Source: Sphingopyxis sp. (GTDB lineage Bacteria; Pseudomonadota; Alphaproteobacteria; Sphingomonadales; Sphingomonadaceae). From it: a DNA stretch of 64,000 nucleotides. The position numbers and the translations under genes were made by a program. Each line of letters starts with the position of its first letter. Within the stretch, counting starts at the first letter, position 1. Positions 1-64,000 of the stretch are shown here, in pieces. The notes under the pieces are model-generated. The model saw nothing but the letters and a program-made list of their open reading frames with translations, had not been told where the DNA came from and did not search any database. The stretch spans positions 124,001 to 188,000 of the forward strand of contig JASBSJ010000065.1 of assembly GCA_030148985.1 (NCBI GenBank). Direction: 5' to 3'.

Positions 1-666
1 CAGCCCGATCGCCAGCGGGCCGCGGCGATAGGCGGTCGATGGCGAGGTGGTCTTGGCTGCTTCCGGGTTCAGCGTCTCGCCGACGCGGAGCCGCGGCAAA
101 AGATATGCTGCGACCGGCCATATAACCAAGGGCAGGATCGCCAGCCCGGTGAGAACCTGACGCCAGTCATAATGTTCGAGCGCCAGAACGATCAGGCCGG
201 GGAAGACGGCCGCCCCGATGCTCGTTCCTGACAGGGCAACCGATATTGCCAGTGCACGCCGCTCCTCGAAGCATTGCCGAACCATGAGTACGACGATCAC
301 AACGTGCGCGCTGGCATAGCACATGCCCAGAACGGCATAGAGGACATAGATCTGGTTGATCGACGTCGCGTGACTATAGGCCATCAGGGCGATGGCGAGC
401 AGGACCAGGCCCGACAGAACGATTGTTCGCGGGCGCAGGCGGGTCGTCAGGAATCCAATGCCCAGGCCCGAGAGTCCGGAAGCAAACAAGAATATGCTCT
501 CGCGTAGCTTCAGGTCGCCGCGCGAGACGTTGAGGCTTTCCAGCAGCGTCTTGTCGAGCGCAGGAAGACCCGACGTGATCACGCCGTGGCAAACCGTCAT
601 GACCAGAAGCAAGGCGACGATCATCGCCCATCCGCTTTTTTCGCGTCCCGTTATTTCTGCCGTCAT
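1..666 (-). CDS. MFS transporter, C-terminus cut by window edge
   Basis: The reading frame is open from an ATG at 666 to the left edge (222 codons, no stop), so only the N-terminal half is present. It starts MTAEITGREKSGWAMIVALL and continues with hydrophobic stretches typical of MFS helices 1-6. A charged loop between helices 2 and 3 reads GFLTTRLRPRT, matching the MFS signature loop. The likely role is inner-membrane import of a carboxylate or similar catabolic substrate. It is divergent from the lyase gene at 865, and the shared intergenic region holds a 15-bp palindrome found at three other promoters of this island, suggesting co-regulation. The substrate cannot be stated. Confidence 0.8.
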   Translation of the reverse strand, partial: MTAEITGREKSGWAMIVALLLVMTVCHGVITSGLPALDKTLLESLNVSRGDLKLRESIFLFASGLSGLGIGFLTTRLRPRTIVLSGLVLLAIALMAYSHATSINQIYVLYAVLGMCYASAHVVIVVLMVRQCFEERRALAISVALSGTSIGAAVFPGLIVLALEHYDWRQVLTGLAILPLVIWPVAAYLLPRLRVGETLNPEAAKTTSPSTAYRRGPLAIGL

Positions 667-750
667 GAATTTAACACCGCCTTATTGGTAGGTACCCGGC
701 TAACACATGCTGGCTTCTCGGCAGCGCTGTACCATGCGGCATGAAGCGTT

Positions 751-765
751 GTTCACCTGGCGAAT
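751..765. promoter_or_regulatory. 15-bp palindromic operator, copy 1
   Basis: GTTCACC-T-GGCGAAT lies between the divergent MFS (start 666) and lyase (start 865) genes. It shares the geometry and most bases of the sites at 3983, 8713 and 8785. It lies 85 and 100 bases from the two start codons. The family of the bound regulator is an inference (IclR-like). Confidence 0.7.
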
Positions 766-864
766 ATTTGTCCGTCGATGCGTTGTCCCACCGAGGGCTG
801 CGGTCGAGACATGGCGAACTACCCGCGATCCAGGCTGGGTGGCGGATACACGGAGCCTTCGTCA

Positions 865-1728
865 ATGACCAAATCAACCTTGCGTGCTCGCCTCGCCGCG
901 GGCGACTTCATTCTGGCGCCTGGCATTCAGGACATGATCACGGCGGTGATCGCGAATGATTTCGGCTTCGATGCGGTTTACGGGACCGGGTATTGGCTCA
1001 CGGCATCGGCGCATGGCATTCCCGACGCGGGCATTGCTTCGGTCACCCAGATGGTGGACCGCATGGCGACGCTGGTCGAAACGTCGACTGCGCCCGTTAT
1101 CGCCGACGCGGATACGGGATATGGCGGACTGCTCAACGTCCATCACACGGTGCGCGCCTATGAAAAGGCAGGTGTCGAGGGCGTCCAGATCGAGGATCAG
1201 GAATTCCCCAAGAAGTGCGGCCATGTGCCCGGCAAGCGTGTCGTATCGCTCGAGGAAATGGTGCTGCGTATCCAGGTGGCCTGCGACGCGCGGCAGAATG
1301 ACGACACGCTGATCATCGCGCGTACCGACGCGGGCCAGATCGAGGGATTCGACGGCGTGATGCGCCGCATGGAAGCCTATGCCAAGGCGGGGGCGGACGT
1401 CCTGTTCCCCGAGGCGCTCACCTCGGAAGAGGAGATGGCAACCGTCTGCAAGGCGTTCGACCAGCCCGTGCTGGCGAATATGGCGTCGGGCGGCGTCACG
1501 CCGATTCTGACCAAGGATGAACTGCAGAAACTTGGCTTCCAGATCGCGATCTTCCCGGCGTTGACCAGCCTTGCATCGGCCGCGGCGGTGCACGGCGCGT
1601 TGGCCGCCCTGCGCGACAAGGGGACGGGCACCGATCCTTCGGTTCCACTCTATGATTTCCGCAAGTTCTGCGACCAGATCGGCTTTCCGGCCGTGTGGGA
1701 ATTTGACGCGCGCTGGGCGCGCGACTGA
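865..1728 (+). CDS. Isocitrate lyase/PEP mutase superfamily C-C lyase
   Basis: This 287-residue protein belongs to the isocitrate lyase/phosphoenolpyruvate mutase superfamily (methylisocitrate lyase, dimethylmalate lyase, oxaloacetate hydrolase types). The metal-site motif DADTGYGG is at 81-88 and the family signature KKCGH, with the catalytic Cys118, is at 116-120. These enzymes cleave a C-C bond in a substituted malate or citrate-type acid to give an oxo acid plus a carboxylate. ATG 865 is preferred over an in-frame ATG at 778 because homology begins there and a GGAG lies upstream. The HDH-like gene follows 46 bases downstream, so the two probably share a transcript. Member specificity cannot be assigned from sequence. 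Confidence 0.85.
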
Positions 1729-1774
1729 GCTTTGTAACACACACATTCAATCCAACATCAGATCAGGAGTATTT

Positions 1775-3097
1775 ATGGCGGTTTGGCTGAAGCGCGGTGC
1801 GCCACAACAAGAGCGTGCCGACATCCAAAAAAGCGTTTCGGAAACGGTCGAACGCATTCTCGAAGATATCCAGATGCGCGGCGACGCAGCGGTACGCGAA
1901 CTGTCGCAGAAGTTCGACGGCTGGAATCCCGAATCGCTGGTTCTGAGCGATCGTGAAAAGCAGGACTGCCTCGACCAGCTGTCGAGCCAGGATCTGAAGG
2001 ACATCGAATTCGCGCAGGCGCAGGTGCGCAACTTCGCGCAGATTCAGCGCGATAGCATGCACGAGGTCGAGGTCGAGACGCTGCCGGGGGTGGTGCTGGG
2101 CCACAAGCATGTGCCCGTCAACGCGGCCGGTTGTTACGTCCCGGGCGGCAAATATCCGTTGCTGGCTTCGGCGCACATGTCGGTCATCACCGCAAAGGTC
2201 GCCGGCGTGCCGCGCGTGATCTCGTGCGCCCCGCCGTTCCAGGGCAAGCCCGCACCCGCGATCGTGGCCGCACAGGTGATGGCTGGCGCTGACGACATCT
2301 ACGTTCTTGGCGGTGTCCAAGCGATCGGCGCGATGGCGATCGGTACCGAAAGCATCAAGCCTGTCGATATCATCGTCGGACCAGGCAATGCCTTTGTTGC
2401 GGAGGCCAAGCGCAAATTGTTCGGCCGCGTCGGCATCGACCTGTTTGCCGGGCCGACCGAGACACTGGTGATCGCCGACGAGATCGGAGCGGATGGCGAG
2501 CTGTGCGCGACCGACCTTTTGGGTCAGGCGGAACATGGACCGGACAGCCCGGCAATCCTGCTCACGACGTCGGCGAAGCTGGCGCGCGAGACCATGGCCG
2601 AAATCGAACGGTTGCTGCAGATTTTGCCGACTGCCGACCACGCGGGCAAGGCATGGGCAACCTATGGCGAAGTCATCGTGGCCGAAAGCGATGAGGAAAT
2701 GGTCGCCATCGCCGACGAGATCGCATCCGAGCATGTCCAGGTGATGACCGCCGATCCCGACTATTTCCTCAAGAACATGACCAACTATGGCGCGCTGTTT
2801 CTGGGACCGCGCACGAACGTCAGCTATGGCGACAAGGTCATCGGGACCAACCACACGCTGCCGACGGGCAAGGCAGCGCGCTACACCGGCGGGCTCTGGG
2901 TTGGCAAGTTCCTGAAGACCTGTACCTATCAGCGCGTCACCACCGATGCGGCGTCGGCGATGATCGGCGAATATTGCAGCCGGCTGTGTGCGCTCGAAGG
3001 ATTCGCGGGACATGGCGAGCAGGCGAATGTTCGCGTGCGCCGTTATGGTCAGCGTGATGTGCCCTACGCGGGCCGGGCCGAACCTGTCATCGCCTAG
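1775..3097 (+). CDS. Histidinol-dehydrogenase-family alcohol dehydrogenase (HpsN-like)
   Basis: The protein has 440 residues and begins at an ATG preceded by CAGGAG. It shows the histidinol dehydrogenase fold landmarks: a [15 protein letters not shown] block, [23 protein letters not shown], the zinc-region QAEHGPDSP, the catalytic SEHVQ pair and [17 protein letters not shown] near the C-terminus. Histidinol dehydrogenases oxidise a primary alcohol to a carboxylate in two NAD-dependent steps. Catabolic paralogues such as HpsN act on sulfopropanediol. The gene sits in a degradation island with a C-C lyase and away from any his genes, so a catabolic role is much more likely than histidine synthesis. 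The substrate is unknown. Confidence 0.85.
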
Positions 3098-3127
3098 GCA
3101 ATGTTCGAAACTCCCTGCAGGAGTCTT

Positions 3128-3164
3128 GGCCCGCGCCTCGCTACTCGAGGCGCGGGCCCTTTTA
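3128..3164. terminator. Rho-independent terminator between convergent genes
   Basis: A perfect 13-bp stem (GGCCCGCGCCTCG / CGAGGCGCGGGCC) with a 5-base loop is followed by CTTTT. It sits between the HDH-like gene (stop 3097) and the convergent cupin gene (stop 3170), and most clearly serves the plus-strand operon. Confidence 0.85.
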
Positions 3165-3169
3165 TGGCC

Positions 3170-3910
3170 TCAGGCGTGGATCAGATCCCAAGGACCGTCG
3201 TGCCATTCGAGCAGGATGCAGCCCTTTTCGGTATATTCGTCAAAGCCATGGATACTTCGCGCCGGATTCCAAAGATACGATCCCGCGCGCATCGGGCGAC
3301 TTGGGTCGGGATGAATATCTCCCTCGACACAGAAGATTTCCTCCTCGACCGGATGCCAACTCGGTCCGCCTGCGCCCCGAAATCCGGCCGGCACGCGAAG
3401 GATACGCGTGTCGGCGCCGGTTTCGGGGTCGATCCAGAGGACGCGGCGCTCGAAACCGTGCAGGGGCTTTCCGCCGATGACGGGCGTGAAGGGTTCGAGC
3501 GCATATACGTCGGGAGTCACGATCGCACTGCCCGGGCGCGTATCGGCGCTGTAGGATTGACCTGGGTTCTGAATGAGCACCAGTTCGCAATCGTCGATTG
3601 CGGCGATCGGCGGCATCGTGTCACCGGCGCGCACGACGACAAAGGCGTTTGGGCCAAGCTCTGCCGATCCGAGGCGCAGGCTGCCCGACAGGATTGCGAA
3701 TTGCTGGATGGCCGACAGTTTCAGGGGCGTTTCGCAGCACCATCCGGCAGAAAGCGATACCAAGCCGCTGCGCAAGCTGCCGTCGTCCAGGCGACGCAGC
3801 GGGCGGACAACGACCGGCGATGGCCCCCATAGTTCGGTGCGTTCGGGCTCGATCTCGTCGCGGTTGATGCAAACGGAAATATCGTAGGCGAGATCACTCG
3901 TCTCAGTCAT
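3170..3910 (-). CDS. Bicupin protein, metal site in second cupin
   Basis: This 246-residue protein has two predicted cupin modules (about 30-125 and 150-240). The second keeps a recognisable metal-site pattern, with His187, Glu190/Glu191 and His221. The first lacks the His-x-His segment, so it is probably structural. The start at 3910 is chosen because GGAGGAG lies 7-13 bases upstream, whereas the longer in-frame start at 3988 would run through the operator at 3983. It is divergent from a second bicupin (4055) with the opposite arrangement: metal site in the first module, second degenerate. Such cupins act as dioxygenases, isomerases or lyases, and the reaction is not assignable here. Confidence 0.75.
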   Translation of the reverse strand: MTETSDLAYDISVCINRDEIEPERTELWGPSPVVVRPLRRLDDGSLRSGLVSLSAGWCCETPLKLSAIQQFAILSGSLRLGSAELGPNAFVVVRAGDTMPPIAAIDDCELVLIQNPGQSYSADTRPGSAIVTPDVYALEPFTPVIGGKPLHGFERRVLWIDPETGADTRILRVPAGFRGAGGPSWHPVEEEIFCVEGDIHPDPSRPMRAGSYLWNPARSIHGFDEYTEKGCILLEWHDGPWDLIHA

Positions 3911-3982
3911 GCTATACTCCTCCCATGGCTGGACTATTAGTGGCACGCTCACCGCGCTCGATGTTTTGCGCCGGTCAGCTTC

Positions 3983-3997
3983 GTTCACCTGGCGAAC
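3983..3997. promoter_or_regulatory. 15-bp palindromic operator, copy 2
   Basis: GTTCACC-T-GGCGAAC lies between the two divergent cupin genes, 73 bases from the start at 3910 and 58 from the start at 4055. It shares its first 14 bases with copy 1 and is the most symmetric of the four copies along with the one at 8785. Confidence 0.75.
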
Positions 3998-4054
3998 AAA
4001 AGTTCATCGCCCCGGCGGCAGCAGACGCTGGACGCATAGTATCCGACTGGGACA

Positions 4055-4813
4055 ATGGCAAAGGAGCAGAGGGTGAGACCCAGGATTATCGGACTCGACG
4101 TGGACGCAATGGAATGGACCCCGCTGGGACCCCCGGGCCTGTTCAGCAAGCTCTTGAGCCGCGATAGCGAGACGGGCGCCCGCACCGCGCTCCAGCGTAT
4201 GGATCCGGGACTGGGCTATATTGCGCCATCGGTTGCGCATTATCACGTGACCTACGAAGAAATTCTAGGAATCGAGGGCTATTTCAGCTTCGATCAGCGG
4301 ACATGGGTCGTCCCGCGCTCCTATGTTTTCCACCCGCCACGGACGGTCCACGGCTTCAACAGCGTTGTGCCGCAGGAAAGCCTGTTTCTCTCGCGCGTCG
4401 GGCAGGAACTCGCCTTCAACTTTGTCGAAGAGCCGGAGCACGACGATCTTTACGTCGTCGATGGCGAGGCGCCGCCGCGGCCGCCCGCCGCTTATGGCGA
4501 TCCGGTCGCGGAGCTCGGCTGGTCAGAGACCAGGCTGCTCGGGCAGCCGGCGAGCACGTGCCTGCTCAGCCGAGATCCGGCGATCGGGGAAGGATCTGCG
4601 CTGGCGCGGCTGCCCAAAGGATGGTCGAGTGCGGCGCGGCAGCGTGAGGACTATCTGGAGATTTTTGTGCTGGATGGCGGCCTGTCCGCCGATGGCGAGC
4701 CCGCAATCGCGGGCCGAGCCTATTTCTTCATCCCGCCCGGCGAACCGGTTCCAGCTTTTCGCGCGGAAAAGGATGTCGAAATCTACGTCAATTTCGGGCG
4801 CGATTTCGCATGA
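4055..4813 (+). CDS. Bicupin protein, metal site in first cupin
   Basis: The protein has 252 residues. The first cupin (about 25-125) carries the metal motif as HYHVTYEE, with His62, His64 and Glu69, and the late ligand His99 in PPRTVHG. The second module (about 140-250) has no obvious His set. It resembles ChrR/DUF4437-type cupins but is not confidently placed in a named enzyme family. Its last codons overlap the next gene by four bases (ATGA at 4810), so the two are translationally coupled. The operator at 3983 lies 58 bases upstream. It may act with the divergent bicupin at 3910, each supplying one intact metal site; this is inference. Confidence 0.75.
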   Translation: MAKEQRVRPRIIGLDVDAMEWTPLGPPGLFSKLLSRDSETGARTALQRMDPGLGYIAPSVAHYHVTYEEILGIEGYFSFDQRTWVVPRSYVFHPPRTVHGFNSVVPQESLFLSRVGQELAFNFVEEPEHDDLYVVDGEAPPRPPAAYGDPVAELGWSETRLLGQPASTCLLSRDPAIGEGSALARLPKGWSSAARQREDYLEIFVLDGGLSADGEPAIAGRAYFFIPPGEPVPAFRAEKDVEIYVNFGRDFA

Positions 4814-6126
4814 GCGACACCGCGCTGGTGGCCAATGCCGCTTCGCGCCTGGGCGCGATCGCTGCGGCGGCGCTCGTCGATGCCGGTTATCGGGTGATCG
4901 AATTCGACGATGATGGCGATGCGGCATGGCTGGCGATGATCGATCGGCTGGCGGCCGAAGGTTCGATTATTGACTTCATCGTCACCGCCCCCGCGCTCGA
5001 CGGCGCGCCGACAGATCCGGAACCCGTGATTGCGACGGCATGGCGCGGCGCGAAATTCGCGCTGCCTTTGTTCGGGGCGCAAGGCACGGGAAATTTGCTT
5101 ACGCTCGGCTTTTCTCCAGCACCGCACGGCGCGGTGCCGGGAAGCGACGCCGCCGCCGAGTCGATCCGGTTGCTGACGGCCGCTGCGCTTCACGACGCGC
5201 AGAAAGCGGGTTTGGCGCTGCGTTCCAACCGCCTGATTTGCGCGCCCCACGCGTCAGTCGAAGCCACGGCCGAGGCCGTGCGCTTCTTTGCCGATGCGCG
5301 CAGCCGGTTCATTACCGGCGCCCAAGTTGTTCTGGGCAACGGGCGCGGCTCGGCGAATGCGACGCTGCGCGGCAAGACCCTGCTGGTGACCGGCGCTACC
5401 TCGGGCATCGGCCGGGCGGCCGCGATCGAAATCGGTCGGTGTGGCGGCTTCGTCGCCGTCGGCGGGCGCAAGCTCGACCTGGCCGACGAAACGCTGGCGA
5501 TGGTGCGTGCGGCTGGCGGCGATGGCATGGTGGTGCCGCTGGACGTCACCGATCCTTCGGCCTGGGCCGCGGCGGGGCGAGCGATCGATGCGGCCTGCGG
5601 AGCGCTGCACGGGCTTGTCAACAACGCCGGCGAATCCCGCAACCGGCCGATCAGTGAACTGACGTCGAGCGATCTCGACTTTCTGACCGGTATCAACTGT
5701 CGCGGCGTGCGCATCGGGATCGACGCGCTCGCGCCGTTGATAGCCAGGGAGGGTGGGGCGGTGCTCAACATCTCGTCGGTCGCCGGCACACGCGCCGGAC
5801 CCGGCGGTTCGGCCTACAGCGCATCCAAGGCCGCAATGGTCGGCCTGTCGCAAGGCTATGCCGCGAACTTCGCCGCTGCGGACCAGAATGTACGGGTGAA
5901 CAGCCTGCTGCCCGGCCTGATCTGGAGCGACAGCGTCGCGGATTCGCTCGGCGAAGAAGGAGCCCGTGCCTTTCGCGCGATGATCGAGCCCAAAACGCCG
6001 CTTGGCCGGGTAGGTCTGCCGGAAGAGGTCGCGACCGTCATCGCTTTCCTCCTCTCCGATGCTGCCGCGGCGGTGACAGGGCAGACCATCACTGTCTCGG
6101 GCGGGTTGGAGCTAGCCTACCCCTGA
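4810..6126 (+). CDS. Double SDR: degenerate N-terminal SDR fused to active SDR
   Basis: The protein has 438 residues. Residues 188-438 form a complete classical SDR: TGATSGIG (194-201), NNAG (271-274), a catalytic Ser at 322/323, YSASK (Tyr336, Lys340) and a C-terminal TGQTITVSGG. Residues 1-180 look like a second SDR domain with its motifs eroded. A helix resembling the nucleotide loop (ANAASRLGAIAAAAL) and an end block FITGAQVVLGNG survive, but there is no Gly-rich motif, no NNAG and no Tyr-x3-Lys. The enzyme probably oxidises a secondary alcohol with NAD(P). It is co-transcribed with the upstream cupin through an ATGA overlap. The first half may be a structural or regulatory pseudo-subunit. 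Confidence 0.8.
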   Translation: MSDTALVANAASRLGAIAAAALVDAGYRVIEFDDDGDAAWLAMIDRLAAEGSIIDFIVTAPALDGAPTDPEPVIATAWRGAKFALPLFGAQGTGNLLTLGFSPAPHGAVPGSDAAAESIRLLTAAALHDAQKAGLALRSNRLICAPHASVEATAEAVRFFADARSRFITGAQVVLGNGRGSANATLRGKTLLVTGATSGIGRAAAIEIGRCGGFVAVGGRKLDLADETLAMVRAAGGDGMVVPLDVTDPSAWAAAGRAIDAACGALHGLVNNAGESRNRPISELTSSDLDFLTGINCRGVRIGIDALAPLIAREGGAVLNISSVAGTRAGPGGSAYSASKAAMVGLSQGYAANFAAADQNVRVNSLLPGLIWSDSVADSLGEEGARAFRAMIEPKTPLGRVGLPEEVATVIAFLLSDAAAAVTGQTITVSGGLELAYP

Positions 6127-6148
6127 TCCTTCGGTCTGGCGTGTTGCC

Positions 6149-6189
6149 AAAAAAAGGGGCGCCGTTCGGTCTGAACGGCCCCCCTTTTT
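6149..6189. terminator. Bidirectional terminator
   Basis: An A-run, the stem GGGGCGCCGTTC/GAACGGCCCCCC with a 5-base loop, and a T-run lie between the convergent double-SDR (stop 6126) and TonB receptor (stop 6290) genes. The symmetric A and T tracts allow termination from both sides. A weaker hairpin (CGACGG/CCGTCG) lies at about 6247-6270. Confidence 0.85.
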
Positions 6190-6289
6190 ATGTCGATGTT
6201 CGGGGCCGGATTCCCTTTTCCCGGCCCCGGACAGGAGGGGCGTACGCGACGGCTTTCGCAAAAACCGTCGAGCACGCACCTCGGAGAGC

Positions 6290-8629
6290 TTAGAAGTCCT
6301 TGCTGAAGCGCAGGCCGAACGAACGCTTTGCCGGTGCGGCAATGAACTCGCCGTTCGGCTGGCTGGGGTTGAAGTTGCCCCAATAGCGCGCGAAATCGGG
6401 CGTCAGGTCGTTGAAGATATTGTCAACGAAGATCAGTGCCGTCCAATCGTCGCCCTTCAGGCCGACTTGCGCGTCGGCGACGAATTTGTTGTCCAGCAGG
6501 ACACGGTTGTCGAATCGCGCATAGCGCGACGAACGGTAGCGACCCGACAGGTCGACGAAGGCAGACGCCGAAGCCGCAACCGGCTGTTCAAAACGGATCG
6601 AAGCGGATGCCGAGTGCTTGGGCACCAGCGGCATGCGATTGCCGGCGAACTGACGATCGGTTCCGGCCGGGGCCGGATAGACGTCGCGGGCTTCGAAGTT
6701 GACGAAGGTCGAGTCCGCATAGGCATAGTTCGCTGTCAGCGTCAGCGCGTCGCTCGGCCGAATGGTGATGCCCAGTTCTGCGCCCTTCACCTCAGCCTTC
6801 TTGGCGTTGATGATGTAGTTCAACGTCACGGCGGTAGCGTTTGGACATTCGGGTTCCGGACCGAAGGGGCTCGCCGTGCCGTAGCAAACGGTCGTGACCT
6901 GAACGTCGCGCCAATCCGAATAATAGATCGACGCGTCGAACGAGATCAGCCGACCGCCGATGCGGCCCTTGGTGCCGAGCTCATAGGTCCACACCGTTTC
7001 CTGGCCGAACGGACGCAGGTTTTCGCGAACCTGGCCGACGTTGAACCCGCCCGGCTTGGCGCCCTTGGCGATGCTGCCATAGATGTTGACGTCATCGCTG
7101 ACCTCGAACTTCGCGTTGACGCGCGGGAGCCAGCTGTCGAACTTTTCCTTGCCACGGAAGGTGGTCGCCGTGCTCCCGGTCTGGAACAGGATGTTGAAAC
7201 CGGTCGCCGCGGTCGCACGAATGATTTCGTGGTTGTAGCGCAGTTCGCCGGTAAGCGTCAGGCGATCGGTGACGTCGGCGTCGATTGAGCCGAATGCCGA
7301 GTAGGTATTGGTGTTCAGCGTCGAAAGGCGCGGCGTGATGCCGGTGCGGTTGCCCGTCACGAACGACTGCGATCCGACGAAGCGGGTATAGTCGAGCTCG
7401 CTGTAGTTTTCGTCGAACACATAGACACCGCCCAACAGGCGCAGATTGTCGCTGTCATAGCTGAGGCGCAGTTCCTGGCTCAGCTGCTGCAGGTCGTTGT
7501 CGAATTCGAAAATGCCGACGCAGGTGATCGGCAGACAGTTCGAAATGCCGCCGCCGAGGTCGACACCGGCCGGAACGTCGTCACGCTTGGTATCGAAGTC
7601 GAATTGCAGCGTCGACTGGGTCTTGTTGAGACCGGTCACCGACGCAAGGCTGAAGCCGTCGCCGAGGTCGAGCGTCATGTTGGCGACGCCGCGCCACGTC
7701 TGCGAGACGTTGCCCTTATATTTGATGTTCGACGAGATCGCGACCTGGCTGGGATCGAAGAAATCTTCGTCGATCAGGCTAATACCATAGAGGCTGGTCG
7801 TCGGACGGTTGGTCACATAACCGGCGCCCGGCGTGTTGTGCTCGTCGAGATAATTCAGCGAGAAGCGACCCTCGAAGCCGCCCTTTTCGACGAGAACCGA
7901 GCCGCCGATGCCCCAGACTTCGCTGGCGCCAAGACCCTGCTGGTTGCCCGGATTCTTGTAGAAGCCGCCGAAATGGCGATAGGTCGCCGACAGCTTGGCC
8001 GCGACCGTGTCGCCGATCACCGGGCCCGTGATGTGACCGGTGATTTCGCGGCGACCATAATCGCCGATCGCGCCGCTGACGGTGCCGCCGGTCGTAAATT
8101 CGGGTTTTTTGCTGATGAACTGGATCGCGCCGGCGAACGCGCTGCGGCCGAAATAGACAGTCTGAGGGCCCTTGACGACTTCGATGCGCTCAAGATCCAT
8201 CAGTGCCGCTGCGGTCTGCGAACCACTGCCGCCGACCAGCGTGTTCAGCGAGACGCCGGTCACGTCGATGCCGTCGACGATGATGGCGACGTTCGAGCGA
8301 CCTTCGATCAACGCGATGCCGCGCAGGCTGGGGCGCACGTCGGCGGGCGACGCGCCCTTGTCGAACTGCAGACCCGGGGTCATCTGCGACACCGAGGTTA
8401 CGTCATTGATGCCGCGCTCCTGAATGGCACTCGACGAGATGGCAGAAATCGCAATCGGAACATCGACGAGCGTTTCGTTCCGGCGGCGCGCAGTGACGAC
8501 GATATCGCCGTCGTCGCCTTGCTCGACCTGAGGCGTTGTGTCAGGATCCTGCGCCTGCGCCATGGCAGGAAAAAGACCCGACAGCGCGACGGTGGCGGCA
8601 GCTCCGTAAAGATACTTCTTAGCAAGCAT
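6290..8629 (-). CDS. TonB-dependent outer-membrane receptor
   Basis: About 779 residues, with a signal peptide ending at AMAQAQ. A TonB-box-like DIVVTARRR follows, then a plug domain (SQMTPGLQFDKG, SLRGIALIEG, LERIEVVKGPQTVYFGRSAFAGAIQFISKKP split over about 80-180) and a long beta-barrel ending FGLRFSKDF with a terminal Phe. The ATG at 8629 is preferred to the one at 8635 because AAGGG is spaced better from it. Such receptors import scarce substrates with TonB energy, in this sphingomonad type usually organic catabolites rather than siderophores. An operator copy (8713) is 84 bases upstream of the start, tying it to the catabolic island. The substrate is presumably what the island degrades. 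Confidence 0.9.
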   Translation of the reverse strand: MLAKKYLYGAAATVALSGLFPAMAQAQDPDTTPQVEQGDDGDIVVTARRRNETLVDVPIAISAISSSAIQERGINDVTSVSQMTPGLQFDKGASPADVRPSLRGIALIEGRSNVAIIVDGIDVTGVSLNTLVGGSGSQTAAALMDLERIEVVKGPQTVYFGRSAFAGAIQFISKKPEFTTGGTVSGAIGDYGRREITGHITGPVIGDTVAAKLSATYRHFGGFYKNPGNQQGLGASEVWGIGGSVLVEKGGFEGRFSLNYLDEHNTPGAGYVTNRPTTSLYGISLIDEDFFDPSQVAISSNIKYKGNVSQTWRGVANMTLDLGDGFSLASVTGLNKTQSTLQFDFDTKRDDVPAGVDLGGGISNCLPITCVGIFEFDNDLQQLSQELRLSYDSDNLRLLGGVYVFDENYSELDYTRFVGSQSFVTGNRTGITPRLSTLNTNTYSAFGSIDADVTDRLTLTGELRYNHEIIRATAATGFNILFQTGSTATTFRGKEKFDSWLPRVNAKFEVSDDVNIYGSIAKGAKPGGFNVGQVRENLRPFGQETVWTYELGTKGRIGGRLISFDASIYYSDWRDVQVTTVCYGTASPFGPEPECPNATAVTLNYIINAKKAEVKGAELGITIRPSDALTLTANYAYADSTFVNFEARDVYPAPAGTDRQFAGNRMPLVPKHSASASIRFEQPVAASASAFVDLSGRYRSSRYARFDNRVLLDNKFVADAQVGLKGDDWTALIFVDNIFNDLTPDFARYWGNFNPSQPNGEFIAAPAKRSFGLRFSKDF

Positions 8630-8712
8630 TCCCATTTCCCTTTTTTCCCTGGTTCCGAGATGCAGGGGATAGGAATGCCGTTGTGAAACGGCCTATCGGT
8701 CGCGTCGAATTT

Positions 8713-8727
8713 GTTCGCACAGCGAAT
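8713..8727. promoter_or_regulatory. 15-bp palindromic operator, copy 3
   Basis: GTTCGCA-C-AGCGAAT has the same arm length and single-base centre as the other copies. It is 84 bases upstream of the TonB receptor start (8629). Confidence 0.65.
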
Positions 8728-8784
8728 ATTTGACCCTTTCACTGCCAAACCGGCCGTTTATTGAGAACGGCAGCCATCCGCCAT

Positions 8785-8799
8785 GTTCGCCTGTCGAAC
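8785..8799. promoter_or_regulatory. 15-bp palindromic operator, copy 4
   Basis: GTTCGCC-T-GTCGAAC lies 84 bases upstream of the SDR start (8883), a spacing matching that of copy 3 to the receptor. The two divergent promoters of this region thus each have their own copy. Confidence 0.7.
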
Positions 8800-8882
8800 A
8801 TTGGATTTGGCGATCTGGATTACCGACTCAAGTTCGCTAGCTCTGCCGAGGCAGAATTTCCTGCCTTCGCCGGAGGTACATC

Positions 8883-9644
8883 ATGTTGCCCACCACTCCC
8901 AGCTTTCGTCTTGACGGGCGCCGCGCGCTCGTGACCGGCGCCGGGCGCGGCATCGGCCTGGCGTTGGCCACAGCGCTGGCCGACGGCGGGGCTGACGTAG
9001 TGCTGGCCGCGCGATCGGCGGCAGAGGTCGAGGAGGGGGCCGCCGCCATCGAGGCGCGGGGCGGCCGGGCGGTGGCCGCTATTCTCGACGTGTGCGACTT
9101 TTCGGCGGTTGCCGATTTTTTCAATCGGCAGCAGCCCTTCGACGTCCTGGTCAACAATGCCGGAACCAACCGGCCGATGCCGATGCACCATGTCAGCGAG
9201 GATGATTTTGATGCCGTGGTCTCGCTGAACGTGAAGGCCAGCTTTTTTGTCACGCAACATTGTACGCGGCGGATGATCGAAGCGGGTATCCCCGGCAGCG
9301 TGATCCATATTGGCTCGCAGATGGGTCATGTCGGCGGTCCGAACCGGACGCTTTACTGCGCGTCCAAATGGGCGCTTGAGGGCCTCAGCAAGGCAATGAC
9401 TCTCGATCTGGCGCCGCACGGAATCCGGTCAAACGTCATTGCGCCCACCTTCATCGAAACGCCGATGACACGGCCCTTTTTCGAAGACCCCGAATTTCGC
9501 GCGTCGGTGCTTGGCAAGATCAAGCTCGGACGTCTGGGCACGGTAGAGGATCTGATGGGAGCGGTCCTGTTTCTCGCCTCCGACGCGTCGGCGCTGGCGA
9601 CCGGGACATCGTTGGTGATCGATGGCGGCTGGACTGCCGATTAA
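8883..9644 (+). CDS. Short-chain dehydrogenase/reductase
   Basis: A 253-residue classical SDR with TGAGRGIG (18-25), NNAG (91-94), catalytic Ser145, Tyr158 and Lys162 (YCASK), and the C-terminal ATGTSLVIDGGWT. The start ATG has CGGAGG seven bases upstream. It would oxidise a hydroxyl or reduce a carbonyl with NAD(P) in the cytosol. It is the first gene of a two-gene unit with the hydroxyacyl-type dehydrogenase at 9688, under operator copy 4. The gluconate/3-oxoacyl-ACP reductase branches are closest by eye, but substrate cannot be read from the motifs. Confidence 0.85.
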   Translation: MLPTTPSFRLDGRRALVTGAGRGIGLALATALADGGADVVLAARSAAEVEEGAAAIEARGGRAVAAILDVCDFSAVADFFNRQQPFDVLVNNAGTNRPMPMHHVSEDDFDAVVSLNVKASFFVTQHCTRRMIEAGIPGSVIHIGSQMGHVGGPNRTLYCASKWALEGLSKAMTLDLAPHGIRSNVIAPTFIETPMTRPFFEDPEFRASVLGKIKLGRLGTVEDLMGAVLFLASDASALATGTSLVIDGGWTAD

Positions 9645-9687
9645 CCCGTTGCAGGGGCAAGCCGTGACATCGAAGGGGAGTGCCAGA

Positions 9688-10668
9688 ATGAGCAGTAAAT
9701 TGCAGGATCAGACGATCGCCATCATCGGTTGCGGCTTTGTCGGGTTGGGCTGGGCGATCGTCTTCGCCAGGGCGGGACATCCGGTGACGCTTTATGATCC
9801 CGACACTGCCGTTCTGGACTGCGCACACGCGCGCCTCGCAACCTCGCTGCAGGAATATGCTGCCGCGGGCCTGCTCGATGAACCTGTTGCACATATCCTG
9901 GGGCGCTTCACTGCTGCGCCGACGTTGCAGGAAGCCGTTGCGCACGCCGTGTATGTTCAGGAAAACTCGCCGGAACTGCTGGAACTGAAACAGGACCTGT
10001 TTTCGAGGCTCGACGCCTGCGCTCCGCCGACCGCGGTTCTCGCGAGTTCTTCGTCCGGTCTGACCTGTACCGATGTCTGCGGGCGCTTGTCCGGACGACA
10101 TCGTTGCATCGTGGTCCATCCCGCCAATCCGCCTCATCTGCTTCCCGCGGTAGAGTTGGTCCCCGCCGCCTTCACCGATCCGGCCGTTGTCGAGCGCGCA
10201 TCGGACCTTCTGAAACGAGCAAATATGGTGCCTGTCGCGATCGGTGAGATCGACGGCTTCGTCATGAACCGGCTGCAGGCAGCGCTCGTCCAGGAGGCCC
10301 TGGAACTTGTCGAGGCGGGTATCGCCGATGCCGATGCGGTCGATGCCGTCGTTCGGGGCAGCCTCGGGCTGCGCTGGTCCTTCATGGGCCCCTTCGAGAC
10401 GATGGACCTGAATGCACCCGGAGGTTTCGGTGATTATGCCGAGCGTTACGGGCCCGGCTTTGCCAGACTCGCCGGCGCGGAATCATGGCCTCAGGACGCC
10501 ATTGCCCGCGTCGACTCCGCCATGCGCGCACAGACCCCGCTCGACGCCTTGGACGAAAAGCGGGCCTGGCGCGACCGACGCCTTGCGGCCCTCAGCCTCC
10601 ATCATCGCAACGCCGAAGCGGCGGATCGGAGCAAGGAGAACTTGCTGCGCGCCTCAGCTAAGCCGTAA
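9688..10668 (+). CDS. 3-hydroxyacyl-CoA / L-gulonate 3-dehydrogenase family protein
   Basis: A 326-residue NAD-dependent dehydrogenase of the 3-hydroxyacyl-CoA dehydrogenase superfamily, in the lambda-crystallin/L-gulonate/carnitine dehydrogenase branch. It shows the Rossmann motif IIGCGFVGLGWA (about 11-22), SSSSGL, the HPANPPHLLPAVELVP block and GFVMNRLQ in the dimerisation helix. The start at 9688 follows AAGGGGAG. An in-frame ATG at 9622 inside the previous gene is rejected for lack of homology before residue 5 of the chosen start. It lies 43 bases after the SDR, as a second oxidoreductase in the same pathway. Whether the substrate is a CoA ester or a free hydroxy acid is open. Confidence 0.8.
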   Translation: MSSKLQDQTIAIIGCGFVGLGWAIVFARAGHPVTLYDPDTAVLDCAHARLATSLQEYAAAGLLDEPVAHILGRFTAAPTLQEAVAHAVYVQENSPELLELKQDLFSRLDACAPPTAVLASSSSGLTCTDVCGRLSGRHRCIVVHPANPPHLLPAVELVPAAFTDPAVVERASDLLKRANMVPVAIGEIDGFVMNRLQAALVQEALELVEAGIADADAVDAVVRGSLGLRWSFMGPFETMDLNAPGGFGDYAERYGPGFARLAGAESWPQDAIARVDSAMRAQTPLDALDEKRAWRDRRLAALSLHHRNAEAADRSKENLLRASAKP

Positions 10669-11028
10669 CGTCCTTCGAAACCGCGTCCCGAAAGCGACCG
10701 TTCCTTCGCGCCGGAGCGAGAGGTTGGCTCGACGCCCGATGTCGGTCGCGAAAAAGGGCTGTCAGCGAAAGCCATCTTCAGAAAACCGTCGCGGCACAAA
10801 TTATCCCCGTCGCCATCTTATGCTGACTTGCAGGGCGCCTTGATCGTCCTCGTCCGCAGCTGTGCGCCGTTCATCGCGGCGCTGCGCCATTCGCCGAAGG
10901 GGTGGTCGGATGATTGGCGGATATTCCTAAGGCTGCGCGCACGTCCGCAGATCGCGGGCGATCGCCATGCGCGCCAAGGGAAGCGAATTCGCTCCGGTGC
11001 GATGGGCTTTCTACAGGGAGTGCATGAC
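10669..11028. other. Intergenic region, leader of TonB receptor
   Basis: The stretch has 360 bases with no supported gene. It contains no copy of the 15-bp operator, so the receptor at 11029 probably lies outside that regulon. CAGGGAG at 11014-11020 is the receptor ribosome-binding site. An in-frame open stretch back to 10828 has no signal-peptide logic and is treated as non-coding. Confidence 0.5.
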
Positions 11029-13926
11029 ATGAAAAAGACTGTTCGCGGGCGCCTGCTGGGTACGGGCGCCGCGTCCTTTGCCATTGGGATGGCGCTGTTT
11101 TCGGGATCGGCAGCAGCGCAGGAAGTGGCGAACGACGGCGCCAGCGAGGGGGAGGCCATCGTCGTGACCGGATCGCGCATCGCGCGGCAGGATCTGGATG
11201 CCCCGGTTCCCCTGTCGGTCATCAGCAACACCGATCTGCAATATGACGCGGCGCAGAATATCCAGGACACGCTGAATGAAATGCCGCAGGTGGCGATCGG
11301 GCTGACGCGCGCCAATTCCAACTTCCTGATCTCGGGAACCGGCGTTGCGACGATCGACCTCAGAGGCCTGGGCGATTCGCGAACCCTCGTACTTGTCAAC
11401 GGCCGCCGGATGGTAGGCGGGCTTCCTGGCGATTCGGCGGTCGACGTCAACAATATCCCCACCGACTTCGTCGAACGTGTCGAGATCGTCACCGGCGGAT
11501 CGTCGGCGGTCTATGGGTCGGATGCCGTCGCGGGCGTCGTGAACTTCATCCTGAAGGACCGGTTCGAGGGGGTTTCGATCCGCGGCCAGGCCGGCCTTAC
11601 TGGCCGGGGCGACAACGCTCGCTATATGACCAGCATCACCGTCGGCACCAGCTTTGGCGCCGACGACCGCGGCAACATTCTGATGAATTTCACCTATGAC
11701 CGCGACGACGGACTGCTGTCGCGCAAGCGTGCGCGATCGGCGCAGGATTGCGCGGGCCTGATCTGCGGCCCCGCATCGTACAGCAGCTATGCGTCGCAGG
11801 GCTGGTTCAACCTTGTCGACACCGACGGCGTCGCCAATAACGCCTTTCAGGGTGGCAGCCTGTTCACCTTTGACCGCGAGAATGATGTGGTGGCGGGCTT
11901 CCCCACGGGCTCCGGCTACAACCGCAACAACGATCGCTATATTTCGGTGCCGGTTGAACGCTATCTTGCCTCGGCCATCGCCAATTTCGAGATTGCCGAC
12001 GGCGCGAAGCTGTTCGGCGAGCTGACCTATGGCCGGGTCAGTTCGAACAGCCAGATCGAACCCTTTGCGCTCGAGTGGACCGATGTCTACACCGGGGCCG
12101 ACGATCTGGGGATGTCGATTACCAACCCCTTCATCCCGGCCGAGGTTGCGGCCGCGATTGCGGCGCGCAACAGCGATGCCGACCCCGACAATGACGTCGC
12201 GGCGATCCAGTTCCGGCGCCGCCAGAACGATGTTTTCGACCGCAGCAACGTCGTGCGGCGCGACACCTGGCGCGCGGTTGCCGGCATTCGCGGCGAGCTG
12301 GGATCGCGGTTCAAATATGAAGCCAGCTATGTCTATGGCTATATGAACGATTACAACGCCAGCGAGGACATCGACAATCGCCGCTATCGCAACGCGCTGA
12401 ATGCCGTCCGCGTCGGGACGGGCGACGTTCTGGGCGTGGACATCGTCTGCGCCGACGCCTCGGCGCGTGCAGAGGGTTGTATTCCGATCAATCTCTTTGG
12501 TTACGACACGGTCGATCCGCGCGCGGCCGCCTATGTCCAGGCGGTCATCCCCAAGTCACAGGAGATCACGAACCAGCAGCATGTGGCGACCGCAACGATC
12601 AGCGGCACGCCGTTCGATCTGGGCGCGGGCGACGTCGGATTTGCGGTCGGATTTGAGTATCGCAAGGAAAAATCGGTCAGCGACTGGGATATACTGACCA
12701 ACACCGGCGGCAATTCGGGCAATCAGACCCCGGACCTTGTCGGCAGCTATTCGGTCAAGGAAATCTATGGCGAAGTGAATATCCCGCTGATCCGCGACAG
12801 CTTCGTCGACCATTTCGGCCTGATCGCGGCGGCCCGTCTGTCTGATTATTCGACCGTCGGCAGCGTGCTGAGCTGGAATGTCGGTGCCGAGCTGCAGCCG
12901 TTCGAAGGACTGCGCCTGCGCGGCGTCTATGCCGAAGCCAACCGGGCGCCGAACACGTCCGAACTGTTTGGCCAACCGTCCGAAACCTTTGCGGCGGTGT
13001 CCGACCCCTGCAACGGCGTGACGGCAGCGACGTCGAACGAATATGCGGCGGCTTGCCGCGCGATCCCGGCGATCCAGGCGGCGATCGCAGCGAACGGCGT
13101 GTTCGAATATACGCTCGCCGACCTGCAGGGCATCAACGGTTTTCAGGGCGGAAACCTGGATTTGCAGGAAGAGCAGGCGCGGACCTTTACCATCGGTGCG
13201 GTCATCACGCCGGTGCAGGTGCCCAATTTGTCGGTGACGGTCGATTATTACGACATCGCCATCGACCGGGCGATCAACACGATCGGCCGCACCTATTCGA
13301 TCCAGCAGTGCCTGCTGACCAACCTGCCGCTCTATTGCGACAATGTCGTCCGCAATGCGAACACGGGCCGGGTGACGCGGGTGGACGGCCAGCTGATCAA
13401 TGTCGCCGGATACAAGAATAGCGGCATCGACTTTGGCCTGCGTTATTGGACCGGGCTGGGTATCGCGCCCAACGACCGGCTGTCGATCACGGCCAACTAT
13501 ACCTATCTGATCGAAAATTCGACGCAGGCCGATCCGGTCGCGCCGGTCGAGGACGCCGCCGGCACGTTCGGACAGGCTTTCTCGCGCCATCGCTTCACCG
13601 GCCGGGCTGCCTATTCGGTCGATGATGTCACCTTCAGCTGGCAGACCAAGTTCATGAGCGGAGGCGATTATGTGCTGAACTTCACCAGCGCCAATCCCGA
13701 CATCGCCGCGCTGAACAAGATCGACGATTACTGGCTGCACGACCTGCAGGTCCGGTACGAGATCGATCAGAAGTACAGCTTTTATTTCGGGATCGACAAT
13801 GTGTTCGACACCCAGCCCCCTTACCTCCCGGGAACCCCGTTTGGCACGCCGACGGGCCTCGAGACGGGCGACGCGTTCGACCTGTTCGGCCGCGCCTTCA
13901 CGATCGGTGCCAATTTCCGCTTCTGA
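11029..13926 (+). CDS. Large TonB-dependent receptor
   Basis: About 965 residues starting MKKTVRGRLLGTGAASFAIG, with a signal peptide cleaved near GSAAAQ. A TonB-box-like AIVVTGSRI follows. The plug carries LRGLGDSRTLVLVNGRR, VERVEIVTGGSSAVYGSD and AVAGVVNFILKDRF (about 100-180). The barrel ends FGRAFTIGANFRF. The length and the NGRR/GGSSAVYGSDA motif match the long receptor class abundant in sphingomonads and xanthomonads, often used for oligosaccharide, peptide or aromatic uptake. It stands alone between an unrelated gene and a strong terminator, so its substrate is not indicated by neighbours. Confidence 0.9.
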   Translation: MKKTVRGRLLGTGAASFAIGMALFSGSAAAQEVANDGASEGEAIVVTGSRIARQDLDAPVPLSVISNTDLQYDAAQNIQDTLNEMPQVAIGLTRANSNFLISGTGVATIDLRGLGDSRTLVLVNGRRMVGGLPGDSAVDVNNIPTDFVERVEIVTGGSSAVYGSDAVAGVVNFILKDRFEGVSIRGQAGLTGRGDNARYMTSITVGTSFGADDRGNILMNFTYDRDDGLLSRKRARSAQDCAGLICGPASYSSYASQGWFNLVDTDGVANNAFQGGSLFTFDRENDVVAGFPTGSGYNRNNDRYISVPVERYLASAIANFEIADGAKLFGELTYGRVSSNSQIEPFALEWTDVYTGADDLGMSITNPFIPAEVAAAIAARNSDADPDNDVAAIQFRRRQNDVFDRSNVVRRDTWRAVAGIRGELGSRFKYEASYVYGYMNDYNASEDIDNRRYRNALNAVRVGTGDVLGVDIVCADASARAEGCIPINLFGYDTVDPRAAAYVQAVIPKSQEITNQQHVATATISGTPFDLGAGDVGFAVGFEYRKEKSVSDWDILTNTGGNSGNQTPDLVGSYSVKEIYGEVNIPLIRDSFVDHFGLIAAARLSDYSTVGSVLSWNVGAELQPFEGLRLRGVYAEANRAPNTSELFGQPSETFAAVSDPCNGVTAATSNEYAAACRAIPAIQAAIAANGVFEYTLADLQGINGFQGGNLDLQEEQARTFTIGAVITPVQVPNLSVTVDYYDIAIDRAINTIGRTYSIQQCLLTNLPLYCDNVVRNANTGRVTRVDGQLINVAGYKNSGIDFGLRYWTGLGIAPNDRLSITANYTYLIENSTQADPVAPVEDAAGTFGQAFSRHRFTGRAAYSVDDVTFSWQTKFMSGGDYVLNFTSANPDIAALNKIDDYWLHDLQVRYEIDQKYSFYFGIDNVFDTQPPYLPGTPFGTPTGLETGDAFDLFGRAFTIGANFRF

Positions 13927-13945
13927 TACGTCACGCCGAAGCGGG

Positions 13946-13980
13946 AAGGGGGCGGGTTCGCGAGAACCCGCCCCCTTTTT
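13946..13980 (+). terminator. Rho-independent terminator
   Basis: The stem AAGGGGGCGGGTTC/GAACCCGCCCCCTT has a GCGA tetraloop and runs into a T-tract, 20 bases after the TonB receptor stop (13926). Confidence 0.9.
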
Positions 13981-14058
13981 GTCCTGTGGACATCGAGCGG
14001 CTGCAACGAAGGCGGTCGTCAGCGCGCCGACGCGCCAGCGCCGAGCGTCGAATAAGAG

Positions 14059-14145
14059 CCGTTCGCCCTGAGCTCGTCGAAGAGCCGTTCTTTCCTTCTA
14101 ACGCCGAAGAAGAGGACGGTGCTTCCACAAGCTCAATACGAACGG
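14059..14145. repeat. REP-like inverted repeat pair
   Basis: The left arm at 14059-14082 (CCGTTCG-CCCT-GAGCTCGTCGAAG) is mirrored by 14122-14145, whose complement reads CCGTTCG-TATT-GAGCTTGTGGAAG. The core GAGCTYGTSGAAG with a CCGTTCG head resembles the REP-type extragenic palindromes common in sphingomonads. It sits between converging transcription units. Confidence 0.6.
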
Positions 14146-14180
14146 CTTTGGGCAATGAAGCCGATTTAAGGCTCCCCGCT

Positions 14181-15209
14181 CTAATCCCCAGCAGGCGGGC
14201 GATATTCCTGGAGCTGGGGGCTTTTGGGTCGCTGCGGAGCGGGCTGTGCATTGGCGCGAGGGGGGAGGACGGGGCCTTCGCCGCCTTCGGGCGTTCCGCG
14301 CAGTCGATGGTCGGGATTGGTGCCCGGACGCCCGTCATATTCGGAAAGCGGCGGAGAGTCCGGGCGCTCCGCGGGTTCGTTACGGCGCGGCAGTTTCGAC
14401 GGGTCGAGCGCGCGCGGCTCCACCATTCGCCAATCGATCGTTTCAAGCTGCTGCTGGCGCGCCCGATATTCGTCGGGTGCGTTTTCGCGCAGGAACGCCT
14501 GATAGCCTTCTTCGGCGAGCCGGACCCTTGTCGCTTCGCGCTCGGCCAACCGGATCAGTTCCTGATTGCCCGGATTTTCGTCGCGCCGCCGCATGGCGTC
14601 GGCATATTGGCGGCCCGCCTCGCGCCGGTCGCGTTCCAGCGCCTCGCGTTCCTGAATCGGATTGCGTTTCCTGCGCGGCGCTTCGTCCTGACGCTTTTCT
14701 TCGGCGGGCTTGCGCTTCACCCCCCTGCGCGCTGGCGGTCGGTTGGGGCGCTCGCCGACCGTGATATGGACCGTGTCCTGATCGGGGATAAGGACCGGGC
14801 CACCCAGCCACCGGCGTGATCCCGCGTCGTCGCGCAGATCGCGGTTCATTTCCATCAGTACGCCTTCCCAATGGGCGAGAGCGGCGGGATCTTCATTCTG
14901 CATCGCGCGCACGAAATCGGGGTCGGTGCCCAGCTGCTGCGGCGGTGTGGCCTGCCAGCGCGCGATGACTTCGGGCGGCACGGCCGAGCTTCCGGCCGGA
15001 CCCGCTTCGCGAGCGCGCCGGATTTCGCGCGGGTCGATTTCGCCGCGCCTGCCGCGTTCCAGATTCTCGCGCGCTTCGCGTCGGCTGTTTTCGATCTCGC
15101 GCCGCGACTCTGCTGCCGCCTGGTTCGGGGTGGGAGGGAGCGTCTGCGCCGCAGCGGAGAGCGGCAGGGTCAGGCTGATGAGAAGCAGGGTGCGGGAAGA
15201 AAGGGGCAT
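14181..15209 (-). CDS. Exported Arg/Pro/Glu-rich protein of unknown function
   Basis: A 342-residue protein starting MPLSSRTLLLISLTLPLSAAAQ, a convincing signal peptide, which is why the start at 15209 is preferred over 15428. The mature part is low-complexity, with charged helical stretches rich in Arg and Glu (about 30-75, 185-275) and a Pro-rich tail. No enzymatic motif or known domain was recognised. A TATAAT at 15219-15224 (minus strand) lies so close to the ATG that a leaderless transcript is possible. It may be a periplasmic structural or scaffold protein; this is a guess. Confidence 0.6.
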   Translation of the reverse strand: MPLSSRTLLLISLTLPLSAAAQTLPPTPNQAAAESRREIENSRREARENLERGRRGEIDPREIRRAREAGPAGSSAVPPEVIARWQATPPQQLGTDPDFVRAMQNEDPAALAHWEGVLMEMNRDLRDDAGSRRWLGGPVLIPDQDTVHITVGERPNRPPARRGVKRKPAEEKRQDEAPRRKRNPIQEREALERDRREAGRQYADAMRRRDENPGNQELIRLAEREATRVRLAEEGYQAFLRENAPDEYRARQQQLETIDWRMVEPRALDPSKLPRRNEPAERPDSPPLSEYDGRPGTNPDHRLRGTPEGGEGPVLPPRANAQPAPQRPKSPQLQEYRPPAGD

Positions 15210-15547
15210 GGGGCGTCCATTATATGATCGATCGAAATGCCAAGCTCGATGCAACGAGAACGGCAACGGGGTACGCGACGAAGGCGCGAGCCGGGGGACG
15301 AATGGCGGGCGTTTCTCGCCGTCATTGCCTCGATGCAGCGAACCGCGCGCCTTGGTCGCATGAGCGAGCCATTTGTCGCGGCGCCGGTCCCCTTGCCGGG
15401 CGAGGGCGGTCATATCCGTGGGTGCCAATAAGCAGTCCCGCTTGAGTGGCGATGCCGGGGAGCGCGGTTCCGCGCGTTCCCCGGCATCATTTCGCTGTCA
15501 GCGCAAAGGCCCGGATCGATTTGCGATCCCCGACGGCGGCATGTCCA
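15210..15547. other. Intergenic region with long hairpin
   Basis: The only structure seen is the inverted repeat at 15451-15488 (annotated separately), plus a TATAAT-like element near 15220 that may be the promoter of the exported-protein gene. No gene with a supported start was found. Confidence 0.5.
15451..15488 (-). terminator. Possible terminator hairpin of the PhnD-like gene
   Basis: Arms GATGCCGGGGAGCGCG and CGCGTTCCCCGGCATC pair almost perfectly around a TTCC loop, 60 bases beyond the stop of the PhnD-like gene (15548). There is no T-run on the minus strand, so it may be a 3' stabilising hairpin instead. Confidence 0.45.
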
Positions 15548-16381
15548 TCACTCTGCGCCCGGTTCGAACGGTGCGTATGTCGCCTCGTCATAAGCGCGGA
15601 ACTTTTCGGATCCGCGCGTTTCGATCCAGCCCCCGGACAGAGCGCGCGCGGCGTCGGCGGCGTCATCGGCCAGCAGAGCCTCACGGATTGCGGCACAAGG
15701 CACGGCGGCCGCCGCACGGCACACGACCGGGCCGGGCGGCAAGGGCGCGGAGCGCCACAGCAGGCGCAGCGTGGCGGCGCGTGCGGGCTGCGCCGCTTGC
15801 AGCTTGCGCCATGGCTCTTCGGCCGATGCCGCAAGATCGGCCCGCCCGGTCAGCACATCCTGAAGCGCGGCATCATGGGTGCCCGAACGGCGCGTTTCGG
15901 CAAAGCGGGCGGGCGCGATGCCAAGCGTGCGCAATTCCGCCGCCTGGACAAGCGCACCCGACGTCGATCCGGGCAAGACTTCGCTGTACCGAATATCGGC
16001 CGCCTTTGCGGCAAGGTCGCCAAGGCTGGCGATACCGGTATCGGCGCGCGTGAGCAGCACGCCGCGATATTTTTCAAGTATTTCGGGCGGAACGTCGAGC
16101 ACCGCGACAGCGGTGACGGCAGGACAATCGCGCATCGTGACATAGGCGCCGAGATTGGTCATCGCCACGTCGACCCGACCGTCGCAAACCGCCTGCGACA
16201 GCGCATCCGGATTTTCGAACAATTCGATCCGCACCCGCCGTTTTGCGGCCCGTTCGACGCGATCGGCCAGGGGGGCGAGCGCGGCGCGGCGGTCGACACC
16301 GGGATAGTGGTAGGATGCGACAACGAGCGGCGCATCGGCGGCGGGCTGGACGAACAGGGCGGACAGGAAAGACAGGATCAT
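15548..16381 (-). CDS. PhnD/SsuA-type periplasmic substrate-binding protein
   Basis: A 277-residue protein with a short N-terminal hydrophobic segment (MILSFLSALFV) and a two-lobed binding-protein pattern: VVASYHYPGVD near the N-terminus, DGRVDVAMTNLGAYVTM (about 68-84), RYSEVLPGSTSGALVQAAEL and GTHDAALQDVLTGRADLAAS. These are landmarks of the phosphonate/phosphite-binding PhnD family. No ABC ATPase or permease is adjacent; the upstream neighbour is a CPBP protease. It could be an orphan binding protein or a sensor input. The family call is good, the ligand is unknown. Confidence 0.7.
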   Translation of the reverse strand: MILSFLSALFVQPAADAPLVVASYHYPGVDRRAALAPLADRVERAAKRRVRIELFENPDALSQAVCDGRVDVAMTNLGAYVTMRDCPAVTAVAVLDVPPEILEKYRGVLLTRADTGIASLGDLAAKAADIRYSEVLPGSTSGALVQAAELRTLGIAPARFAETRRSGTHDAALQDVLTGRADLAASAEEPWRKLQAAQPARAATLRLLWRSAPLPPGPVVCRAAAAVPCAAIREALLADDAADAARALSGGWIETRGSEKFRAYDEATYAPFEPGAE

Positions 16382-16406
16382 AGCGCCGCGACTTTCGAAA
16401 TCGCCA

Positions 16407-17120
16407 TCAGGCGAGCAGGGAGAAAGTGTTGCCGAAATTGTGAAGGAGGACGGGCAAAAGCAAGCTTCCTGTCCGCAGACGCAACCAGACCGCGAGGAAC
16501 GCGGGAACCGCCGTCAGCGCCATTATGATCGCGTCGAACGAGAATTGCCCGTCCGAATATCCGAAAGCATGGGCCATTCCGAACAACATGCAGGAAAGCA
16601 CGGCGCCCCAGCCCCAATCGACACCGAGAAACCGTTTTCGGCCCCGAAACGCCTGGTCGAGAGCGAGCAACAATATGCCGCGATAGAAGAGTTCTTCTTC
16701 GATTCCCGGCATGGTCAGCTGAAACGCGGCGGTTTCCACGTCCACGGGCCCGCCGGGGAAGGCAAGCGCGATGGCGATGAAAAAGGCGCAATAAAGGGCT
16801 GCGACCGGCATTGCGGCGCGAAGGCTTCCCGGTTCCTGCGAAAGCGTAAAGCCGGCGCGGCGCCAGCCGAAGGCGGGCAACGAAGCGATGGCGAGCGTTG
16901 CGCAAAGGGCGAGCAGCTTGCCCTGCCAGTTCCATGATCCGCCGATCATTTCGGGGAGCAGCCCATAGGCGCGGGTCAGAAGCACATCGTTGAGCACAAC
17001 GAGCAGGGCCGCGATCAGGAGCCAGCGCAAGGAAAACTGCCGACGATCGGCATAGCCCACCACCAGTCCCGCCAGCAACAGGACGACCAGCGTTCCTCCC
17101 AATCCTGTCAAACCGTTCAC
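16407..17120 (-). CDS. CPBP-family intramembrane metalloprotease
   Basis: The 237-residue integral membrane protein has six to eight predicted helices. It carries the three CPBP/Abi motifs: EEELFYRG (motif 1, Glu-Glu and Arg), FGMAHAF (motif 2) and LLHNFGN (motif 4) close to the C-terminus. The GTG start at 17120 has GGAAGG 8-13 bases upstream; longer in-frame starts give a non-membrane N-terminus and are rejected. Bacterial CPBP proteins process prenylated or small membrane peptides, or provide self-immunity. The PhnD-like gene follows 25 bases downstream, suggesting joint transcription. Confidence 0.8.
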   Translation of the reverse strand: MNGLTGLGGTLVVLLLAGLVVGYADRRQFSLRWLLIAALLVVLNDVLLTRAYGLLPEMIGGSWNWQGKLLALCATLAIASLPAFGWRRAGFTLSQEPGSLRAAMPVAALYCAFFIAIALAFPGGPVDVETAAFQLTMPGIEEELFYRGILLLALDQAFRGRKRFLGVDWGWGAVLSCMLFGMAHAFGYSDGQFSFDAIIMALTAVPAFLAVWLRLRTGSLLLPVLLHNFGNTFSLLA

Positions 17121-17286
17121 GCTGCTGCCTTCCGTTAGCCTGGAGCGAAACCCGAACGCGGTCCGCCGTCGGTGTGCCACAGTGGCGAATACCCCGATTG
17201 ACAAGCAGGTGTGCGATGAACGCAGCGACGGTTCGACGAACGACGCGGGTCCGGTCTGCAAACAGCGCTGGCCTCACCGATGCGCT

Positions 17287-18126
17287 TCAGGCGTCCATCA
17301 GGGCCAACCGCTCGGCCGGACCTATCCCGATCAATCGCTGCCGAAGCGGTTTCAGATAGGTCCGTCCGACCTGCACCGTGGCGCCCGACCGGAGCAGAAT
17401 CTGAATATCGCCATATCCGCGGTTACGGACGGCGCTGATGCGATCGAGCCGGACGATCGCCGAACGGCGAACGCGAACATAGCGGTCATGCCCCAATCGG
17501 TCGTGCAGCGCGCCGAGCGTGGTTCGGAGAAGAAACGCGCGTTCGGCGTTGTGGATATGGACATAGTCGCGTTCCGATTCCGCGCGCTCGATGTCGCCGG
17601 TGCGCAGCCGCACGAACTCGCTTCCCCGCATCGCCCAGATCTCTTCGCGGTCGCGCGGATCGTGCGGCGGCTCCGACGATATGCGCATTTCCTCGAGGCG
17701 CCGTTCATAGTCGCGGGCCTCGGCCGACAGGCGCTGGTGTTGCACCAGTGTGCCGACACGCGCGATGGCCTGTTCGAGCCGCGCATGGGTTACCGGCTTC
17801 AGAACATAATCGATCGCCTGGGCCTGAAACGCCGTCACGGCATGTTGTTCGAACGCGGTTACGAAGATGACGAACGGGCGATAGCCCTCCATATGGAGCA
17901 GCTTCGTCGCCAGATCGAGCCCGTTTGTCCCCGGCATTTCGATATCGAGCAGGACGATGTCGGGCTGCCGCTCCGCGATGAAGGCCAGCGCAGCGTCGGG
18001 ATCGCCGCTCGACCCGATCAGGCGGGTGCCCGGGATATCGCCAACGAGCAGCGCCAGCCGCGCGAGCGCGAGCGGTTCGTCGTCGATCGCGACAATATCC
18101 AGCGGCCGTTCGATGCGCCCTTTCAT
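17287..18126 (-). CDS. LytTR-family response regulator
   Basis: The protein has 279 residues. The receiver domain (about 9-125) has the acidic pair Asp15/Asp16 and phospho-acceptor Asp61 (LLDIEMPG), with Thr90 and Lys110. A linker follows, then a LytTR DNA-binding domain (about 170-275) with ERDYVHIHNAERAFLLR and RVRRSAIVRLDRI. ATG 18126 overlaps the stop of the histidine kinase (ATGA), so the pair is translationally coupled. The nearby autotransporter promoter has two CCATT-type direct repeats 20 bp apart, the usual geometry of LytTR targets; that link is inference. Confidence 0.9.
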   Translation of the reverse strand: MKGRIERPLDIVAIDDEPLALARLALLVGDIPGTRLIGSSGDPDAALAFIAERQPDIVLLDIEMPGTNGLDLATKLLHMEGYRPFVIFVTAFEQHAVTAFQAQAIDYVLKPVTHARLEQAIARVGTLVQHQRLSAEARDYERRLEEMRISSEPPHDPRDREEIWAMRGSEFVRLRTGDIERAESERDYVHIHNAERAFLLRTTLGALHDRLGHDRYVRVRRSAIVRLDRISAVRNRGYGDIQILLRSGATVQVGRTYLKPLRQRLIGIGPAERLALMDA

Positions 18127-19253
18127 TGCGCGGCCTCGCCTGCTGTGGCGAAACGCCGGTAAGGAAGGACCAGTCGGACGCAAAAGCCGTCGCTCAGGGT
18201 TTCGGTTTCCACTCGCCCGCGACCGCCGCCGAACAAAGCGACGCGGTCCCGAACGTTGTTCAGGCCGACCCCTGTGCCGTCGGGAACGATCCGGGCCGCG
18301 TCGGCGCCCATCGCGACGCGCCGGTCGGTGACGGTGATGGCGAGCAGGTCGCCCGTTCGTTTGACGTCGGTCTGGATATGGATCACGGCACGCGGAGCAG
18401 CGAGGCCATGTTTGACGGCATTTTCGGCGAGCGGCTGAAGGATGAGCGGGGGAATGGTGGCATCCCACGCATCGGGCGCGACGCTGAAGGCAAAGGTCAG
18501 GCGCTCGCCGAAGCGCAGCCGTTCGATGGTCAGATAGGATTCGGTGGTCGCGATTTCGTTCGCCAGACTGACGTCGCTTTCCGCGGCCCCCATCATCGTG
18601 GCGCGCATGAAATCGCTGAGACGGCAGATCATCGCGTCGGCGACGCGGTTTCCCCCGGTCGCGACGAGCGCGGCGATCGAATTGAGCGCGTTGAACAGGA
18701 AATGCGGATTGAGCTGGAGGCGCAGCGCCTGTGCTTCCGCCCGGCGCCGAGCGCCCAGCGCCTCGTCATGCCGCCGGGCCGCGACTTCGACCGAATGCCG
18801 GGCCTGAAGGAGCGTCAGGGCGAGCAGGCAGCACAGGAAATGCAGCGTGTAAACGTATATGCCGAAGCCGAACTGGCGATGCTCGGTCGGGACATGGACC
18901 CGCCAGTCGGGAAAGAGCATCGCCGCCGCGACGCGGACGGAGGCATAGTCGATCATTCCCTGCGCCACCGCCGCGCCAAAGGCGGCGGGGGCCAGCAGGA
19001 GCGCGATCGGGACGGGGCCGAAGTGGAGCAGCCGCCGCCGTAGCCGTTCGAGCGCCAGTGTCAGGAGCGGGGCGGTGAGCATCATCGGCAGACTGATGAC
19101 GATATTGCTGACCAGGGTCGAGCGCCCCCCGGCCCACATAATCAGGTCGATCGCCAGATAGCTTGCGATCCAGATGGCGAAGACCAACGGCTGCGCCGCG
19201 GCGGACACGTCGGCGCGCTTCGACATATGGGAATCGGCAAATGGCTGAATCAT
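18123..19253 (-). CDS. LytS-type sensor histidine kinase
   Basis: A 376-residue membrane kinase. Four hydrophobic segments lie in the first 155 residues (about 22-40, 48-68, 82-100, 130-150). A His_kinase (PF06580-type) domain follows with the phospho-acceptor His184 in LNPHFLFNALN, and then an HATPase region with LQPLAENAVKHGL and GTGVGLNNVRDRV. There is no large extracytoplasmic sensor domain, so it probably senses a membrane or small-molecule signal. It forms an operon with the LytTR regulator. Its promoter region (19304-19355) shares a roughly 50-bp block with that of the TonB receptor at 33260. Confidence 0.88.
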   Translation of the reverse strand: MIQPFADSHMSKRADVSAAAQPLVFAIWIASYLAIDLIMWAGGRSTLVSNIVISLPMMLTAPLLTLALERLRRRLLHFGPVPIALLLAPAAFGAAVAQGMIDYASVRVAAAMLFPDWRVHVPTEHRQFGFGIYVYTLHFLCCLLALTLLQARHSVEVAARRHDEALGARRRAEAQALRLQLNPHFLFNALNSIAALVATGGNRVADAMICRLSDFMRATMMGAAESDVSLANEIATTESYLTIERLRFGERLTFAFSVAPDAWDATIPPLILQPLAENAVKHGLAAPRAVIHIQTDVKRTGDLLAITVTDRRVAMGADAARIVPDGTGVGLNNVRDRVALFGGGRGRVETETLSDGFCVRLVLPYRRFATAGEAAQ

Positions 19254-19303
19254 GGTGCCCGTCGCTGTTCAATGATGGGCGGCGGTTTGGATTGCCGGCG
19301 CCG

Positions 19304-19355
19304 CAAAAGCCATGATGGCGACCTGATGGCCGGCTGATTTTCTGACGATATATCG
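19304..19355 (-). promoter_or_regulatory. Promoter block shared with TonB receptor gene at 33260
   Basis: About 52 bases, starting 51 bases upstream of the kinase start. They match 33317-33369 (57 bases upstream of the receptor start) at roughly three quarters of positions, including ATGATGGCG, CTGATG and TGACGAT-TATCG on the plus strand. Both precede minus-strand genes, so a common promoter or operator is likely. Confidence 0.5.
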
Positions 19356-19389
19356 CGTTCAAATCATGGTTCTTTTTTGAGAAGGCGCG

Positions 19390-19422
19390 ACCATTGATCG
19401 CGTGAATGCGCCATTAGTCGCG
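19390..19422. promoter_or_regulatory. LytTR-like direct repeats upstream of autotransporter
   Basis: ACCATTGATCGCG (19390-19402) and GCCATTAGTCGCG (19410-19422) are direct repeats 20 bp apart, about two helical turns. They lie 135 bases upstream of the autotransporter start and next to the divergent LytS/LytTR operon. Paired direct repeats with this phasing are typical of LytTR regulators. Confidence 0.5.
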
Positions 19423-19556
19423 GCGCCTATCCCGGCGATGGCGCCGGTCGGCCAATGCGCCGGGCGCCATGTGGACTCCCCGGTCGCGTGGTGATGCCGG
19501 AGCGTGCCGCGTGTGCGCTCCGGCAACCATTCAGGTCATTGAAAAGGTCCCCACCC

Positions 19557-22500
19557 GTGAAACTCACCCACCCCCGCATCGTCCGTCCCCGCGTCTCCCG
19601 CGCGCTTAGCCGCACGTCGTTGCTGGCGAGCGCCGCCGGCATGTCGATCATCCTGGCTTCGGCGGTGCAGGCGCAGACGGACGATGAGTTCATCTATCTG
19701 CCCGACGGCCAGACGCAGCAGGGCGATGTTGCGGTGCCGCGAGCGGATGGCAGGGTCGTGCTCGACATGAACGGCGGGCGGCTCGACCATGCGACGGGCG
19801 ACGTGAACCTGGGTGCGACGGCGAACAGCCCGGCGCTCTTCACCGGCGACCTGATCATGGAGGACGGCGTCGATCAGCTGTGGCTTCGCGCGCAAGGCAC
19901 GACGACCGAGACGGTGTTCGAGGGCACGGCGCAGCTCGCCGATGGCCGCACCTTTGGCGCGGTTGGCTACGAGGCGTCGGGTAATGATTCGATCCTGACG
20001 CTCACCGCGCCGGGCGTGGGCGTGAACAACGAGATGGAACAAACGCTCAACCTGGGCGGAGACGGCACGATTTATGTCGATGCGGTGGTCAATACGACCG
20101 CCGCAGAAGGCCGGTCGGCGATCGTCGTTCGCGACGTTTCGACCTCGCGCGGGTTGGGCGAGGGTGGCGACGGTAAGATCGACCTCGTCATTCGCGCGAA
20201 CCAGAACGGACGGGCAAACAATGGCGTAAACGAGCTTGTCGATGCGCGCGCCGCCGACAGCGTCCGGGTGGCGGGCAATGTCACGCTCAGCACCACCAGC
20301 GGAACCGCGCTCAATGCCGGCGAAGCAGAAACCTTCGTCGAGGCGGGTGCAACCGTGCAGATTCGCGAAACCTCGCTTCCCACTATCAATGGATCGGCGG
20401 CGATCCGCACGACCAGTTCGGTCGATAATCTTGGCACCATCTCTGGCATCAACACGCGCGCCGCGGGCGGAACCAACGCGAACGCGATCAATGCGACCGA
20501 CGCGACGATCGTCAATCGGCGCAACGGCGGCCAGGTCGGCAAGATCCAGGCGTCGGGCGATGCGATTCTGGCGCAGGGCAACACGCTGATCGTCAACGAC
20601 GGAGAAATTTCCAGCCTGTTCGGCGCAGCGGTGCGGTCGCAGGGCTCAAGTCCGACCACGGTGCTTCGCAACGGCGCGCAGGGCCTGATCCGGGTCGGCA
20701 GCGCTTTCGAGAGCACCGGCACCAGCACCACCGCCTATCAGGGAAGCACCGGCACGGACGTCGTCGTCAACGAAGGGACGATCGTTGGCGATATCGACCT
20801 GGGGCAGGGGAACGACATCTATCTTGCGAAGGGCAACGGCACCGTTACCGGCGCGATCAATGGTGGCGGTGGGGCGCATGACGCCTATGGTCGGTCCTAT
20901 TCGGCAAACGCAAACGTCACCCTTGCCAACAACACGCTCAACATCGACGGCCGCAGCGGGTTCGAGATGCACGGCATCGAGGCCTCCGGTGCCGACACGG
21001 TCGTGACCGTCACCGCCGAAGGCGCGCTGTCGAACGGCATCCAGATGATCGGCGACGGAACGGTCGTCAACGACGCCGACATCGCGTCGGGCGCCAGCTA
21101 TGGCGCCTATTTGCGGGGTATCGCGAATATTCCGGGCGGCGGCACTTTTGTGAATCGCGGCGACATCAATTCGAGCAACTATGCGCTCTTCGGTCAGGGT
21201 TTCAGCGGAACGATCCGCAACGAAGGATCGATGACCGGAAGCCTGGGTGTCAGGCTTGAAAGCGGGTCGACCGACGGCGATATGCTGGATTTCGTCAACT
21301 CGGGGCTTATTTCCGCCACGTCGCAAAATAGCTCGGCCTTTTTTGCGGCTTTCTCGTCAGAAGATCATCTTGCGCGGATCACGAACAGCGCAGGCGGGCG
21401 GATCGCGCAGACAACCCCCGGCTCGAATGCCGACAGCGATTTCGGCATGACCGTGCGGTCGCTGGGCCGCGTCGAACTGGACAATGCGGGCGAGATTTCG
21501 GCTGGCAGCCGTATCGACGGCGGCGTCAGAATCGAAGCGGCATCGATCGATATCGACAACAGCGGCACGATCGACGGCAGCGGCGCAGGCGGCAGCGGCC
21601 TGACGGTCATCGCCAAAGGCAGCACATTGAGCGGCGATCCCGAAACCGTCGCATCGGTGCGCAACAGCGGTACGATCCGCGCCAATGGCGGCGGCGCGGA
21701 TATCGATGGCGGCACGGCACTCGCTTATGGCTTCGGCGCGCAGATCGATGGCGATAATGCGATCGTCGAGCTGGAGAATGACGGTACGATCGAATCGACC
21801 GGCGCAGATTCGGTTGCCGTGTTCGTTCAAGCCAATAATCCCGATGGCGCGGGGCGCTCGTTCTTCCGCACGACCAACAGCGGCACGATCCGCGGCAGCG
21901 GCGCCGACACGGTGTTCGCGGAAAATGATATTGTCCGCCGCACCGCGATGGAGATCCCGGACGCCATCAACAACACCGACGATGAACGGGTGGTCGCCAG
22001 CGCGATCCAGACCTTTGGCACCACCGATGACATCGTCAACGAAGGCAATATCATCGGCAATGTCGACCTGGCCGATGGCGACGACCGCTTCGAGAATCGC
22101 GGCACGGTCGAGGGCGATGTGCGGATGGGCGAGGGCGACGACGCCTATGTCTTCGCGCTCGGCGGAACGCTGACCGGGACGGCCTTCGGCGGCGACGGCA
22201 CCGATACGCTGCTGATCGATGGCAGCGGCAGCGAAAATGGCCGGCTCGACGCTGCCAAATATCGTCAGTTCGAGCGGATCGAGGGTCTCGCGGGCGTGCC
22301 GCAGGGCACCGGAATCCTGTCGGTCGTCGGCGATTTCGATGTGGCTTCCGTCGGCCTTGCCAATATTTCGATCCAAGTCGACGCAGGTGATACGGTGCGC
22401 AGCGAAGGCCAATATACCTTCACCGGCAGCACCGGGTCCGAACGCATCACCAATAATGGCACCATCTCGGGCAGCGTCGATCTGGGCGCGGGTGACGACA

Positions 22501-25421
22501 TTGTCGTCAATTCGGGCACGATCAGGGGCGACGTGCTGCTGGGCGCGGGCAACGACCGCTATGTTGCGCGCGCGGGCAGCGTGATCGACGGGCTGCTCGA
22601 TGGCGGGCAGGGCATCGACACGTTCGAATTCCTGCTGGCCGGCGACACGGGCAATTTGCCGAGCGGGCTGACCGGGTTCGAATCCTATGCCGCGCGCGGA
22701 CAGGGAACGATCAACGTCACGCTCGACCAGGATATCGACACGATCGAACTGCTCGACGGCGCGAACCTGACCCTGAACGACGGCACCGGCACGATCCAGA
22801 ATATCGTCGGCGACGACAGCAACAATGCCGTGACCGTGACGGGCACGCTGGCGGGCGGCGTCAATCTTGGCGGCGGTGACGACACGCTGAACCTGACGCT
22901 GGCGGGGGTATTGTCGGGCGCGCTCGATGGCGGGGCGGGGAACGACACGCTCAATCTGACGCTCACCAACGCATCGACGATCAACGGTATGAACGGGTTC
23001 GAGGTCGCCAACATCTCGGGCGAGGCCCAGCTGACGCTCGGCAATCTGGGCGCCGGACAGACGGTCAATTTCGACGGATCGGACAATGAGCTGATCATCG
23101 CCTCCGGCGCGGCGTTCGACGGAACGGTCAATGGCGGCGAGGGCCGCGACCTGCTCCGCATCCAGTCGGGCGACGACGAAAGCCGCACAGTCATCGCCGC
23201 GCAGATCCAGAGTTTCGAGGATCTGGAGCTGGAGGGGCCGGGCACGCTGGCGCTGCTCGGCGGCGCTTATAGTTTCCAGACCGTCGGCATCGATGGCGCG
23301 CTCGAACTTGGCGCGGGCAGCAGCCTGACGTCGGCAGGGGGTGTAACCTTCGGGTCCGGCGACAATCGCTTCCTTCTCGCCAGCGGTGCGACCGTGACCG
23401 GCGGGGTCGACGGCGGCGACGGCGACGACCTGCTCCAGCTCAATCAGGGCGAAGGCACGGTGCGCACGCTGTCGTCGGTCGGCGCGACCAGTTTCGAGCG
23501 GCTCGAAAGCTCGGGCGCCGGCGAACTGCGCATCGACCTCGACTCGACCTTTGACTCGGTGTCGATCGACGGCGGGCTGACGACGATCGTCGCGGGCACG
23601 ACGCTGACTGCGCCGGTCATCGGCGGTGCCGGCAACGACACGCTCGCGGTGCTGGGCTCGCTTGTCGGCAACGTCGATCTGGGTGCAGGCGACGACCGTC
23701 TGATCCTCGCCAATTTTGATCCGGCCAACAGCTATTCGGGCGGGGCGGGGAGCGATACGATCGAGCTTCGCACGACGTCGACCTATGAGAACCCGCTCGC
23801 ATTCAGCGGCGACGAAGTGTCCGACTTCGAACGGCTCGCGGTCAGTGGCGGCGTGGTGTCGCTCACCGACGATACGAGCTGGGAGGGTATTTCGATCACC
23901 GGCGGCCGCCTGATCGGTCAGGCGGGGACGACGATCACCTCGTCGTCGGCAATCCTTGTCGGCGCGGGCGCGACCTTCGGGTCGGCGGGCACCGTCAATG
24001 CCGATATCGATGTGCGCGGCACGCTGTCGCCCGGCGCGTCGCCCGGCACGATGACGGTAAATGGCGATGTGATGTTCCGCACCGGATCGAACCTGCTCCT
24101 TGAACTGACGCCGACGGTCAGCGACCTCTTGAACATTTCGGGGACGATGACGATCGAACAGGGCGCGGCGGTCGACATCACCGGGGTGCTGCAAGGGGCG
24201 CCGGGCGAGCTGCTCGACCTTGTCGTGGCCGAAGGCGGGATCGAGGGACGCTTCACCACGATCAACAAGTCCTCCACGATCTTTGGCTTCGTCGTCCAGA
24301 ACGGCAATCGCCTGCAAATCCGCAGCGAGTTCGAAAATGACGCCGATTATCCGTCGAACGTGCGGACCAGCATCGATTATTCGAACCAGGTGCTGCGCGG
24401 CGGTTATGGCGTGCAGGCCTATACCGACGCGCTGAACGTGCTGACCGATGCCGAGGGCCAGGCGAACCAGACTGCCTTTGCACAGCTCACGGGTGAAGCC
24501 TATGCCTCCGCGCTCCATATCGGTGCCGACGCGGCGCTGACGCTGTCGGCGAGCACGCGCCAGATGGTCGCCTTTGCGCCGAAGCGCGATGGACTGTTCC
24601 TGTTCGGGCAGGCGGCGATGGGCGACGGCAAGCTGCGCGGAAGCGCGCGGACCGGCGCATCGGGCGGACACAGCAGCACCGACGGCGTCTATGGCGGCAT
24701 CGGCTATGGTTTCGATGAAAACAGCCAGGCCGGCCTGTTCATCGGCTCGCTCGACACGCGGCAGAGCCTGGGTGCGCTGGGCGCCAAGACAAAGGCCGAC
24801 GGCTTCGCGATCGGCGCCTATGCCAATGCGCGGCTTGGCGGGTTGGGGATGCACGCGATGATTGCGCGCGTCGGTTCGGATGCGACGACGACCCGCTCGC
24901 TGCTCGCCGCGCCCTCGTCCGCCGCGGTCGGCCGTTACGATCTCGACAGCTGGGTTGCCGACCTGACCGTCGATTATGGCGTGGCGCTGGGCGACATTCG
25001 GTTCGCGCCGCGCGTGGGCCTGACTTATGTTGATACCAAGCGCGATACGGTGGTCGAAAGCGGCGCGGGTGCCTTTGCCCTGTCGATCGACGAAAAGCGT
25101 ATGCGCGGCCTTTACGGCGACGTTGCGTTGCAGCTCTCGTCGATCATGGATGCGGGCGGCACGGCTTTTACGCCCTACATCGAGATGGGCTATCGCTTCG
25201 CGCTCGACGGCATGTCGGCCAGTGCGACCGGCGGCTTCACGGGCGCGCCGGGCGCGGGGATGCGCGTCGACGGCGCGCGGCTCGACCGCAGCGCGGCCAA
25301 TCTTGCCGCGGGCGCGTCGATCGATCTGGCGCCGTCGGTGCGGGTCAATGTCGGCTATAGCCGCGACCTTGCGAACAATGATCGCGGAACCTTCTCCGGC
25401 GGCCTGTCGATCCGGTTCTGA
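19557..25421 (+). CDS. Giant autotransporter adhesin (type Va secretion)
   Basis: About 1954 residues from a GTG at 19557 with AAAAGG upstream; the longer ATG at 19455 would bury the signal peptide. The extended signal peptide ends near ASAVQAQ. The passenger (about 45-1660) is a beta-helix-like array of Asn/Gly/Thr-rich repeats (NSGTI, NEGTI, NNGTI). A central section (about 900-1400) holds many DLGAGDD and GGAGNDTL units resembling calcium-binding RTX nonapeptides. The last 280 residues form an autotransporter beta-barrel (GLFLFGQAAMGDG to GTFSGGLSIRF, terminal Phe). It likely displays an adhesive or biofilm surface fibre. The LytTR system lies just upstream, divergent. Confidence 0.88.
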   Translation: MKLTHPRIVRPRVSRALSRTSLLASAAGMSIILASAVQAQTDDEFIYLPDGQTQQGDVAVPRADGRVVLDMNGGRLDHATGDVNLGATANSPALFTGDLIMEDGVDQLWLRAQGTTTETVFEGTAQLADGRTFGAVGYEASGNDSILTLTAPGVGVNNEMEQTLNLGGDGTIYVDAVVNTTAAEGRSAIVVRDVSTSRGLGEGGDGKIDLVIRANQNGRANNGVNELVDARAADSVRVAGNVTLSTTSGTALNAGEAETFVEAGATVQIRETSLPTINGSAAIRTTSSVDNLGTISGINTRAAGGTNANAINATDATIVNRRNGGQVGKIQASGDAILAQGNTLIVNDGEISSLFGAAVRSQGSSPTTVLRNGAQGLIRVGSAFESTGTSTTAYQGSTGTDVVVNEGTIVGDIDLGQGNDIYLAKGNGTVTGAINGGGGAHDAYGRSYSANANVTLANNTLNIDGRSGFEMHGIEASGADTVVTVTAEGALSNGIQMIGDGTVVNDADIASGASYGAYLRGIANIPGGGTFVNRGDINSSNYALFGQGFSGTIRNEGSMTGSLGVRLESGSTDGDMLDFVNSGLISATSQNSSAFFAAFSSEDHLARITNSAGGRIAQTTPGSNADSDFGMTVRSLGRVELDNAGEISAGSRIDGGVRIEAASIDIDNSGTIDGSGAGGSGLTVIAKGSTLSGDPETVASVRNSGTIRANGGGADIDGGTALAYGFGAQIDGDNAIVELENDGTIESTGADSVAVFVQANNPDGAGRSFFRTTNSGTIRGSGADTVFAENDIVRRTAMEIPDAINNTDDERVVASAIQTFGTTDDIVNEGNIIGNVDLADGDDRFENRGTVEGDVRMGEGDDAYVFALGGTLTGTAFGGDGTDTLLIDGSGSENGRLDAAKYRQFERIEGLAGVPQGTGILSVVGDFDVASVGLANISIQVDAGDTVRSEGQYTFTGSTGSERITNNGTISGSVDLGAGDDIVVNSGTIRGDVLLGAGNDRYVARAGSVIDGLLDGGQGIDTFEFLLAGDTGNLPSGLTGFESYAARGQGTINVTLDQDIDTIELLDGANLTLNDGTGTIQNIVGDDSNNAVTVTGTLAGGVNLGGGDDTLNLTLAGVLSGALDGGAGNDTLNLTLTNASTINGMNGFEVANISGEAQLTLGNLGAGQTVNFDGSDNELIIASGAAFDGTVNGGEGRDLLRIQSGDDESRTVIAAQIQSFEDLELEGPGTLALLGGAYSFQTVGIDGALELGAGSSLTSAGGVTFGSGDNRFLLASGATVTGGVDGGDGDDLLQLNQGEGTVRTLSSVGATSFERLESSGAGELRIDLDSTFDSVSIDGGLTTIVAGTTLTAPVIGGAGNDTLAVLGSLVGNVDLGAGDDRLILANFDPANSYSGGAGSDTIELRTTSTYENPLAFSGDEVSDFERLAVSGGVVSLTDDTSWEGISITGGRLIGQAGTTITSSSAILVGAGATFGSAGTVNADIDVRGTLSPGASPGTMTVNGDVMFRTGSNLLLELTPTVSDLLNISGTMTIEQGAAVDITGVLQGAPGELLDLVVAEGGIEGRFTTINKSSTIFGFVVQNGNRLQIRSEFENDADYPSNVRTSIDYSNQVLRGGYGVQAYTDALNVLTDAEGQANQTAFAQLTGEAYASALHIGADAALTLSASTRQMVAFAPKRDGLFLFGQAAMGDGKLRGSARTGASGGHSSTDGVYGGIGYGFDENSQAGLFIGSLDTRQSLGALGAKTKADGFAIGAYANARLGGLGMHAMIARVGSDATTTRSLLAAPSSAAVGRYDLDSWVADLTVDYGVALGDIRFAPRVGLTYVDTKRDTVVESGAGAFALSIDEKRMRGLYGDVALQLSSIMDAGGTAFTPYIEMGYRFALDGMSASATGGFTGAPGAGMRVDGARLDRSAANLAAGASIDLAPSVRVNVGYSRDLANNDRGTFSGGLSIRF

Positions 25422-25470
25422 TCACCCTTTTCCGTCGCCGGCGCGTCTGGTTCGACGTCCCGGCCCTTGA

Positions 25471-25506
25471 CCCCGGTCGCACCCAGGTGCGGCCGGGGCT
25501 TCTTTG
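25471..25506 (+). terminator. Rho-independent terminator of the autotransporter
   Basis: The stem CCCCGGTCGCAC/GTGCGGCCGGGG around CCAG is followed by CTTCTTT, 50 bases after the autotransporter stop. Confidence 0.75.
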
Positions 25507-25652
25507 TTCGCCCGCTCGTCGCATCGTTCCGCCGTTCGTCGCGCACGTGCTTATGTCGCGCGGCCGGGCAGGGCAGGCGAGACCCGTCCGGCGTGACTGG
25601 TAGGGCTTGATGTACCGCCGTCCGCTGATCCCGATCATCAGAGGAGATAGCA

Positions 25653-25964
25653 ATGAAACCTGTATTCTGGGCAGTTCTGCCCGCACTTGCCCTTGTCGCA
25701 CCCGCTTCGGCTGCGACCCCCACCGACGAGCAACCGGCGACGGCCGCGGCGCCCGAGCAAGTCGACCCGCCCAAGGCGTGCAAGAAGAAAAAGAAGGGCT
25801 TGGGCGGACTGCTGCGGGCGGCGCGCAGTTCGGGCCTAGTCAGCGTTGTCGCGGGCAAGGCGGGCACGGGCGGTGCGCTTGTCAATTCGGCCGCGAACAC
25901 CGCGATCGACGTCGCCGATGCCACCAATCGCATGGCTCCGCCGGCAGAGAAACCGAAATGCTGA
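25653..25964 (+). CDS. Small exported protein, unknown function
   Basis: A 103-residue protein with a clear signal peptide (MKPVFWAVLPALALVAPASA) and an AGAGGAGA ribosome-binding site. The mature part has a Pro/Ala-rich start, a lysine cluster (CKKKKKG) and a Gly/Ala-rich segment (LVSVVAGKAGTGGALVNSAA) that could insert in or lie along a membrane. Cys43 and the final Cys103 could form a disulfide. It is the first gene of a four-gene operon of exported proteins and overlaps the next gene by seven bases. No domain is recognised. Confidence 0.7.
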   Translation: MKPVFWAVLPALALVAPASAATPTDEQPATAAAPEQVDPPKACKKKKKGLGGLLRAARSSGLVSVVAGKAGTGGALVNSAANTAIDVADATNRMAPPAEKPKC

Positions 25965-26416
25965 AGCCATCCAAGGCCCTGTTGATCGTAGGCGGCGTTC
26001 TGTTGCTGGCCGGGTGCAGCACGGCCAAGAACGATGACCCGAGCGAGCGATCGACGCTGAGCGCGAGCGGTGAACCGCTGCGCGCAGGCCTGTACCGCGT
26101 CGTCCAGACCGGCGACGTCGATCATCAAGATGAACGGTGCATCGGCGCGGAAGATGTGGCGGCGGGACGCTTTGCGGTGCCGGGGACGATCGAAGACGGC
26201 TGGACGGTCGACACCAACCGGATGTCGGGCGGCACGATCGAGGTGGCGGCGCGGCATCCGTCGGGCAGCCGCCTCCATATCGGTGGCACCTTCCAGAAGG
26301 AATCCTTTGACGTCGAGGGCATAATGGAAATGAAGCTGAACGGCGAAACGCACGTCATTCGTACGCGGCAGGTGGGGGCGTTCGCGTCGCCGGCCTGCCC
26401 CGCCGAGGCGGCCTGA
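25958..26416 (+). CDS. Lipoprotein, DUF3617-like
   Basis: A 152-residue lipoprotein. MLKPSKALLIVGGVLLLAGC carries a lipobox (LLAGC) with the lipid-anchored Cys20. The mature part (LRAGLYRVVQTGDV near the start, a single Cys at DERCIG, then EMKLNGETHVIRTRQVG) matches the pattern of DUF3617 proteins, in which a conserved Gly-Leu-Tyr/Trp opening and a beta-rich body are found. The ATG overlaps the stop of the previous gene (ATGCTGA), so translation is coupled. The family has no established function. Confidence 0.65.
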   Translation: MLKPSKALLIVGGVLLLAGCSTAKNDDPSERSTLSASGEPLRAGLYRVVQTGDVDHQDERCIGAEDVAAGRFAVPGTIEDGWTVDTNRMSGGTIEVAARHPSGSRLHIGGTFQKESFDVEGIMEMKLNGETHVIRTRQVGAFASPACPAEAA

Positions 26417-26435
26417 CGGAACGGGTATCGCGGCG

Positions 26436-27509
26436 ATGCTGATAAGCCGGTACGGTCTTGTGGCCACCGCCGTTTCGTTTGCGCTGGTGCCGGCGAGTGC
26501 GATGGCGCGCGCGTGCGACGACCCGCTCCAGTCGGCGGCAGAAGCAGTGTCGCAGCTGCCCGGCGACGTGCCGTATCAGGTACCGGACGAGCTTCAGGCG
26601 CTATATGACGAAGCATCGGAGCTGGCTGAAGGCGACCCCGAGGAATGCCTGGCGGTCGTGCGGCGGATGAATGCGTTGATGGCACGCCACAGCGGAGGCG
26701 GCGGCGCGGTGGTCCCCGTCGAGGTCGAGGAACCGGCCGACGCGGGAGACCCCGACGCGATCCTGGCGGATTTGCACCTCGACGACGCGGAACGGCTGCG
26801 TTGGCGGATCGAACGCGCGTCGGACGATGAGGGCGAGCAGTTGCAGGCGGTTGGCGACTATCGCGACGCCACGCGGCACTATGCGGGTGCGATGCGCGCC
26901 TTTGCGGTGTCGCGTCGGAGCGCGCCGGCGGAGCTGGCCGAGATCGAGACCGCCGTCGCAGAGATCGACACGCTGACGAGGGAGTTCGAACAGATCGTCG
27001 TCGTGAATGCCCCCGACGATGTGATGCACGCCCGGCTGGAGGATGCGGTGCGCCGCGTGGTCGAGGCGCGGCGCGCTCTCGAACGCGCGTGGCAGCGCTA
27101 TCACGCCCGTGAGGCCGCCAAAGCCGATGATTATATCGCGCCGCTGGGCTCGCCGGGGTTTCGGCCGGCGCCGCTGGTCGATGATTTCATCGCGCCGCTG
27201 GGTGATGCCGAAACGCGTAGCGCGCAGATCCGGCTGCGCGATGCCGAACGCGCGCTGAAACAGGTCCGCAACAGCTGGGATCCGCATGTTCATCGAACCG
27301 ACTGGACGTTCCTCGACATGCGCGAGGGGTATAAGCAGGCGTATAAGGACGAATATGAGCGGTTCGCCGACGAGCTGAAGGCCTTTGACGCGACACTCGA
27401 CGCCTATATGCCGGGTCGCGTCGCCGACTTCACGCGCCGCCGCGTCGATCTGTCGGAACGGCACGAGCGGCGGCTCGACGCGATTTTCGAGCGCTATGCC
27501 ATTCGCTGA
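26436..27509 (+). CDS. Exported coiled-coil protein with a short tandem repeat
   Basis: A 357-residue protein with signal peptide MLISRYGLVATAVSFALVPASAMA and a largely helical mature region. Long charged heptad-like stretches (about 120-225 and 270-355) predict coiled coils. A short motif occurs twice about 21 residues apart (DDYIAPLGS and DDFIAPLGD, near 228 and 249), like a docking element. It follows the lipoprotein by 19 bases and precedes the next gene by 15, so it is part of the same operon. No known domain is recognised. It may be the scaffold of a periplasmic complex formed by the operon products (inference). Confidence 0.65.
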   Translation: MLISRYGLVATAVSFALVPASAMARACDDPLQSAAEAVSQLPGDVPYQVPDELQALYDEASELAEGDPEECLAVVRRMNALMARHSGGGGAVVPVEVEEPADAGDPDAILADLHLDDAERLRWRIERASDDEGEQLQAVGDYRDATRHYAGAMRAFAVSRRSAPAELAEIETAVAEIDTLTREFEQIVVVNAPDDVMHARLEDAVRRVVEARRALERAWQRYHAREAAKADDYIAPLGSPGFRPAPLVDDFIAPLGDAETRSAQIRLRDAERALKQVRNSWDPHVHRTDWTFLDMREGYKQAYKDEYERFADELKAFDATLDAYMPGRVADFTRRRVDLSERHERRLDAIFERYAIR

Positions 27510-27524
27510 ACTTCCGAGGATTCC

Positions 27525-28238
27525 ATGATGTCCCGTTTTCTGTTCGCCGCCGCCCTGTTGGCGAGCGTTTCCGTCGCCGTGCAGGCGCAGGCACCCGTGA
27601 AGGGCGTCGTCCAGGGGCAGGTCGCCGATGAGCAGGGGCGGCCGATCGCCGATGCCGAAGTGACGGTGCGTTATCAGTCGAATCCCGGCGGGGTCAGCAT
27701 CAGCCGGTCGGCGCGGACCGACCGGCAGGGGCGCTACCGGATCGACCTCCGCCAACCGCCGGGTGTGTGGACGGCCCACGCAAAGGCGACGCTGAGCATC
27801 GACGGGTCGCGCATGACGATCGACCTCGTCCCCGACAATAGCGCGCCCTTCGCCGGCAATGCCGGTGCGGTGCGGAATTTCCGGCTGCGTTTCGTCGAGC
27901 AGACCGCCGACGATGCCTATGGCGTCGGCGGGATGCTGGTCGTCCAATCGGCGATCGGCGATTACACGCCGCTGGACGAGGTAATGGTGACGCTGCATCC
28001 GGTCGGCGGTGGCACGCCGATCGAAAAGCGGCTGCGCAGCACGGGCGAAGGCTGGGTCGTGACGGGACTGCGCCCCGTATCCTATCGCGTCACCGCGAAC
28101 CATCGCGGACGGCCGATGCTCGTGAGTGCCGCGCTGACGCCGCAGCGCGACTATGACTGGCAAGCATCGGTCGTCGGGCGTTTCGAGCGGACGGGGCCGG
28201 GAATTTATCAGCTGCGGATCGAAGTTCGCAGCCGATGA
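27525..28238 (+). CDS. Exported protein with carboxypeptidase-regulatory-like domain
   Basis: A 237-residue protein with a signal peptide (MMSRFLFAAALLASVSVAVQAQ). It then has a CarboxypepD_reg-like beta-sandwich (about 28-80): VVQGQVADEQGRPIADAEV followed by RTDRQGRYRIDLR is the classic signature. A second beta-rich half (about 125-237) contains TGLRPVSYRVTANHRG, again Ig-like. Such domains bind proteins or glycans at the cell surface. It is the last gene of the exported-protein operon and ends three bases before the stop of the convergent CadC-like gene. Confidence 0.7.
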   Translation: MMSRFLFAAALLASVSVAVQAQAPVKGVVQGQVADEQGRPIADAEVTVRYQSNPGGVSISRSARTDRQGRYRIDLRQPPGVWTAHAKATLSIDGSRMTIDLVPDNSAPFAGNAGAVRNFRLRFVEQTADDAYGVGGMLVVQSAIGDYTPLDEVMVTLHPVGGGTPIEKRLRSTGEGWVVTGLRPVSYRVTANHRGRPMLVSAALTPQRDYDWQASVVGRFERTGPGIYQLRIEVRSR

Positions 28239-28241
28239 CCC

Positions 28242-30338
28242 CTAGCGGAGCTCGATGAGCATCAAATCGCGGTTGTCTGCGATCAACTGCGGCGTGACGA
28301 CGCTGCCGTCGGGCGCGATCGCGAGAGGAAAGCGCGGCGCCTGACGCAGCGGGGCCAAACGGCGGCTAGCCCCGTTCCAGCCGGTGATCCACAGTTCGGC
28401 CGAGGTGCCGCTGCCGCGAATATGGACGATGCCATCGCTGCGCGGCGCCCATCCTTCGAGTTCACTTACCGCAATGTCTACGGGGAGCGCGCGGACAGCG
28501 CCCGAGGCCGGATCAAGCTCGACGATGGGGCTGGCGCTGGCCCGCCGAGCGAACAGCCGGGTGCCAGCGCGCTCGACAATGGCGATGCCCCGGCTGTCGG
28601 GTACGGGCGCGCTGCGTCCCGAAGCGAGATCGAGCGACATCAACTGCCACCCCGATCCGTTGACCGCGGTGAAGAATATCCGGCGTTGACCAGGGGCCCA
28701 TATGGCGCGTCCCTTAGGTGCGCCGTCGCTGGTGAGCCGGGTCAACGCAGAGCCATCGGACCGGATCGAAAAAACGTCGGTGCGGCCGTCGACGACGCCC
28801 AGAAAGAGCGCTCGCTCGCCATCGCCGGACCAGCGCGGCGCGTAGACATAGCTCGCCTTCATATCGGTCAGGCGCACGATCCTGCCGTCCGTCTGCCGCG
28901 TCCAGATCTGGTTCGTGCCATTGCGATCCGATGCGAAAAGAATCGTTCCGTCGCCGCGGACATCGGGGTCGCGGTCGGTTCCCTCGCCCATGGTGATTGG
29001 CAACGCCGATCCGCCATCGCGACCCACACGCGCGAGATTGGCCTGGATGCGTCCCGTTTCGACCGCGATTTGCCGGCTTTCGCGATCGGTCGATAGGCGA
29101 CCGAGCGGGAGCATGCCGAGCGTAACCCGCTGCGGTTCCGACCGGCGCGCGGTGTCGATCGCCCACAGACCGAAATCGCCGCCGCGGTTGCTGCTGAAAA
29201 ACAGCGTGCGATCGTCGTTCGCCCAGGTAAATCCGGCTGCTTTCCACCCGTCATCGGTCAGTGTTTGTTCGCGGCCTGTCGTCGTATCCAGCATCTGGAT
29301 CGAATCGCTGCCGATTGCGGCGGTTCGGCGAAAGGCGATCCAGCGGCCGCTTTGCGATACGACCGGCGCGGAATCGCCGAGCATGTCGGCGGGCGGATTG
29401 GTCAGCGGCCGCGAGCGGCCGCTCGTTGCGTCGATCGCGACGAGGTGCCGCGCTCTGGTGCCGGCGGGGCGGAAACCCACAATCAGTTCATTGGCATTGA
29501 GCCACGCAAGCCCGGCGTAGGGATCGAGGCACTTGCTGACGATCCGTTCCGCCCCGTTCGGCGGTGTCATCAGCACGATACTGCATTCGCCATCCCGCAT
29601 GTCGCGAAGAAAGGCCAGCCGGTCGCCGTTTGGACTCCAGACCGGCGCCGATTCGTCGGCATGTGGTGTATTGGTGATCCGCACCGGCGTGGCGTCGCCG
29701 ACGCTGACATTGCGCAAATAAATGTCCCGCGTTTCCCAGAAGCCCGGACCGGCGGCGTAGGCAACGGTAAGGCCATTGAGCGCCATCGCGGGGAACATCT
29801 CGACGCCGGATTCCTGCGTCAGCGGACGCACGCCGCTGGCCGACCAGCTTTTGGAACTGCCCGCGTAAAGCGTGAGCGCACCGGCAACGGCGCAGACCGC
29901 GACGAGGGCGACCGAGGCGGCGACCTTGGCGCGGAAGGAGAGGCGCGGATGCGCCGGTAGAAGCTCAGATATGGTGACGGAGGTTTGGGGATTTTGGGGT
30001 ATGAGCAGGCGATAGCCAACGCGCGGGATCGTATCGACCGATACGCCATCTTCGTCGGCAAGCGCCTTGCGAAGCTGGCTGACGCTGCGGTTGAGCGAAT
30101 CGTCGCCGACGATCCGGCCTTCCCAGCACAGTTCCAGCAGCTCATCGCGGCTGACCACGCGCCCTTCGGCGCGATGGAGTGCGACGAGAACCTGCATCAC
30201 GCGCGGTTCGAGCGTCACGACATCGTTCCCGCGGCGTATCTCCAGCGCCGCCGGAGTGACCTCCAGCGTTCGCAACCGGAACGGCGGTTCGATCGCAAGT
30301 TCGATCGGACGCGCCGGGATGGAAGACATCTCGTTCAT
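28242..30338 (-). CDS. CadC-like membrane regulator with periplasmic beta-propeller
   Basis: The protein has 698 residues. A winged-helix OmpR/CadC-type DNA-binding domain (about 25-113) has RDELLELCWEGRIVGDDSLN and SVDTIPRVGYRLL. A single membrane helix follows (about 137-159), then a C-terminal half of repeated TolB/PD40-type blades (DESAPVWSPNGDRLAFL, DPDVRGDGTILFASDRNG, YAPRWSGDGERALFL). This is a one-component transmembrane sensor: the periplasmic propeller senses and the cytosolic domain binds DNA. The start at 30338 is where homology begins. A longer GTG start at 30470 adds an unconvincing N-terminus and overlaps the ChaN gene. It is preceded by the ChaN-like and TonB receptor genes on the same strand. 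Confidence 0.82.
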   Translation of the reverse strand: MNEMSSIPARPIELAIEPPFRLRTLEVTPAALEIRRGNDVVTLEPRVMQVLVALHRAEGRVVSRDELLELCWEGRIVGDDSLNRSVSQLRKALADEDGVSVDTIPRVGYRLLIPQNPQTSVTISELLPAHPRLSFRAKVAASVALVAVCAVAGALTLYAGSSKSWSASGVRPLTQESGVEMFPAMALNGLTVAYAAGPGFWETRDIYLRNVSVGDATPVRITNTPHADESAPVWSPNGDRLAFLRDMRDGECSIVLMTPPNGAERIVSKCLDPYAGLAWLNANELIVGFRPAGTRARHLVAIDATSGRSRPLTNPPADMLGDSAPVVSQSGRWIAFRRTAAIGSDSIQMLDTTTGREQTLTDDGWKAAGFTWANDDRTLFFSSNRGGDFGLWAIDTARRSEPQRVTLGMLPLGRLSTDRESRQIAVETGRIQANLARVGRDGGSALPITMGEGTDRDPDVRGDGTILFASDRNGTNQIWTRQTDGRIVRLTDMKASYVYAPRWSGDGERALFLGVVDGRTDVFSIRSDGSALTRLTSDGAPKGRAIWAPGQRRIFFTAVNGSGWQLMSLDLASGRSAPVPDSRGIAIVERAGTRLFARRASASPIVELDPASGAVRALPVDIAVSELEGWAPRSDGIVHIRGSGTSAELWITGWNGASRRLAPLRQAPRFPLAIAPDGSVVTPQLIADNRDLMLIELR

Positions 30339-30466
30339 CGCCGCCTGGACCGTGCCGAAGGACAAATCGTCAATCGCACCCTGCGTAACGACTTCGGCAG
30401 CGGAAGAACAGGTGTCGTTCGCGGGCTGGATGCGCCCCGCGGCCCGCCCGCCCGAGCGCGGCCAGC

Positions 30467-31300
30467 TCACGGTGCGGGCTTCGCCGGGGGTGATGCGGTA
30501 AAAGCGTTGCCCACTGAAAGCGTGGCATCGAATCCCTTGCGGCTGCTACCCGCCGCGATACCGCGCGGGCGGCTTTCGCTTCGTGCCCGGATTGGCCGGG
30601 GGCCGCATGTTTCGTCCGTCTCCGGCGTCTCCCGCCAGCATGACCAGATCTCGCCTCCCTCGACGTGGAAGGATATGGCAATCGTGCGCTCGGCGGGCAA
30701 AAGCTGCGACAAGGCAGGGAAGGGCGGGCCGAGCGACGTCCATTCGCTCTTGCCCGCGTGGCCGTTGCCGGTCAGTGCGAGCACCGGCGCCGCGGGTCGT
30801 GCGCGCTTGGCTGCGAGCAGCAGGTCCGCCATGCCCTTTTCGCGCGCCGCCGATGTTCCCGGCTGTTCGCTGGGATGGTCAAACGCCACGACCGCCAGAT
30901 CGCCGTGTGCGGCTTTCATCTTTCGCAATGTTTCGATCAGGCCGAAGATCGCCTGACTGGCGCGGCCGTCGCGGATCGTCCAGGCGTGGGAGGCCAGTAA
31001 CGCGGCCTTTGCCGCGTCGTCGCCGTTGGAGGCGAGATAGGTGTCGAGCGCCGGTTGTTCGGCGGGCAGAAATTCCAGCCCGACGGTCAGCGGCGTGCCC
31101 GCCGCAGCATAGGCGCAAACAAGGTCGGCGAAGGCGACGGGGAGCTCGGCGGTGCCATGCGCTTCGCCCATGATCACAAAGTCGGGGCGCTGGACGTCGC
31201 GCAGCACTTCGGCACCCGGCAGCGGCGCGCAGGCTGTTTCCGCGGGCTCATCGGATGCGGGGGCGGCCATCGCCAAAAGCGATAAGAGGATCGTCTTCAT
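30467..31300 (-). CDS. ChaN/DUF399-type putative heme or iron-associated protein
   Basis: A 277-residue exported protein with a short signal sequence (MKTILLSLLAMAAPA). The diagnostic GEAHGTAE is at 45-52 (His48, Glu52). Downstream, TVGLEFLPAEQ and LALTGNGHAGKS (second His) complete the EreA/ChaN-like fold pattern. Campylobacter ChaN is a heme-binding lipoprotein linked to iron uptake; the wider fold also includes hydrolases. No lipobox is evident here. The gene lies 31 bases after the TonB receptor gene, consistent with a joint role in uptake of heme or another ligand. The C-terminal 40 residues are low-complexity. Confidence 0.7.
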   Translation of the reverse strand: MKTILLSLLAMAAPASDEPAETACAPLPGAEVLRDVQRPDFVIMGEAHGTAELPVAFADLVCAYAAAGTPLTVGLEFLPAEQPALDTYLASNGDDAAKAALLASHAWTIRDGRASQAIFGLIETLRKMKAAHGDLAVVAFDHPSEQPGTSAAREKGMADLLLAAKRARPAAPVLALTGNGHAGKSEWTSLGPPFPALSQLLPAERTIAISFHVEGGEIWSCWRETPETDETCGPRPIRARSESRPRGIAAGSSRKGFDATLSVGNAFTASPPAKPAP

Positions 31301-31331
31301 TTCATATCTCCAGAGGCGCGATCGCGGCGCT

Positions 31332-33260
31332 TCAATAATTCATCGTCAGCGACAGGCGGAAAGCGCGGCGACTGGGGCGGTCGAGCAGTTCGGAGCGCGC
31401 CGCGACCCAGCTGTCGGCATTGAACAGGTTTGTCACGCGTGCGCGCAGTGCCATGTTGGCCTTGCCGATCTCGAATCCGTACCGCGCGCCGACATCGGCG
31501 GTGGTCAGCGACGGCGTACGCAATTCGCTGCGCGACGAGACGCGCCTGCTCGACGAATGGTTGATCTGTCCGTCGAACGACAGACCTTCAATCCCGGCAA
31601 CCGAGTAAGTAAGGCCGGTCATCGCCTGAAATTTCGGCAGGCCGACGGCCTCTTTCGACCACACGCCGGTCTCGACCGGATCGCTGCTGCGCCGGGCGTC
31701 GAGCCAGACCGCGCCCGATACGATGCGCAGCCGCGGGGTTATATTGCCTGTCAGCGACAATTCGGCGCCGCGGTGCTGAAGCTGGCCGAACAGCCCGAAG
31801 ACATTGTTCGCATCGAAACCGGGCGCGGCCTTCTTGATCGAAAAGAGCGAGCCGATCAGCGTCAGCCCTTCGGACGGGCGCCCGCGAAAGCCAAGCTCCT
31901 GCTGGGTCGAAATCGCCGGGGGCAGAATGGCGTTGCGGTTGGCGGCATTGTCCGGCGCGGCGCCCGATTCTTCCAGCCCGCGCGTCGCGCTGGCGAAGAC
32001 CGTCCAGTCGCGGGTAAGCGCGAAGGCGACCGATGCGTCATACAGCCACGGGCTTTGCGTCTTGGACTCGCGCGGGCGAGCCGGGGCGGCGATTTCGCGC
32101 TGATGCCACGTCTTCTGGACGCCGGCCTTCAGCCGGAGCCGCCCGGTCGTCAGTTCATAACCCACGGCGCCGCTATACTGGTCGATCGCGTCGAGCGTCG
32201 TCGGCAGTGACGGTAGATCGGGTTCGGGCGACGGCGCGATGCCGTCATCGAGGTCGAAAGCGCCAAGGTCGACCGAAACGCCGGGAGCGAAGCGGTTGCG
32301 CGTCTGGCGGCCGCGCAGTTCCGCGTACAGTCGATGTCCCTCCGCCGGGCGCCAGCCACCGCCGAACGACGCCGACCAGGTCTGATTGTCGCGCGGGCGG
32401 TTCGAAAAGCCGACGGCGCGGCCGACACCGTCGTCGTCGACGATCAGCTGCGTAAAGTCGGCCCGGTCGAGATCGAGGCGCGAATAGATGAGCGATCCTT
32501 TGATGTCGACGACGTCGGAAATCTGTGTCGATCCCAGGACGCCGAGGTTGAGATCGGTCCCGTCGTGATCGCTCCAGCTCGTGACATAGCGGCGGGGGTG
32601 CTTCATTTTGGGGGGCAGCGCCGCGCCGGTTGCGCTGACGCCGAAGAAACCCTCAAGGTCGAAGATGTTGAGGGAGGCAAAGCCGGTCAGGCTGGTGCCC
32701 TCGGCCGGACGCCACTCGGTCACCGTGCCGAAGCGATAATATTTCGGGGACAGGCCCGACGAGCTTTTGCCAAGCAGCGCCTGCGCTCCGATCAGACCGC
32801 CCAGGCGGCCGTCGGCGCTGGTCTGGGCCAGGCGAAGGTCGTAGGAGCGCCCGCCATATTCGCGAAGCATGGCTTCAGCATGGACCGCGGATGCACCGAA
32901 GGGCGAACGCAGCCGATATTCGACCACGCCCGATGGTGCGGCAAAGTCGGCGTCGAGCGCGTTATAGCCGACCCGCGTGACCACACCGGCAAGGACACTG
33001 TCGACGAGGCCGCCCGATTTGGCGAAATAGGCGTCGTCGATCCGGTAGTTGCCGGCATCCTGCAAATTGAATCCGCGCACCTGGGTTTCGTTGTAGAGTC
33101 CAATCTGTTCGACGCCGATGCGGATGCCGAACGCGTCGGCGGCGCGTTCGACCGCGCGTTCGTCGGCTTCGTCCGCGGTCTGGGCGTGAACGGGAAAAGC
33201 GATGATGGCGGCGACAGCCGTCAGCGCGCGGCCTAGCGGCCACGGGGATAAATTGAACAT
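31332..33260 (-). CDS. TonB-dependent receptor, short-plug type
   Basis: A 642-residue outer-membrane receptor with a signal peptide ending FPVHAQ. The plug is atypically short: VRGFNLQDAGNYRIDDAYF and RVGYNALDADFAAPSGVVEYRL stand where the usual ERIEVLRGP segment would be, and no TonB box is obvious. The barrel keeps receptor landmarks (TVFASATRGLEES, ISTQQELGFRG, RVTNLFNADSW) and ends FRLSLTMNY. ChaN-like and CadC-like genes follow on the same strand, making a receptor-binding protein-sensor set. Its promoter resembles that of the LytS kinase. The ligand may be heme or a siderophore, judged only from ChaN. Confidence 0.8.
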   Translation of the reverse strand: MFNLSPWPLGRALTAVAAIIAFPVHAQTADEADERAVERAADAFGIRIGVEQIGLYNETQVRGFNLQDAGNYRIDDAYFAKSGGLVDSVLAGVVTRVGYNALDADFAAPSGVVEYRLRSPFGASAVHAEAMLREYGGRSYDLRLAQTSADGRLGGLIGAQALLGKSSSGLSPKYYRFGTVTEWRPAEGTSLTGFASLNIFDLEGFFGVSATGAALPPKMKHPRRYVTSWSDHDGTDLNLGVLGSTQISDVVDIKGSLIYSRLDLDRADFTQLIVDDDGVGRAVGFSNRPRDNQTWSASFGGGWRPAEGHRLYAELRGRQTRNRFAPGVSVDLGAFDLDDGIAPSPEPDLPSLPTTLDAIDQYSGAVGYELTTGRLRLKAGVQKTWHQREIAAPARPRESKTQSPWLYDASVAFALTRDWTVFASATRGLEESGAAPDNAANRNAILPPAISTQQELGFRGRPSEGLTLIGSLFSIKKAAPGFDANNVFGLFGQLQHRGAELSLTGNITPRLRIVSGAVWLDARRSSDPVETGVWSKEAVGLPKFQAMTGLTYSVAGIEGLSFDGQINHSSSRRVSSRSELRTPSLTTADVGARYGFEIGKANMALRARVTNLFNADSWVAARSELLDRPSRRAFRLSLTMNY

Positions 33261-33316
33261 CGTCTATGCCTTTGGTCTGAAATCCGAAACTGCCGCAGCC
33301 GCTATCGAATCGGAGG

Positions 33317-33369
33317 CACAAGGGCGATGATGGCGGGCTGATGATGTCCCGATATTTTGACGATTATCG
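33317..33369 (-). promoter_or_regulatory. Promoter block shared with LytS kinase gene
   Basis: The counterpart of 19304-19355, located 57 bases upstream of the TonB receptor start. Shared elements on the plus strand include ATGATGGCG, CTGATG and TTTTGACGATTATCG, in the same order and nearly the same spacing. Confidence 0.5.
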
Positions 33370-33398
33370 TAGAGCGGCCCCTTTTGGGATGGCGACGA

Positions 33399-33698
33399 TC
33401 AGCTATCCATCGCCGCACGGTGAAGGAGTATCACGGTGCCCGTCGAGCCCGCGCGCCGGTCGATAGAGATCTGCTGGTATTCCGCCGACTGCATCCATCC
33501 TTGGAAAAGCTCCTCCGTTTCGAACTCGATCAGGATGGCTTTCTCCGCACACCATTCGCCTTCGATGACTTTGGGATTGGTGTCGGCAACCAGAAGGCAG
33601 CCGTTGAAGGCTCGAAGAGTGGGCAAAAATGCGTCGCGGTAACGGTTGTACCGGATAGGGTCGGTTATCCTAATCAGAGCCAGCACATAAACCGTCAC
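33399..33698 (-). CDS. DUF1330 family protein
   Basis: A 99-residue ferredoxin-like fold protein of the DUF1330 family. VYVLALIRITDPIRYNRYRD at the start, NGCLLVADTNPKVIEGEW in the middle and LIEFETEELFQGWMQSAEYQ near the end match the family pattern. The GTG at 33698 has GGAGG eight bases upstream and overlaps the stop of the preceding gene (GTGA). The family is uncharacterised and is proposed to act as small dimeric enzymes or mono-oxygenase-like folds. Its partner upstream is a transglutaminase-like protein. The local GC content appears lower than in the neighbourhood. Confidence 0.75.
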   Translation of the reverse strand: MTVYVLALIRITDPIRYNRYRDAFLPTLRAFNGCLLVADTNPKVIEGEWCAEKAILIEFETEELFQGWMQSAEYQQISIDRRAGSTGTVILLHRAAMDS

Positions 33699-34282
33699 GA
33701 TCTTTCCTCCTGTCGCTTGTCGCCCGCCAGATCGCGGATGCATTGCTCGCGTATCGACCATAATCGTTGGACTGGCATCGAAATTCGCTTCTTTTCAGCC
33801 CATGTCGCAAGCGCGGCGCGGTGAAGGGCCTGCTTTTGGTCCAGCTGATCGAGTGGCAGCTGCGCGAAGTCGGAATATTCCGGCAACGGATCACTCGGCG
33901 GCAAGCCGGTTAGGTCAAATATCTTTCCCTCAAACCTGATGAGGCAATGCGCCTCGCGAATAGATGCCAACCCGGCACGGGTGAGGGTTTCGGCGAGGGC
34001 CGGATGGGTTTGCCCGCTCATGTCAAAGAAACAGACAAGCAACTGCAACGGACATCCCTGTTCGTGGCTCAATGCGGCAAGGAAGGCATGTTTGGTCGTG
34101 CAAGTCCCTCGCTGTTCGATCGGTACCAGGCGGTAATCGATCGGCCGACTGTTCCGCCCGTAAGGCAAGTCGGCAATCCAGCGTGCTGCATCATGGAAAT
34201 TGCCGACATTCCCCAGCAGGCGGACAAGCGGTCCCGGCCTATCCAGCGCGAAATTCGGAAGCTCGTCAAACCGCGCTGACAT
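33695..34282 (-). CDS. Transglutaminase/papain-fold-like protein of unknown function
   Basis: A 195-residue cytosolic protein. RGTCTTKHAFLAAL places a candidate nucleophile Cys61 at the start of a helix. AHCLIRFEGKIFDLTG supplies His112 and Asp123, giving the Cys-His-Asp order and spacing of transglutaminase-like and arylamine-N-acetyltransferase folds. No known named family was recognised beyond this. It is translationally coupled to the DUF1330 gene. Base composition is lower in GC (near 57-60% in sampled stretches) than the flanks, which may indicate later acquisition. Function is not assigned. Confidence 0.6.
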   Translation of the reverse strand: MSARFDELPNFALDRPGPLVRLLGNVGNFHDAARWIADLPYGRNSRPIDYRLVPIEQRGTCTTKHAFLAALSHEQGCPLQLLVCFFDMSGQTHPALAETLTRAGLASIREAHCLIRFEGKIFDLTGLPPSDPLPEYSDFAQLPLDQLDQKQALHRAALATWAEKKRISMPVQRLWSIREQCIRDLAGDKRQEERS

Positions 34283-34746
34283 CGATCGCTGGTCTCGCCA
34301 ATGGCTCGCTGTTTGTCTGCCTTGCGCGTTCGTTGAAAACCATCATCTCGCAGGCAATTCTGCTGGGTCGAGCCATGTTTAAGGGTCGGAATCGAGCAAA
34401 GCCTTGTGCTCGAATCCCACGCTGACAGGGCGAGTGCCGACCCATGGGCGGCAATTCCGAGCATTGCTGCGCCAAAGCACGGATGGGAATAGGAAAGCTC
34501 ATATACTCAAGAGGGAGGGCGCGCGCGCCAAAGCAATCGGGTGGGCGACACCTGGCCGAATTCCACGACGAACTTCGGAAATAAGGTGCCTGACTGAGCG
34601 CTGCGCAAATGAAAGACGGAAAAATGGCCTCCAGTATGCAACGAAATATCGAGCGCGGTAACCGTTGAGAACTTATATGGATTCAGCCCTGAAGCTCAAA
34701 CGACCGAAATGACATAAACGGAACGATCCACTGCGTTGCAGTCTGC
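34283..34746. other. Low-GC intergenic stretch
   Basis: There are 464 bases without a supported gene. The part nearest prpE (about 34560-34740) drops to roughly 45-53% GC, well below the window average. Reading frames here have no ribosome-binding sites or recognisable products. It may be the remnant of an insertion that brought the 33.4-34.3 kb gene pair. No clear terminator was seen. Confidence 0.5.
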
Positions 34747-36615
34747 CTACGATGCGTCGCTCAAATGGGCTCTGATCGCGATCAGGGCGTCCGGATTTTC
34801 GATTGTTGGCGGGGTGCCCGCTTCCTCGCCATTCACCAGACGTCGTATCGCGGCGCGCAGGATCTTGCCCGACCTGGTTTTCGGGAGCGCATCGACGATG
34901 CAGACGCGTTTCAGCGCAGCGACCGGCCCGAGTTCGCCGCGGACGCGCGCGACGATCTCGCTTGCGAGCCGGTCGTTTTGGGGAGCGCCCGCCTTTACCA
35001 CCGCAAAGGCGCACGGCACCATGCCCTTGATCGGGTCATCCGCGCCGACGACGGCGCATTCGGCGACGGCCGGATGGCCCGCGATGATCTGTTCGATCTG
35101 CCCGGTCGACAGGCGGTGGCCCGCGACATTGATGATATCGTCGGTGCGGCCCATGATGTGCAGGAAGCCGTCGGCGTCGACATGACCCGCATCGCCCGTT
35201 TCGTAAAAGCCGGGAAAGCTCTCAAAGGATCGCGCGAAGCCCGCTTGATTGTTCCACAGGGTCGAAAAACAGCCCGGCGGCAAGGGTGCGGCGATCGCGA
35301 GATGCCCGTCGCCGGCACTGCCCGCTTTGCGCCCCTCGTCGTCGAAAAGCGCGAAGTGGAAGCCGGGGGCGGGGAAGCCCGCGCTACCGGCGCGGCGACG
35401 CGTATCGCCCAGGCCGAAACAGGTTGCGATCGCGGGCCATCCGAGTTCGGTCTGCCACCAATGATCGATCACCGGCCGTTGCAGATGCTGTTCCGCCCAT
35501 TCGATCGTGCTCGGGTCCGCGCGCTCGCCCGCAAGGAACATCGCCTTCAGGCGGCCGGCGCCGATTGCGCCGATGAAGCGGCCGTCGGGGTCTTCCTTGC
35601 GAACCGCGCGGATCGCGGTGGGGGCGGTGAAAAACACGTCGACGTCATGATCGACAATGGTGCGCCAGAAGGTTCCGGCATCGGGCGTCCCGACCGGCTT
35701 TCCCTCGAAGAGCAGCGTTGTGCATCCGGCGAGCAGCGGACCGTAGACGATATAGCTGTGGCCGACGACCCAGCCGACGTCGGACGCCGCCCAGAAGCTG
35801 TCGCCGGGCCGCACGCCATAGATGTTGGTCATGCTCCACGCGAGCGCGACGGCATGGCCGCCATTCTGGCGGACCACGCCCTTGGGCGTCCCCGTCGTGC
35901 CCGAGGTGTAGAGGATGTACAGCGGGTCGGTTGCTGCCACCGGCACGCAGCGCGCCGGTGCCGCGTCTGCCAAAGCTTCGGTCCAGTCGATGTCCCGATC
36001 CGCCGTCATCGGCGCCGGGCTAGCCTCGCGCTGGAGCAGGACGACGTGGTCGATCCGGTGCCGCGCCAGTTCGAGCGCTTCGTCGACGAGCGGCTTGTAG
36101 GCGACGATGCGACTGCCTTCGATGCCGCAGGACGCCGTGAGGAGCAGCTTCGGTGTCGCATCGTCGATGCGCTTTGCGAGTTCGGGTGGCGCGAAGCCGC
36201 CGAACACCACCGAATGAACGGCGCCAAGGCGCGCGCACGCCAACATCGCGAACAGCGTTTCGGGGATCATCGGCATATAGATGACGACGCGGTCGCCATG
36301 GCCGACGCCCAGCCGGGCCAGCATTCCCGCCGTCCGCGCGACCGAGTCGCGAAGCTCGGTAAAGGCGATGCGGCGGCGCGTCCCGGTTACCGGGCTTTCG
36401 TAAATGACGGCCGTGTCCTTGCCGCGCCCCGCCTCGACATCGCGATCGACGGCATTGTGGCACGTATTGAGCCGCGCGCCGGCAAACCAGCCTTGCCCCT
36501 CGACCCATCCGCGTTCGGGCGGCGTGTCCCAGTCGATCGCCGCTGCCGCACCCAGCCAGAAGGCGTCGGGGTCGGCAAGGCTGGCGGCATATATTTCGTC
36601 GTAGGTTGCATTCAT
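34747..36615 (-). CDS. prpE: Propionyl-CoA synthetase / acetyl-CoA synthetase-like
   Basis: A 622-residue AMP-forming acyl-CoA synthetase of the short-chain (Acs/PrpE) type. The N-terminal ACAS_N region (YDEIYAASLADPDAFW, NTCHNAVDRDVEAGRG) is followed by the P-loop YTSGTTGTPKG (about 243-255), ASDVGWVVGHSYIVYGPL, the ERAEQ-like WWQTELGWPA and a C-terminal TRSGKILRAAIR with the catalytic Lys. It makes propionyl- or acetyl-CoA from the free acid. It ends a three-gene leftward unit with a TonB receptor and a cupin, so it probably activates the carboxylate released by that pathway. Confidence 0.8.
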   Translation of the reverse strand: MNATYDEIYAASLADPDAFWLGAAAAIDWDTPPERGWVEGQGWFAGARLNTCHNAVDRDVEAGRGKDTAVIYESPVTGTRRRIAFTELRDSVARTAGMLARLGVGHGDRVVIYMPMIPETLFAMLACARLGAVHSVVFGGFAPPELAKRIDDATPKLLLTASCGIEGSRIVAYKPLVDEALELARHRIDHVVLLQREASPAPMTADRDIDWTEALADAAPARCVPVAATDPLYILYTSGTTGTPKGVVRQNGGHAVALAWSMTNIYGVRPGDSFWAASDVGWVVGHSYIVYGPLLAGCTTLLFEGKPVGTPDAGTFWRTIVDHDVDVFFTAPTAIRAVRKEDPDGRFIGAIGAGRLKAMFLAGERADPSTIEWAEQHLQRPVIDHWWQTELGWPAIATCFGLGDTRRRAGSAGFPAPGFHFALFDDEGRKAGSAGDGHLAIAAPLPPGCFSTLWNNQAGFARSFESFPGFYETGDAGHVDADGFLHIMGRTDDIINVAGHRLSTGQIEQIIAGHPAVAECAVVGADDPIKGMVPCAFAVVKAGAPQNDRLASEIVARVRGELGPVAALKRVCIVDALPKTRSGKILRAAIRRLVNGEEAGTPPTIENPDALIAIRAHLSDAS

Positions 36616-36619
36616 CGGG

Positions 36620-37012
36620 TCACGCGGCCGCCATCAGTTCCTCGAGCAATTTGTGATCGAGGATCGATGAAATCTCGCCCTTTTCGTCGAGAAAGGCAAC
36701 CGGCCCGTAGTTGGTGAAAAGCAGCTCGGTATATTCGGGAAAGGCCGTATGGTCGTGGATCACGTCGAGCGGTTCGTAACCATAGGTCCCGGCCCGTGCC
36801 TCGCCCATCCGATAGGTCATCCGGCCTTTGAGCACATAATATTCGCCTGCGCCGAGGTGAAGGTGGGGACCAAAGAAGCTGCCGGGCTGGGCGCGGAACA
36901 GCACGGTCCAGCGGCCCGTTTCGGCGCTCGAATAGAGGAGGGTGAAGTCGATCCCGTCGGCAAGCGTCGCCCATTTCATCATGTCGGGGGTGGTCAGATG
37001 TTCGTCCAGCAT
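36620..37012 (-). CDS. Cupin dioxygenase-like protein (2,4'-dihydroxyacetophenone dioxygenase type)
   Basis: A 130-residue single-domain cupin. FFGPHLHLGAGEYYVLKGRM supplies His50, His52 and Glu57, and DVIHDHTAF supplies the late His (86 or 88), a full 3-His-1-Glu metal site. Proteins of this size and pattern include C-C-cleaving dioxygenases acting on 2-hydroxyketones or diketones (2,4'-dihydroxyacetophenone dioxygenase, acetylacetone-cleaving enzyme). It is four bases upstream of prpE and 17 downstream of the TonB receptor gene. Cleaving a hydroxyketone into an acid that PrpE activates fits the context, but this is inference. Confidence 0.65.
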   Translation of the reverse strand: MLDEHLTTPDMMKWATLADGIDFTLLYSSAETGRWTVLFRAQPGSFFGPHLHLGAGEYYVLKGRMTYRMGEARAGTYGYEPLDVIHDHTAFPEYTELLFTNYGPVAFLDEKGEISSILDHKLLEELMAAA

Positions 37013-37029
37013 CTCGCGTGCGTCCTTGA

Positions 37030-39246
37030 TCAGAAACGGAAGGAAAGTTCGGCGCCATAGGTCGCGCGCTCGCCATAATAGCGGGGCACGAACCCGAAGC
37101 CGCTCGTGTCGGTGGCATCAACGATATAGGCCTTGCCGGTGACATTTTTCGCCCAGGCGGCGAGTTCCCAACCCTGGTCGGGGTTGGCGAAGGCAAAGCG
37201 CAAGTTGAGCAGCCCATAGCCTTCGCCCGAGCTAATCAGCTCGTCCTCGGCATTGTTGTAATATTTCTTGCCCGTATAATTATATTCGACGCGCCAGCGC
37301 GTTTCGAAATCGCTGACGGGGATCGTCACCTGGGCAAAGGTCGACGCGGTGAATTTGGGCGCGCCCGGCATACGATTGCCCGAAAAGTCGCGCGGGTCGC
37401 CGGTCACCGGATCGATCGCGCCTGAGAGATAGTTTTTATATTTGGCATCGAGCAGCCCCAAGTTGAGCCCAAGGTCGAGCCAGTCGGTCGGCACCGCGGT
37501 CGCTTCGACCTCGATCCCCTTGATCGTCGCGTCGGCGGCATTGTCGAGCCCGAGCGTCGGCACCGCGCTGCCTGCCTGGCGATTGACCGACAGCACCTGC
37601 AGGTCGGTATAATCATAATAAAAGGCCGACAGGTTCAGCCGAAGGCGGCGGTCGAAGAGGGTGGTTTTCAGGCCGATTTCGTAGGAGGTCAGATATTCGG
37701 GATCGACCTGCGTGCGTTCGGCGACGCTCGTGATGATGCCGATGTTGAACCCGCCCGCCTTGAAACCGCGATCGATGCTCGCATAGGCAAGAATATCGTC
37801 GGTGACGTCAAGATCGGCCGCCACGCGCCACGAAAAGGATTTGAACGTATCCTTCAGCGCCGCGAACGGGACGAGCGGAACCGGCGTGCCATTGGGAATA
37901 TCGGTATCGAAATAGCCTTCGATCAGGTCGGCGCGGTGCGTCGCGCGCACCTTGTCGATCGTGTAGCGTCCGCCGAGCGTCAGCCGCAGCGTGGGGATGA
38001 TTGCATAGCTGGCCTGGCCATAGACGGCATAGGCCTTGTTCTTGCGCGTCGCGCGCGTGATCAGCGGTAACGCACCCTGCGCGAAGGTCAACTCGCCGAG
38101 CAGGTCGGCGTCGCTGTCGGCGTCGAGATCTTCCTGAAAATAATAGAGCCCGAGGATCGCGTTGAGCGGTCCGCGATCATAGGACAGCTGAAATTCCTGC
38201 GTGACCTGTTCGGCATCGGTCAGGAACACAATCTCGTCGATGCGCAGCGGCCCGCCGTCGACATCGACGCGATTATCGACCTCGCTCTTGTCGTACCCCG
38301 TCAGCGACCGGAACGAAAAATCGCCGAAGTCATGCGCGACGCTGAGGTTGACGAAGACATTGTCGCTGTAATTGCGCGACGGCCCGTTGAAGTTGAGCAG
38401 GTTCGCATTGTCGGGGAAGGGATCGGTATAGCCGAACAGGTCGGCGCCATTGATCGTCCCAACGGGCTTGTTTTCCAGATAGTCGCTGCGGTCGCGCCCG
38501 CCGCCGACCGAAAGGCGGATGTCGGTGTCGCTCGACGGCTGCCAGCGGATGATCGCGCGCGCCGCGGCCTCATCGACGTTGATCGCGTCTTCGCCCGTGA
38601 AGAGGTTGGTCTTTTCGCCGTCGCGCCGCCGGACGATCCCCGCGACACGCACCGACAGGCCGTCGGCGAGCGGCATGCTGGCTGCTGCCTCGGCCTCGAA
38701 CAGGTCGAACCGGCCATAGCCGACGCGGGCGTTGCCTTCGTAAACGTCGCCCGGAAGCTTGGAGAAAAACTGGATTGCGCCGCCGGTGGTATTCTTGCCG
38801 AACAAGGTGCCTTGCGGACCGCGCACGACCTCGATCCGCTCGAGATCGAACAGCGAGAAAATCTGGCTGCCGGTCGATGCGACGACCACATCGTCGCGAT
38901 AGATGCTGATCGGGCCGATCGACGAGGCGTTGAAGTCGTTGTTGCCGACGCCGCGGATGAAGATGTTAGGGACACCGCCGAAGGTCTTGATTTCCAGGTT
39001 GGGAACCTGATCGCCGATCGACAGGCTGTTGGTGAAGCCCGCTTCCCTGATCGCCGTGTCGTCGAAGGCCGTAACCGAAATCGGGACGTCCTGAAGGTTC
39101 TGGGCGCGCTTTTGCGCGGTCACGACGATTTCGCCGACACCGCCCTGCTCGGGCGCGTCCACATCCTGGGCGAGTGCAGGCGCGTTGGCGACGAGCGCGG
39201 CGGTTGCCGCCGCCATATAGAGCCCGGTCCGGAACTGGTTCGACAT
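37030..39246 (-). CDS. TonB-dependent receptor
   Basis: 738 residues from an ATG with GGAGGGG upstream (39246). A signal peptide (to APALAQ) is followed by the TonB-box-like EIVVTAQKR and a plug with DVPISVTAFDD, IFIRGVGNND and LERIEVVRGPQGTLFGKNTT (about 60-150). The barrel ends AELSFRF. The AQKRAQNLQDVPISVTA header marks the catabolic receptor class widespread in sphingomonads. It heads the leftward unit with the cupin and prpE and is divergent from the AraC gene, so it probably imports the substrate that AraC senses. Confidence 0.9.
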   Translation of the reverse strand: MSNQFRTGLYMAAATAALVANAPALAQDVDAPEQGGVGEIVVTAQKRAQNLQDVPISVTAFDDTAIREAGFTNSLSIGDQVPNLEIKTFGGVPNIFIRGVGNNDFNASSIGPISIYRDDVVVASTGSQIFSLFDLERIEVVRGPQGTLFGKNTTGGAIQFFSKLPGDVYEGNARVGYGRFDLFEAEAAASMPLADGLSVRVAGIVRRRDGEKTNLFTGEDAINVDEAAARAIIRWQPSSDTDIRLSVGGGRDRSDYLENKPVGTINGADLFGYTDPFPDNANLLNFNGPSRNYSDNVFVNLSVAHDFGDFSFRSLTGYDKSEVDNRVDVDGGPLRIDEIVFLTDAEQVTQEFQLSYDRGPLNAILGLYYFQEDLDADSDADLLGELTFAQGALPLITRATRKNKAYAVYGQASYAIIPTLRLTLGGRYTIDKVRATHRADLIEGYFDTDIPNGTPVPLVPFAALKDTFKSFSWRVAADLDVTDDILAYASIDRGFKAGGFNIGIITSVAERTQVDPEYLTSYEIGLKTTLFDRRLRLNLSAFYYDYTDLQVLSVNRQAGSAVPTLGLDNAADATIKGIEVEATAVPTDWLDLGLNLGLLDAKYKNYLSGAIDPVTGDPRDFSGNRMPGAPKFTASTFAQVTIPVSDFETRWRVEYNYTGKKYYNNAEDELISSGEGYGLLNLRFAFANPDQGWELAAWAKNVTGKAYIVDATDTSGFGFVPRYYGERATYGAELSFRF

Positions 39247-39462
39247 ATAATCCCCTCCATGGTCGCGGGCCAGCTGCATTGGATGGCCCTGTTCTCTCGC
39301 CTTCTAAGCACGGCGACGCGAACTGCATGTGCCGGAGCGGCGCAAATTTTGGTTGAGGGCGAACTGGCAGCCGTGATCGCGCGGCGCGAAAATCGGCGGT
39401 TTCCGGGCGTGAATTGTACGGATGCGCACAGGATTTTGTATGAGCGCGAACGCTTGTGGCGG

Positions 39463-39472
39463 TGCAATTGCA
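39463..39472. promoter_or_regulatory. Palindrome in the TonB receptor/AraC promoter region
   Basis: A perfect 10-bp palindrome, TGCAATTGCA, lies in the 276-base region between the divergent receptor (39246) and AraC (39523) genes, 50 bases before the AraC start. It is a possible regulator site; nothing more supports it. Confidence 0.25.
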
Positions 39473-39522
39473 TCGCTGACCCGAACCGCCTAACCTGCGC
39501 AGTCGGAGAGAGGGGCAGTGCC

Positions 39523-40506
39523 ATGCTGCTGAGCGAAGAACGCTGGACGTCCGCTTCCCTGCCGCCACCGCGCCAATTGCCGGGGTTTCAGGAAGTGTTC
39601 GACCGGACCCATTTTCACTGGGGCCTGAGCCGCACCGGTTCGGATGCCTATCATGCCGAGCTGCGCCGCCGCGCGATCGACGATTTTGTCTTTACCGACA
39701 TCGTCTGCGATCCGGTGACCGGATACCGGACCCATGACGACGTCCGGCGCGGCGCCGACGATTATTTCTGCCTGCTCTATTTCGACGAGGGGAATTGCCT
39801 GCTCCGGCAGGGGCGCAATGAATCGGTCGTCCGCCCCGATACGATCGCCGTGTGGGACAGCACGCGCCCGGCGATGTTCCAGAACAGCGACCAGTTGCAC
39901 CAGCTGTCGATCATGATCCCGCATCGCATGGCGAAGACCATCGTTCCGGGCATCGAGGATATGTGCGGCCTGACCGTCGACGGGAGCGCGGGCCTGGGCG
40001 CGATCCTTTTGTCACATCTGCGTCAGATCCACCGCACGGTCGATACGGTGGCGCCGCAGGATCGCGCGGCGGTGCTGCGTGCGACGGTCGAACTGGTGGC
40101 CGCCGCCTTTCGACCCGAGCCCGAACGGCTTGCCGGATCCAGCTTTCGCCGCGCGCTGCTCAACCGGGTCCAGGATTATATCGTCGCGCATCTTGGCGAC
40201 CCGTCGCTTTCGGCTGCGACGATCGCCCAGGCGTTTCGTTTCAGCCCGCGTTATCTCCATCGGCTGTTCGAGGAGTTCGGCGTGACCGTCGGCACCTGGA
40301 TCCGCGAACGGCGGCTGCAATCGGCGCGCAGCGACCTCGCCGATCATGCGTCGGCGCATTTGAGCATTACCGAAATTGCGATGCGGCACGGCTTTGCCGA
40401 TGCGTCGCATTTCAGCCATGCCTTTCGCGGTGCGTTCGGCATGTCGCCGCGCGCGTGGCGGAGCGAAGCGGCGCGTCCGGCTGCGAGTTCCCTCCAGCCC
40501 AAATAA
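39523..40506 (+). CDS. AraC-family transcriptional regulator
   Basis: The protein has 327 residues. The N-terminal half (about 10-200) is an AraC-binding-like sensor domain (DDYFCLLYFDEGNCLLRQG, VWDSTRPAMFQ). The C-terminal about 100 residues hold the two HTH motifs: SLSAATIAQAFRFSPRYLHR and LSITEIAMRHGFADASHFSH, ending RGAFGMSPRAWR. The layout is that of FeaR/NphR-type activators of aromatic or amine catabolism. The ATG at 39523 follows AGAGGGG. An open frame continues far upstream but has no start signal and runs opposite the receptor. It lies between the two units it probably controls. Confidence 0.88.
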   Translation: MLLSEERWTSASLPPPRQLPGFQEVFDRTHFHWGLSRTGSDAYHAELRRRAIDDFVFTDIVCDPVTGYRTHDDVRRGADDYFCLLYFDEGNCLLRQGRNESVVRPDTIAVWDSTRPAMFQNSDQLHQLSIMIPHRMAKTIVPGIEDMCGLTVDGSAGLGAILLSHLRQIHRTVDTVAPQDRAAVLRATVELVAAAFRPEPERLAGSSFRRALLNRVQDYIVAHLGDPSLSAATIAQAFRFSPRYLHRLFEEFGVTVGTWIRERRLQSARSDLADHASAHLSITEIAMRHGFADASHFSHAFRGAFGMSPRAWRSEAARPAASSLQPK

Positions 40507-40578
40507 GCCGCCATTCTGATGCAAGTCAGCATGGCGCCGCTGCCCTAGGTCCGATCGAAAGACCGTGGGAGGTGGACG

Positions 40579-41355
40579 ATGGCCGACAGGCTGAAAGGCA
40601 AGATAGCGCTGGTGACCGGCGCGGCGCAGGGAATTGGGGCCGGAATAGCCCGCGCCATGGCGGCCGAGGGCGCGAAGATATTCGCCGCCGATATCAACGC
40701 CGCCGGGGTCGAGGCGCTGGCCGTCGACATCGGTGCCGAGGCGATGGCGCTGGACGTGACGCGCGAAGAGGACTGGAAGGCGGCGGCCGATCGCATCGGC
40801 GCCAAGCTGTCGATCCTCGTCAACAATGCCGGCGTCGAACTGGTCAAGCCGATGACCGATCACAGCCTCTCCGACTGGCGGTCGGTCATGGCGGTCAATG
40901 TCGATGGCCTGTTCCTCGGCTGCCGCACCCTGCAACCCTTGCTCGCGAGCGGCGGGGCCGAGGGCGCGCCGTCGAGCGTCGTCAACATCTCGTCGATTGC
41001 CGGACTCGTCGGATATCCGGATCAGCTTGCCTATAACACGTCGAAAGGCGCCGTGCGGCACATGACCAAGAGCCTCGCGATCGAATGGGCGGCGCACGCA
41101 TTGCCCATTCGGTGCAATTCGATCCATCCCGGCTGCATCCGCACGCCGATGCTCGAAATGGCCGTCGAGGGATGGGTCCGTGAAGGATCGATCCCCGCCG
41201 ACGATCCCTGGGGCGCGGTCGCCGCGCTCTGCCCGCTCAACGCCGTCGGGGCGCCCGCGGACATCGCCATGGGCGCGGTCTATCTCGCGAGCGACGAGGC
41301 GCGGTTCGTCACCGGGATCGAACTGGTGATCGACGGCGGATGGGTGGCACGATGA
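40579..41355 (+). CDS. Short-chain dehydrogenase/reductase
   Basis: A 258-residue classical SDR: TGAAQGIG near 14-21, NNAGVELVKP, NISSIAG with the catalytic Ser, YNTSK (Tyr and Lys), and the C-terminal VTGIELVIDGGWV. GGGAGG precedes the ATG. It probably interconverts a secondary alcohol and a ketone with NAD. The stop overlaps the E1-alpha start (ATGA), so it is translationally coupled to the E1/lipoyl genes. The product may be the ketone or hydroxyketone substrate of the E1 enzyme, as 2,3-butanediol dehydrogenase feeds acetoin dehydrogenase (analogy only). Confidence 0.87.
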   Translation: MADRLKGKIALVTGAAQGIGAGIARAMAAEGAKIFAADINAAGVEALAVDIGAEAMALDVTREEDWKAAADRIGAKLSILVNNAGVELVKPMTDHSLSDWRSVMAVNVDGLFLGCRTLQPLLASGGAEGAPSSVVNISSIAGLVGYPDQLAYNTSKGAVRHMTKSLAIEWAAHALPIRCNSIHPGCIRTPMLEMAVEGWVREGSIPADDPWGAVAALCPLNAVGAPADIAMGAVYLASDEARFVTGIELVIDGGWVAR

Positions 41356-42344
41356 GCGACGCACCGAGCAATCGCAGCGACCGGCTGTGGATGTACACCA
41401 CGATGGTCAAGAGCCGCTATTTCGAAGCCCTGATCAAGCCCGCCTATTTCGAAGGAAAGACGCCGGTTTTCAACATGGCGAAGGGGCCTTTGCCGGGCGA
41501 GATGCACCTCTCCGACGGGCAGGAACCCTGCGCGGTCGGCGTGTGCGCGCATCTGCGGCCCGGCGACACGGTCACCGCGACCCATCGTCCGCACCATGTT
41601 GCCATCGCCAAGGGTGTTGACCTTGATGCGATGGCGGCGGAGATTTTCGGCAAGGCATCGGGGCTGTCGGGCGGGCGCGGCGGGCATATGCACCTGTTCG
41701 ACGCGCGGGTGAATTTCGCCTGTTCGGGGATTATCGCGCAAGGCCTTGGCCCCGCCGTCGGCGCGGCGCTGGCGAGCAAGCTGCGCGGTGAGGATCATGT
41801 CGCCGTCGCGTTCCTGGGCGAAGGCGCCGCCAACCAGGGTGCCTTTCACGAGGCGCTCAACCTGGCCTCGGTGTGGAAGGTTCCGGCGGTCTTCGTTATC
41901 GAGGACAACAGCTATGGCATCTCGGTCGCGAAGCGCGATTGCACGGCGGTCGAGCGCAATTCGGACCGGGCCGCAGCCTATGCCATGCCCGGCCATTTCG
42001 TGGCGGGAAACGACGCCGACACGGTTTATCGCATAGCGGGCGAAGCGATTGCGCGCGCGCGGCGCGGCGAGGGGCCTTCGTTGATCGAGATCGAGACCTG
42101 CCGGCTCGAAGGGCATTTCATGGGCGACGCCGAGGGTTATCGGCCCAAAGGTGAGGTCGACCGGCTGAAAGCAGCCGATCCGATACCCGCCTACCGCCAG
42201 CGTCTGCTGGCAGACGGGTTCGAGGCGGGCGAACTCGACAAGGCCGAAGCCGAAGCGCGCGCGGCGGTCGATGCCGCGTTCGCCGCGGCGCGCGCCGCCG
42301 CCTATCCGCAGCCCGAGGAGGCCTTTGCCCATGTCTTCGCCTGA
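41352..42344 (+). CDS. Thiamine-diphosphate E1-alpha subunit (acetoin/2-oxoacid dehydrogenase type)
   Basis: A 330-residue E1-alpha subunit. The TPP/Mg motif is GEGAANQGAFHEALN (156-170) with EDNSYGIS (184-191). ATHRPHHVAIAKG (77-88) corresponds to the substrate/phospho-loop region of pyruvate dehydrogenase E1-alpha. GKASGLSGGRGGHMHLFD is the typical AcoA-like block. With E1-beta it would cleave or decarboxylate an acetoin-like hydroxyketone or a 2-oxo acid and pass the acyl group to a lipoyl arm. It is coupled to the SDR by ATGA and overlaps E1-beta by 14 bases. No E2 or E3 gene is nearby. Confidence 0.88.
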   Translation: MSDAPSNRSDRLWMYTTMVKSRYFEALIKPAYFEGKTPVFNMAKGPLPGEMHLSDGQEPCAVGVCAHLRPGDTVTATHRPHHVAIAKGVDLDAMAAEIFGKASGLSGGRGGHMHLFDARVNFACSGIIAQGLGPAVGAALASKLRGEDHVAVAFLGEGAANQGAFHEALNLASVWKVPAVFVIEDNSYGISVAKRDCTAVERNSDRAAAYAMPGHFVAGNDADTVYRIAGEAIARARRGEGPSLIEIETCRLEGHFMGDAEGYRPKGEVDRLKAADPIPAYRQRLLADGFEAGELDKAEAEARAAVDAAFAAARAAAYPQPEEAFAHVFA

Positions 42345-43380
42345 CGCTCCCACCGTGATCGCGCCTGCCCGCCGCCTCACCATCGCACGCGCGATTGCCG
42401 AGGCAATCGGGCAGGAGATGGAGCGCGACGCGACTGTCCTCGTGATGGGCGAAGACATTGCCAAGCTGGGCGGCGTGTTCGGCACGACCACCGGCCTGCT
42501 CGACAAGTTCGGACCCGAGCGCGTGCGCGACACGCCGATTTCGGAGACCGCTTTCATCGGTGCCGCGACCGGGCTTGCCGCGGCCGGGATGCGCCCGATC
42601 GTCGAGCTGATGTTCGTCGACTTCTTCGGCGTTTGCATGGACGCCATCTACAATCTGGCGGCGAAGCAATGCTATTTCTCGGGCGGGCAGGTGACCTGTC
42701 CGATGGTGCTGATGACGAGCGTCGGCGGCGGATATGGCGATGCCGGGCAGCACAGCCAGACGCTCTATGCCACTTTCGGCCATCTGCCGGGCCTCAAGGT
42801 CGTCATCCCGTCGAACGCGCATGATGCCAAGGGCCTGATGCTCGCGGCGATCCGCGACCCCAATCCGGTCGTGTTCATGTATCACAAGGCGTTGCAGGGG
42901 ATGGGCTGGCTCGGCACGGTGCAGCGATCGATCACCGACGTGCCCGATGCCGACTATCTGGTGCCGCTCGACAAGGCCAAGGTGGTGCGCGAGGGCAAGG
43001 ATCTCACATTGGTCGGGCTGGGGCTGTCGGTTCATCAGGCTCTCGACGCCGCCGAGCGACTTTCGGGGGAGGGGGTTTCGGCCGAGGTCATCGACCTTGT
43101 CAGTATCGCACCGCTCGACCGCCAGGCAGTGCGCGCGTCGGTGCGCAAGACAGGCCGCCTGCTTGCCATCGACGACGATTATCTGAGCTATGGCGTGGGC
43201 GCGGAGATCCTCGCGAGCGTCTGTGAAGCGGGTATCGCGTTGCGTTCGGCGCCGCAGCGCATCGCCTTTCCCGACATTCCCGTGCCCTTCACGCCCGTAA
43301 TGGAGCATTTTGTGCTGCCAAACGCCGACAAGATCGTCGCGGCAGTACGCCATATGATGGAGCCTTCCGCCAATGACTGA
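42331..43380 (+). CDS. Thiamine-diphosphate E1-beta subunit
   Basis: A 349-residue transketolase-like E1-beta (AcoB/PdhB type). TIARAIAEAIGQEMERDATV and LVMGEDIAKLGGVFGTT open the pyrimidine-binding domain, ETAFIGAATGLAAAGMRPI follows, and the C-terminal domain contains AEVIDLVSIAPLDRQAV. Start 42331 is set by GAGGAG 11-16 bases upstream, inside the E1-alpha 3' end. Together with E1-alpha it forms the alpha2-beta2 E1. The stop overlaps the lipoyl-domain gene by eight bases. All five genes from the SDR to the lipoyl domain therefore overlap, implying fixed stoichiometry. Confidence 0.88.
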   Translation: MSSPDAPTVIAPARRLTIARAIAEAIGQEMERDATVLVMGEDIAKLGGVFGTTTGLLDKFGPERVRDTPISETAFIGAATGLAAAGMRPIVELMFVDFFGVCMDAIYNLAAKQCYFSGGQVTCPMVLMTSVGGGYGDAGQHSQTLYATFGHLPGLKVVIPSNAHDAKGLMLAAIRDPNPVVFMYHKALQGMGWLGTVQRSITDVPDADYLVPLDKAKVVREGKDLTLVGLGLSVHQALDAAERLSGEGVSAEVIDLVSIAPLDRQAVRASVRKTGRLLAIDDDYLSYGVGAEILASVCEAGIALRSAPQRIAFPDIPVPFTPVMEHFVLPNADKIVAAVRHMMEPSAND

Positions 43381-43603
43381 CGTGACGATCCCGACCGGCC
43401 TCTGGAACGAAGGCGACGAGGCCGCGATTTCGGCGTGGCTCTATTCCAATGGGGATAGCGTCGCTGAAAACGCCGTCCTGGCCGAGATCATGGTGGAAAA
43501 ATCGAGCTTTGAGTTGCTGTCCCCGGCCGCAGGACGCCTGACGATATTGGTTGCGGCCGAAGAAGCGGTGCGACCGGGGCAGCTGGCCGCGCGCATCGAT
43601 TGA
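43373..43603 (+). CDS. Free-standing lipoyl-domain carrier protein
   Basis: Only 76 residues, a single biotinyl/lipoyl domain. AEIMVEKSSFELLSPAAGRL aligns exactly with the E2 hairpin AEIETDKATVEVEAPAAG, placing the modifiable lysine at Lys43. GDSVAENAVLAE and AAEEAVRPGQ are the flanking strands. It lacks the E1/E3-binding and acyltransferase domains of an E2, so it would be a mobile acyl or electron carrier like GcvH. Its start lies within the E1-beta 3' end and the next gene, a lipoate-ligase-like protein, begins three bases after its stop. Confidence 0.82.
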   Translation: MTDVTIPTGLWNEGDEAAISAWLYSNGDSVAENAVLAEIMVEKSSFELLSPAAGRLTILVAAEEAVRPGQLAARID

Positions 43604-43606
43604 CCG

Positions 43607-44299
43607 ATGGCATCAGCCCCGACGGTTGGAGCGCTCGCGGCCGCAATCGCTGCGGGCGCTGTCATAGAGGAGGGAGGCGGACGCGACGCCATCGAAGCGG
43701 ACGCCGAGCGGCTGGCGGCCTTGCTCAATGGCGATGCGGGCGCTCGCGGCCTCAGACTATGGACCAACCGGCAATGCCTTGTGACGACTCGCCGGATTGG
43801 GGCCCTGCCCAGCTTCGCGCGTGCCGCTGCTGCGAGCACCGCGCGAGGGTGGCCGGTGTTTGTAAGGACGAGCGGCGGAACAACGGTCGCTCACCGTCCA
43901 GGTACGCTGAACGTCAGCGTGTTCGACGCGTGGACCGACGACGGCCGTGATGTGAGGAAATCCTTCGAGGGATTTTGCCGTCGGCTTGTGGCCGTGCTGC
44001 GTTCGGCCGGAATCGATGCGGATTTGGGATGGGTGCCCTTCAGCCATTGCGACGGGCGGTTCAACCTCGCGGTGGCCGGCCGCAAGATCGGCGGGACAGC
44101 CTCGCTTGTCCGCCGCCGCGGCACCACCATAGCGATGCTCGCGCACGCTTCAATCTGGATAGAGGGCGATGTGACGGTCGATTTGCAGGCAGTCGAGCGG
44201 TTCGAACGCGATATGGGGTTGGGCGTCGCCTATGACCGCCGTGCGCACGCGAGCATTTGCGATGTGGTGACCATGCCTGAGGCTCGGGCAGTGCGCTGA
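43607..44299 (+). CDS. Lipoate-protein ligase A-like protein
   Basis: A 230-residue member of the biotin/lipoate A/B ligase fold. VFVRTSGGTTVAHRPGTLN (85-102) matches the RRxSGGGxVxHxxGxLN motif. DGRFNLAVAGRKIGGTA (149-165) carries the conserved Lys160 that contacts lipoyl-AMP. It is shorter than full LplA (about 340), lacking the C-terminal accessory domain, as in LipM/octanoyl-transferase-like or short ligases. Directly following the free lipoyl-domain gene, it is probably the dedicated modifying enzyme. Whether it uses free lipoate or transfers octanoate/lipoyl from another protein is unknown. Confidence 0.75.
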   Translation: MASAPTVGALAAAIAAGAVIEEGGGRDAIEADAERLAALLNGDAGARGLRLWTNRQCLVTTRRIGALPSFARAAAASTARGWPVFVRTSGGTTVAHRPGTLNVSVFDAWTDDGRDVRKSFEGFCRRLVAVLRSAGIDADLGWVPFSHCDGRFNLAVAGRKIGGTASLVRRRGTTIAMLAHASIWIEGDVTVDLQAVERFERDMGLGVAYDRRAHASICDVVTMPEARAVR

Positions 44300-44367
44300 G
44301 CTTATGGAAATGAGCCCGCAGCGAGGTGTCTTGCAGCCGTTGGCCGACCTACGCGTCCCAGATCTGC

Positions 44368-45255
44368 TCAGGCCCGTTTGCGCGTCGGCGTCTTGGCGGA
44401 TGTTTTTCTGCTTGTCTTTCCTTTCCGGGCCGAGGGCTTGCCAGTCGTGCGTTTCGCCGGGGTGCGCTTGCCGTCGCCGATCGATTTCTTGAGCGCCGCC
44501 ATCAGATCGACGACATTCGAGCCGCCTGCGGCTGCTTCGGCGTCGCCCTCGTCGAGGTCGAGCGTCTTGCCCTTCTTCTTGCGCTCGATGAGATCGCGCA
44601 GCGCGTCCACATAGCGATCGTGAAAATCGCTCGCGTCAAAGCTGCCCGTCTTCTTGTCGATCAGCGTCGTCGCAAGATCGAGCAGTTCCTCGTCGGGGTC
44701 GCCTTCCGGAATGTCGCGAAAATAGCTCGCCGCCTTGTGAACCTCGTCGGCATAGCGCAGGGTCTCCATGACCAGCCCGCGCCCGCACGGCTTGAGGCTC
44801 ACGACATGCTCGCGCCCGCGCATCGCGAGCTGGCCGAGGCCCGCCTTGCGCGTCTGGCGCAGCGCCTCGCGCAACACCACAAATGCCTCTTCGGCGAGAT
44901 CGTCGGCGGGAACGACATAATAGGGCTTTTCGAAATAGATCATGTCGATGTCGTTCGCCTCGACGAATTGGGTGAGTTCGAGGGTCTTGCGGCTTTCGAG
45001 CCTCACGCCCTCGATCTCCTCCTCGTCGAGAAGCACATATTTGTCCTTGGCATATTGGAAGCCCTTGACGATCTCGTCGACATCGACCGGCCCGATCCCG
45101 GGCACGACCTTTTCATAACGGACGCGCTTGCCCGACGGTTCGTGAATCTGGTTGAACGCAATGGTCGCACCGCTCTTCGTCGCCGAATAGACCTCGACCG
45201 GAATCGAAACGAGCGCCAGTCGGATCTGGCCTTTCCAATAGGGGCGCGCTGCCAT
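44368..45255 (-). CDS. ku: Ku DNA end-binding protein (NHEJ)
   Basis: A 295-residue bacterial Ku. The N-terminus PYWKGQIRLALVSIPVEVY is characteristic. The core RVRYEKVVPGIGPVDVDEIVKG, FEKPYYVVPADDLAEEAF and LVMETLRYADEV follow. The C-terminal tail (about 240-295) is Lys/Arg-rich and low-complexity, as in the minimal plus extended tails that recruit LigD or bind DNA. An AGGAGA site precedes the ATG. Ku homodimers bind broken DNA ends and recruit LigD. It is the last gene of the ligD-xth-ku unit, 27 bases downstream of xth. Confidence 0.93.
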   Translation of the reverse strand: MAARPYWKGQIRLALVSIPVEVYSATKSGATIAFNQIHEPSGKRVRYEKVVPGIGPVDVDEIVKGFQYAKDKYVLLDEEEIEGVRLESRKTLELTQFVEANDIDMIYFEKPYYVVPADDLAEEAFVVLREALRQTRKAGLGQLAMRGREHVVSLKPCGRGLVMETLRYADEVHKAASYFRDIPEGDPDEELLDLATTLIDKKTGSFDASDFHDRYVDALRDLIERKKKGKTLDLDEGDAEAAAGGSNVVDLMAALKKSIGDGKRTPAKRTTGKPSARKGKTSRKTSAKTPTRKRA

Positions 45256-45282
45256 CCTTGCTCTCCTTATGGGCCTGTCCCC

Positions 45283-46092
45283 TCAATGCGCGGCGCCGCG
45301 CGACGTTCCCTTGGCGCGGCGCGCGCGAAGCTCGGCCCACGCAGGCGCATGATCGCTCGTCTTTTCCCATTCGCGCGGCCGCCGATCCACATCAGCCGCG
45401 GCCAGCAGCTTTGCCGCAGGGCCGTTGAGTAGAAGATGGTCGATCCTGAGACCCGCATCGCGCTCGAAGGAACGGCGCCAATAATGCCAGAAGCTGTAGA
45501 TCGTCTCCCCCGGATGGAGATGGCGGATGGCATCGGTCCAGCCCTGATCGAGGAGGCGCTGATAGGCGGCGCGCACCTCGGGCGCGAAAAGCGCGTCCCC
45601 CCGCCAGCGGTCGGGCGCATAAACGTCGATGTCGGTCGGCATTACGTTGAAATCGCCCGCGACGACAACGGGCGCGTCGAGTTCGATGAGCGTCGCGAGA
45701 TGCGCTTCAAGGCGATCGAACCAGCGCAGCTTATAGTCGAACTTGGGCCCGGGGCGCGGATTGCCATTGGGCAGATAGAGGCCGGCGACGAGGATACCGT
45801 CGATGGCCGCCTCGATATAGCGGCTCTGATCGTCCGCCGCGTCGCCGGGTAGGTGGCGCCGCGTTTCGTGGATGGCGCCGCGGCGGCTCAGTATGGCAAC
45901 ACCGTTCCAGCGCGGTTGGCCGCGCCAGATCGCTTCATAGCCGGCATCCTCGATCGCCTGCGCGGGGAATTTCGCCTGCGGGGCCTTCAGCTCCTGGAGG
46001 ACGACAATATCAGGCTTCGCCAGCTCCAGCCATTTGAGGAGAATGGGAAGGCGGCCGTTGATCCCGTTCACATTATAAGTGGCGATCTTCAC
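45283..46092 (-). CDS. xth: Exodeoxyribonuclease III (AP endonuclease family)
   Basis: A 269-residue ExoIII/APE-type nuclease. The start GTG at 46092 overlaps the ligD stop (GTGA). Motifs: ATYNVNGI at 4-11, LQELKAP with the metal ligand Glu34, LVAGLYLPNG, AGDFNVMPTDIDVY, LRIDHLLLN and the terminal SDHAPAWAEL. It removes 3'-blocking groups and cuts abasic sites. Its position inside an NHEJ operon, coupled to a LigD without a phosphoesterase domain, suggests it supplies 3'-end processing during end joining; this role is inferred. Confidence 0.9.
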   Translation of the reverse strand: MKIATYNVNGINGRLPILLKWLELAKPDIVVLQELKAPQAKFPAQAIEDAGYEAIWRGQPRWNGVAILSRRGAIHETRRHLPGDAADDQSRYIEAAIDGILVAGLYLPNGNPRPGPKFDYKLRWFDRLEAHLATLIELDAPVVVAGDFNVMPTDIDVYAPDRWRGDALFAPEVRAAYQRLLDQGWTDAIRHLHPGETIYSFWHYWRRSFERDAGLRIDHLLLNGPAAKLLAAADVDRRPREWEKTSDHAPAWAELRARRAKGTSRGAAH

Positions 46093-47945
46093 AGGTCGGG
46101 CAGATCCTGCTCGGCGCGTCCCCAACCGGCGAGTGCCTTCGAGTGCGCGCGCTTGAGCAAGGTCGCAGCGTCGGTGACGTGAAAATGCGAGGGTTTGTCG
46201 ATCGTCGCCATTTCCTTCCATGTGAGGGGCGCGGCGACGGGCGCGCCTTCGCGGGCGCGCGCCGAATAGGGCATCACCGCGGTCGCGCCGCGCTGGTTGC
46301 GCAGATAGTCGACGAAAATTTTTCCTTTGCGCTTCGCCTTGGGCAACGCAGCTGTAAATTTGTCGGGGTCGGCCTGCGCGGCAGCGAGCGCAAGACGGCG
46401 GGCAAAATCCTTGACCTCGTCCCAATCGGCGCGCGGCACGAGCGGCGCGATCACATGCACCCCCTTGCCGCCGGTCAGCATCGGAAAGCTTTGCAGGCCG
46501 AGCGACGTCAGAATCTCGCGGAAGCGAAAGGCGGCGGCGCGCACAGCCGCGAAGTCGAGCCCGGTGTCGGGATCGAGATCGAAGACGAGACGGTCGGGCT
46601 TTTCGATATCCTCGATGCGCGCGCCCCAGCCGTGAAATTCGATCGTTCCCATCTGGACGCAGCTCAGCAGCCCTTCGGGCGTGTCGACATAGATATAGGG
46701 CTCGGTCTCGCCGTCCTTCTCCTCGATCGCGACATGCTTGACCGCTTCGCCGAAGCTTCCTGTGTCATGCTTCTGGAAGAAGCATTTTTTGGCACGGCCC
46801 TGCGGACAGCGCACGAGGCTGATCGGGCGCGAGCCCGCCCAGGGGAGCATCACCGGCGCCATCGCGGCGTAATAGTCCGCGAGGTCGCCCTTGGTGACGC
46901 CTGCCTCGGGAAAGATGACGCGGTCGCGGCTGCTGATCGGTACCGCCGCCGGTTCGCTTGCCATGGTGACATCCTCCTCGGTTTCGAACTCGATCGATTG
47001 CGCTCTCTTGTCTTCGCGCAGCCCGAGATAGCTGGGATGGCGCAGCGTTCCCTTGCGTGTGCGTTCGGCATAGGCGATTTCGGCAACAAGTCGGGGTTCG
47101 ATCCAGCGCGCATCGCGTACTTCTGCGCGCGGCGCGTGTACCGTTGGACTTCTGCGCGCGAGCGGTTTCATTAACGCCTCGAGACGGCGCAGCTCGGCCG
47201 CGTCGAAACCCGTCCCGACCTTGCCAGCATAGCGCAGCGTGCCATTCTCGTGGAGGCCAAGGATCAGCGAACGAAAGCTGCGCGCCTTGTCCGAGGGCGT
47301 CCAGCCGACGATCACAAACTCCTGACGCCGGACGCACTTGATTTTAAGCCAGTTGCCCGAGCGTGCTCCGACATAGCGGCTGCCGGCGCGCTTCGAGATG
47401 ACCCCTTCGAGCCCCGCCTTGCAGAAGCGTGCGAGAAGCTCCTCGCCGCCGCCCTCGATATGTTCCGAATAGCGGATGCGGCCCGTGCCGGGGACAATCG
47501 CTTCGAGACGCGCCTTGCGTTCGATCAGCGGCCGGCCCGTCAGATCCGCCCCATCGAGTTCGAGCAGATCGAAAGCATAATAGTCGATCACCGAGGCGTC
47601 GCTTTTGAGGGCGTTCTGTAGCGCCTGGAAATCGGAACGCCCATCGGCGTCGAGAACGACCGCCTCGCCGTCGATCAGCGCGCTTTCGACGTCGAGCGCG
47701 GCCGCGGCGGCAAGCAGCGGCGCAAAACGCTCTGACCAGTCGAGCCCCGAGCGCGTATAGGCGCGCGCCTCGCCGCCGCCGACCGCAACGAGCAGACGGT
47801 ATCCGTCATATTTCATTTCATGCAGCCAGGCGTTGCCCGAAGGGACGGTGTCGACGAGCCGCGCGAGCTGCAGCGGCCGGAAAGCAGGGGGGCGTCCGGG
47901 CCGGGTGGCGCCTTTGATGCGGGCGGGAACGCTGCGTCGGGCCAT
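46089..47945 (-). CDS. ligD: LigD: ATP-dependent DNA ligase plus polymerase domain
   Basis: A 618-residue NHEJ ligase. The N-terminal ligase domain (about 20-310) has the adenylation Lys45 in EMKYDGYRLL, IDGEAVVLDADG, LEGVISKRAGSRY and NWLKIKC. The C-terminal polymerase/primase domain (about 330-618) has VIFPEAGVTKGDLADYY, the catalytic acidic pair in VFDLDPD, GGKGVHV and DYLRNQRGATAV. The 3'-phosphoesterase domain found in many LigDs is absent. The start is taken at ATG 47945, where homology begins; in-frame codons up to 48302 are judged non-coding. It heads the operon with xth and ku. Confidence 0.9.
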   Translation of the reverse strand: MARRSVPARIKGATRPGRPPAFRPLQLARLVDTVPSGNAWLHEMKYDGYRLLVAVGGGEARAYTRSGLDWSERFAPLLAAAAALDVESALIDGEAVVLDADGRSDFQALQNALKSDASVIDYYAFDLLELDGADLTGRPLIERKARLEAIVPGTGRIRYSEHIEGGGEELLARFCKAGLEGVISKRAGSRYVGARSGNWLKIKCVRRQEFVIVGWTPSDKARSFRSLILGLHENGTLRYAGKVGTGFDAAELRRLEALMKPLARRSPTVHAPRAEVRDARWIEPRLVAEIAYAERTRKGTLRHPSYLGLREDKRAQSIEFETEEDVTMASEPAAVPISSRDRVIFPEAGVTKGDLADYYAAMAPVMLPWAGSRPISLVRCPQGRAKKCFFQKHDTGSFGEAVKHVAIEEKDGETEPYIYVDTPEGLLSCVQMGTIEFHGWGARIEDIEKPDRLVFDLDPDTGLDFAAVRAAAFRFREILTSLGLQSFPMLTGGKGVHVIAPLVPRADWDEVKDFARRLALAAAQADPDKFTAALPKAKRKGKIFVDYLRNQRGATAVMPYSARAREGAPVAAPLTWKEMATIDKPSHFHVTDAATLLKRAHSKALAGWGRAEQDLPDL

Positions 47946-48454
47946 GGGATCCAGACGCGGAAGGCGCCGCTTCGTTCCGCTGGTCTGGCATGATTCGCTT
48001 GGAACGGCAGAGGCGGGGCCGGAGAGGGTTCGGCTGTGTGAGCAATCAGATCGACCAGCAATGCGCCGGACGCCAAAAAGGCCGCACCATTCAGACGCGG
48101 CCTTTCCGGCATTGTTATGCTCCCCCCTCGACGAACCGGGTCGCGCGATTCGCCGAAGACGGTTTGAAGAGATAACCATTTGTGCACGAACGTCAATTCC
48201 ATTGACAATACAATGGGAACCATTTTGGGACAGGTGAAGATGGGACGATCGCAGGTGTCCGATTGGCGCGTGGCCCGGCATCCTTGGACATTGGCCGCGC
48301 ACGTTGGCGTAACAGGCCAGGTTGGCCCATTGTTTCGAACCGAGCCGATGGTACGAAACGAACTCTCGACGTCTCGCAAATTATCTGATCCAGAGGCGCG
48401 TATGTTGCCGGGGGCGCCGACGCGTTTACCGCACCGAAGTCAGGGAGAGCCAAC
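47946..48454. other. Divergent promoter region of ligD and acyl-CoA dehydrogenase genes
   Basis: There are 509 bases without a supported gene. Structures seen are a hairpin AAAGGCCGC/GCGGCCTTT at 48077-48105, an inverted repeat TTCCATTG/CAATGGGAA at 48197-48219 and the longer inverted repeat at 48332-48359 (annotated separately). TTGACA at 48203-48208 lies inside the second repeat and could be a -35 element. Confidence 0.5.
48332..48359. promoter_or_regulatory. Inverted repeat, candidate operator of acyl-CoA dehydrogenase pair
   Basis: GTTTCGAACC and GGTACGAAAC are 10-base arms (one mismatch) around an 8-base spacer, ending 96 bases before the TTG start at 48455. The size and symmetry suit a TetR-type repressor, which commonly controls acyl-CoA dehydrogenase genes. 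No regulator gene is adjacent. Confidence 0.5.
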
Positions 48455-49603
48455 TTGTTCGATACACTGGTCCTTGCCGGGCTTCCCGAAGAGGATGAGG
48501 CGCTGCGCCCCGCGATCCGCGCGGTTGCCGATGCGGCAGCGGTCGCACCCGCCGATCTCCGCGCACGATCCTGGTCGGGGTTCGACCGGGCCTTTTCGCG
48601 TCGGCTTGGTGAAGCAGGGTTTCTCGGGCTGACATTGCCCGAGCGCTATGGCGGCGGCGGGCGGGGGCCCTTTGCGCGGTTCGTCGTTGTCGAGGAGCTG
48701 CTGTCGGCGGGGGCGCCCGTCGCGGCGCAATGGATCGCCGACCGGCAGAGCGCGCCGCTGCTCCTGAACTATGGGACCGAGGCGCAGCGTGAGAAATTTA
48801 TCCCGCGCATCTGCCGCGGCGAGCTCGTCTTCTGCATTGGGATGAGCGAGCCGGGATCGGGGTCGGACCTTGCCAGCGTGCGCACGCGCGCCGAGCGCAC
48901 TGCGGCCGGATGGCGCGTGAACGGGCAGAAGATCTGGACGACCAATGCGATGCACGGCGATTATATGATCGCGCTCGTCCGCACCTCGGGCAGCAGCGAC
49001 GATCGCCAGCGCGGGCTGTCGCAGCTCATCATCGACCTCAAGGCCCCTGGCGTGAACATCAGGCCGATCGTCGATCTGACCGGCGATGCGCATTTCGCCG
49101 AAGTGTTTTTCGAGGATGTCGACCTGCCCGCCGACGCGCTGGTCGGAAACGAGGGTGAGGGGTGGGCGCAGGTGACCGCCGAACTCGCCTTCGAACGCAG
49201 CGGGCCCGAGCGCATCTATTCGAGCGTCGTCCTGCTCGACGCCTGGATCGAACATTTGCAAGGCGTCGGCCGCGATGATCCCGCGACGCTCGCGCGCGTC
49301 GGGGATTTTACCGCGCGGCTCGGCACCTTGCGCGCCATGTCGATCGCGTGCACCGCGCGGCTCGCGCTTGGCGAAAGCCCGGTGGTCGAAGCATCGCTGG
49401 TGAAGGATCTGGGTACCAGCTTCGAACAGGAGCTGCCGGCCGCGATCGGCGACGATCTGGCGAGTCACCCCGATGAACCGGTCGATGCCGAACTCTATCG
49501 AACGCTGCTGTATGTCACGCATATCGCGCCCAGCTTTTCGCTGCGTGGCGGAACACGCGAAATCTTGCGCGGGATCATCGCGCGCGGAATGGGGCTGCGC
49601 TGA
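48455..49603 (+). CDS. Acyl-CoA dehydrogenase, FAD-binding subunit
   Basis: A 382-residue acyl-CoA dehydrogenase starting at a TTG with CAGGGAG seven bases upstream. GFLGLTLPERYGGGGRGPF and CIGMSEPGSGSDLASVRTRAER (FAD/substrate strand), GWRVNGQKIWTTNAMHGDYM and the C-terminal SLRGGTREILRGIIARGMGL are typical. It overlaps the next gene by one base (TGATG). Pairing with a second, diverged subunit is the hallmark of alpha2-beta2 dehydrogenases used for steroid side chains and other bulky acyl-CoAs. The substrate is not known. Confidence 0.88.
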   Translation: MFDTLVLAGLPEEDEALRPAIRAVADAAAVAPADLRARSWSGFDRAFSRRLGEAGFLGLTLPERYGGGGRGPFARFVVVEELLSAGAPVAAQWIADRQSAPLLLNYGTEAQREKFIPRICRGELVFCIGMSEPGSGSDLASVRTRAERTAAGWRVNGQKIWTTNAMHGDYMIALVRTSGSSDDRQRGLSQLIIDLKAPGVNIRPIVDLTGDAHFAEVFFEDVDLPADALVGNEGEGWAQVTAELAFERSGPERIYSSVVLLDAWIEHLQGVGRDDPATLARVGDFTARLGTLRAMSIACTARLALGESPVVEASLVKDLGTSFEQELPAAIGDDLASHPDEPVDAELYRTLLYVTHIAPSFSLRGGTREILRGIIARGMGLR

Positions 49604-50592
49604 TGGACTTTTCCGATCTCCTCGAACCCTTCGACCGGAGGCTCGAAGCTGCGTCATCGCCCGCGGCGGTGCGCGCGATCGAGGGCGGCGGGCCTGCGGA
49701 TGCGATGTGGGATGCCGTTGCGGCGTCGGGCTTTCTCGACGCGCTCGTCCCCGAAGCGGCGGGCGGCTTTGGGCTTCCCGCGGCGGCGGTGCAGCCCTTG
49801 TGGCAGGCGCTTGGCCGCCACGCCGTGCCGCTGCCGGTTGGCGAGACGATGATCGCGCGGGCGCTGCTGGCTGAGGCGGGCGTGCCGATCCCCGACGGCC
49901 CGATCGTGCTCGCGGTCGCCGAGGCGGGGCAGGCGGTGGTGGCGCCGTGCGGGCTGGTCGCGCGCCACGCGCTGATCGAGCAGGGCGGAAAGGTCGGGCT
50001 GGTCGCGCTGGCGCCCGGCATGGCGGCCGCGACTGGCGTTGTCGGCAGCCTGGCGGCGCGGATAAGCTGCCCGCCGCTGAGCCAGGGTTTTGCGGCGCCC
50101 GCGGCCGGGCTACGCGCGCTCGGCGCATTGCTGCGCGCCGCGCTGATTGCCGGAGCGGCCGACCGGTTGGTGACGATGACCGCCCACTATGCAAACGAGC
50201 GCGTCCAGTTCGGCAAGCCGATCGGGCGCCAGCAGGCGTTGCAGCAACAGATGGCGGTGATGGCGGAGGAAGCGGTTGCGGCGCGCATCGCCTCGCAGAT
50301 CGGCTGCGCAGGCGGCTTTCCGCCGTCGCTTGCCGCCGTCGCCACTGCCAAATCGGTTGCCAGCCGGGCTGCGGCGACCATCGCGGCGACGGCGCATGCG
50401 GTCCACGGTGCGATCGGGATCAGCGAAGAGCATGACCTTCAGCTTTTTTCGCGGCGGCTTCACGAATGGCGGCTGGCCGATGGCTCCGAAACCTATTGGA
50501 ACCGCCTGCTCGGCGCGGCGCGGCTGGCGAAGCCGGGTCGCTCGGTCGATTTTGTGCGCACCGAACTTGCTTCGGGTCCGTCAGCGACCTGA
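49603..50592 (+). CDS. Acyl-CoA dehydrogenase, diverged partner subunit
   Basis: A 329-residue acyl-CoA dehydrogenase-like protein. The N-terminal helical domain (FLDALVPEAAGGFGLP, LGRHAVPLPVGETMIA) and C-terminal helical domain (ADRLVTMTAHYANERVQFGKPIGRQQALQ, AVHGAIGISEEHDLQLF) are present. The central beta-domain lacks the usual SEPxxGSD strand. The C-terminal part keeps the FAD-contact helix (YANERVQFGKPI). It is best read as the partner of the 48455 subunit in a heterotetramer with one FAD site per heterodimer. Its 3' end overlaps the convergent btuD gene by 12 bases. Confidence 0.82.
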   Translation: MDFSDLLEPFDRRLEAASSPAAVRAIEGGGPADAMWDAVAASGFLDALVPEAAGGFGLPAAAVQPLWQALGRHAVPLPVGETMIARALLAEAGVPIPDGPIVLAVAEAGQAVVAPCGLVARHALIEQGGKVGLVALAPGMAAATGVVGSLAARISCPPLSQGFAAPAAGLRALGALLRAALIAGAADRLVTMTAHYANERVQFGKPIGRQQALQQQMAVMAEEAVAARIASQIGCAGGFPPSLAAVATAKSVASRAAATIAATAHAVHGAIGISEEHDLQLFSRRLHEWRLADGSETYWNRLLGAARLAKPGRSVDFVRTELASGPSAT

Positions 50593-51360
50593 AGGCGCGC
50601 GCCCCAGCGTCGTGATCGCGGGCCATGCCCCGCCGCTGTCGACGCGCGCATCGATGCCGTAAACTGCGCGCAGTCGTTCGGCTGTCAGCACGTCGGCGGG
50701 CGGGCCCACGGCCACCACTCGCCCGCCGTCGATCAGCAGCAAGCGGTCGCAATAGCGCGCCGCCATGCTGAGGTCATGCAGCACCGCGATCACCGTGCCG
50801 CCCGCCGCCGCTTCGCCGCGCAGCAGCTCCATGACGTCGATCTGGTGCCCGGGGTCGAGGCTGGCGAGCGGCTCGTCGGCGATCAGCGCCGCCGCCTCGA
50901 CCGCGAGGGCGCGGGCAAACATTGCGCGCGCCCGCTCGCCCCCCGACAATTCGGTGGCAACGCGATCGCGCAGGTGCAGGACGTCGGCGCGCGCCATCGC
51001 ACGTTCAATGGCGGCGGTGTCGGCGTCGCTGATGCGCGACATCGGAGCCAGGTGCGGCAGGCGGCCGAGCCCGACGAGGCGTTCGACGGTCAGCGGCCAA
51101 TGCAGCAGCTGCCCCTGCGGGACATAGGCGATGCGGCGGGCAAGCTCGGCGCGCGGCATTGCGGCGGCCTCGACGCCATCGACCTGCACCGATCCGGTGG
51201 CGGGGATCAGCGCAAGCAAAGCGCGCACGAGCGTCGACTTGCCCGCGCCATTCGGGCCGACGATGGCCGTCAGCGTGCCGGGGACGAAGGCGGCGCTGAC
51301 GTCGTGCAGGACGGCGCGGCGGCCGAGCGTGACCCCGACATGCTGGAGGCAGAGGGTCAC
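50581..51360 (-). CDS. btuD: Vitamin B12 ABC transporter ATPase
   Basis: A 259-residue ABC ATPase of the iron-siderophore/B12 class: Walker A GPNGAGKST (about 35-43), Q-loop YVPQGQ, signature LSGGERARAMFARAL, Walker B ALIADEPLASLD and the H-loop VLHDLSMAARYCD. The GTG at 51360 overlaps the permease stop (GTGA). It would power cobalamin import from the periplasm with the adjacent permease and binding protein. The B12 assignment rests on the cobalamin riboswitch ahead of the operon; the sequence alone would also fit FecE. Confidence 0.8.
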   Translation of the reverse strand: MTLCLQHVGVTLGRRAVLHDVSAAFVPGTLTAIVGPNGAGKSTLVRALLALIPATGSVQVDGVEAAAMPRAELARRIAYVPQGQLLHWPLTVERLVGLGRLPHLAPMSRISDADTAAIERAMARADVLHLRDRVATELSGGERARAMFARALAVEAAALIADEPLASLDPGHQIDVMELLRGEAAAGGTVIAVLHDLSMAARYCDRLLLIDGGRVVAVGPPADVLTAERLRAVYGIDARVDSGGAWPAITTLGRAPSGR

Positions 51361-52358
51361 CACAGGCGCCGCTCCCGCATCAGGTGGACAAGGAAGACCG
51401 GCACGCCGAGGAAAGCCGTGACGACGCCGAGCTTGAGCTCGTTCGTCGCCGGGATGACGCGCACGCCGATGTCGGCGAGCGTCAGCAGCGCCGCGCCGCC
51501 GATCGCCGAGGGGAGCAGGATCGCCGACGGGCTGCGGTCGGTGAAGGGGCGGATCAAGTGCGGCACGATCAGCCCGACGAAACCGATCGCGCCCGACACC
51601 GCGACCGCGCCGCCGACGCCGATCGCGGTGCCGAGCAGCAGCCGCGCGCGCGTGCGCCCAAGGTCGGTGCCCAGCGCCTGCGCCGCATCCTCGCCCAGCG
51701 ACAGCGCATCGAGCGCGCGGCCGTTCCACAGCAGCATCACCATGCCGACCGCGATACAGGGGAGCGCGATCCACAGATGGCCGAAGGACCGGTTCTCGAG
51801 GCTGCCGAGCAGCCAGGTCATGATCTCCATCGCCGCAAAGGGATTGGGCGACAGGTTGAGCGCGAGGCTGGTTCCCGCGACCGCAAGCGCGCCCACCGCG
51901 ATGCCGGCGAGGATCAGGGTGAGCGGGCTTTCGGCCTTGCCCGCCAGCAACACGAGCAGCGCGAGCGAGGCGAGTGCGCCGCCGGTGGCGAGCAGGGGCA
52001 GCATCGCCGGATGCAATTCCGTGAGCCCGAAATAAAGCGCCGCGACGCCGCCGAGCGCCGCGGCGTTCGACGTACCGAGCACCGAGGGTTCGGCGAGCGG
52101 GTTGCGCAAATAGCCCTGCAACGCCGCACCCGCGAGCCCGAGCATCGCGCCGATGGCCAGCGCGAGTAAGGTGCGCGGCAGGCGCAGCTCGAACAGGATG
52201 ATCGCCGCGATGCGGTCGCCGTCGCCGGTCGCAGCAGCGAAGAGGCGGCCGAGCGACAGATCGACCGTGCCGAAGAGCAGCGACGCGACGGCCGCCACCA
52301 CGGTGAGCGCGACGAGACCACTCATCAACGACCAGCGCGGAAGGGCGATGCGGCTCAT
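51357..52358 (-). CDS. btuC: Vitamin B12 ABC transporter permease (FecCD family)
   Basis: A 333-residue polytopic membrane protein with the FecCD pattern of about ten helices: LRLPRTLLALAIGAMLGLAG, GALQGYLRNPLAEPSVLGTS-type loop, GVGGAVAVSGAIGFVGLIVPH and HLIRPFTDRSPSAIL (the EAA-like coupling loop), ending LGVPVFLVHLMRERRLW. The ATG at 52358 overlaps the btuF stop (ATGA). It is the middle gene of btuFCD, downstream of btuB and the riboswitch. Confidence 0.82.
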   Translation of the reverse strand: MSRIALPRWSLMSGLVALTVVAAVASLLFGTVDLSLGRLFAAATGDGDRIAAIILFELRLPRTLLALAIGAMLGLAGAALQGYLRNPLAEPSVLGTSNAAALGGVAALYFGLTELHPAMLPLLATGGALASLALLVLLAGKAESPLTLILAGIAVGALAVAGTSLALNLSPNPFAAMEIMTWLLGSLENRSFGHLWIALPCIAVGMVMLLWNGRALDALSLGEDAAQALGTDLGRTRARLLLGTAIGVGGAVAVSGAIGFVGLIVPHLIRPFTDRSPSAILLPSAIGGAALLTLADIGVRVIPATNELKLGVVTAFLGVPVFLVHLMRERRLW

Positions 52359-53206
52359 GCGCCGCGGCCGTCGTGCTGCGCAATCTGCGCCGCGAAGCTG
52401 CGCGCCGCGCGCACATAGGCCGGGCCGCCGCACACCGTCCATGCCTGCGGGATCGAGATGCGCGGAATATGTTTCAGCGCCGGATGGTGCAGCATTTCGC
52501 TTCCCTGATCGCTGACGGTATCGGTCGCACTTTCGACGATCAGGAAATCAGGATCGGCGGCGACCATTTCCTCGAGGCTGACCTGCGCCAGCGGCGGCTT
52601 GCCGAGCGTGGCGGCCAGGTTGACCAGGCCCGCGCGCGTCATCAGATCGTCGACCAGCGTGCCGGTGCCCGTCATATAACCGCGGCGCTGATAATAGGCC
52701 GCAACGCGGCCGCGGCCGGGGCTGGGAAGGACGGCCAGCTCGCGCTGCATGTCGGCAATCAGCGCCGCGCCGCGTTCGGGGTGGCCGACCGCGGCGGCGG
52801 TCTGGCGGATCGCGCGATAAATGTCTTCGATGCGGTTGGCGTGGGGCACGTCGAGCAGCGGATAATGCTCGCGCGGAAGCGCGGCGAGCGGTGCGCTGCC
52901 GCTGGCCGGCATTCCGACGACAAGGTCGGGGTTCGTCGTGAGTAGCTGCTCGGCCGAACCCCGGTGCAGCGGCAGGCCGCGCGCGAGCGTGGGCACCGCA
53001 GAGAGCTCGGGATCGGCCACATTGTGCGTCAGCCCCGCGATCTGGCCACGATCGGCGAGCGCGAGCAGCAACTGATCGGTGCAGAGGTTCAGCGACAGGG
53101 TGCGCTGCGGCCTGCTGTTCTGGTGCGGGGCGTCGCGATCCACCGGCGCTGCCGACAGCGCGCCTGCGAGCACCGCGCCGACCAGCAACGGCTTAACCAC
53201 CGTCAT
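52355..53206 (-). CDS. btuF: Periplasmic cobalamin-binding protein
   Basis: A 283-residue class III binding protein with a signal peptide (MTVVKPLLVGAVLAGALSAA). RTLSLNLCTDQLLLALADRGQI opens the first lobe, PDLVVGMPASGSAPLAAL and EHYPLLDVPHANRIEDI follow, and a long linking helix separates it from the second lobe (RVAAYYQRRGYMTGTGTLVDDL, VSLEEMVAADPDFLIVES). It hands cobalamin from the outer-membrane receptor to BtuCD. It lies 71 bases after btuB. Confidence 0.8.
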   Translation of the reverse strand: MTVVKPLLVGAVLAGALSAAPVDRDAPHQNSRPQRTLSLNLCTDQLLLALADRGQIAGLTHNVADPELSAVPTLARGLPLHRGSAEQLLTTNPDLVVGMPASGSAPLAALPREHYPLLDVPHANRIEDIYRAIRQTAAAVGHPERGAALIADMQRELAVLPSPGRGRVAAYYQRRGYMTGTGTLVDDLMTRAGLVNLAATLGKPPLAQVSLEEMVAADPDFLIVESATDTVSDQGSEMLHHPALKHIPRISIPQAWTVCGGPAYVRAARSFAAQIAQHDGRGA

Positions 53207-53277
53207 GTCGCTATCCCGCCCATGCTCATCCCCTGCCGAACGGGCGCTGCCGGCCGTAACCGGCAGCGCCGCGCCAA

Positions 53278-55131
53278 TCAGAACCGCGCCCGCACGCCGC
53301 CATAGACGGCGCGGCCATAGGTGCCATAATTGAACGCCGTCGCATAATCGGCGTCGAACAGATTATCGACGCGGCCATAGACTTCGATCCGCTCGGTGAT
53401 GGCGAACGACGCGCGCACCCCGGCGAGCGCATAGCCGTCGAGCCGCACCGTGTTGGCCGCATTGTCGAAACTGTCGCCGACCAGCGTGACCGTCGCGCCC
53501 GTCGATAGGCCGAACGACCAGTCATAGTCGGCCGACAGGCTGACCGCATGGTCGGCGCGGCGCGGCAGCCGCTTGCCGTCGAACGCGGGGCGCCCCGACC
53601 GGTCGCGCGCGTCGATATAGCTGTAGGATGCGGTGACGTTCAGCGCGTCGACGGGACGCAGCGCCAGCGTCGCCTCGATCCCCTTGGCGCGCGTGCGATC
53701 GATATTGCCGTAGGTGAAGGTCGCATTGTCATAGTTGATCTGGTTGGTTGTGTTGCGCAGGAAGGCGGTGAGCGAAACCAGCGCGCGGCCGTCGGCGAGG
53801 CTCTGGTCGACGCCGACGTCATAGCTTTTCGAGCGTTCGGGGCGCAGCGCCGCATTGCCGCTGAAGCTGTCGTAGAGTTGATAGAGCGACGGTGCCTTGA
53901 ACCCTTCGCCATAACTCAGCCGGACGTTGGTCGCGCCATTGTTGGGCGAATAATTGGCGTTGGCGCCAAGCGTTGTGGCACCGCCGAACTGGCTGTGGTC
54001 GTCGTGACGGACGCCGCCCGACAGCGACAGGCCTGCAACTGGCTGGACGATGCCCAGCGCGTAAACGCTGTCGATCTTGGCCTCCTGGCTGTCGGTCGAA
54101 CCGAACCCGAAGAAATCATAATCGGGCCGTTCATGCTCGTAACCGAACACCAGCTTGGCGGTGTCGACGGGAGCCACGACGCCCTGATATTCGAAACGCA
54201 GGTTGGTACCCTTGTAGCCATAGTCGGGGGCGGTGCCGCGCATGAAGAAATAATCGCGCTCGTTCCGCATCCATGTCACCGCCGCGCGGCTGGTGAAGCG
54301 GCCGTCGAACAGGCCGAGGTTGAGTCCGGCATAGCCGACATATTGATCGAGCTTGGCGACGTCGGCGCTGTCGGCCGGAGCGCCGAAGAAGCTGTCATAA
54401 TCGAGGTCGGCGCTGATGTAATAGCCGCGCAGGTCGAGGCTCAGCGCGTCGCCCAGCGCGACCTTCAGCCGCGCATTGCCCGCGACATTTTCATATCCGT
54501 CGCGCTCGGTGCCGACCGCCGCCGATGAAATGCCGTCGGTGCGGAACCAGGCGGCACCGATGCCGCCCGACACTGGCCCGGTCGTGCCCGACACATCGGC
54601 TTTCGCATTCACCGTATCGCTATAGCCATATTCGGCCGATGCGCGGCCGGTGAAGCCTCCTTCGGTGGTGGCGGTCATCAGGTTGACGACGCCGCCGATT
54701 GCCTGGCTGCCGTGAACGACCGAATTGGAACCGCGCAGCACCTCGATGCGGTGGATGTTGCCGGTCAGCAGATGGCCGAAATCATAACCGTCGCCGATGC
54801 CGCTCGGGTCGTTGACCTTGACGCCGTCGATCAACACCAAAGTCTGCGTCGTTTCCGCCCCGCGGATTGAGATGCCCGCGACCGATCCAGTGCTGCCGGT
54901 ACGGTTGAAGCGGATGCCGGGGGTCGTGGCGAGCAGGTCGACGACATCGGTCGTCTGCCGTGTCTCGATCGTTTCGGCGTCGATCACGGTGATCGCCTGG
55001 CCGACCTCGTCCTTCGACTGTTCGATGCCCGACGCGATGACTACGATGTCGTCTGAACGGATATTGTCCTGCGCGGCGACGGGCGTCGCAGCGACAAGGG
55101 CGAGAAGAGATATGCTCGAATATTTCAACAT
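53278..55131 (-). CDS. btuB: TonB-dependent cobalamin receptor
   Basis: A 617-residue receptor of BtuB size, with a signal peptide ending TPVAAQ and TonB-box-like DDIVVIASG. The plug has ITVIDAETIETRQTTDVVDLL, FNRTGSTGSVAGISIRGAET, TLVLIDGVKVNDPSG and IEVLRGSNSVVHGSQAIGGVVN. The barrel ends YGGVRARF with a terminal Phe. The start at 55131 (GGGAG upstream) gives a clean signal peptide. The cobalamin riboswitch about 190 bases upstream and the btuFCD genes downstream support B12 as the ligand. Confidence 0.87.
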   Translation of the reverse strand: MLKYSSISLLALVAATPVAAQDNIRSDDIVVIASGIEQSKDEVGQAITVIDAETIETRQTTDVVDLLATTPGIRFNRTGSTGSVAGISIRGAETTQTLVLIDGVKVNDPSGIGDGYDFGHLLTGNIHRIEVLRGSNSVVHGSQAIGGVVNLMTATTEGGFTGRASAEYGYSDTVNAKADVSGTTGPVSGGIGAAWFRTDGISSAAVGTERDGYENVAGNARLKVALGDALSLDLRGYYISADLDYDSFFGAPADSADVAKLDQYVGYAGLNLGLFDGRFTSRAAVTWMRNERDYFFMRGTAPDYGYKGTNLRFEYQGVVAPVDTAKLVFGYEHERPDYDFFGFGSTDSQEAKIDSVYALGIVQPVAGLSLSGGVRHDDHSQFGGATTLGANANYSPNNGATNVRLSYGEGFKAPSLYQLYDSFSGNAALRPERSKSYDVGVDQSLADGRALVSLTAFLRNTTNQINYDNATFTYGNIDRTRAKGIEATLALRPVDALNVTASYSYIDARDRSGRPAFDGKRLPRRADHAVSLSADYDWSFGLSTGATVTLVGDSFDNAANTVRLDGYALAGVRASFAITERIEVYGRVDNLFDADYATAFNYGTYGRAVYGGVRARF

Positions 55132-55321
55132 GGGAGACTCCCGCACGCCGGCAACGAAGGCGGAGCCTGCCGAAACGCGCACGCGATCGACCGATGTCGG
55201 CGTCGCAAGCGGCGTAAATGCCTGCGGCTCCGACACCGAAGCGGCTCCAGCCGCTTGGTCGTCGCTCGACGGAATTCTCCGTGCCGCGGCCTTTCCCTGG
55301 ACCATGGCAGTGAGCGACCCA

Positions 55322-55510
55322 CGCCGGCAGGTCTCCTGGCTCGCGGGTCACGGCTCGATGCACGCCTTCCCAGGTTGCCCCAGTGGCTGATCCGAAGGCT
55401 TCGGATCGGTGCATCTCGCTCGCCGCTTACAGTTGCAGGGACAGCCTCGGCTTCGGGGGTTCGGCAAGAACCCCGTTACCGCGTTCCCATTTTAAGCCCT
55501 TTCGGGCACC
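55322..55510 (-). ncRNA. Cobalamin (B12) riboswitch
   Basis: On the minus strand the conserved cobalamin elements appear in order: an AAAGGG-like start, GCTGTCCCTGCAACTGTAAG, a GCCACTGG-type arm, CTGGGAAGG, and the B12 box GCCAGGAGACCTGCC (55326-55340). It precedes btuB, so cobalamin would repress expression of the uptake operon. The precise expression platform is not visible; the 190-base leader to btuB may hold it. Confidence 0.92.
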
Positions 55511-55600
55511 GGCGCGATCATGCGCGGGGCAAGCCCCGCACCGGGCGCCCATAGCGGAATAGCGCGCAGGTGCAATGGGGATTTGTCGGGAGCGGCTCGA

Positions 55601-55775
55601 CCTTCCCCCTTGATGGGGGAAGGATACGCAGCCTTATCGCGAAGCGATTAGGCGGAGTTGGATGGGGGTGATGGTGCGTCCTTGCACCCAGGTTTCGGGC
55701 CGAGAGCGCACCCCCACCGCTGCGACTAAGCCAGCAAGCTGGCAAGTCTCGCTGCCTCCCCCATCAATGGAGAGG
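55601..55775. repeat. MITE-like imperfect inverted repeat element
   Basis: The left end, at 55601-55623, contains CCTTCCCC and GATGGGGGAAGG and can fold on itself. The right end, at 55753-55775, contains CTCCCCCATCAATGGAGAGG and mirrors the left end closely. Inner parts are also partly complementary (GGATGGGGGTGATGGTGCG against GCGCACCCCCACCG). It occupies the gap between the riboswitch and the thiolase stop. No transposase is present. Confidence 0.5.
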
Positions 55776-55811
55776 AAACTTGGACTCACACGATTGGAAT
55801 CGCGACAAGCT

Positions 55812-56975
55812 TTACGCCTCGACCCGCTCCACCACCATCGCCGCGCCAACCCCCATCGCACCGGTCAGCACGACCAGCCCATATTTCCCGCCGCAAGCAT
55901 CGAGCGCGTCGAGCAGGGTCGAGGTCAGGATCGCGCCGCTCGCCCCCATCGGATGCCCCTTGGCCAGATGCCCGCCGCTGACATTGACCCGCGCCGGATC
56001 GGCGTCGCGCTCACGCAGGAATTTGGCGATGGTGACGGCGAATGCTTCCATAAACTCGATACGATCCATATCGCAGAGCGTCAGCCCAGCGCGCGCCAGC
56101 ACCTTGTCCATCGCGGCAAAACCCGCGGTCAGCGAAGCCGCGGGATCGCCGCCACTTTCGGCGAAAGCGATGACGCGCGCGCGCGGGGCAGGAACAAGTC
56201 CTTCGGCGCCCACCAGCGCAAGCCCCGCGCCGTCACAGATTGGCGGGGCGTGGGCGATGCTGTGCAACGGCGAAAACGTCGTACCTTCGAGCGCGCTGGC
56301 ATATTGCTGCTGCAATTCGCCGAACGCAGGCGGCGTGGCGGCGAGCGATTCCGCCGTGGTTTGCGGGCGGATGCATTCCTCGCCGGTGAGCGGTCCCGTG
56401 GCGATGCGTGACTTTTGGAGCGCGGTGTCGGTGTCGGTCGCGGCCGCCTTTTGCTGCGAGGCGAGGGCGACCGCGTCGAGGTCGGCGCGCGTGATGCCCT
56501 CGGCGTTCGCAAGCCGGTCGGCGGCGAGCACGGGGGGAACGAAGCGCGCGCGCGGCGGCAGGCTGTCGTCGGTGTAGAACGCGGCGCGGTCGCTTAGGAA
56601 CGGGGTTGCGCTCATCGACTCGACGCCGCCCGCGAGGATGGCTTTGGCTTCGCCGCTCGCGACTTTTGCGACCGCCTGGCCGATCGCGGACAGGCCGGAT
56701 GCGCAATAATTGTTGATGCTGTGCGCCGCCGTGCTGTCGGGCAGCCCGGCGTGAAGTTTCGAGATCAGCGCGATATGTCCGCCCTGCGTGCCGCTTTGCG
56801 TCACGCAGCCGAGGATCAGCGCGTCGGGCGTCGCGGCAATCTCGCCGCAACGCGCCGCGAGCGCTGCCGCCTGCTGGCGCGCCAGTTCTTGCGGGCTCAA
56901 TCCGGCGAGCCCGCCGTCGGGCCGTGCCGTGCCGCGCGGGGTGCGAACGGCGTCGTACAGATAGACGTCGGCCAA
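55812..56975 (-). CDS. Thiolase-family protein lacking the second catalytic cysteine
   Basis: A 387-residue thiolase (acetyl-CoA acetyltransferase family). The nucleophile is Cys91 in NNYCASGLSAIGQ, and GGHLAKGHPMGASGA carries the catalytic His. The C-terminal motif usually CxGGG (general-base Cys) reads LTGAMGVG, so the Cys position is Thr371. That substitution may change the reaction from condensation/thiolysis to another acyl transfer. The start is a TTG at 56975, two bases after the stop of the preceding gene; no ATG fits. It is the last gene of the five-gene operon. Confidence 0.78.
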   Translation of the reverse strand: MADVYLYDAVRTPRGTARPDGGLAGLSPQELARQQAAALAARCGEIAATPDALILGCVTQSGTQGGHIALISKLHAGLPDSTAAHSINNYCASGLSAIGQAVAKVASGEAKAILAGGVESMSATPFLSDRAAFYTDDSLPPRARFVPPVLAADRLANAEGITRADLDAVALASQQKAAATDTDTALQKSRIATGPLTGEECIRPQTTAESLAATPPAFGELQQQYASALEGTTFSPLHSIAHAPPICDGAGLALVGAEGLVPAPRARVIAFAESGGDPAASLTAGFAAMDKVLARAGLTLCDMDRIEFMEAFAVTIAKFLRERDADPARVNVSGGHLAKGHPMGASGAILTSTLLDALDACGGKYGLVVLTGAMGVGAAMVVERVEA

Positions 56976-56976
56976 A

Positions 56977-58206
56977 TCAGGTGCCGACGACGAAGCTGAC
57001 CGCCGTCGTCGCGCTGCCGCCGACGTTGAAGGTCGCGAAGTTGCGTGCGCCTTCGACCTGATAGTCGCCGGAATTGCCGGTGACCTGGCGCCAGCTGTCG
57101 AGCAGCATTCGCACCCCGGTGGCGCCAACCGGATGCCCCAGCCCGATGAGGCCACCCGACGGATTGACCGGCAATTTGCCGCCCAAGGCGATCGTCCCGT
57201 CCTCGACCGCGCGCCAGCTTTCGCCCGGCGGGGTGATCCCGAAATGGTCGATCGCCATATATTCGGTGATCGAGAAGCAGTCGTGCACCTCGACCCCGTC
57301 GCACGCGTAGACGTCTGGCATCTCGGCACGCTTCAGCGCATCCATCATCGCCTTGCGCACGCTGGGGAAGACATAGGGCTCGCCGCGGCTATCCGCGACC
57401 TTGGTCGAATAGAGCAGGGGCGCGGTCGAATGGCCCCAGCCCTTGATGCGGGGGATGCTCTCGATCGGGATGCCGCGGCGTTTCGCATAGGCTTCGGCGA
57501 CTTCAGAAGAGGCGAGGAAGATCGCGGCGGCGCCATCGGTGACCTGACCGCAGTCGGATTTGCGCAGGCTGCCCTCGATCAGCGGATTGACCTCGTCGTT
57601 CTCACCGAGATGCTCGTCGGTGACCGCCCAGCCGCGCGTCTGTGCGTTCGGGTTCTTTTTGGCGTTGGCGAAGTTATTCGCCGAAATCCCGCGCAGATGC
57701 GCGCGGTCGAGCCCGAAGCGTTCGTCATATTCTTCGGCAACGCGCGCGAACATATATGGCCACAGGTAACGCGCCTCCTGCGCCTCGCGGCCCGCCCATG
57801 CGGCGGCGCCGAGATATTCGGCGGCGCGTTGACCGGGGACGTTGCGCATCAGCTCAATGCCGAGCACCAGCGCGAGGCCGTAGCGTTCGGCCTCGATTTC
57901 GGCCGCGGCGGCAAGGATCGCGATGCTACCCGACGCGCAGGCAGCCTCGTGCCGCGATGCGGGAACGCCCGCGAGGTCGGGATGGACATGGCCAAAGAAG
58001 CCGCCGAGCTGTCCCTGTCCCGCAAACAGTTCACCGACGAAATTGCCGACATGCGCGGTTTCGACTTCTTTGGGTACGATGCCCGTTGCGGCGAATGCCG
58101 CTTCGGCGACGTCGCGAAACAGTTCGAATAGCCCGCCGCCCTCGCGTTCGAGGTTGCGCGAAAAGTCGGTCTGTGCGCCGCCGAGGATGAAGACGTCCTT
58201 CGCCAT
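56977..58206 (-). CDS. SCP2-type thiolase / acetyl-CoA acetyltransferase family protein
   Basis: A 409-residue thiolase-superfamily protein of the SCPx/SCP2-thiolase branch: catalytic Cys90 in EAACASGSIAI, DGVEVHDCFSITEYMAIDHFG, NPSGGLIGLGHPVGATG (His) and a C-terminal NVGGSATTAVSFV in place of CxG. SCP2-type thiolases cleave 3-oxoacyl-CoAs with branched or bulky chains, for example in steroid side-chain degradation. It is one base from both neighbours, so it is strictly co-translated with the acyl-CoA synthetase and the second thiolase. Confidence 0.82.
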   Translation of the reverse strand: MAKDVFILGGAQTDFSRNLEREGGGLFELFRDVAEAAFAATGIVPKEVETAHVGNFVGELFAGQGQLGGFFGHVHPDLAGVPASRHEAACASGSIAILAAAAEIEAERYGLALVLGIELMRNVPGQRAAEYLGAAAWAGREAQEARYLWPYMFARVAEEYDERFGLDRAHLRGISANNFANAKKNPNAQTRGWAVTDEHLGENDEVNPLIEGSLRKSDCGQVTDGAAAIFLASSEVAEAYAKRRGIPIESIPRIKGWGHSTAPLLYSTKVADSRGEPYVFPSVRKAMMDALKRAEMPDVYACDGVEVHDCFSITEYMAIDHFGITPPGESWRAVEDGTIALGGKLPVNPSGGLIGLGHPVGATGVRMLLDSWRQVTGNSGDYQVEGARNFATFNVGGSATTAVSFVVGT

Positions 58207-58207
58207 G

Positions 58208-59899
58208 TCAGGCTTCCTTTTCGAGAATGGCGAGCGCCTGTTCGCGCACGTCGCTGCGCATCACCTTGTTCGTGACGTTGCGCGGCAAAGCGTCGAAGCG
58301 GAACAGGCGTTCGGGCAGCTTGAAAACCGCGAGGTCTTTTTCGCGGAGATAGTCGGTCACGTCGGACAGGCTGACATCGTCGGCGCCGCGCGGGACATAG
58401 GCGAGGCCGATCCGCTCGCCCATCGTCGGATCGGGGAGCGAAAAGACGCAGGCCTCGGCAAGCAGCGGATGCCCGCCGAGCAACTGGTCGATCTCCTCGG
58501 GCGAGATGTTCACCCCGCCGCGGATGATCAGATCCTTGCAGCGCCCGACGAAGCGGTAGAAATCGCCGCCCTCGGCGATTTCGAACAGGTCGCCGGTGCG
58601 GAACCAGCCATCGTCGGTGAAGGCTTCGGCGGTGCGGTCGGGGGCGTTGTGATAGCCTTCGAACAGCGACGGGCCGCGGATTTGCAACTCGCCCGATACG
58701 CCGTCTTTCTCGATCGGATCGCCGCCACCGGGCGAGACGAGGCGGCTTTCGATATTGGGCGCGCGGCCCTCACCATAGGGGCGTGAATAGGTGCCGCGGC
58801 GCGGGAACAGGCTCGCGCGCTTGTCGGGGTCGGGCATGTCGCCTTCGCCGGTGATGAAACTCATCCCCTCGTTCGACCCGAACACATTGACGATGATGAT
58901 ACCGAGCTTTTCCTGAAAGCCGCGCACCATCGCGGGCGCGAGCGGCGCCGATCCCGAGGCGATGACGCGCAGGCTGGACAGGTCGACCGACGCGAGCAAC
59001 GCTTCATTCTGGAGCAGCATGTTGAGCACCGCGGGCGGCGCGATCGTCAGGCTGGGCCGCTCGGTCGCGATTTGTTTGAGGTAGATGCCCGGATCGAAGG
59101 GGTGGTGCAGCACCATCGTCCCCGCGCTCGTCAGCCAGCACAGCGTAATGCCGCCAATGCTCGCCATATTGATGAGCGGGAAGGGGTTGAGCAGCACGTC
59201 GCCCGGCCCGACCTTCATCGCCTCATAACCCGCGGCAGCGACCGCGATCCAGTGGTTGTGGCTGCGCGGCACGCCCTTGGGCACGCCGGTGGTGCCCGAG
59301 GTCCAGCAGATGGTGAAGATGTCGTCGGCGTCGACCGGGTTCGTAGCAACATGCGCGGAGAGGGTGTCGGCGTCGCCGTCGGCGGTCGAGAGGTCGAGCG
59401 CTCCAGCGGGCGCGTCGGGGCCGAAGGTCATCAACTGGATGCCATCAAGCAACGGCGTTGCCACGCCGACATGATCGCATCCCTTGACCTGCGTGGCGCA
59501 GACAAAAGCTTTGGGTTCAACGACCCCGAACATGCCTTTCAACTCATGGCCGCGATATTGCACCGCTGCCGGGCTGACGATTGCGCCGATCTTGGCCGCG
59601 GCAAAATAGAGCGCAACAAATTCACTGATGTTCGGCAGCTGGACGAGCAGCACATCGTCCTTGCCGATTCCAGCCTTGACGAGCGCACCCGCGAGCCGGT
59701 CAATCTCGGCGGCGAGTTCGGCGTAGGTCAGCCGCTGCGGCTCCCCGAAAGCAAAGTCGGCGCGGTTGGGCGCATCGACAAGCGCGAGCCGATCGGGATG
59801 CGCCGTCGCATTGGCCGCGAACAGGTCGGCGAAGGTCTGGTCGCCCCACCAGCCGCTTTCCCGATAACGCCGCCTTTTGTCCTCTCCAGCGACGATCAT
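58208..59899 (-). CDS. AMP-forming acyl-CoA synthetase
   Basis: A 563-residue acyl/aryl-CoA synthetase. Motifs: WTSGTTGVPKGVPRSHNHW (P-loop, about 172-190), an FGSNEG adenine-binding motif, WFRTGDLFEI with the ribose-binding Asp, RGGVNISPEEIDQLLGGHP (A8) and LPRNVTNKVMRSDVRE with the C-terminal catalytic Lys. Length and motifs fit ligases for aromatic or medium-chain acids. Its position directly after the carotenoid/stilbene oxygenase gene suggests that it activates an acid derived from the oxygenase cleavage product; inference. Confidence 0.85.
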   Translation of the reverse strand: MIVAGEDKRRRYRESGWWGDQTFADLFAANATAHPDRLALVDAPNRADFAFGEPQRLTYAELAAEIDRLAGALVKAGIGKDDVLLVQLPNISEFVALYFAAAKIGAIVSPAAVQYRGHELKGMFGVVEPKAFVCATQVKGCDHVGVATPLLDGIQLMTFGPDAPAGALDLSTADGDADTLSAHVATNPVDADDIFTICWTSGTTGVPKGVPRSHNHWIAVAAAGYEAMKVGPGDVLLNPFPLINMASIGGITLCWLTSAGTMVLHHPFDPGIYLKQIATERPSLTIAPPAVLNMLLQNEALLASVDLSSLRVIASGSAPLAPAMVRGFQEKLGIIIVNVFGSNEGMSFITGEGDMPDPDKRASLFPRRGTYSRPYGEGRAPNIESRLVSPGGGDPIEKDGVSGELQIRGPSLFEGYHNAPDRTAEAFTDDGWFRTGDLFEIAEGGDFYRFVGRCKDLIIRGGVNISPEEIDQLLGGHPLLAEACVFSLPDPTMGERIGLAYVPRGADDVSLSDVTDYLREKDLAVFKLPERLFRFDALPRNVTNKVMRSDVREQALAILEKEA

Positions 59900-59900
59900 C

Positions 59901-61397
59901 TCAGGCGGCCAGCACGCTGTTTTCGCCCATGCCGATATCGTCGCCGCTCGCCCAGACGCTGTGCGTTCCCGAACAGATGCGTTCGGGCAGGATGATCCGG
60001 CACACCGGTCCTGCCGCGATATTTTTCGCGTCGATCAGCACGCATTCGGATTTGTCGGTTTCGAGGTCGGCGATGAAGGAGACGAGATAGCCGTCGTCCT
60101 CGTCCTTCGCGTTGATCCGCGGCGCGAACGGTGCCTCGCTGCCGAAGCGGCCGGGGCCGAATTCATACTCCTCACTCGTGCGGTTCGCGAGGTCGTGCTT
60201 GACCAGCCCGCGGAACAGGAACCAGCCGGGCTCGGGGATCGCGCTGTAGGCATAGCGGTACGGTTTGCCCGCATATCGATGGTTGAACATGCCGAATTCC
60301 AGATCGCGCTCGTCGAGCCGTTCTTCCTTGGTCTCGCCCGTTTTCAGGTTGAAACGCCAGCGATGGAGCCGCGGCTTGAGCAGCCCCTGATCAAGATAGG
60401 CCATCATCCGCTCCAAACCCTCGGGGGCATTGGGATAGGATTTCGGCATAGGCTCTTCCTGATAATAGCCGTCGAGGATAATCTCGTCGCCTTCCTCCCA
60501 CGCATTGAGCCAGTGGAGCGTGTAGGTCGGCTCGGCCTCGAACCAGCGGATGTCTTCCGGCTGGCCGTGCCGCGGAATGATCGCAAAGCGCGTTTTCTGA
60601 TCGGGGTGAAACTGCACGACGTGGAGCCGCTTTTCGAGCAATTCCTCGTTCCAATAGAGCGGCATGTCGTTGAGGATCGTGTAGTTTTCGGTGAACGCCA
60701 TATCGTGCGGCAGGCGCGGTCCGGGCAGCGGCACGGGGATATAATGCTTCAGCCTATTGTCCGGCCCGACGACACCATAATGCATATAAGGCGCGTGCTT
60801 GGAGTAATTGAAAAACATCAATTCTCCGGTCGCGAGATCGACCTTGCAATGCGCCGAAATTCCGTCGAGCGGCACCCAGCTTTCGGTGCCGAACTGTTCG
60901 AGCGTGAACGGATCGAGCCGATAGGCTTCGCCGCACTGATAGAAGGTCGAGATGATCTTGCCCGCATGGATCGCGACATCGGTCGAGCTCGAATCCTTCA
61001 GCCACTCCTGCGCCCCCCAACCGTGGCGCGTCGATTTATGCGGCGGCTCCATCAGGCCGGCCCAGAGCGAGCGGCCCGCTTCCTTCTCTGCCTCGAACCC
61101 CTTGGTCCGCACAAAGCGGCTGCGATAACTGGCGCGGCCGTCCTTGAACGAAATCGAATGGATGAAGCCGTCGCCGTCGAAGGGGTGATAACGCCCGATC
61201 GGTTCGTGAATCTGGTTCTCGCCGGTGCGGACATAGACTCCGTCGATGTCGGTCGGGATATTGCCGATCACCTCGGCATCGCCATTGGCGAAGATCGCGT
61301 TCCACTCATTGTACGTCGGCCGCCAGGCGCCCTTCATATAGGGATGGTCGTTCGGCTGGATCGTCGTTTTGATCGTATCGACAAGCTGGGCGGTCAT
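59901..61397 (-). CDS. Carotenoid oxygenase family (lignostilbene dioxygenase-like)
   Basis: A 498-residue non-heme iron dioxygenase of the carotenoid cleavage/lignostilbene dioxygenase family. The four iron-binding histidines fall in their expected contexts: His183 (SAHCKVD), His231 (LPHDMAFTEN), His295 (TLHWLNAWEEGD) and His479 (CSGTHSVW). KIISTFYQCGEAYRLDP and FDGDGFIHSISF are further family signatures. These enzymes split a C=C bond into two aldehydes. No carotenoid genes are adjacent, so stilbene- or phenylpropanoid-type substrates are as likely as apocarotenoids. Its start overlaps the stop of the upstream gene (ATGA at 61394-61397). Confidence 0.9.
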   Translation of the reverse strand: MTAQLVDTIKTTIQPNDHPYMKGAWRPTYNEWNAIFANGDAEVIGNIPTDIDGVYVRTGENQIHEPIGRYHPFDGDGFIHSISFKDGRASYRSRFVRTKGFEAEKEAGRSLWAGLMEPPHKSTRHGWGAQEWLKDSSSTDVAIHAGKIISTFYQCGEAYRLDPFTLEQFGTESWVPLDGISAHCKVDLATGELMFFNYSKHAPYMHYGVVGPDNRLKHYIPVPLPGPRLPHDMAFTENYTILNDMPLYWNEELLEKRLHVVQFHPDQKTRFAIIPRHGQPEDIRWFEAEPTYTLHWLNAWEEGDEIILDGYYQEEPMPKSYPNAPEGLERMMAYLDQGLLKPRLHRWRFNLKTGETKEERLDERDLEFGMFNHRYAGKPYRYAYSAIPEPGWFLFRGLVKHDLANRTSEEYEFGPGRFGSEAPFAPRINAKDEDDGYLVSFIADLETDKSECVLIDAKNIAAGPVCRIILPERICSGTHSVWASGDDIGMGENSVLAA

Positions 61398-62362
61398 GCG
61401 AGGGCTCCTTCGGCGGGGGCAAAGCGCGGCCGGGCGGCAGCGGCATCATATTCGGAAACAAGGCGGTCGACGATGGTCGCGAGGGGTTCTACACCGCGCA
61501 CCGCGCCGACGCCTTGCCCGGCGGACCAGACATTCTTCCATGCCTTCGCATCGTCCTGTGCGTCGGAGAAGTTCGGGCGCTTGTCCTCGGGCATGTTCGC
61601 GGGGTCATAGCCTGCGGCGATCAGGCTCGATTTCAGCCAGTTGGCGGTCACGCCGGTGATACCCTTCGACGGCACGATGTCCTCGGCACCCGCGGCAACG
61701 ACCATGTCCTTATACCCCGGCACCGCCATGCTCTCGGCACAGGCGATCAGCGACGTGCCGAGATAGGCGAGGTCGGCGCCGAGTATCTCGGCGGCGCGGA
61801 TCGCGTGACCCGTCGAAATGGCGCCGCCGAGCACAAGCGGGCCGTCCCAGAATTGCCGCACCTCCTCGACAAAGGCGAAGCCCGCGGTCGCGCCGGTGTG
61901 GCCGCCCGCGCCCGCGGCAACGAGCACCAGTCCGTCCACGCCCGCCGCCGCGGCCTTGCGCGCAAAGCCGACCGAATTGACGTCGGCGAACACCAGCCCG
62001 CCATAGCTATGGATATCCTCGACCACGCGCGCCGGGCTGCCGAGCGCGGTGATGACCAGCGGCACCTTGTGGCGCACGACGCAGGCAAGGTCGTCGGGCA
62101 GGCGGCTGTTTGACGGATGGACGACGAGATTGACCGCCCATGCGGCGGCATCAGCATCCTGCGACAGCGCCGCGTCGATGCGGCTTACCCAATCCTCCAG
62201 ATCATCGGACGTCCGCGCATTGGGGGCAGGGAAGCTGCCGATCATCCCGGCGCGCGACGCCGCGATCACCATTTCCGGTCCCGAAACCAAGAACATCGGC
62301 GCGGCTATCGCAGGCAGGCGCAGATTGCGCGTCAGCGCGGGGGGAAGGCCGTGTTGCGGCAC
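61394..62362 (-). CDS. FMN-dependent nitronate monooxygenase-like oxidoreductase
   Basis: A 322-residue TIM-barrel FMN enzyme of the nitronate monooxygenase/2-nitropropane dioxygenase family. LRLPAIAAPMFLVSGPEMV opens the barrel. The active-site His lies in VAAGAGGHTGATAGF, and the phosphate-binding LGGAISTGHAIRAAEILGADLAYLGT follows. The GTG at 62362 has GAGAGG seven bases upstream and is preferred over TTG 62377. Enzymes of this fold oxidise nitronates or act as enoyl-CoA reductases and thioester oxidoreductases. As first gene of a CoA-ester operon it could be the latter. The operator-like repeat at 62391 lies 29 bases upstream. Confidence 0.82.
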   Translation of the reverse strand: MPQHGLPPALTRNLRLPAIAAPMFLVSGPEMVIAASRAGMIGSFPAPNARTSDDLEDWVSRIDAALSQDADAAAWAVNLVVHPSNSRLPDDLACVVRHKVPLVITALGSPARVVEDIHSYGGLVFADVNSVGFARKAAAAGVDGLVLVAAGAGGHTGATAGFAFVEEVRQFWDGPLVLGGAISTGHAIRAAEILGADLAYLGTSLIACAESMAVPGYKDMVVAAGAEDIVPSKGITGVTANWLKSSLIAAGYDPANMPEDKRPNFSDAQDDAKAWKNVWSAGQGVGAVRGVEPLATIVDRLVSEYDAAAARPRFAPAEGALA

Positions 62363-62390
62363 CGAATATCCTCTCAAATTATCTCACTTG

Positions 62391-62415
62391 CATAACGATA
62401 CTTAAAGCCGTTATG
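62391..62415. promoter_or_regulatory. Inverted repeat in divergent promoter of oxygenase operon and TonB receptor
   Basis: CATAACG (62391-62397) and CGTTATG (62409-62415) are perfect 7-base arms around an 11-base AT-rich spacer, flanked by CTTG and CAAG that extend the symmetry. It lies between starts 62362 (minus) and 62482 (plus), so one regulator could control both. Confidence 0.6.
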
Positions 62416-62481
62416 ACTCGCAAGGCAAGAAAAACATCGCGGGCGGTGGTCGCCAAGACGATGGTGCGTGGGAGGATCCTT

Positions 62482-64000
62482 ATGAAGAGCTATTGTGTTG
62501 CGCTGCTCGCTGCGTCGGCGCTTGTCAGCCCCGGTATGGCGTTCGCGCAGGAAGCGGCACCGGCCGACGATCAGGGCGGGCTCGAGGAAATCATCGTCAC
62601 CGCGCAAAAGCGCGCCGAGGGTCTGTCCGACGTGCCTATCTCGATCTCGGCGGTCAGCGGCAAGCAGGTCGAAAATTACGGGCAGACCAACCTTGAACAG
62701 ATTTCCTCGTCGGTCCCGAACCTGAAAATCACCCAGACCGCGATCGCCAACCGCATCGCGATCCGCGGCATCGCGTCGGGCGACAACAAGGGGTTCGAAC
62801 AGTCGGTCGCGATGTTTGTCGACGGCGTCTATTACGGCCGCGACCAGCTGTCGCGCCTGCCGTTGGTCGACATGGAGCGCGTCGAAGTTCTCCGCGGGCC
62901 GCAGCCGACCTTGTTCGGCAAGAATGCGATCGCAGGCGCGGTCAATATCACGACGCGCAGCCCGACCGACGAGTTCGAGGGTTCGATCAGCGGCCTCTAC
63001 GAATTCAACCACAAGGAATTCCAGCTGACCGGCGTGCTTTCGGGGCCCTTGAGTGACGGTATCGAGGCGCGCGTCGTCGGCTATCACCGTTCGATGGACG
63101 GTTATTTCTACAATCAGGAACTCGACCGCAACGAGCCCAACGTCGATGAATATTATTTCCGCGGCAAGCTGGAGTTCGACAAGGGCGGGCCATTCGCCGC
63201 CGAGCTGAAGCTCGAATATGCGGACTTCCAAATGAAGGGACAGCCGCGCGACGTGTTCGGCGCGGTGGGCGTTTACAATGCCGTTTTCCAGGGCCCCTTT
63301 TTCGTCAGCACCGACCCCGACTATGTCCGCGAGGACAATGGCTATGAGAGCAAGAACAAGGTGTTCGGCGCGACGCTGAACGCCGATCTGGAACTTGGCG
63401 ATCACACGCTGACCTCGGTCTCGTCGCTGCTCGATTACAAGACGCGCGAGATTGTCGACGTCGATTTTTCGGGCATCAGCTTCCTCGACGGCACCAATTT
63501 GCGCGAGGATTATCGCCAGTTCAGCCAGGAGTTGCGGCTGACCTCGCCGGGCACCGAGGCGTTCAACTATATCGCCGGGGTCTATTATCAGCACGCCAAG
63601 CTCGACGTGCAGGATTTCACCCTGTTCAATCCCACCTTTCTCGCGCTCGGCGCGCCGTTCAGCGCGCTGGGCGACACCAGCAACGATCGCGACTACACAC
63701 AGAAATCGGACCTGGTCTCGGCCTTTGCGCAAGGCGAATTGTCGGTGACCGACCGGCTGCGCATCACCGCGGGTGCGCGGTTCAACCATGAAAAGAAAAG
63801 CGGTAGCCGTAGCCTGGCGATCGTCCAGGGACCGCTCAGCGTCGCGCCCGCGCCGGTCGTCGCGGCCGTGTTCCGCGCGCTCAATATCGAAGCGCACAGC
63901 ATTTCGGGCAAGATCAGCGAAGACAGCTTCAACCCGATGGTCAATGTCCAATATGATGCGACCGACGACCTGATGGTCTACGCCTCCTATGCCAAGGGTA
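62482..64000 (+). CDS. TonB-dependent receptor, C-terminus cut by window edge
   Basis: 506 codons of an open frame from ATG 62482 (GGAGG seven bases upstream) to the right edge. The signal peptide (to GMAFAQ) is followed by the TonB-box-like EIIVTAQKR, a plug with IRGIASGDNKGFEQSVAMFVD, MERVEVLRGPQPTLFGKN and IAGAVNITTRSPTDEF, and the first half of the barrel ending near DLMVYASYAKG. It is divergent from the carotenoid-oxygenase operon and shares its promoter region, which points to uptake of the oxygenase substrate. The remaining barrel strands lie outside the window. Confidence 0.9.
   Translation, partial: MKSYCVALLAASALVSPGMAFAQEAAPADDQGGLEEIIVTAQKRAEGLSDVPISISAVSGKQVENYGQTNLEQISSSVPNLKITQTAIANRIAIRGIASGDNKGFEQSVAMFVDGVYYGRDQLSRLPLVDMERVEVLRGPQPTLFGKNAIAGAVNITTRSPTDEFEGSISGLYEFNHKEFQLTGVLSGPLSDGIEARVVGYHRSMDGYFYNQELDRNEPNVDEYYFRGKLEFDKGGPFAAELKLEYADFQMKGQPRDVFGAVGVYNAVFQGPFFVSTDPDYVREDNGYESKNKVFGATLNADLELGDHTLTSVSSLLDYKTREIVDVDFSGISFLDGTNLREDYRQFSQELRLTSPGTEAFNYIAGVYYQHAKLDVQDFTLFNPTFLALGAPFSALGDTSNDRDYTQKSDLVSAFAQGELSVTDRLRITAGARFNHEKKSGSRSLAIVQGPLSVAPAPVVAAVFRALNIEAHSISGKISEDSFNPMVNVQYDATDDLMVYASYAKG

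Follow-up and report, generated by a model that had tools for sequence, protein, structure and literature searches.

Lipoyl-dependent dehydrogenases are usually presented as assemblies of E1, E2 and E3 organised around an E2 core. The acetoin dehydrogenase complex (AcoA/AcoB/AcoC with an E3) resembles the locus described here in its E1-alpha/E1-beta family, apparently in an HFxGD loop as in the related loci L073 and L199, and in the lipoyl part of its E2 (model PRK14875), with which our lipoyl protein aligns; it differs in that our lipoyl domain stands alone as a protein of 76 aa, encoded at a locus with neither acyltransferase nor E3. More direct relatives are split-E2 modules, which consist of two E1 subunits, a lipoyl protein and a "2-oxo acid dehydrogenase subunit E2" of about 230 aa. 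These share E1-beta (49-76% identity), the free lipoyl protein and often the gene that follows it here, but still encode the PF00198 catalytic subunit as a protein of its own (193 bits in Gemmobacter). Such modules are annotated in Gemmobacter, Paracoccus, Phaeobacter, Roseibium, Rhodococcus and Halobaculum, and we recognised no description of them in the literature searched. Free lipoyl proteins as such are already known, since lipoyl-domain-only proteins form one of three classes in archaea (PMC3904984); in the part of that paper at hand they are not linked to an E1 pair, an E2 catalytic subunit or a modifying enzyme. Sulfur oxidation likewise employs a free lipoyl carrier with a dedicated modifying enzyme, LbpA and sLpl(AB), according to the accessible portions of PMC6067878 and PMC10332631. 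LbpA is described there as GcvH-like and located near hdr-like genes, whereas our protein is E2-lipoyl-like and lies beside E1, with no hdr genes among the neighbouring genes scanned.

The window, the whole stretch of 64,000 nucleotides of a Sphingopyxis sp. contig that was analysed, contains at positions 40579-44299 a tightly packed operon on the forward strand. It encodes a short-chain dehydrogenase (SDR, 40579..41355; PF13561, PF00106), E1-alpha (41352..42344, 330 aa; PF00676, E=5e-67), E1-beta (42331..43380; PF02779, 1.5e-41, and PF02780, 2e-32), the free-standing lipoyl domain Lip (43373..43603, 76 aa; PF00364, 35.1 bits vs a cut-off of 22.1) and Lpl, a protein of LplA/LipL fold (43607..44299, 230 aa; PF21948, 59.2 bits vs a cut-off of 27). 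The SDR gene overlaps the start of E1-alpha, the E1-beta and Lip genes have 8 bases in common, and 3 bases separate Lip from Lpl. An AraC-family regulator (39523..40506, same strand; PF12833, PF14525) precedes the operon. The cluster is no chance set of reading frames, because syntenic clusters are present in other species and dN/dS lies between 0.03 and 0.29 for four genes in six pairs. We call class A the 11 sphingomonad free-Lip loci, window included, that are devoid of a PF00198 catalytic subunit (E2cat); AraC, SDR, E1-alpha, E1-beta, Lip, Lpl and a Dke1-like cupin are common to all 11. An earlier note on this DNA had proposed that a cluster devoid of E2 and E3 combines an E1 pair with a free lipoyl carrier and a probable enzyme for its modification, and this arrangement proves to be kept across several genera.

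That note knew of no described catabolic system of just this composition. E2cat is lacking in the 11 sphingomonad loci, and 31 of the 54 free-Lip modules examined carry a free PF00198 subunit beside Lip. The relatives with E2cat go part of the way towards the observation that the note had named as counting against its proposal, an E2/E3 pair next to homologous clusters. On the E1 tree, ten of the 11 class A loci form a clade (support 95/93) nested in a 14-row clade (100/98) shared with split-E2 loci, and the tree requires six or more switches between presence and absence of E2cat. This nesting suggests, from the sequences, that the E2-less form arose by loss from a split-E2 system and is not an unrelated kind. 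In the split-E2 relatives, Lip already has to find its E2 in trans.

Lip carries Lys43, the predicted lipoylation site (codon 43499..43501, forward strand), within the motif MVEKSS, and this residue does not vary across the 14 rows of alignment A2 or the 7 rows of A4. In the structural model (mean pLDDT 94.1), Lys43 occupies the turn that links strand 35-41 to strand 44-49, and the Foldseek matches are lipoyl and biotinyl domains. Pfam gives a match to PF00364 and none to PF01597. The adjacent position, K+1 (Ser44, codon 43502..43504, forward strand), is Ser or Thr in bacterial E2-less modules and Val, Ile or Ala where E2cat is present; the shift from V/I/A to S/T occurs in five of six independent contrasts on the E1 tree, with the haloarchaea as an exception. 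In the two housekeeping E2 lipoyl domains read from the same genome, K+1 is Ala (TDKAT).

Lpl had been described as a lipoate-ligase-like enzyme. It shares with LplA the common scaffold and an invariant Lys in KxxGTA (Lys160 in GRKIGGTA, codon 44084..44086, forward strand), but the second, accessory ligase domain was not found in the Pfam scan and the LplA model TIGR00545 gives 23.7 bits vs a cut-off of 280. The best NCBIfam model is that of the LipL-type octanoyl-[GcvH] transferase (NF053589), and the best PDB profile match is 2p5i (88.7 bits). The Lpl model (pLDDT 92.6) has 2p0l and 2p5i as best Foldseek matches; we take both to be LipL-type structures, although 2p0l is entitled lipoate-protein ligase A. 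Lpl shares with them a GxLN motif and a candidate acyl-transfer cysteine, Cys148 (codon 44048..44050, forward strand), which aligns with the C of SYCPGSYDL in 2p5i, presumably the catalytic Cys of LipL. Cys148 is invariant in alignments A1 (15 rows) and A3 (27 rows, most of them from a genome scan whose pattern itself contains this Cys). Lpl nevertheless differs from LipL, an octanoyl-/lipoyl-[GcvH]:protein transferase, in its score (42.4 bits vs a cut-off of 400) and in adjoining an E1-Lip operon; indeed, it falls below all curated NCBIfam cut-offs by a wide margin.

Among the features of 2-oxoacid/acetoin dehydrogenases, the locus has E1-alpha and E1-beta with their motifs and a lipoyl domain with the hairpin lysine, and the module is probably catabolic and of acetoin-dehydrogenase type. 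The E1-alpha loop reads GHFMGD vs GHSMSD and GHSTSD in the PDH and BCKDH of the same genome; it is near the GHFEGD of L073 and L199, whose E2s combine a lipoyl and an alpha/beta-hydrolase domain, and we assume an HFxGD loop to be typical of acetoin dehydrogenase. E1-beta keeps both His of the motif QHSQ ... GHLPG, which we take to be catalytic. Window E1 is 40-49% identical to that of the lipoyl/alpha-beta-hydrolase modules. The best NCBIfam model for E1-alpha is PDH E1-alpha (269.9 bits vs a cut-off of 393.9), and E1-beta is just above the cut-off of the PDH E1-beta subfamily model (321.4 vs 321). For Lip, the OGDH and PDH E2 models come first and the acetoin one after them. An acetoin-type substrate is therefore weakly supported, as PDH/OGDH models outscore the acetoin one and the loop of L191, a locus with an E2 under the annotation acetoin dehydrogenase, reads GHSRSD, unlike that of the window.

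Genes for a Dke1-like cupin, an acyl-CoA ligase, a TonB receptor and the AraC regulator accompany the module and were absent from the earlier note; all 11 class A loci have both the SDR and the AraC gene. The cupin, a putative beta-diketone dioxygenase (36620..37012, reverse strand, 130 aa), is transcribed divergently from the module. Its best PDB match is 3bal (E=3.9e-20), an acetylacetone-cleaving enzyme, and the seven Dke1-aligned residues are all kept: the three His of the iron site (H62, H64, H104) and four further active-site residues (E69, Y70, R80, E98), whose roles are given in the accessible text of PMC4019311. Of 15 other loci, 14 retain the full set of seven; L151 deviates at two. 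Because the divergent cupin keeps these residues, beta-diketone catabolism appears to be the likeliest setting of the module. In A. johnsonii, the Dke1 route handles methylglyoxal via glyoxalase, as stated in the available part of PMC7226712. The TonB-dependent receptor (37030..39279, reverse strand; PF00593, PF07715) has a 78-95% identical counterpart beside the module in eight of the ten other class A loci and a 63% identical one in L154; in L151 the sole copy (41%) is located elsewhere. The ligase ACS (34747..36615, reverse strand, 622 aa; Pfam AMP-binding and ACAS_N) resembles acetate/propionate--CoA ligases (best NCBIfam model PrpE, 685 bits, under the cut-off of 955). Six of the 11 class A loci, window included, have an ACS homologue above 200 bits; among the other five, L050 and L051 stop short of the expected site and L151 has a 31% homologue. 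L153 and L158 possess this cupin, SDR and ACS gene set as well, with E2cat present. Outside the order, the loci L192-L194 have a divergent AraC gene and consecutive cupin, E1-alpha, E1-beta, Lip and Lpl genes. L195-L197 give no cupin match; the module is therefore not bound to a single pathway.

From this gene content we tentatively favour, at rather less than an even chance, a split-E2-descended E1 module that has lost E2cat and whose acyl-Lip is unloaded by a housekeeping E2. The TonB receptor would import the substrate, and AraC would govern both divergent transcription units. With O2, the cupin may split a 1,3-diketone to give an acid plus a vicinal dicarbonyl; the SDR could interconvert the latter, in either direction, with a hydroxyketone. 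E1 would then cleave the hydroxyketone at a C-C bond and acylate the lipoyl group that Lys43 of Lip is predicted to carry, a group that Lpl would have helped to attach by LipL-like transfer. Most likely, the E2 catalytic core of PDH or BCKDH, acting in trans, would move the acyl group from free Lip to CoA, and Lip would be re-oxidised by a shared E3. Against housekeeping-E2 unloading, convergence on the housekeeping form would sooner predict Ala than Ser or Thr at K+1. The placement of the cupin gene in the window, on the strand opposite to the module, also counts against the proposed course.

The cluster encodes no E2 or E3: neither PF00198-type nor alpha/beta-hydrolase probes detected an acyltransferase at the locus, and no E3 redox motif occurs in 26 loci and the window section. 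G000 and G007 each have three Pyr_redox_dim proteins, none at the module. That an E2 gene was simply missed, in an incomplete genome or after relocation, is the least probable explanation. The window genome is a MAG, 73% complete, and the genome-wide lack of a dedicated E2 is therefore argued from near-complete relatives. A PF00198 search of nine genomes gave just three E2s (frames of 353-548 aa), taken as housekeeping, in seven class A genomes; three such proteins apiece occur in G007 and G281 (single contigs, 99% and 100% complete) and in G026, G027, G294 and G380 (95-99%). The remaining two have a fourth E2 in an ordinary cluster and, in G357, an unrelated short E2 on another contig; the latter could be a moved subunit, but its identity to split E2cats is 29-35%, and the 14 kb in which it lies give no E1 or Lip match. 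Unloading by another acyltransferase encoded elsewhere, of alpha/beta-hydrolase kind or another family, is unlikely. In its favour, the genome-wide search covered the PF00198 family, lipoyl/alpha-beta-hydrolase E2s exist beside related E1s (L198-L200, and L073 by sequence reading), and in G007 a gene of the PF00756 esterase family lies 3 kb away from the module (L020, 12622-13533). That gene comes from a check of the single genome G007, however, and two alpha/beta-hydrolase domain probes gave no match at E 1e-3 in 17 bacterial E2-less Lpl-bearing loci or the whole window.

An E2-independent route is somewhat more plausible, if still doubtful: acyl-Lip would be hydrolysed, spontaneously or by a thioesterase, to a free acid activated by the ACS of the same regulon, Lip acting chiefly as oxidant and passing electrons on to a shared E3. 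The accompanying ACS gene and the repeated changes of E2cat, as if dispensable, are in line with it. So is the recurrent K+1 switch, since in B. stearothermophilus this residue touches E3 and was believed to specify E1 (PMC6270654, in the part accessible). Hydrolysis would waste the thioester, however, and ACS also adjoins the E2cat-bearing modules L111, L153, L158 and L160 and was not found within 19 kb around L192-L194; it may therefore serve the acid released by the cupin. Possible at best is a lipoyl-dependent enzyme that needs no E2 at all: E1 would cleave hydroxyketones or diketones oxidatively onto a diffusible carrier, the acyl group would be released as free acid or pass to some acceptor other than an E2, and the carrier would be recycled by E3; this would have evolved repeatedly, with a hydroxyl residue (Ser/Thr) beside the lipoyl-lysine re-specifying the partner. 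Finally, Lip might carry no acyl group and serve different chemistry in the manner of LbpA or GcvH. This has the precedent of sulfur oxidation (PMC6067878, as far as available) and is very improbable: the Lip gene overlaps E1-beta, Lip matches E2 lipoyl domains, the split-E2 relatives pair it with an E2 catalytic subunit, and E1-beta retains both motif His.

The locus points to a route by which bacteria may break down beta-diketones, and to a possible function of a protein that several relatives list as hypothetical. The recurrent E2 gap in other bacteria raises the question of the carrier's delivery target. The gradation from a split E2 to none, the six or more changes on a single tree and the K+1 switch offer natural experiments on the need for an E2 and on how a free lipoyl carrier picks its partners.

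The operon of the window, whose gene ends overlap or almost touch, lies on the plus strand and begins with an SDR gene (40579-41355). This is followed by E1-alpha (41352-42344), E1-beta (42331-43380), Lip (43373-43603), a free-standing protein of 76 residues that is only a lipoyl domain, and Lpl (43607-44299), a 230-residue protein of the LplA/LipL fold. The assignments that the earlier note had given for the last four genes were confirmed by Pfam. An AraC regulator is encoded upstream (39523-40506), and the minus-strand neighbours include an acetate/propionate-CoA-ligase-like gene, a 130-residue cupin and a TonB receptor. Immediately downstream of Lpl, the minus strand encodes Ku, which forms, with a LigD-type ligase/polymerase gene and a gene of the exonuclease/endonuclease family (Pfam), a bacterial end-joining locus adjoining the module (44368-48302). 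Elsewhere in the window, a member of the RPE65/carotenoid-oxygenase family (59901-61397, minus strand), with a thiolase gene close by, perhaps belongs to a further catabolic cluster.

In the predicted model of Lip (mean pLDDT 94), Lys43, the predicted lipoylation site, occupies the turn that links strand 35-41 to strand 44-49. The structural matches of this model are lipoyl and biotinyl domains; a role as biotin carrier was rejected on account of the motif, which is EKSS as against AMKM in a biotin domain of the same genome, and the operon contains no carboxylase gene, which also speaks against it.

The order SDR, E1-alpha, E1-beta and Lip, together with Lpl and without a separate catalytic E2 subunit (E2cat, PF00198), was found in 11 loci that constitute class A: the window, L019, L020, L021, L050, L051, L149, L150, L151, L152 and L154. 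In L151, Lpl is located 3.5 kb away on the opposite strand. We infer that the class A loci are sphingomonad, L050 being named Sphingomonadaceae and L051 Sphingorhabdus. The E1/Lip/Lpl module without E2 described in the earlier note stands for class A but not for free-Lip modules in general, as 31 of the 54 examined also encode E2cat as a separate protein of about 230 residues, composed of PF00198 alone in both proteins scanned (190 and 193 bits). Such split-E2 modules, often with Lpl after E2cat, occur in Gemmobacter, Aminobacter, Sphingomonas paeninsulae, Paracoccus, Phaeobacter, Mameliella, Roseibium, Pseudomonas and Marinobacterium; in Rhodococcus, lipA takes the place of Lpl, and the haloarchaeal split-E2 modules are devoid of Lpl. 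LipA is present in or near the split-E2 clusters of L044, L045 and L048 (annotated) and of L091 and L126 (tblastn match), and private lipoylation genes therefore recur. In the Shinella locus L048 (1016-10558), the split-E2 genes and lipA are embedded among genes of sugar or polyol metabolism (glpD and genes for sugar kinases and an aldolase), suggesting that E1s related to that of the module may act on sugar derivatives. No relatives of the module were found in viral contigs.

A relic of E2cat between Lip and Lpl was ruled out, the gap being three bases, and no E2cat relocated nearby was found in the 11-20 kb searched at each of the 17 E2-less loci of bacteria that carry Lpl, the contig of L195 ending 1.3 kb past Lpl and limiting the search there. 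The genome of the window (G000), a MAG that is 73% complete, encodes three PF00198 proteins in frames of 416-450 residues. Across the nine class A genomes covered by the PF00198 search, three such proteins each were found in G000, G007, G026, G027, G281, G294 and G380 (frames of 353-548 residues), four in G289, the fourth inside its own E1-E2 cluster, and eight in G357, one of which is short. This short protein is 29-35% identical to split E2cats, and no E1 or Lip match was found within its 14 kb. Among the three Pyr_redox_dim proteins of G007, two are encoded at most 3 kb from genes for full-length E2s; the module itself encodes none. Counting the genome of the window in each case, Lpl was matched in 4 of 60 genomes searched and E1-beta in 18 of 396 genomes of the order (1e-100); at 1e-90, E1-beta was matched in 10 of 385 genomes at class level and in 7 of 398 at phylum level, G575 being common to these two counts.

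E2-less modules also exist beyond the order, in L192-L194 (G678, G754 and G581), L195 (G575), and L196 and L197 (G1088 and G1114), and L155 and L157 each combine an E2-less module with an adjacent E2cat-bearing one. At these last two loci (8524-14460 and 8747-14693, respectively), the paired E1-Lip modules face each other, and the two Lips of the same genome differ in the residue after the lipoyl-lysine (K+1; Ser44 in the Lip of the window), V versus T. Within the loci themselves, E2cat was not found adjoining Lip in Streptomyces L046 or Haladaptatus L188, L208 and L209. On a tree of concatenated E1 sequences, ten class A loci form one clade (95/93) which, together with L154, nests in a clade of 14 rows (100/98); L153, L041 and L156, all split-E2 loci, belong to this larger clade as well. 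A second E1 tree of 45 rows (without L018, L029, L030, L044, L046, L048 and L073, and built before L208 and L209 were added to the set) requires six changes of E2cat presence, a count that is silent on direction; from the nesting on the E1 tree, we would read the change as loss of E2cat. The low dN/dS values obtained in six pairs (E1 0.03-0.17, Lip 0.10-0.29, Lpl 0.10-0.22) argue that the E2-less module is maintained and not decaying. Considering E1-beta-found loci with wide flanks, Lpl is present in 12 of 12 E2-less loci besides the window (L020, L149-L152, L154, L192-L197) versus 5 of 9 with E2cat; this count leaves aside the 4-kb loci L143 and L144 as well as L155 and L157, which lack Lpl, and loci retrieved through Lpl itself carry no weight for the link.

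In bacteria, the absence of E2cat is accompanied by a residue switch in Lip. In a first set of loci, all 11 class A Lips have S or T at K+1, as do L046 and the first modules of both L155 and L157; the 24 E2cat-bearing modules of that set have V, I or A. The rule noticed there was fixed as a prediction ahead of fetching new loci, 13 of 16 of which obeyed it: K+1 was S/T in 6/6 bacterial E2-less loci and in 0/3 haloarchaeal ones, and other than S/T in the E2cat-bearing loci (2/2 bacterial, 5/5 haloarchaeal). This count excludes L177, L178, L180 and L189 (no Lip match), L175, L176 and L185 (Lip within lipoyl/alpha-beta-hydrolase frames, measured as L198-L200), L190 and L191 (annotated full E2), L203 and L204 (Lip and E2cat matches on one strand), and also L179. 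The Haladaptatus plasmid loci L188, L208 and L209 (E1-alpha, E1-beta, Lip) have Val, contrary to the bacterial pattern. Over all Lips examined, kinship being ignored, S/T was found in 20 of 23 E2-less versus 0 of 31 E2cat-bearing cases. Independent pairs differing in E2cat on the 45-row tree gave five contrasts in the same direction, none opposite and one without difference (p = 0.0625, the minimum attainable with five pairs). Lpl was rejected as the cause of the switch, since 16 of 27 E2cat-bearing loci have Lpl, yet none of the 31 E2cat-bearing Lips has S/T, and since the first modules of L155 and L157 have no Lpl match, yet carry T; so was the cupin, as L153 and L158, with cupin and E2cat, retain V and I. 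According to a review on the B. stearothermophilus PDH (PMC6270654), lipoyl-domain/E3 contact is almost confined to the two residues flanking the lysine, and the residue adjoining the lysine was believed to specify E1. By analogy with these roles, the switch may reflect an altered partner of Lip.

The profile matches of Lpl are headed by 2p5i (88.7 bits) and 2p0l (75.3), followed by other ligase-family structures at 48.6 and below, and the same two are the top Foldseek matches. The best NCBIfam model is octanoyl-GcvH:protein transferase, at 42.4 bits far under the cut-off of 400, and Cys148 and Lys160 are invariant in alignments of 15 and 27 sequences. Lpl most likely acts by a LipL-like transfer onto Lip, with the caution, from a review (PMC7253636), that function in this family is not readable from sequence alone. 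In L192 (1676-6149), the E2-less module adjoins glycine-cleavage genes (Pfam: gcvT, gcvH and the first gcvP gene), which could provide a LipL-like enzyme with its lipoyl donor. Rubrivivax L073 has an Lpl homologue after E1-alpha, E1-beta and a lipoyl/alpha-beta-hydrolase E2. In a genome scan for Lpl with a pattern that included the CDG motif, 73 of the best 80 of at least 586 hits (L050-L129, with Lpl homologues of Pseudomonas, Neptuniibacter, Pseudoalteromonas and Aeromonas) had no E1, Lip or E2cat match nearby.

Concerning the substrate, the cupin, a putative beta-diketone dioxygenase, has the acetylacetone-cleaving enzyme Dke1 as its best solved relative (3bal, E=3.9e-20), with 2,4'-dihydroxyacetophenone dioxygenase a distant second (E=0.026). 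The residues aligned with Dke1 H62, H64, E69, Y70, R80, E98 and H104, whose roles are described in PMC4019311, are all shared by the cupins of the window and of 14 of 15 other loci; two of them differ in L151, and L158 has a second, partial copy without most of them. As described in PMC4019311 and PMC7226712, Dke1 splits acetylacetone into acetate and methylglyoxal, and many beta-diketones serve as its substrates. Among bacterial E2-less loci carrying Lpl, 14 of 17 have the cupin, versus 2 of 27 E2cat-bearing loci; in L192-L194, it is encoded directly 5' of E1-alpha on the same strand. E1 would then take the dicarbonyl, or a hydroxyketone that the SDR would make from it, and the CoA ligase would take the acid. 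The E1-alpha loop of the window, GHFMGD, is close to the GHFEGD of L073 and L199 and contrasts with GHSMSD and GHSTSD in the PDH and BCKDH of the same genome. The acetoin-type reading is weakened by the loop of L191, annotated as acetoin dehydrogenase (GHSRSD), and by the top-ranked NCBIfam models, which are PDH for both E1 subunits and OGDH/PDH E2 for Lip.

Lacking a dedicated E2, the module must unload the acyl group of Lip through a housekeeping E2, hydrolysis or an unlinked acyltransferase. Our main explanation, held tentatively, is a catabolic module, probably of the acetoin-dehydrogenase type, whose acyl-Lip would be unloaded by the housekeeping E2 of PDH or BCKDH. We prefer this route because the split-E2 relatives already act in trans and because the repeated change of E2cat suggests easy compensation. 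Unloading by another acyltransferase encoded elsewhere seems unlikely, even with a PF00756 esterase-family gene of G007 in its favour (L020, 12622-13533, minus strand, roughly 3 kb past Lpl).

The open-access literature searched yielded no account of modules with a split E2 or without E2. Haloferax volcanii operons for 2-oxoacid dehydrogenases reportedly include an 'unattached' lipoyl domain; if so, the free lipoyl protein would be less novel. Archaeal lipoyl-only proteins have already been named in PMC3904984. Within the lipoyl-dependent dehydrogenases, this module is one of ordinary parts with an uncommon, recurring absence.
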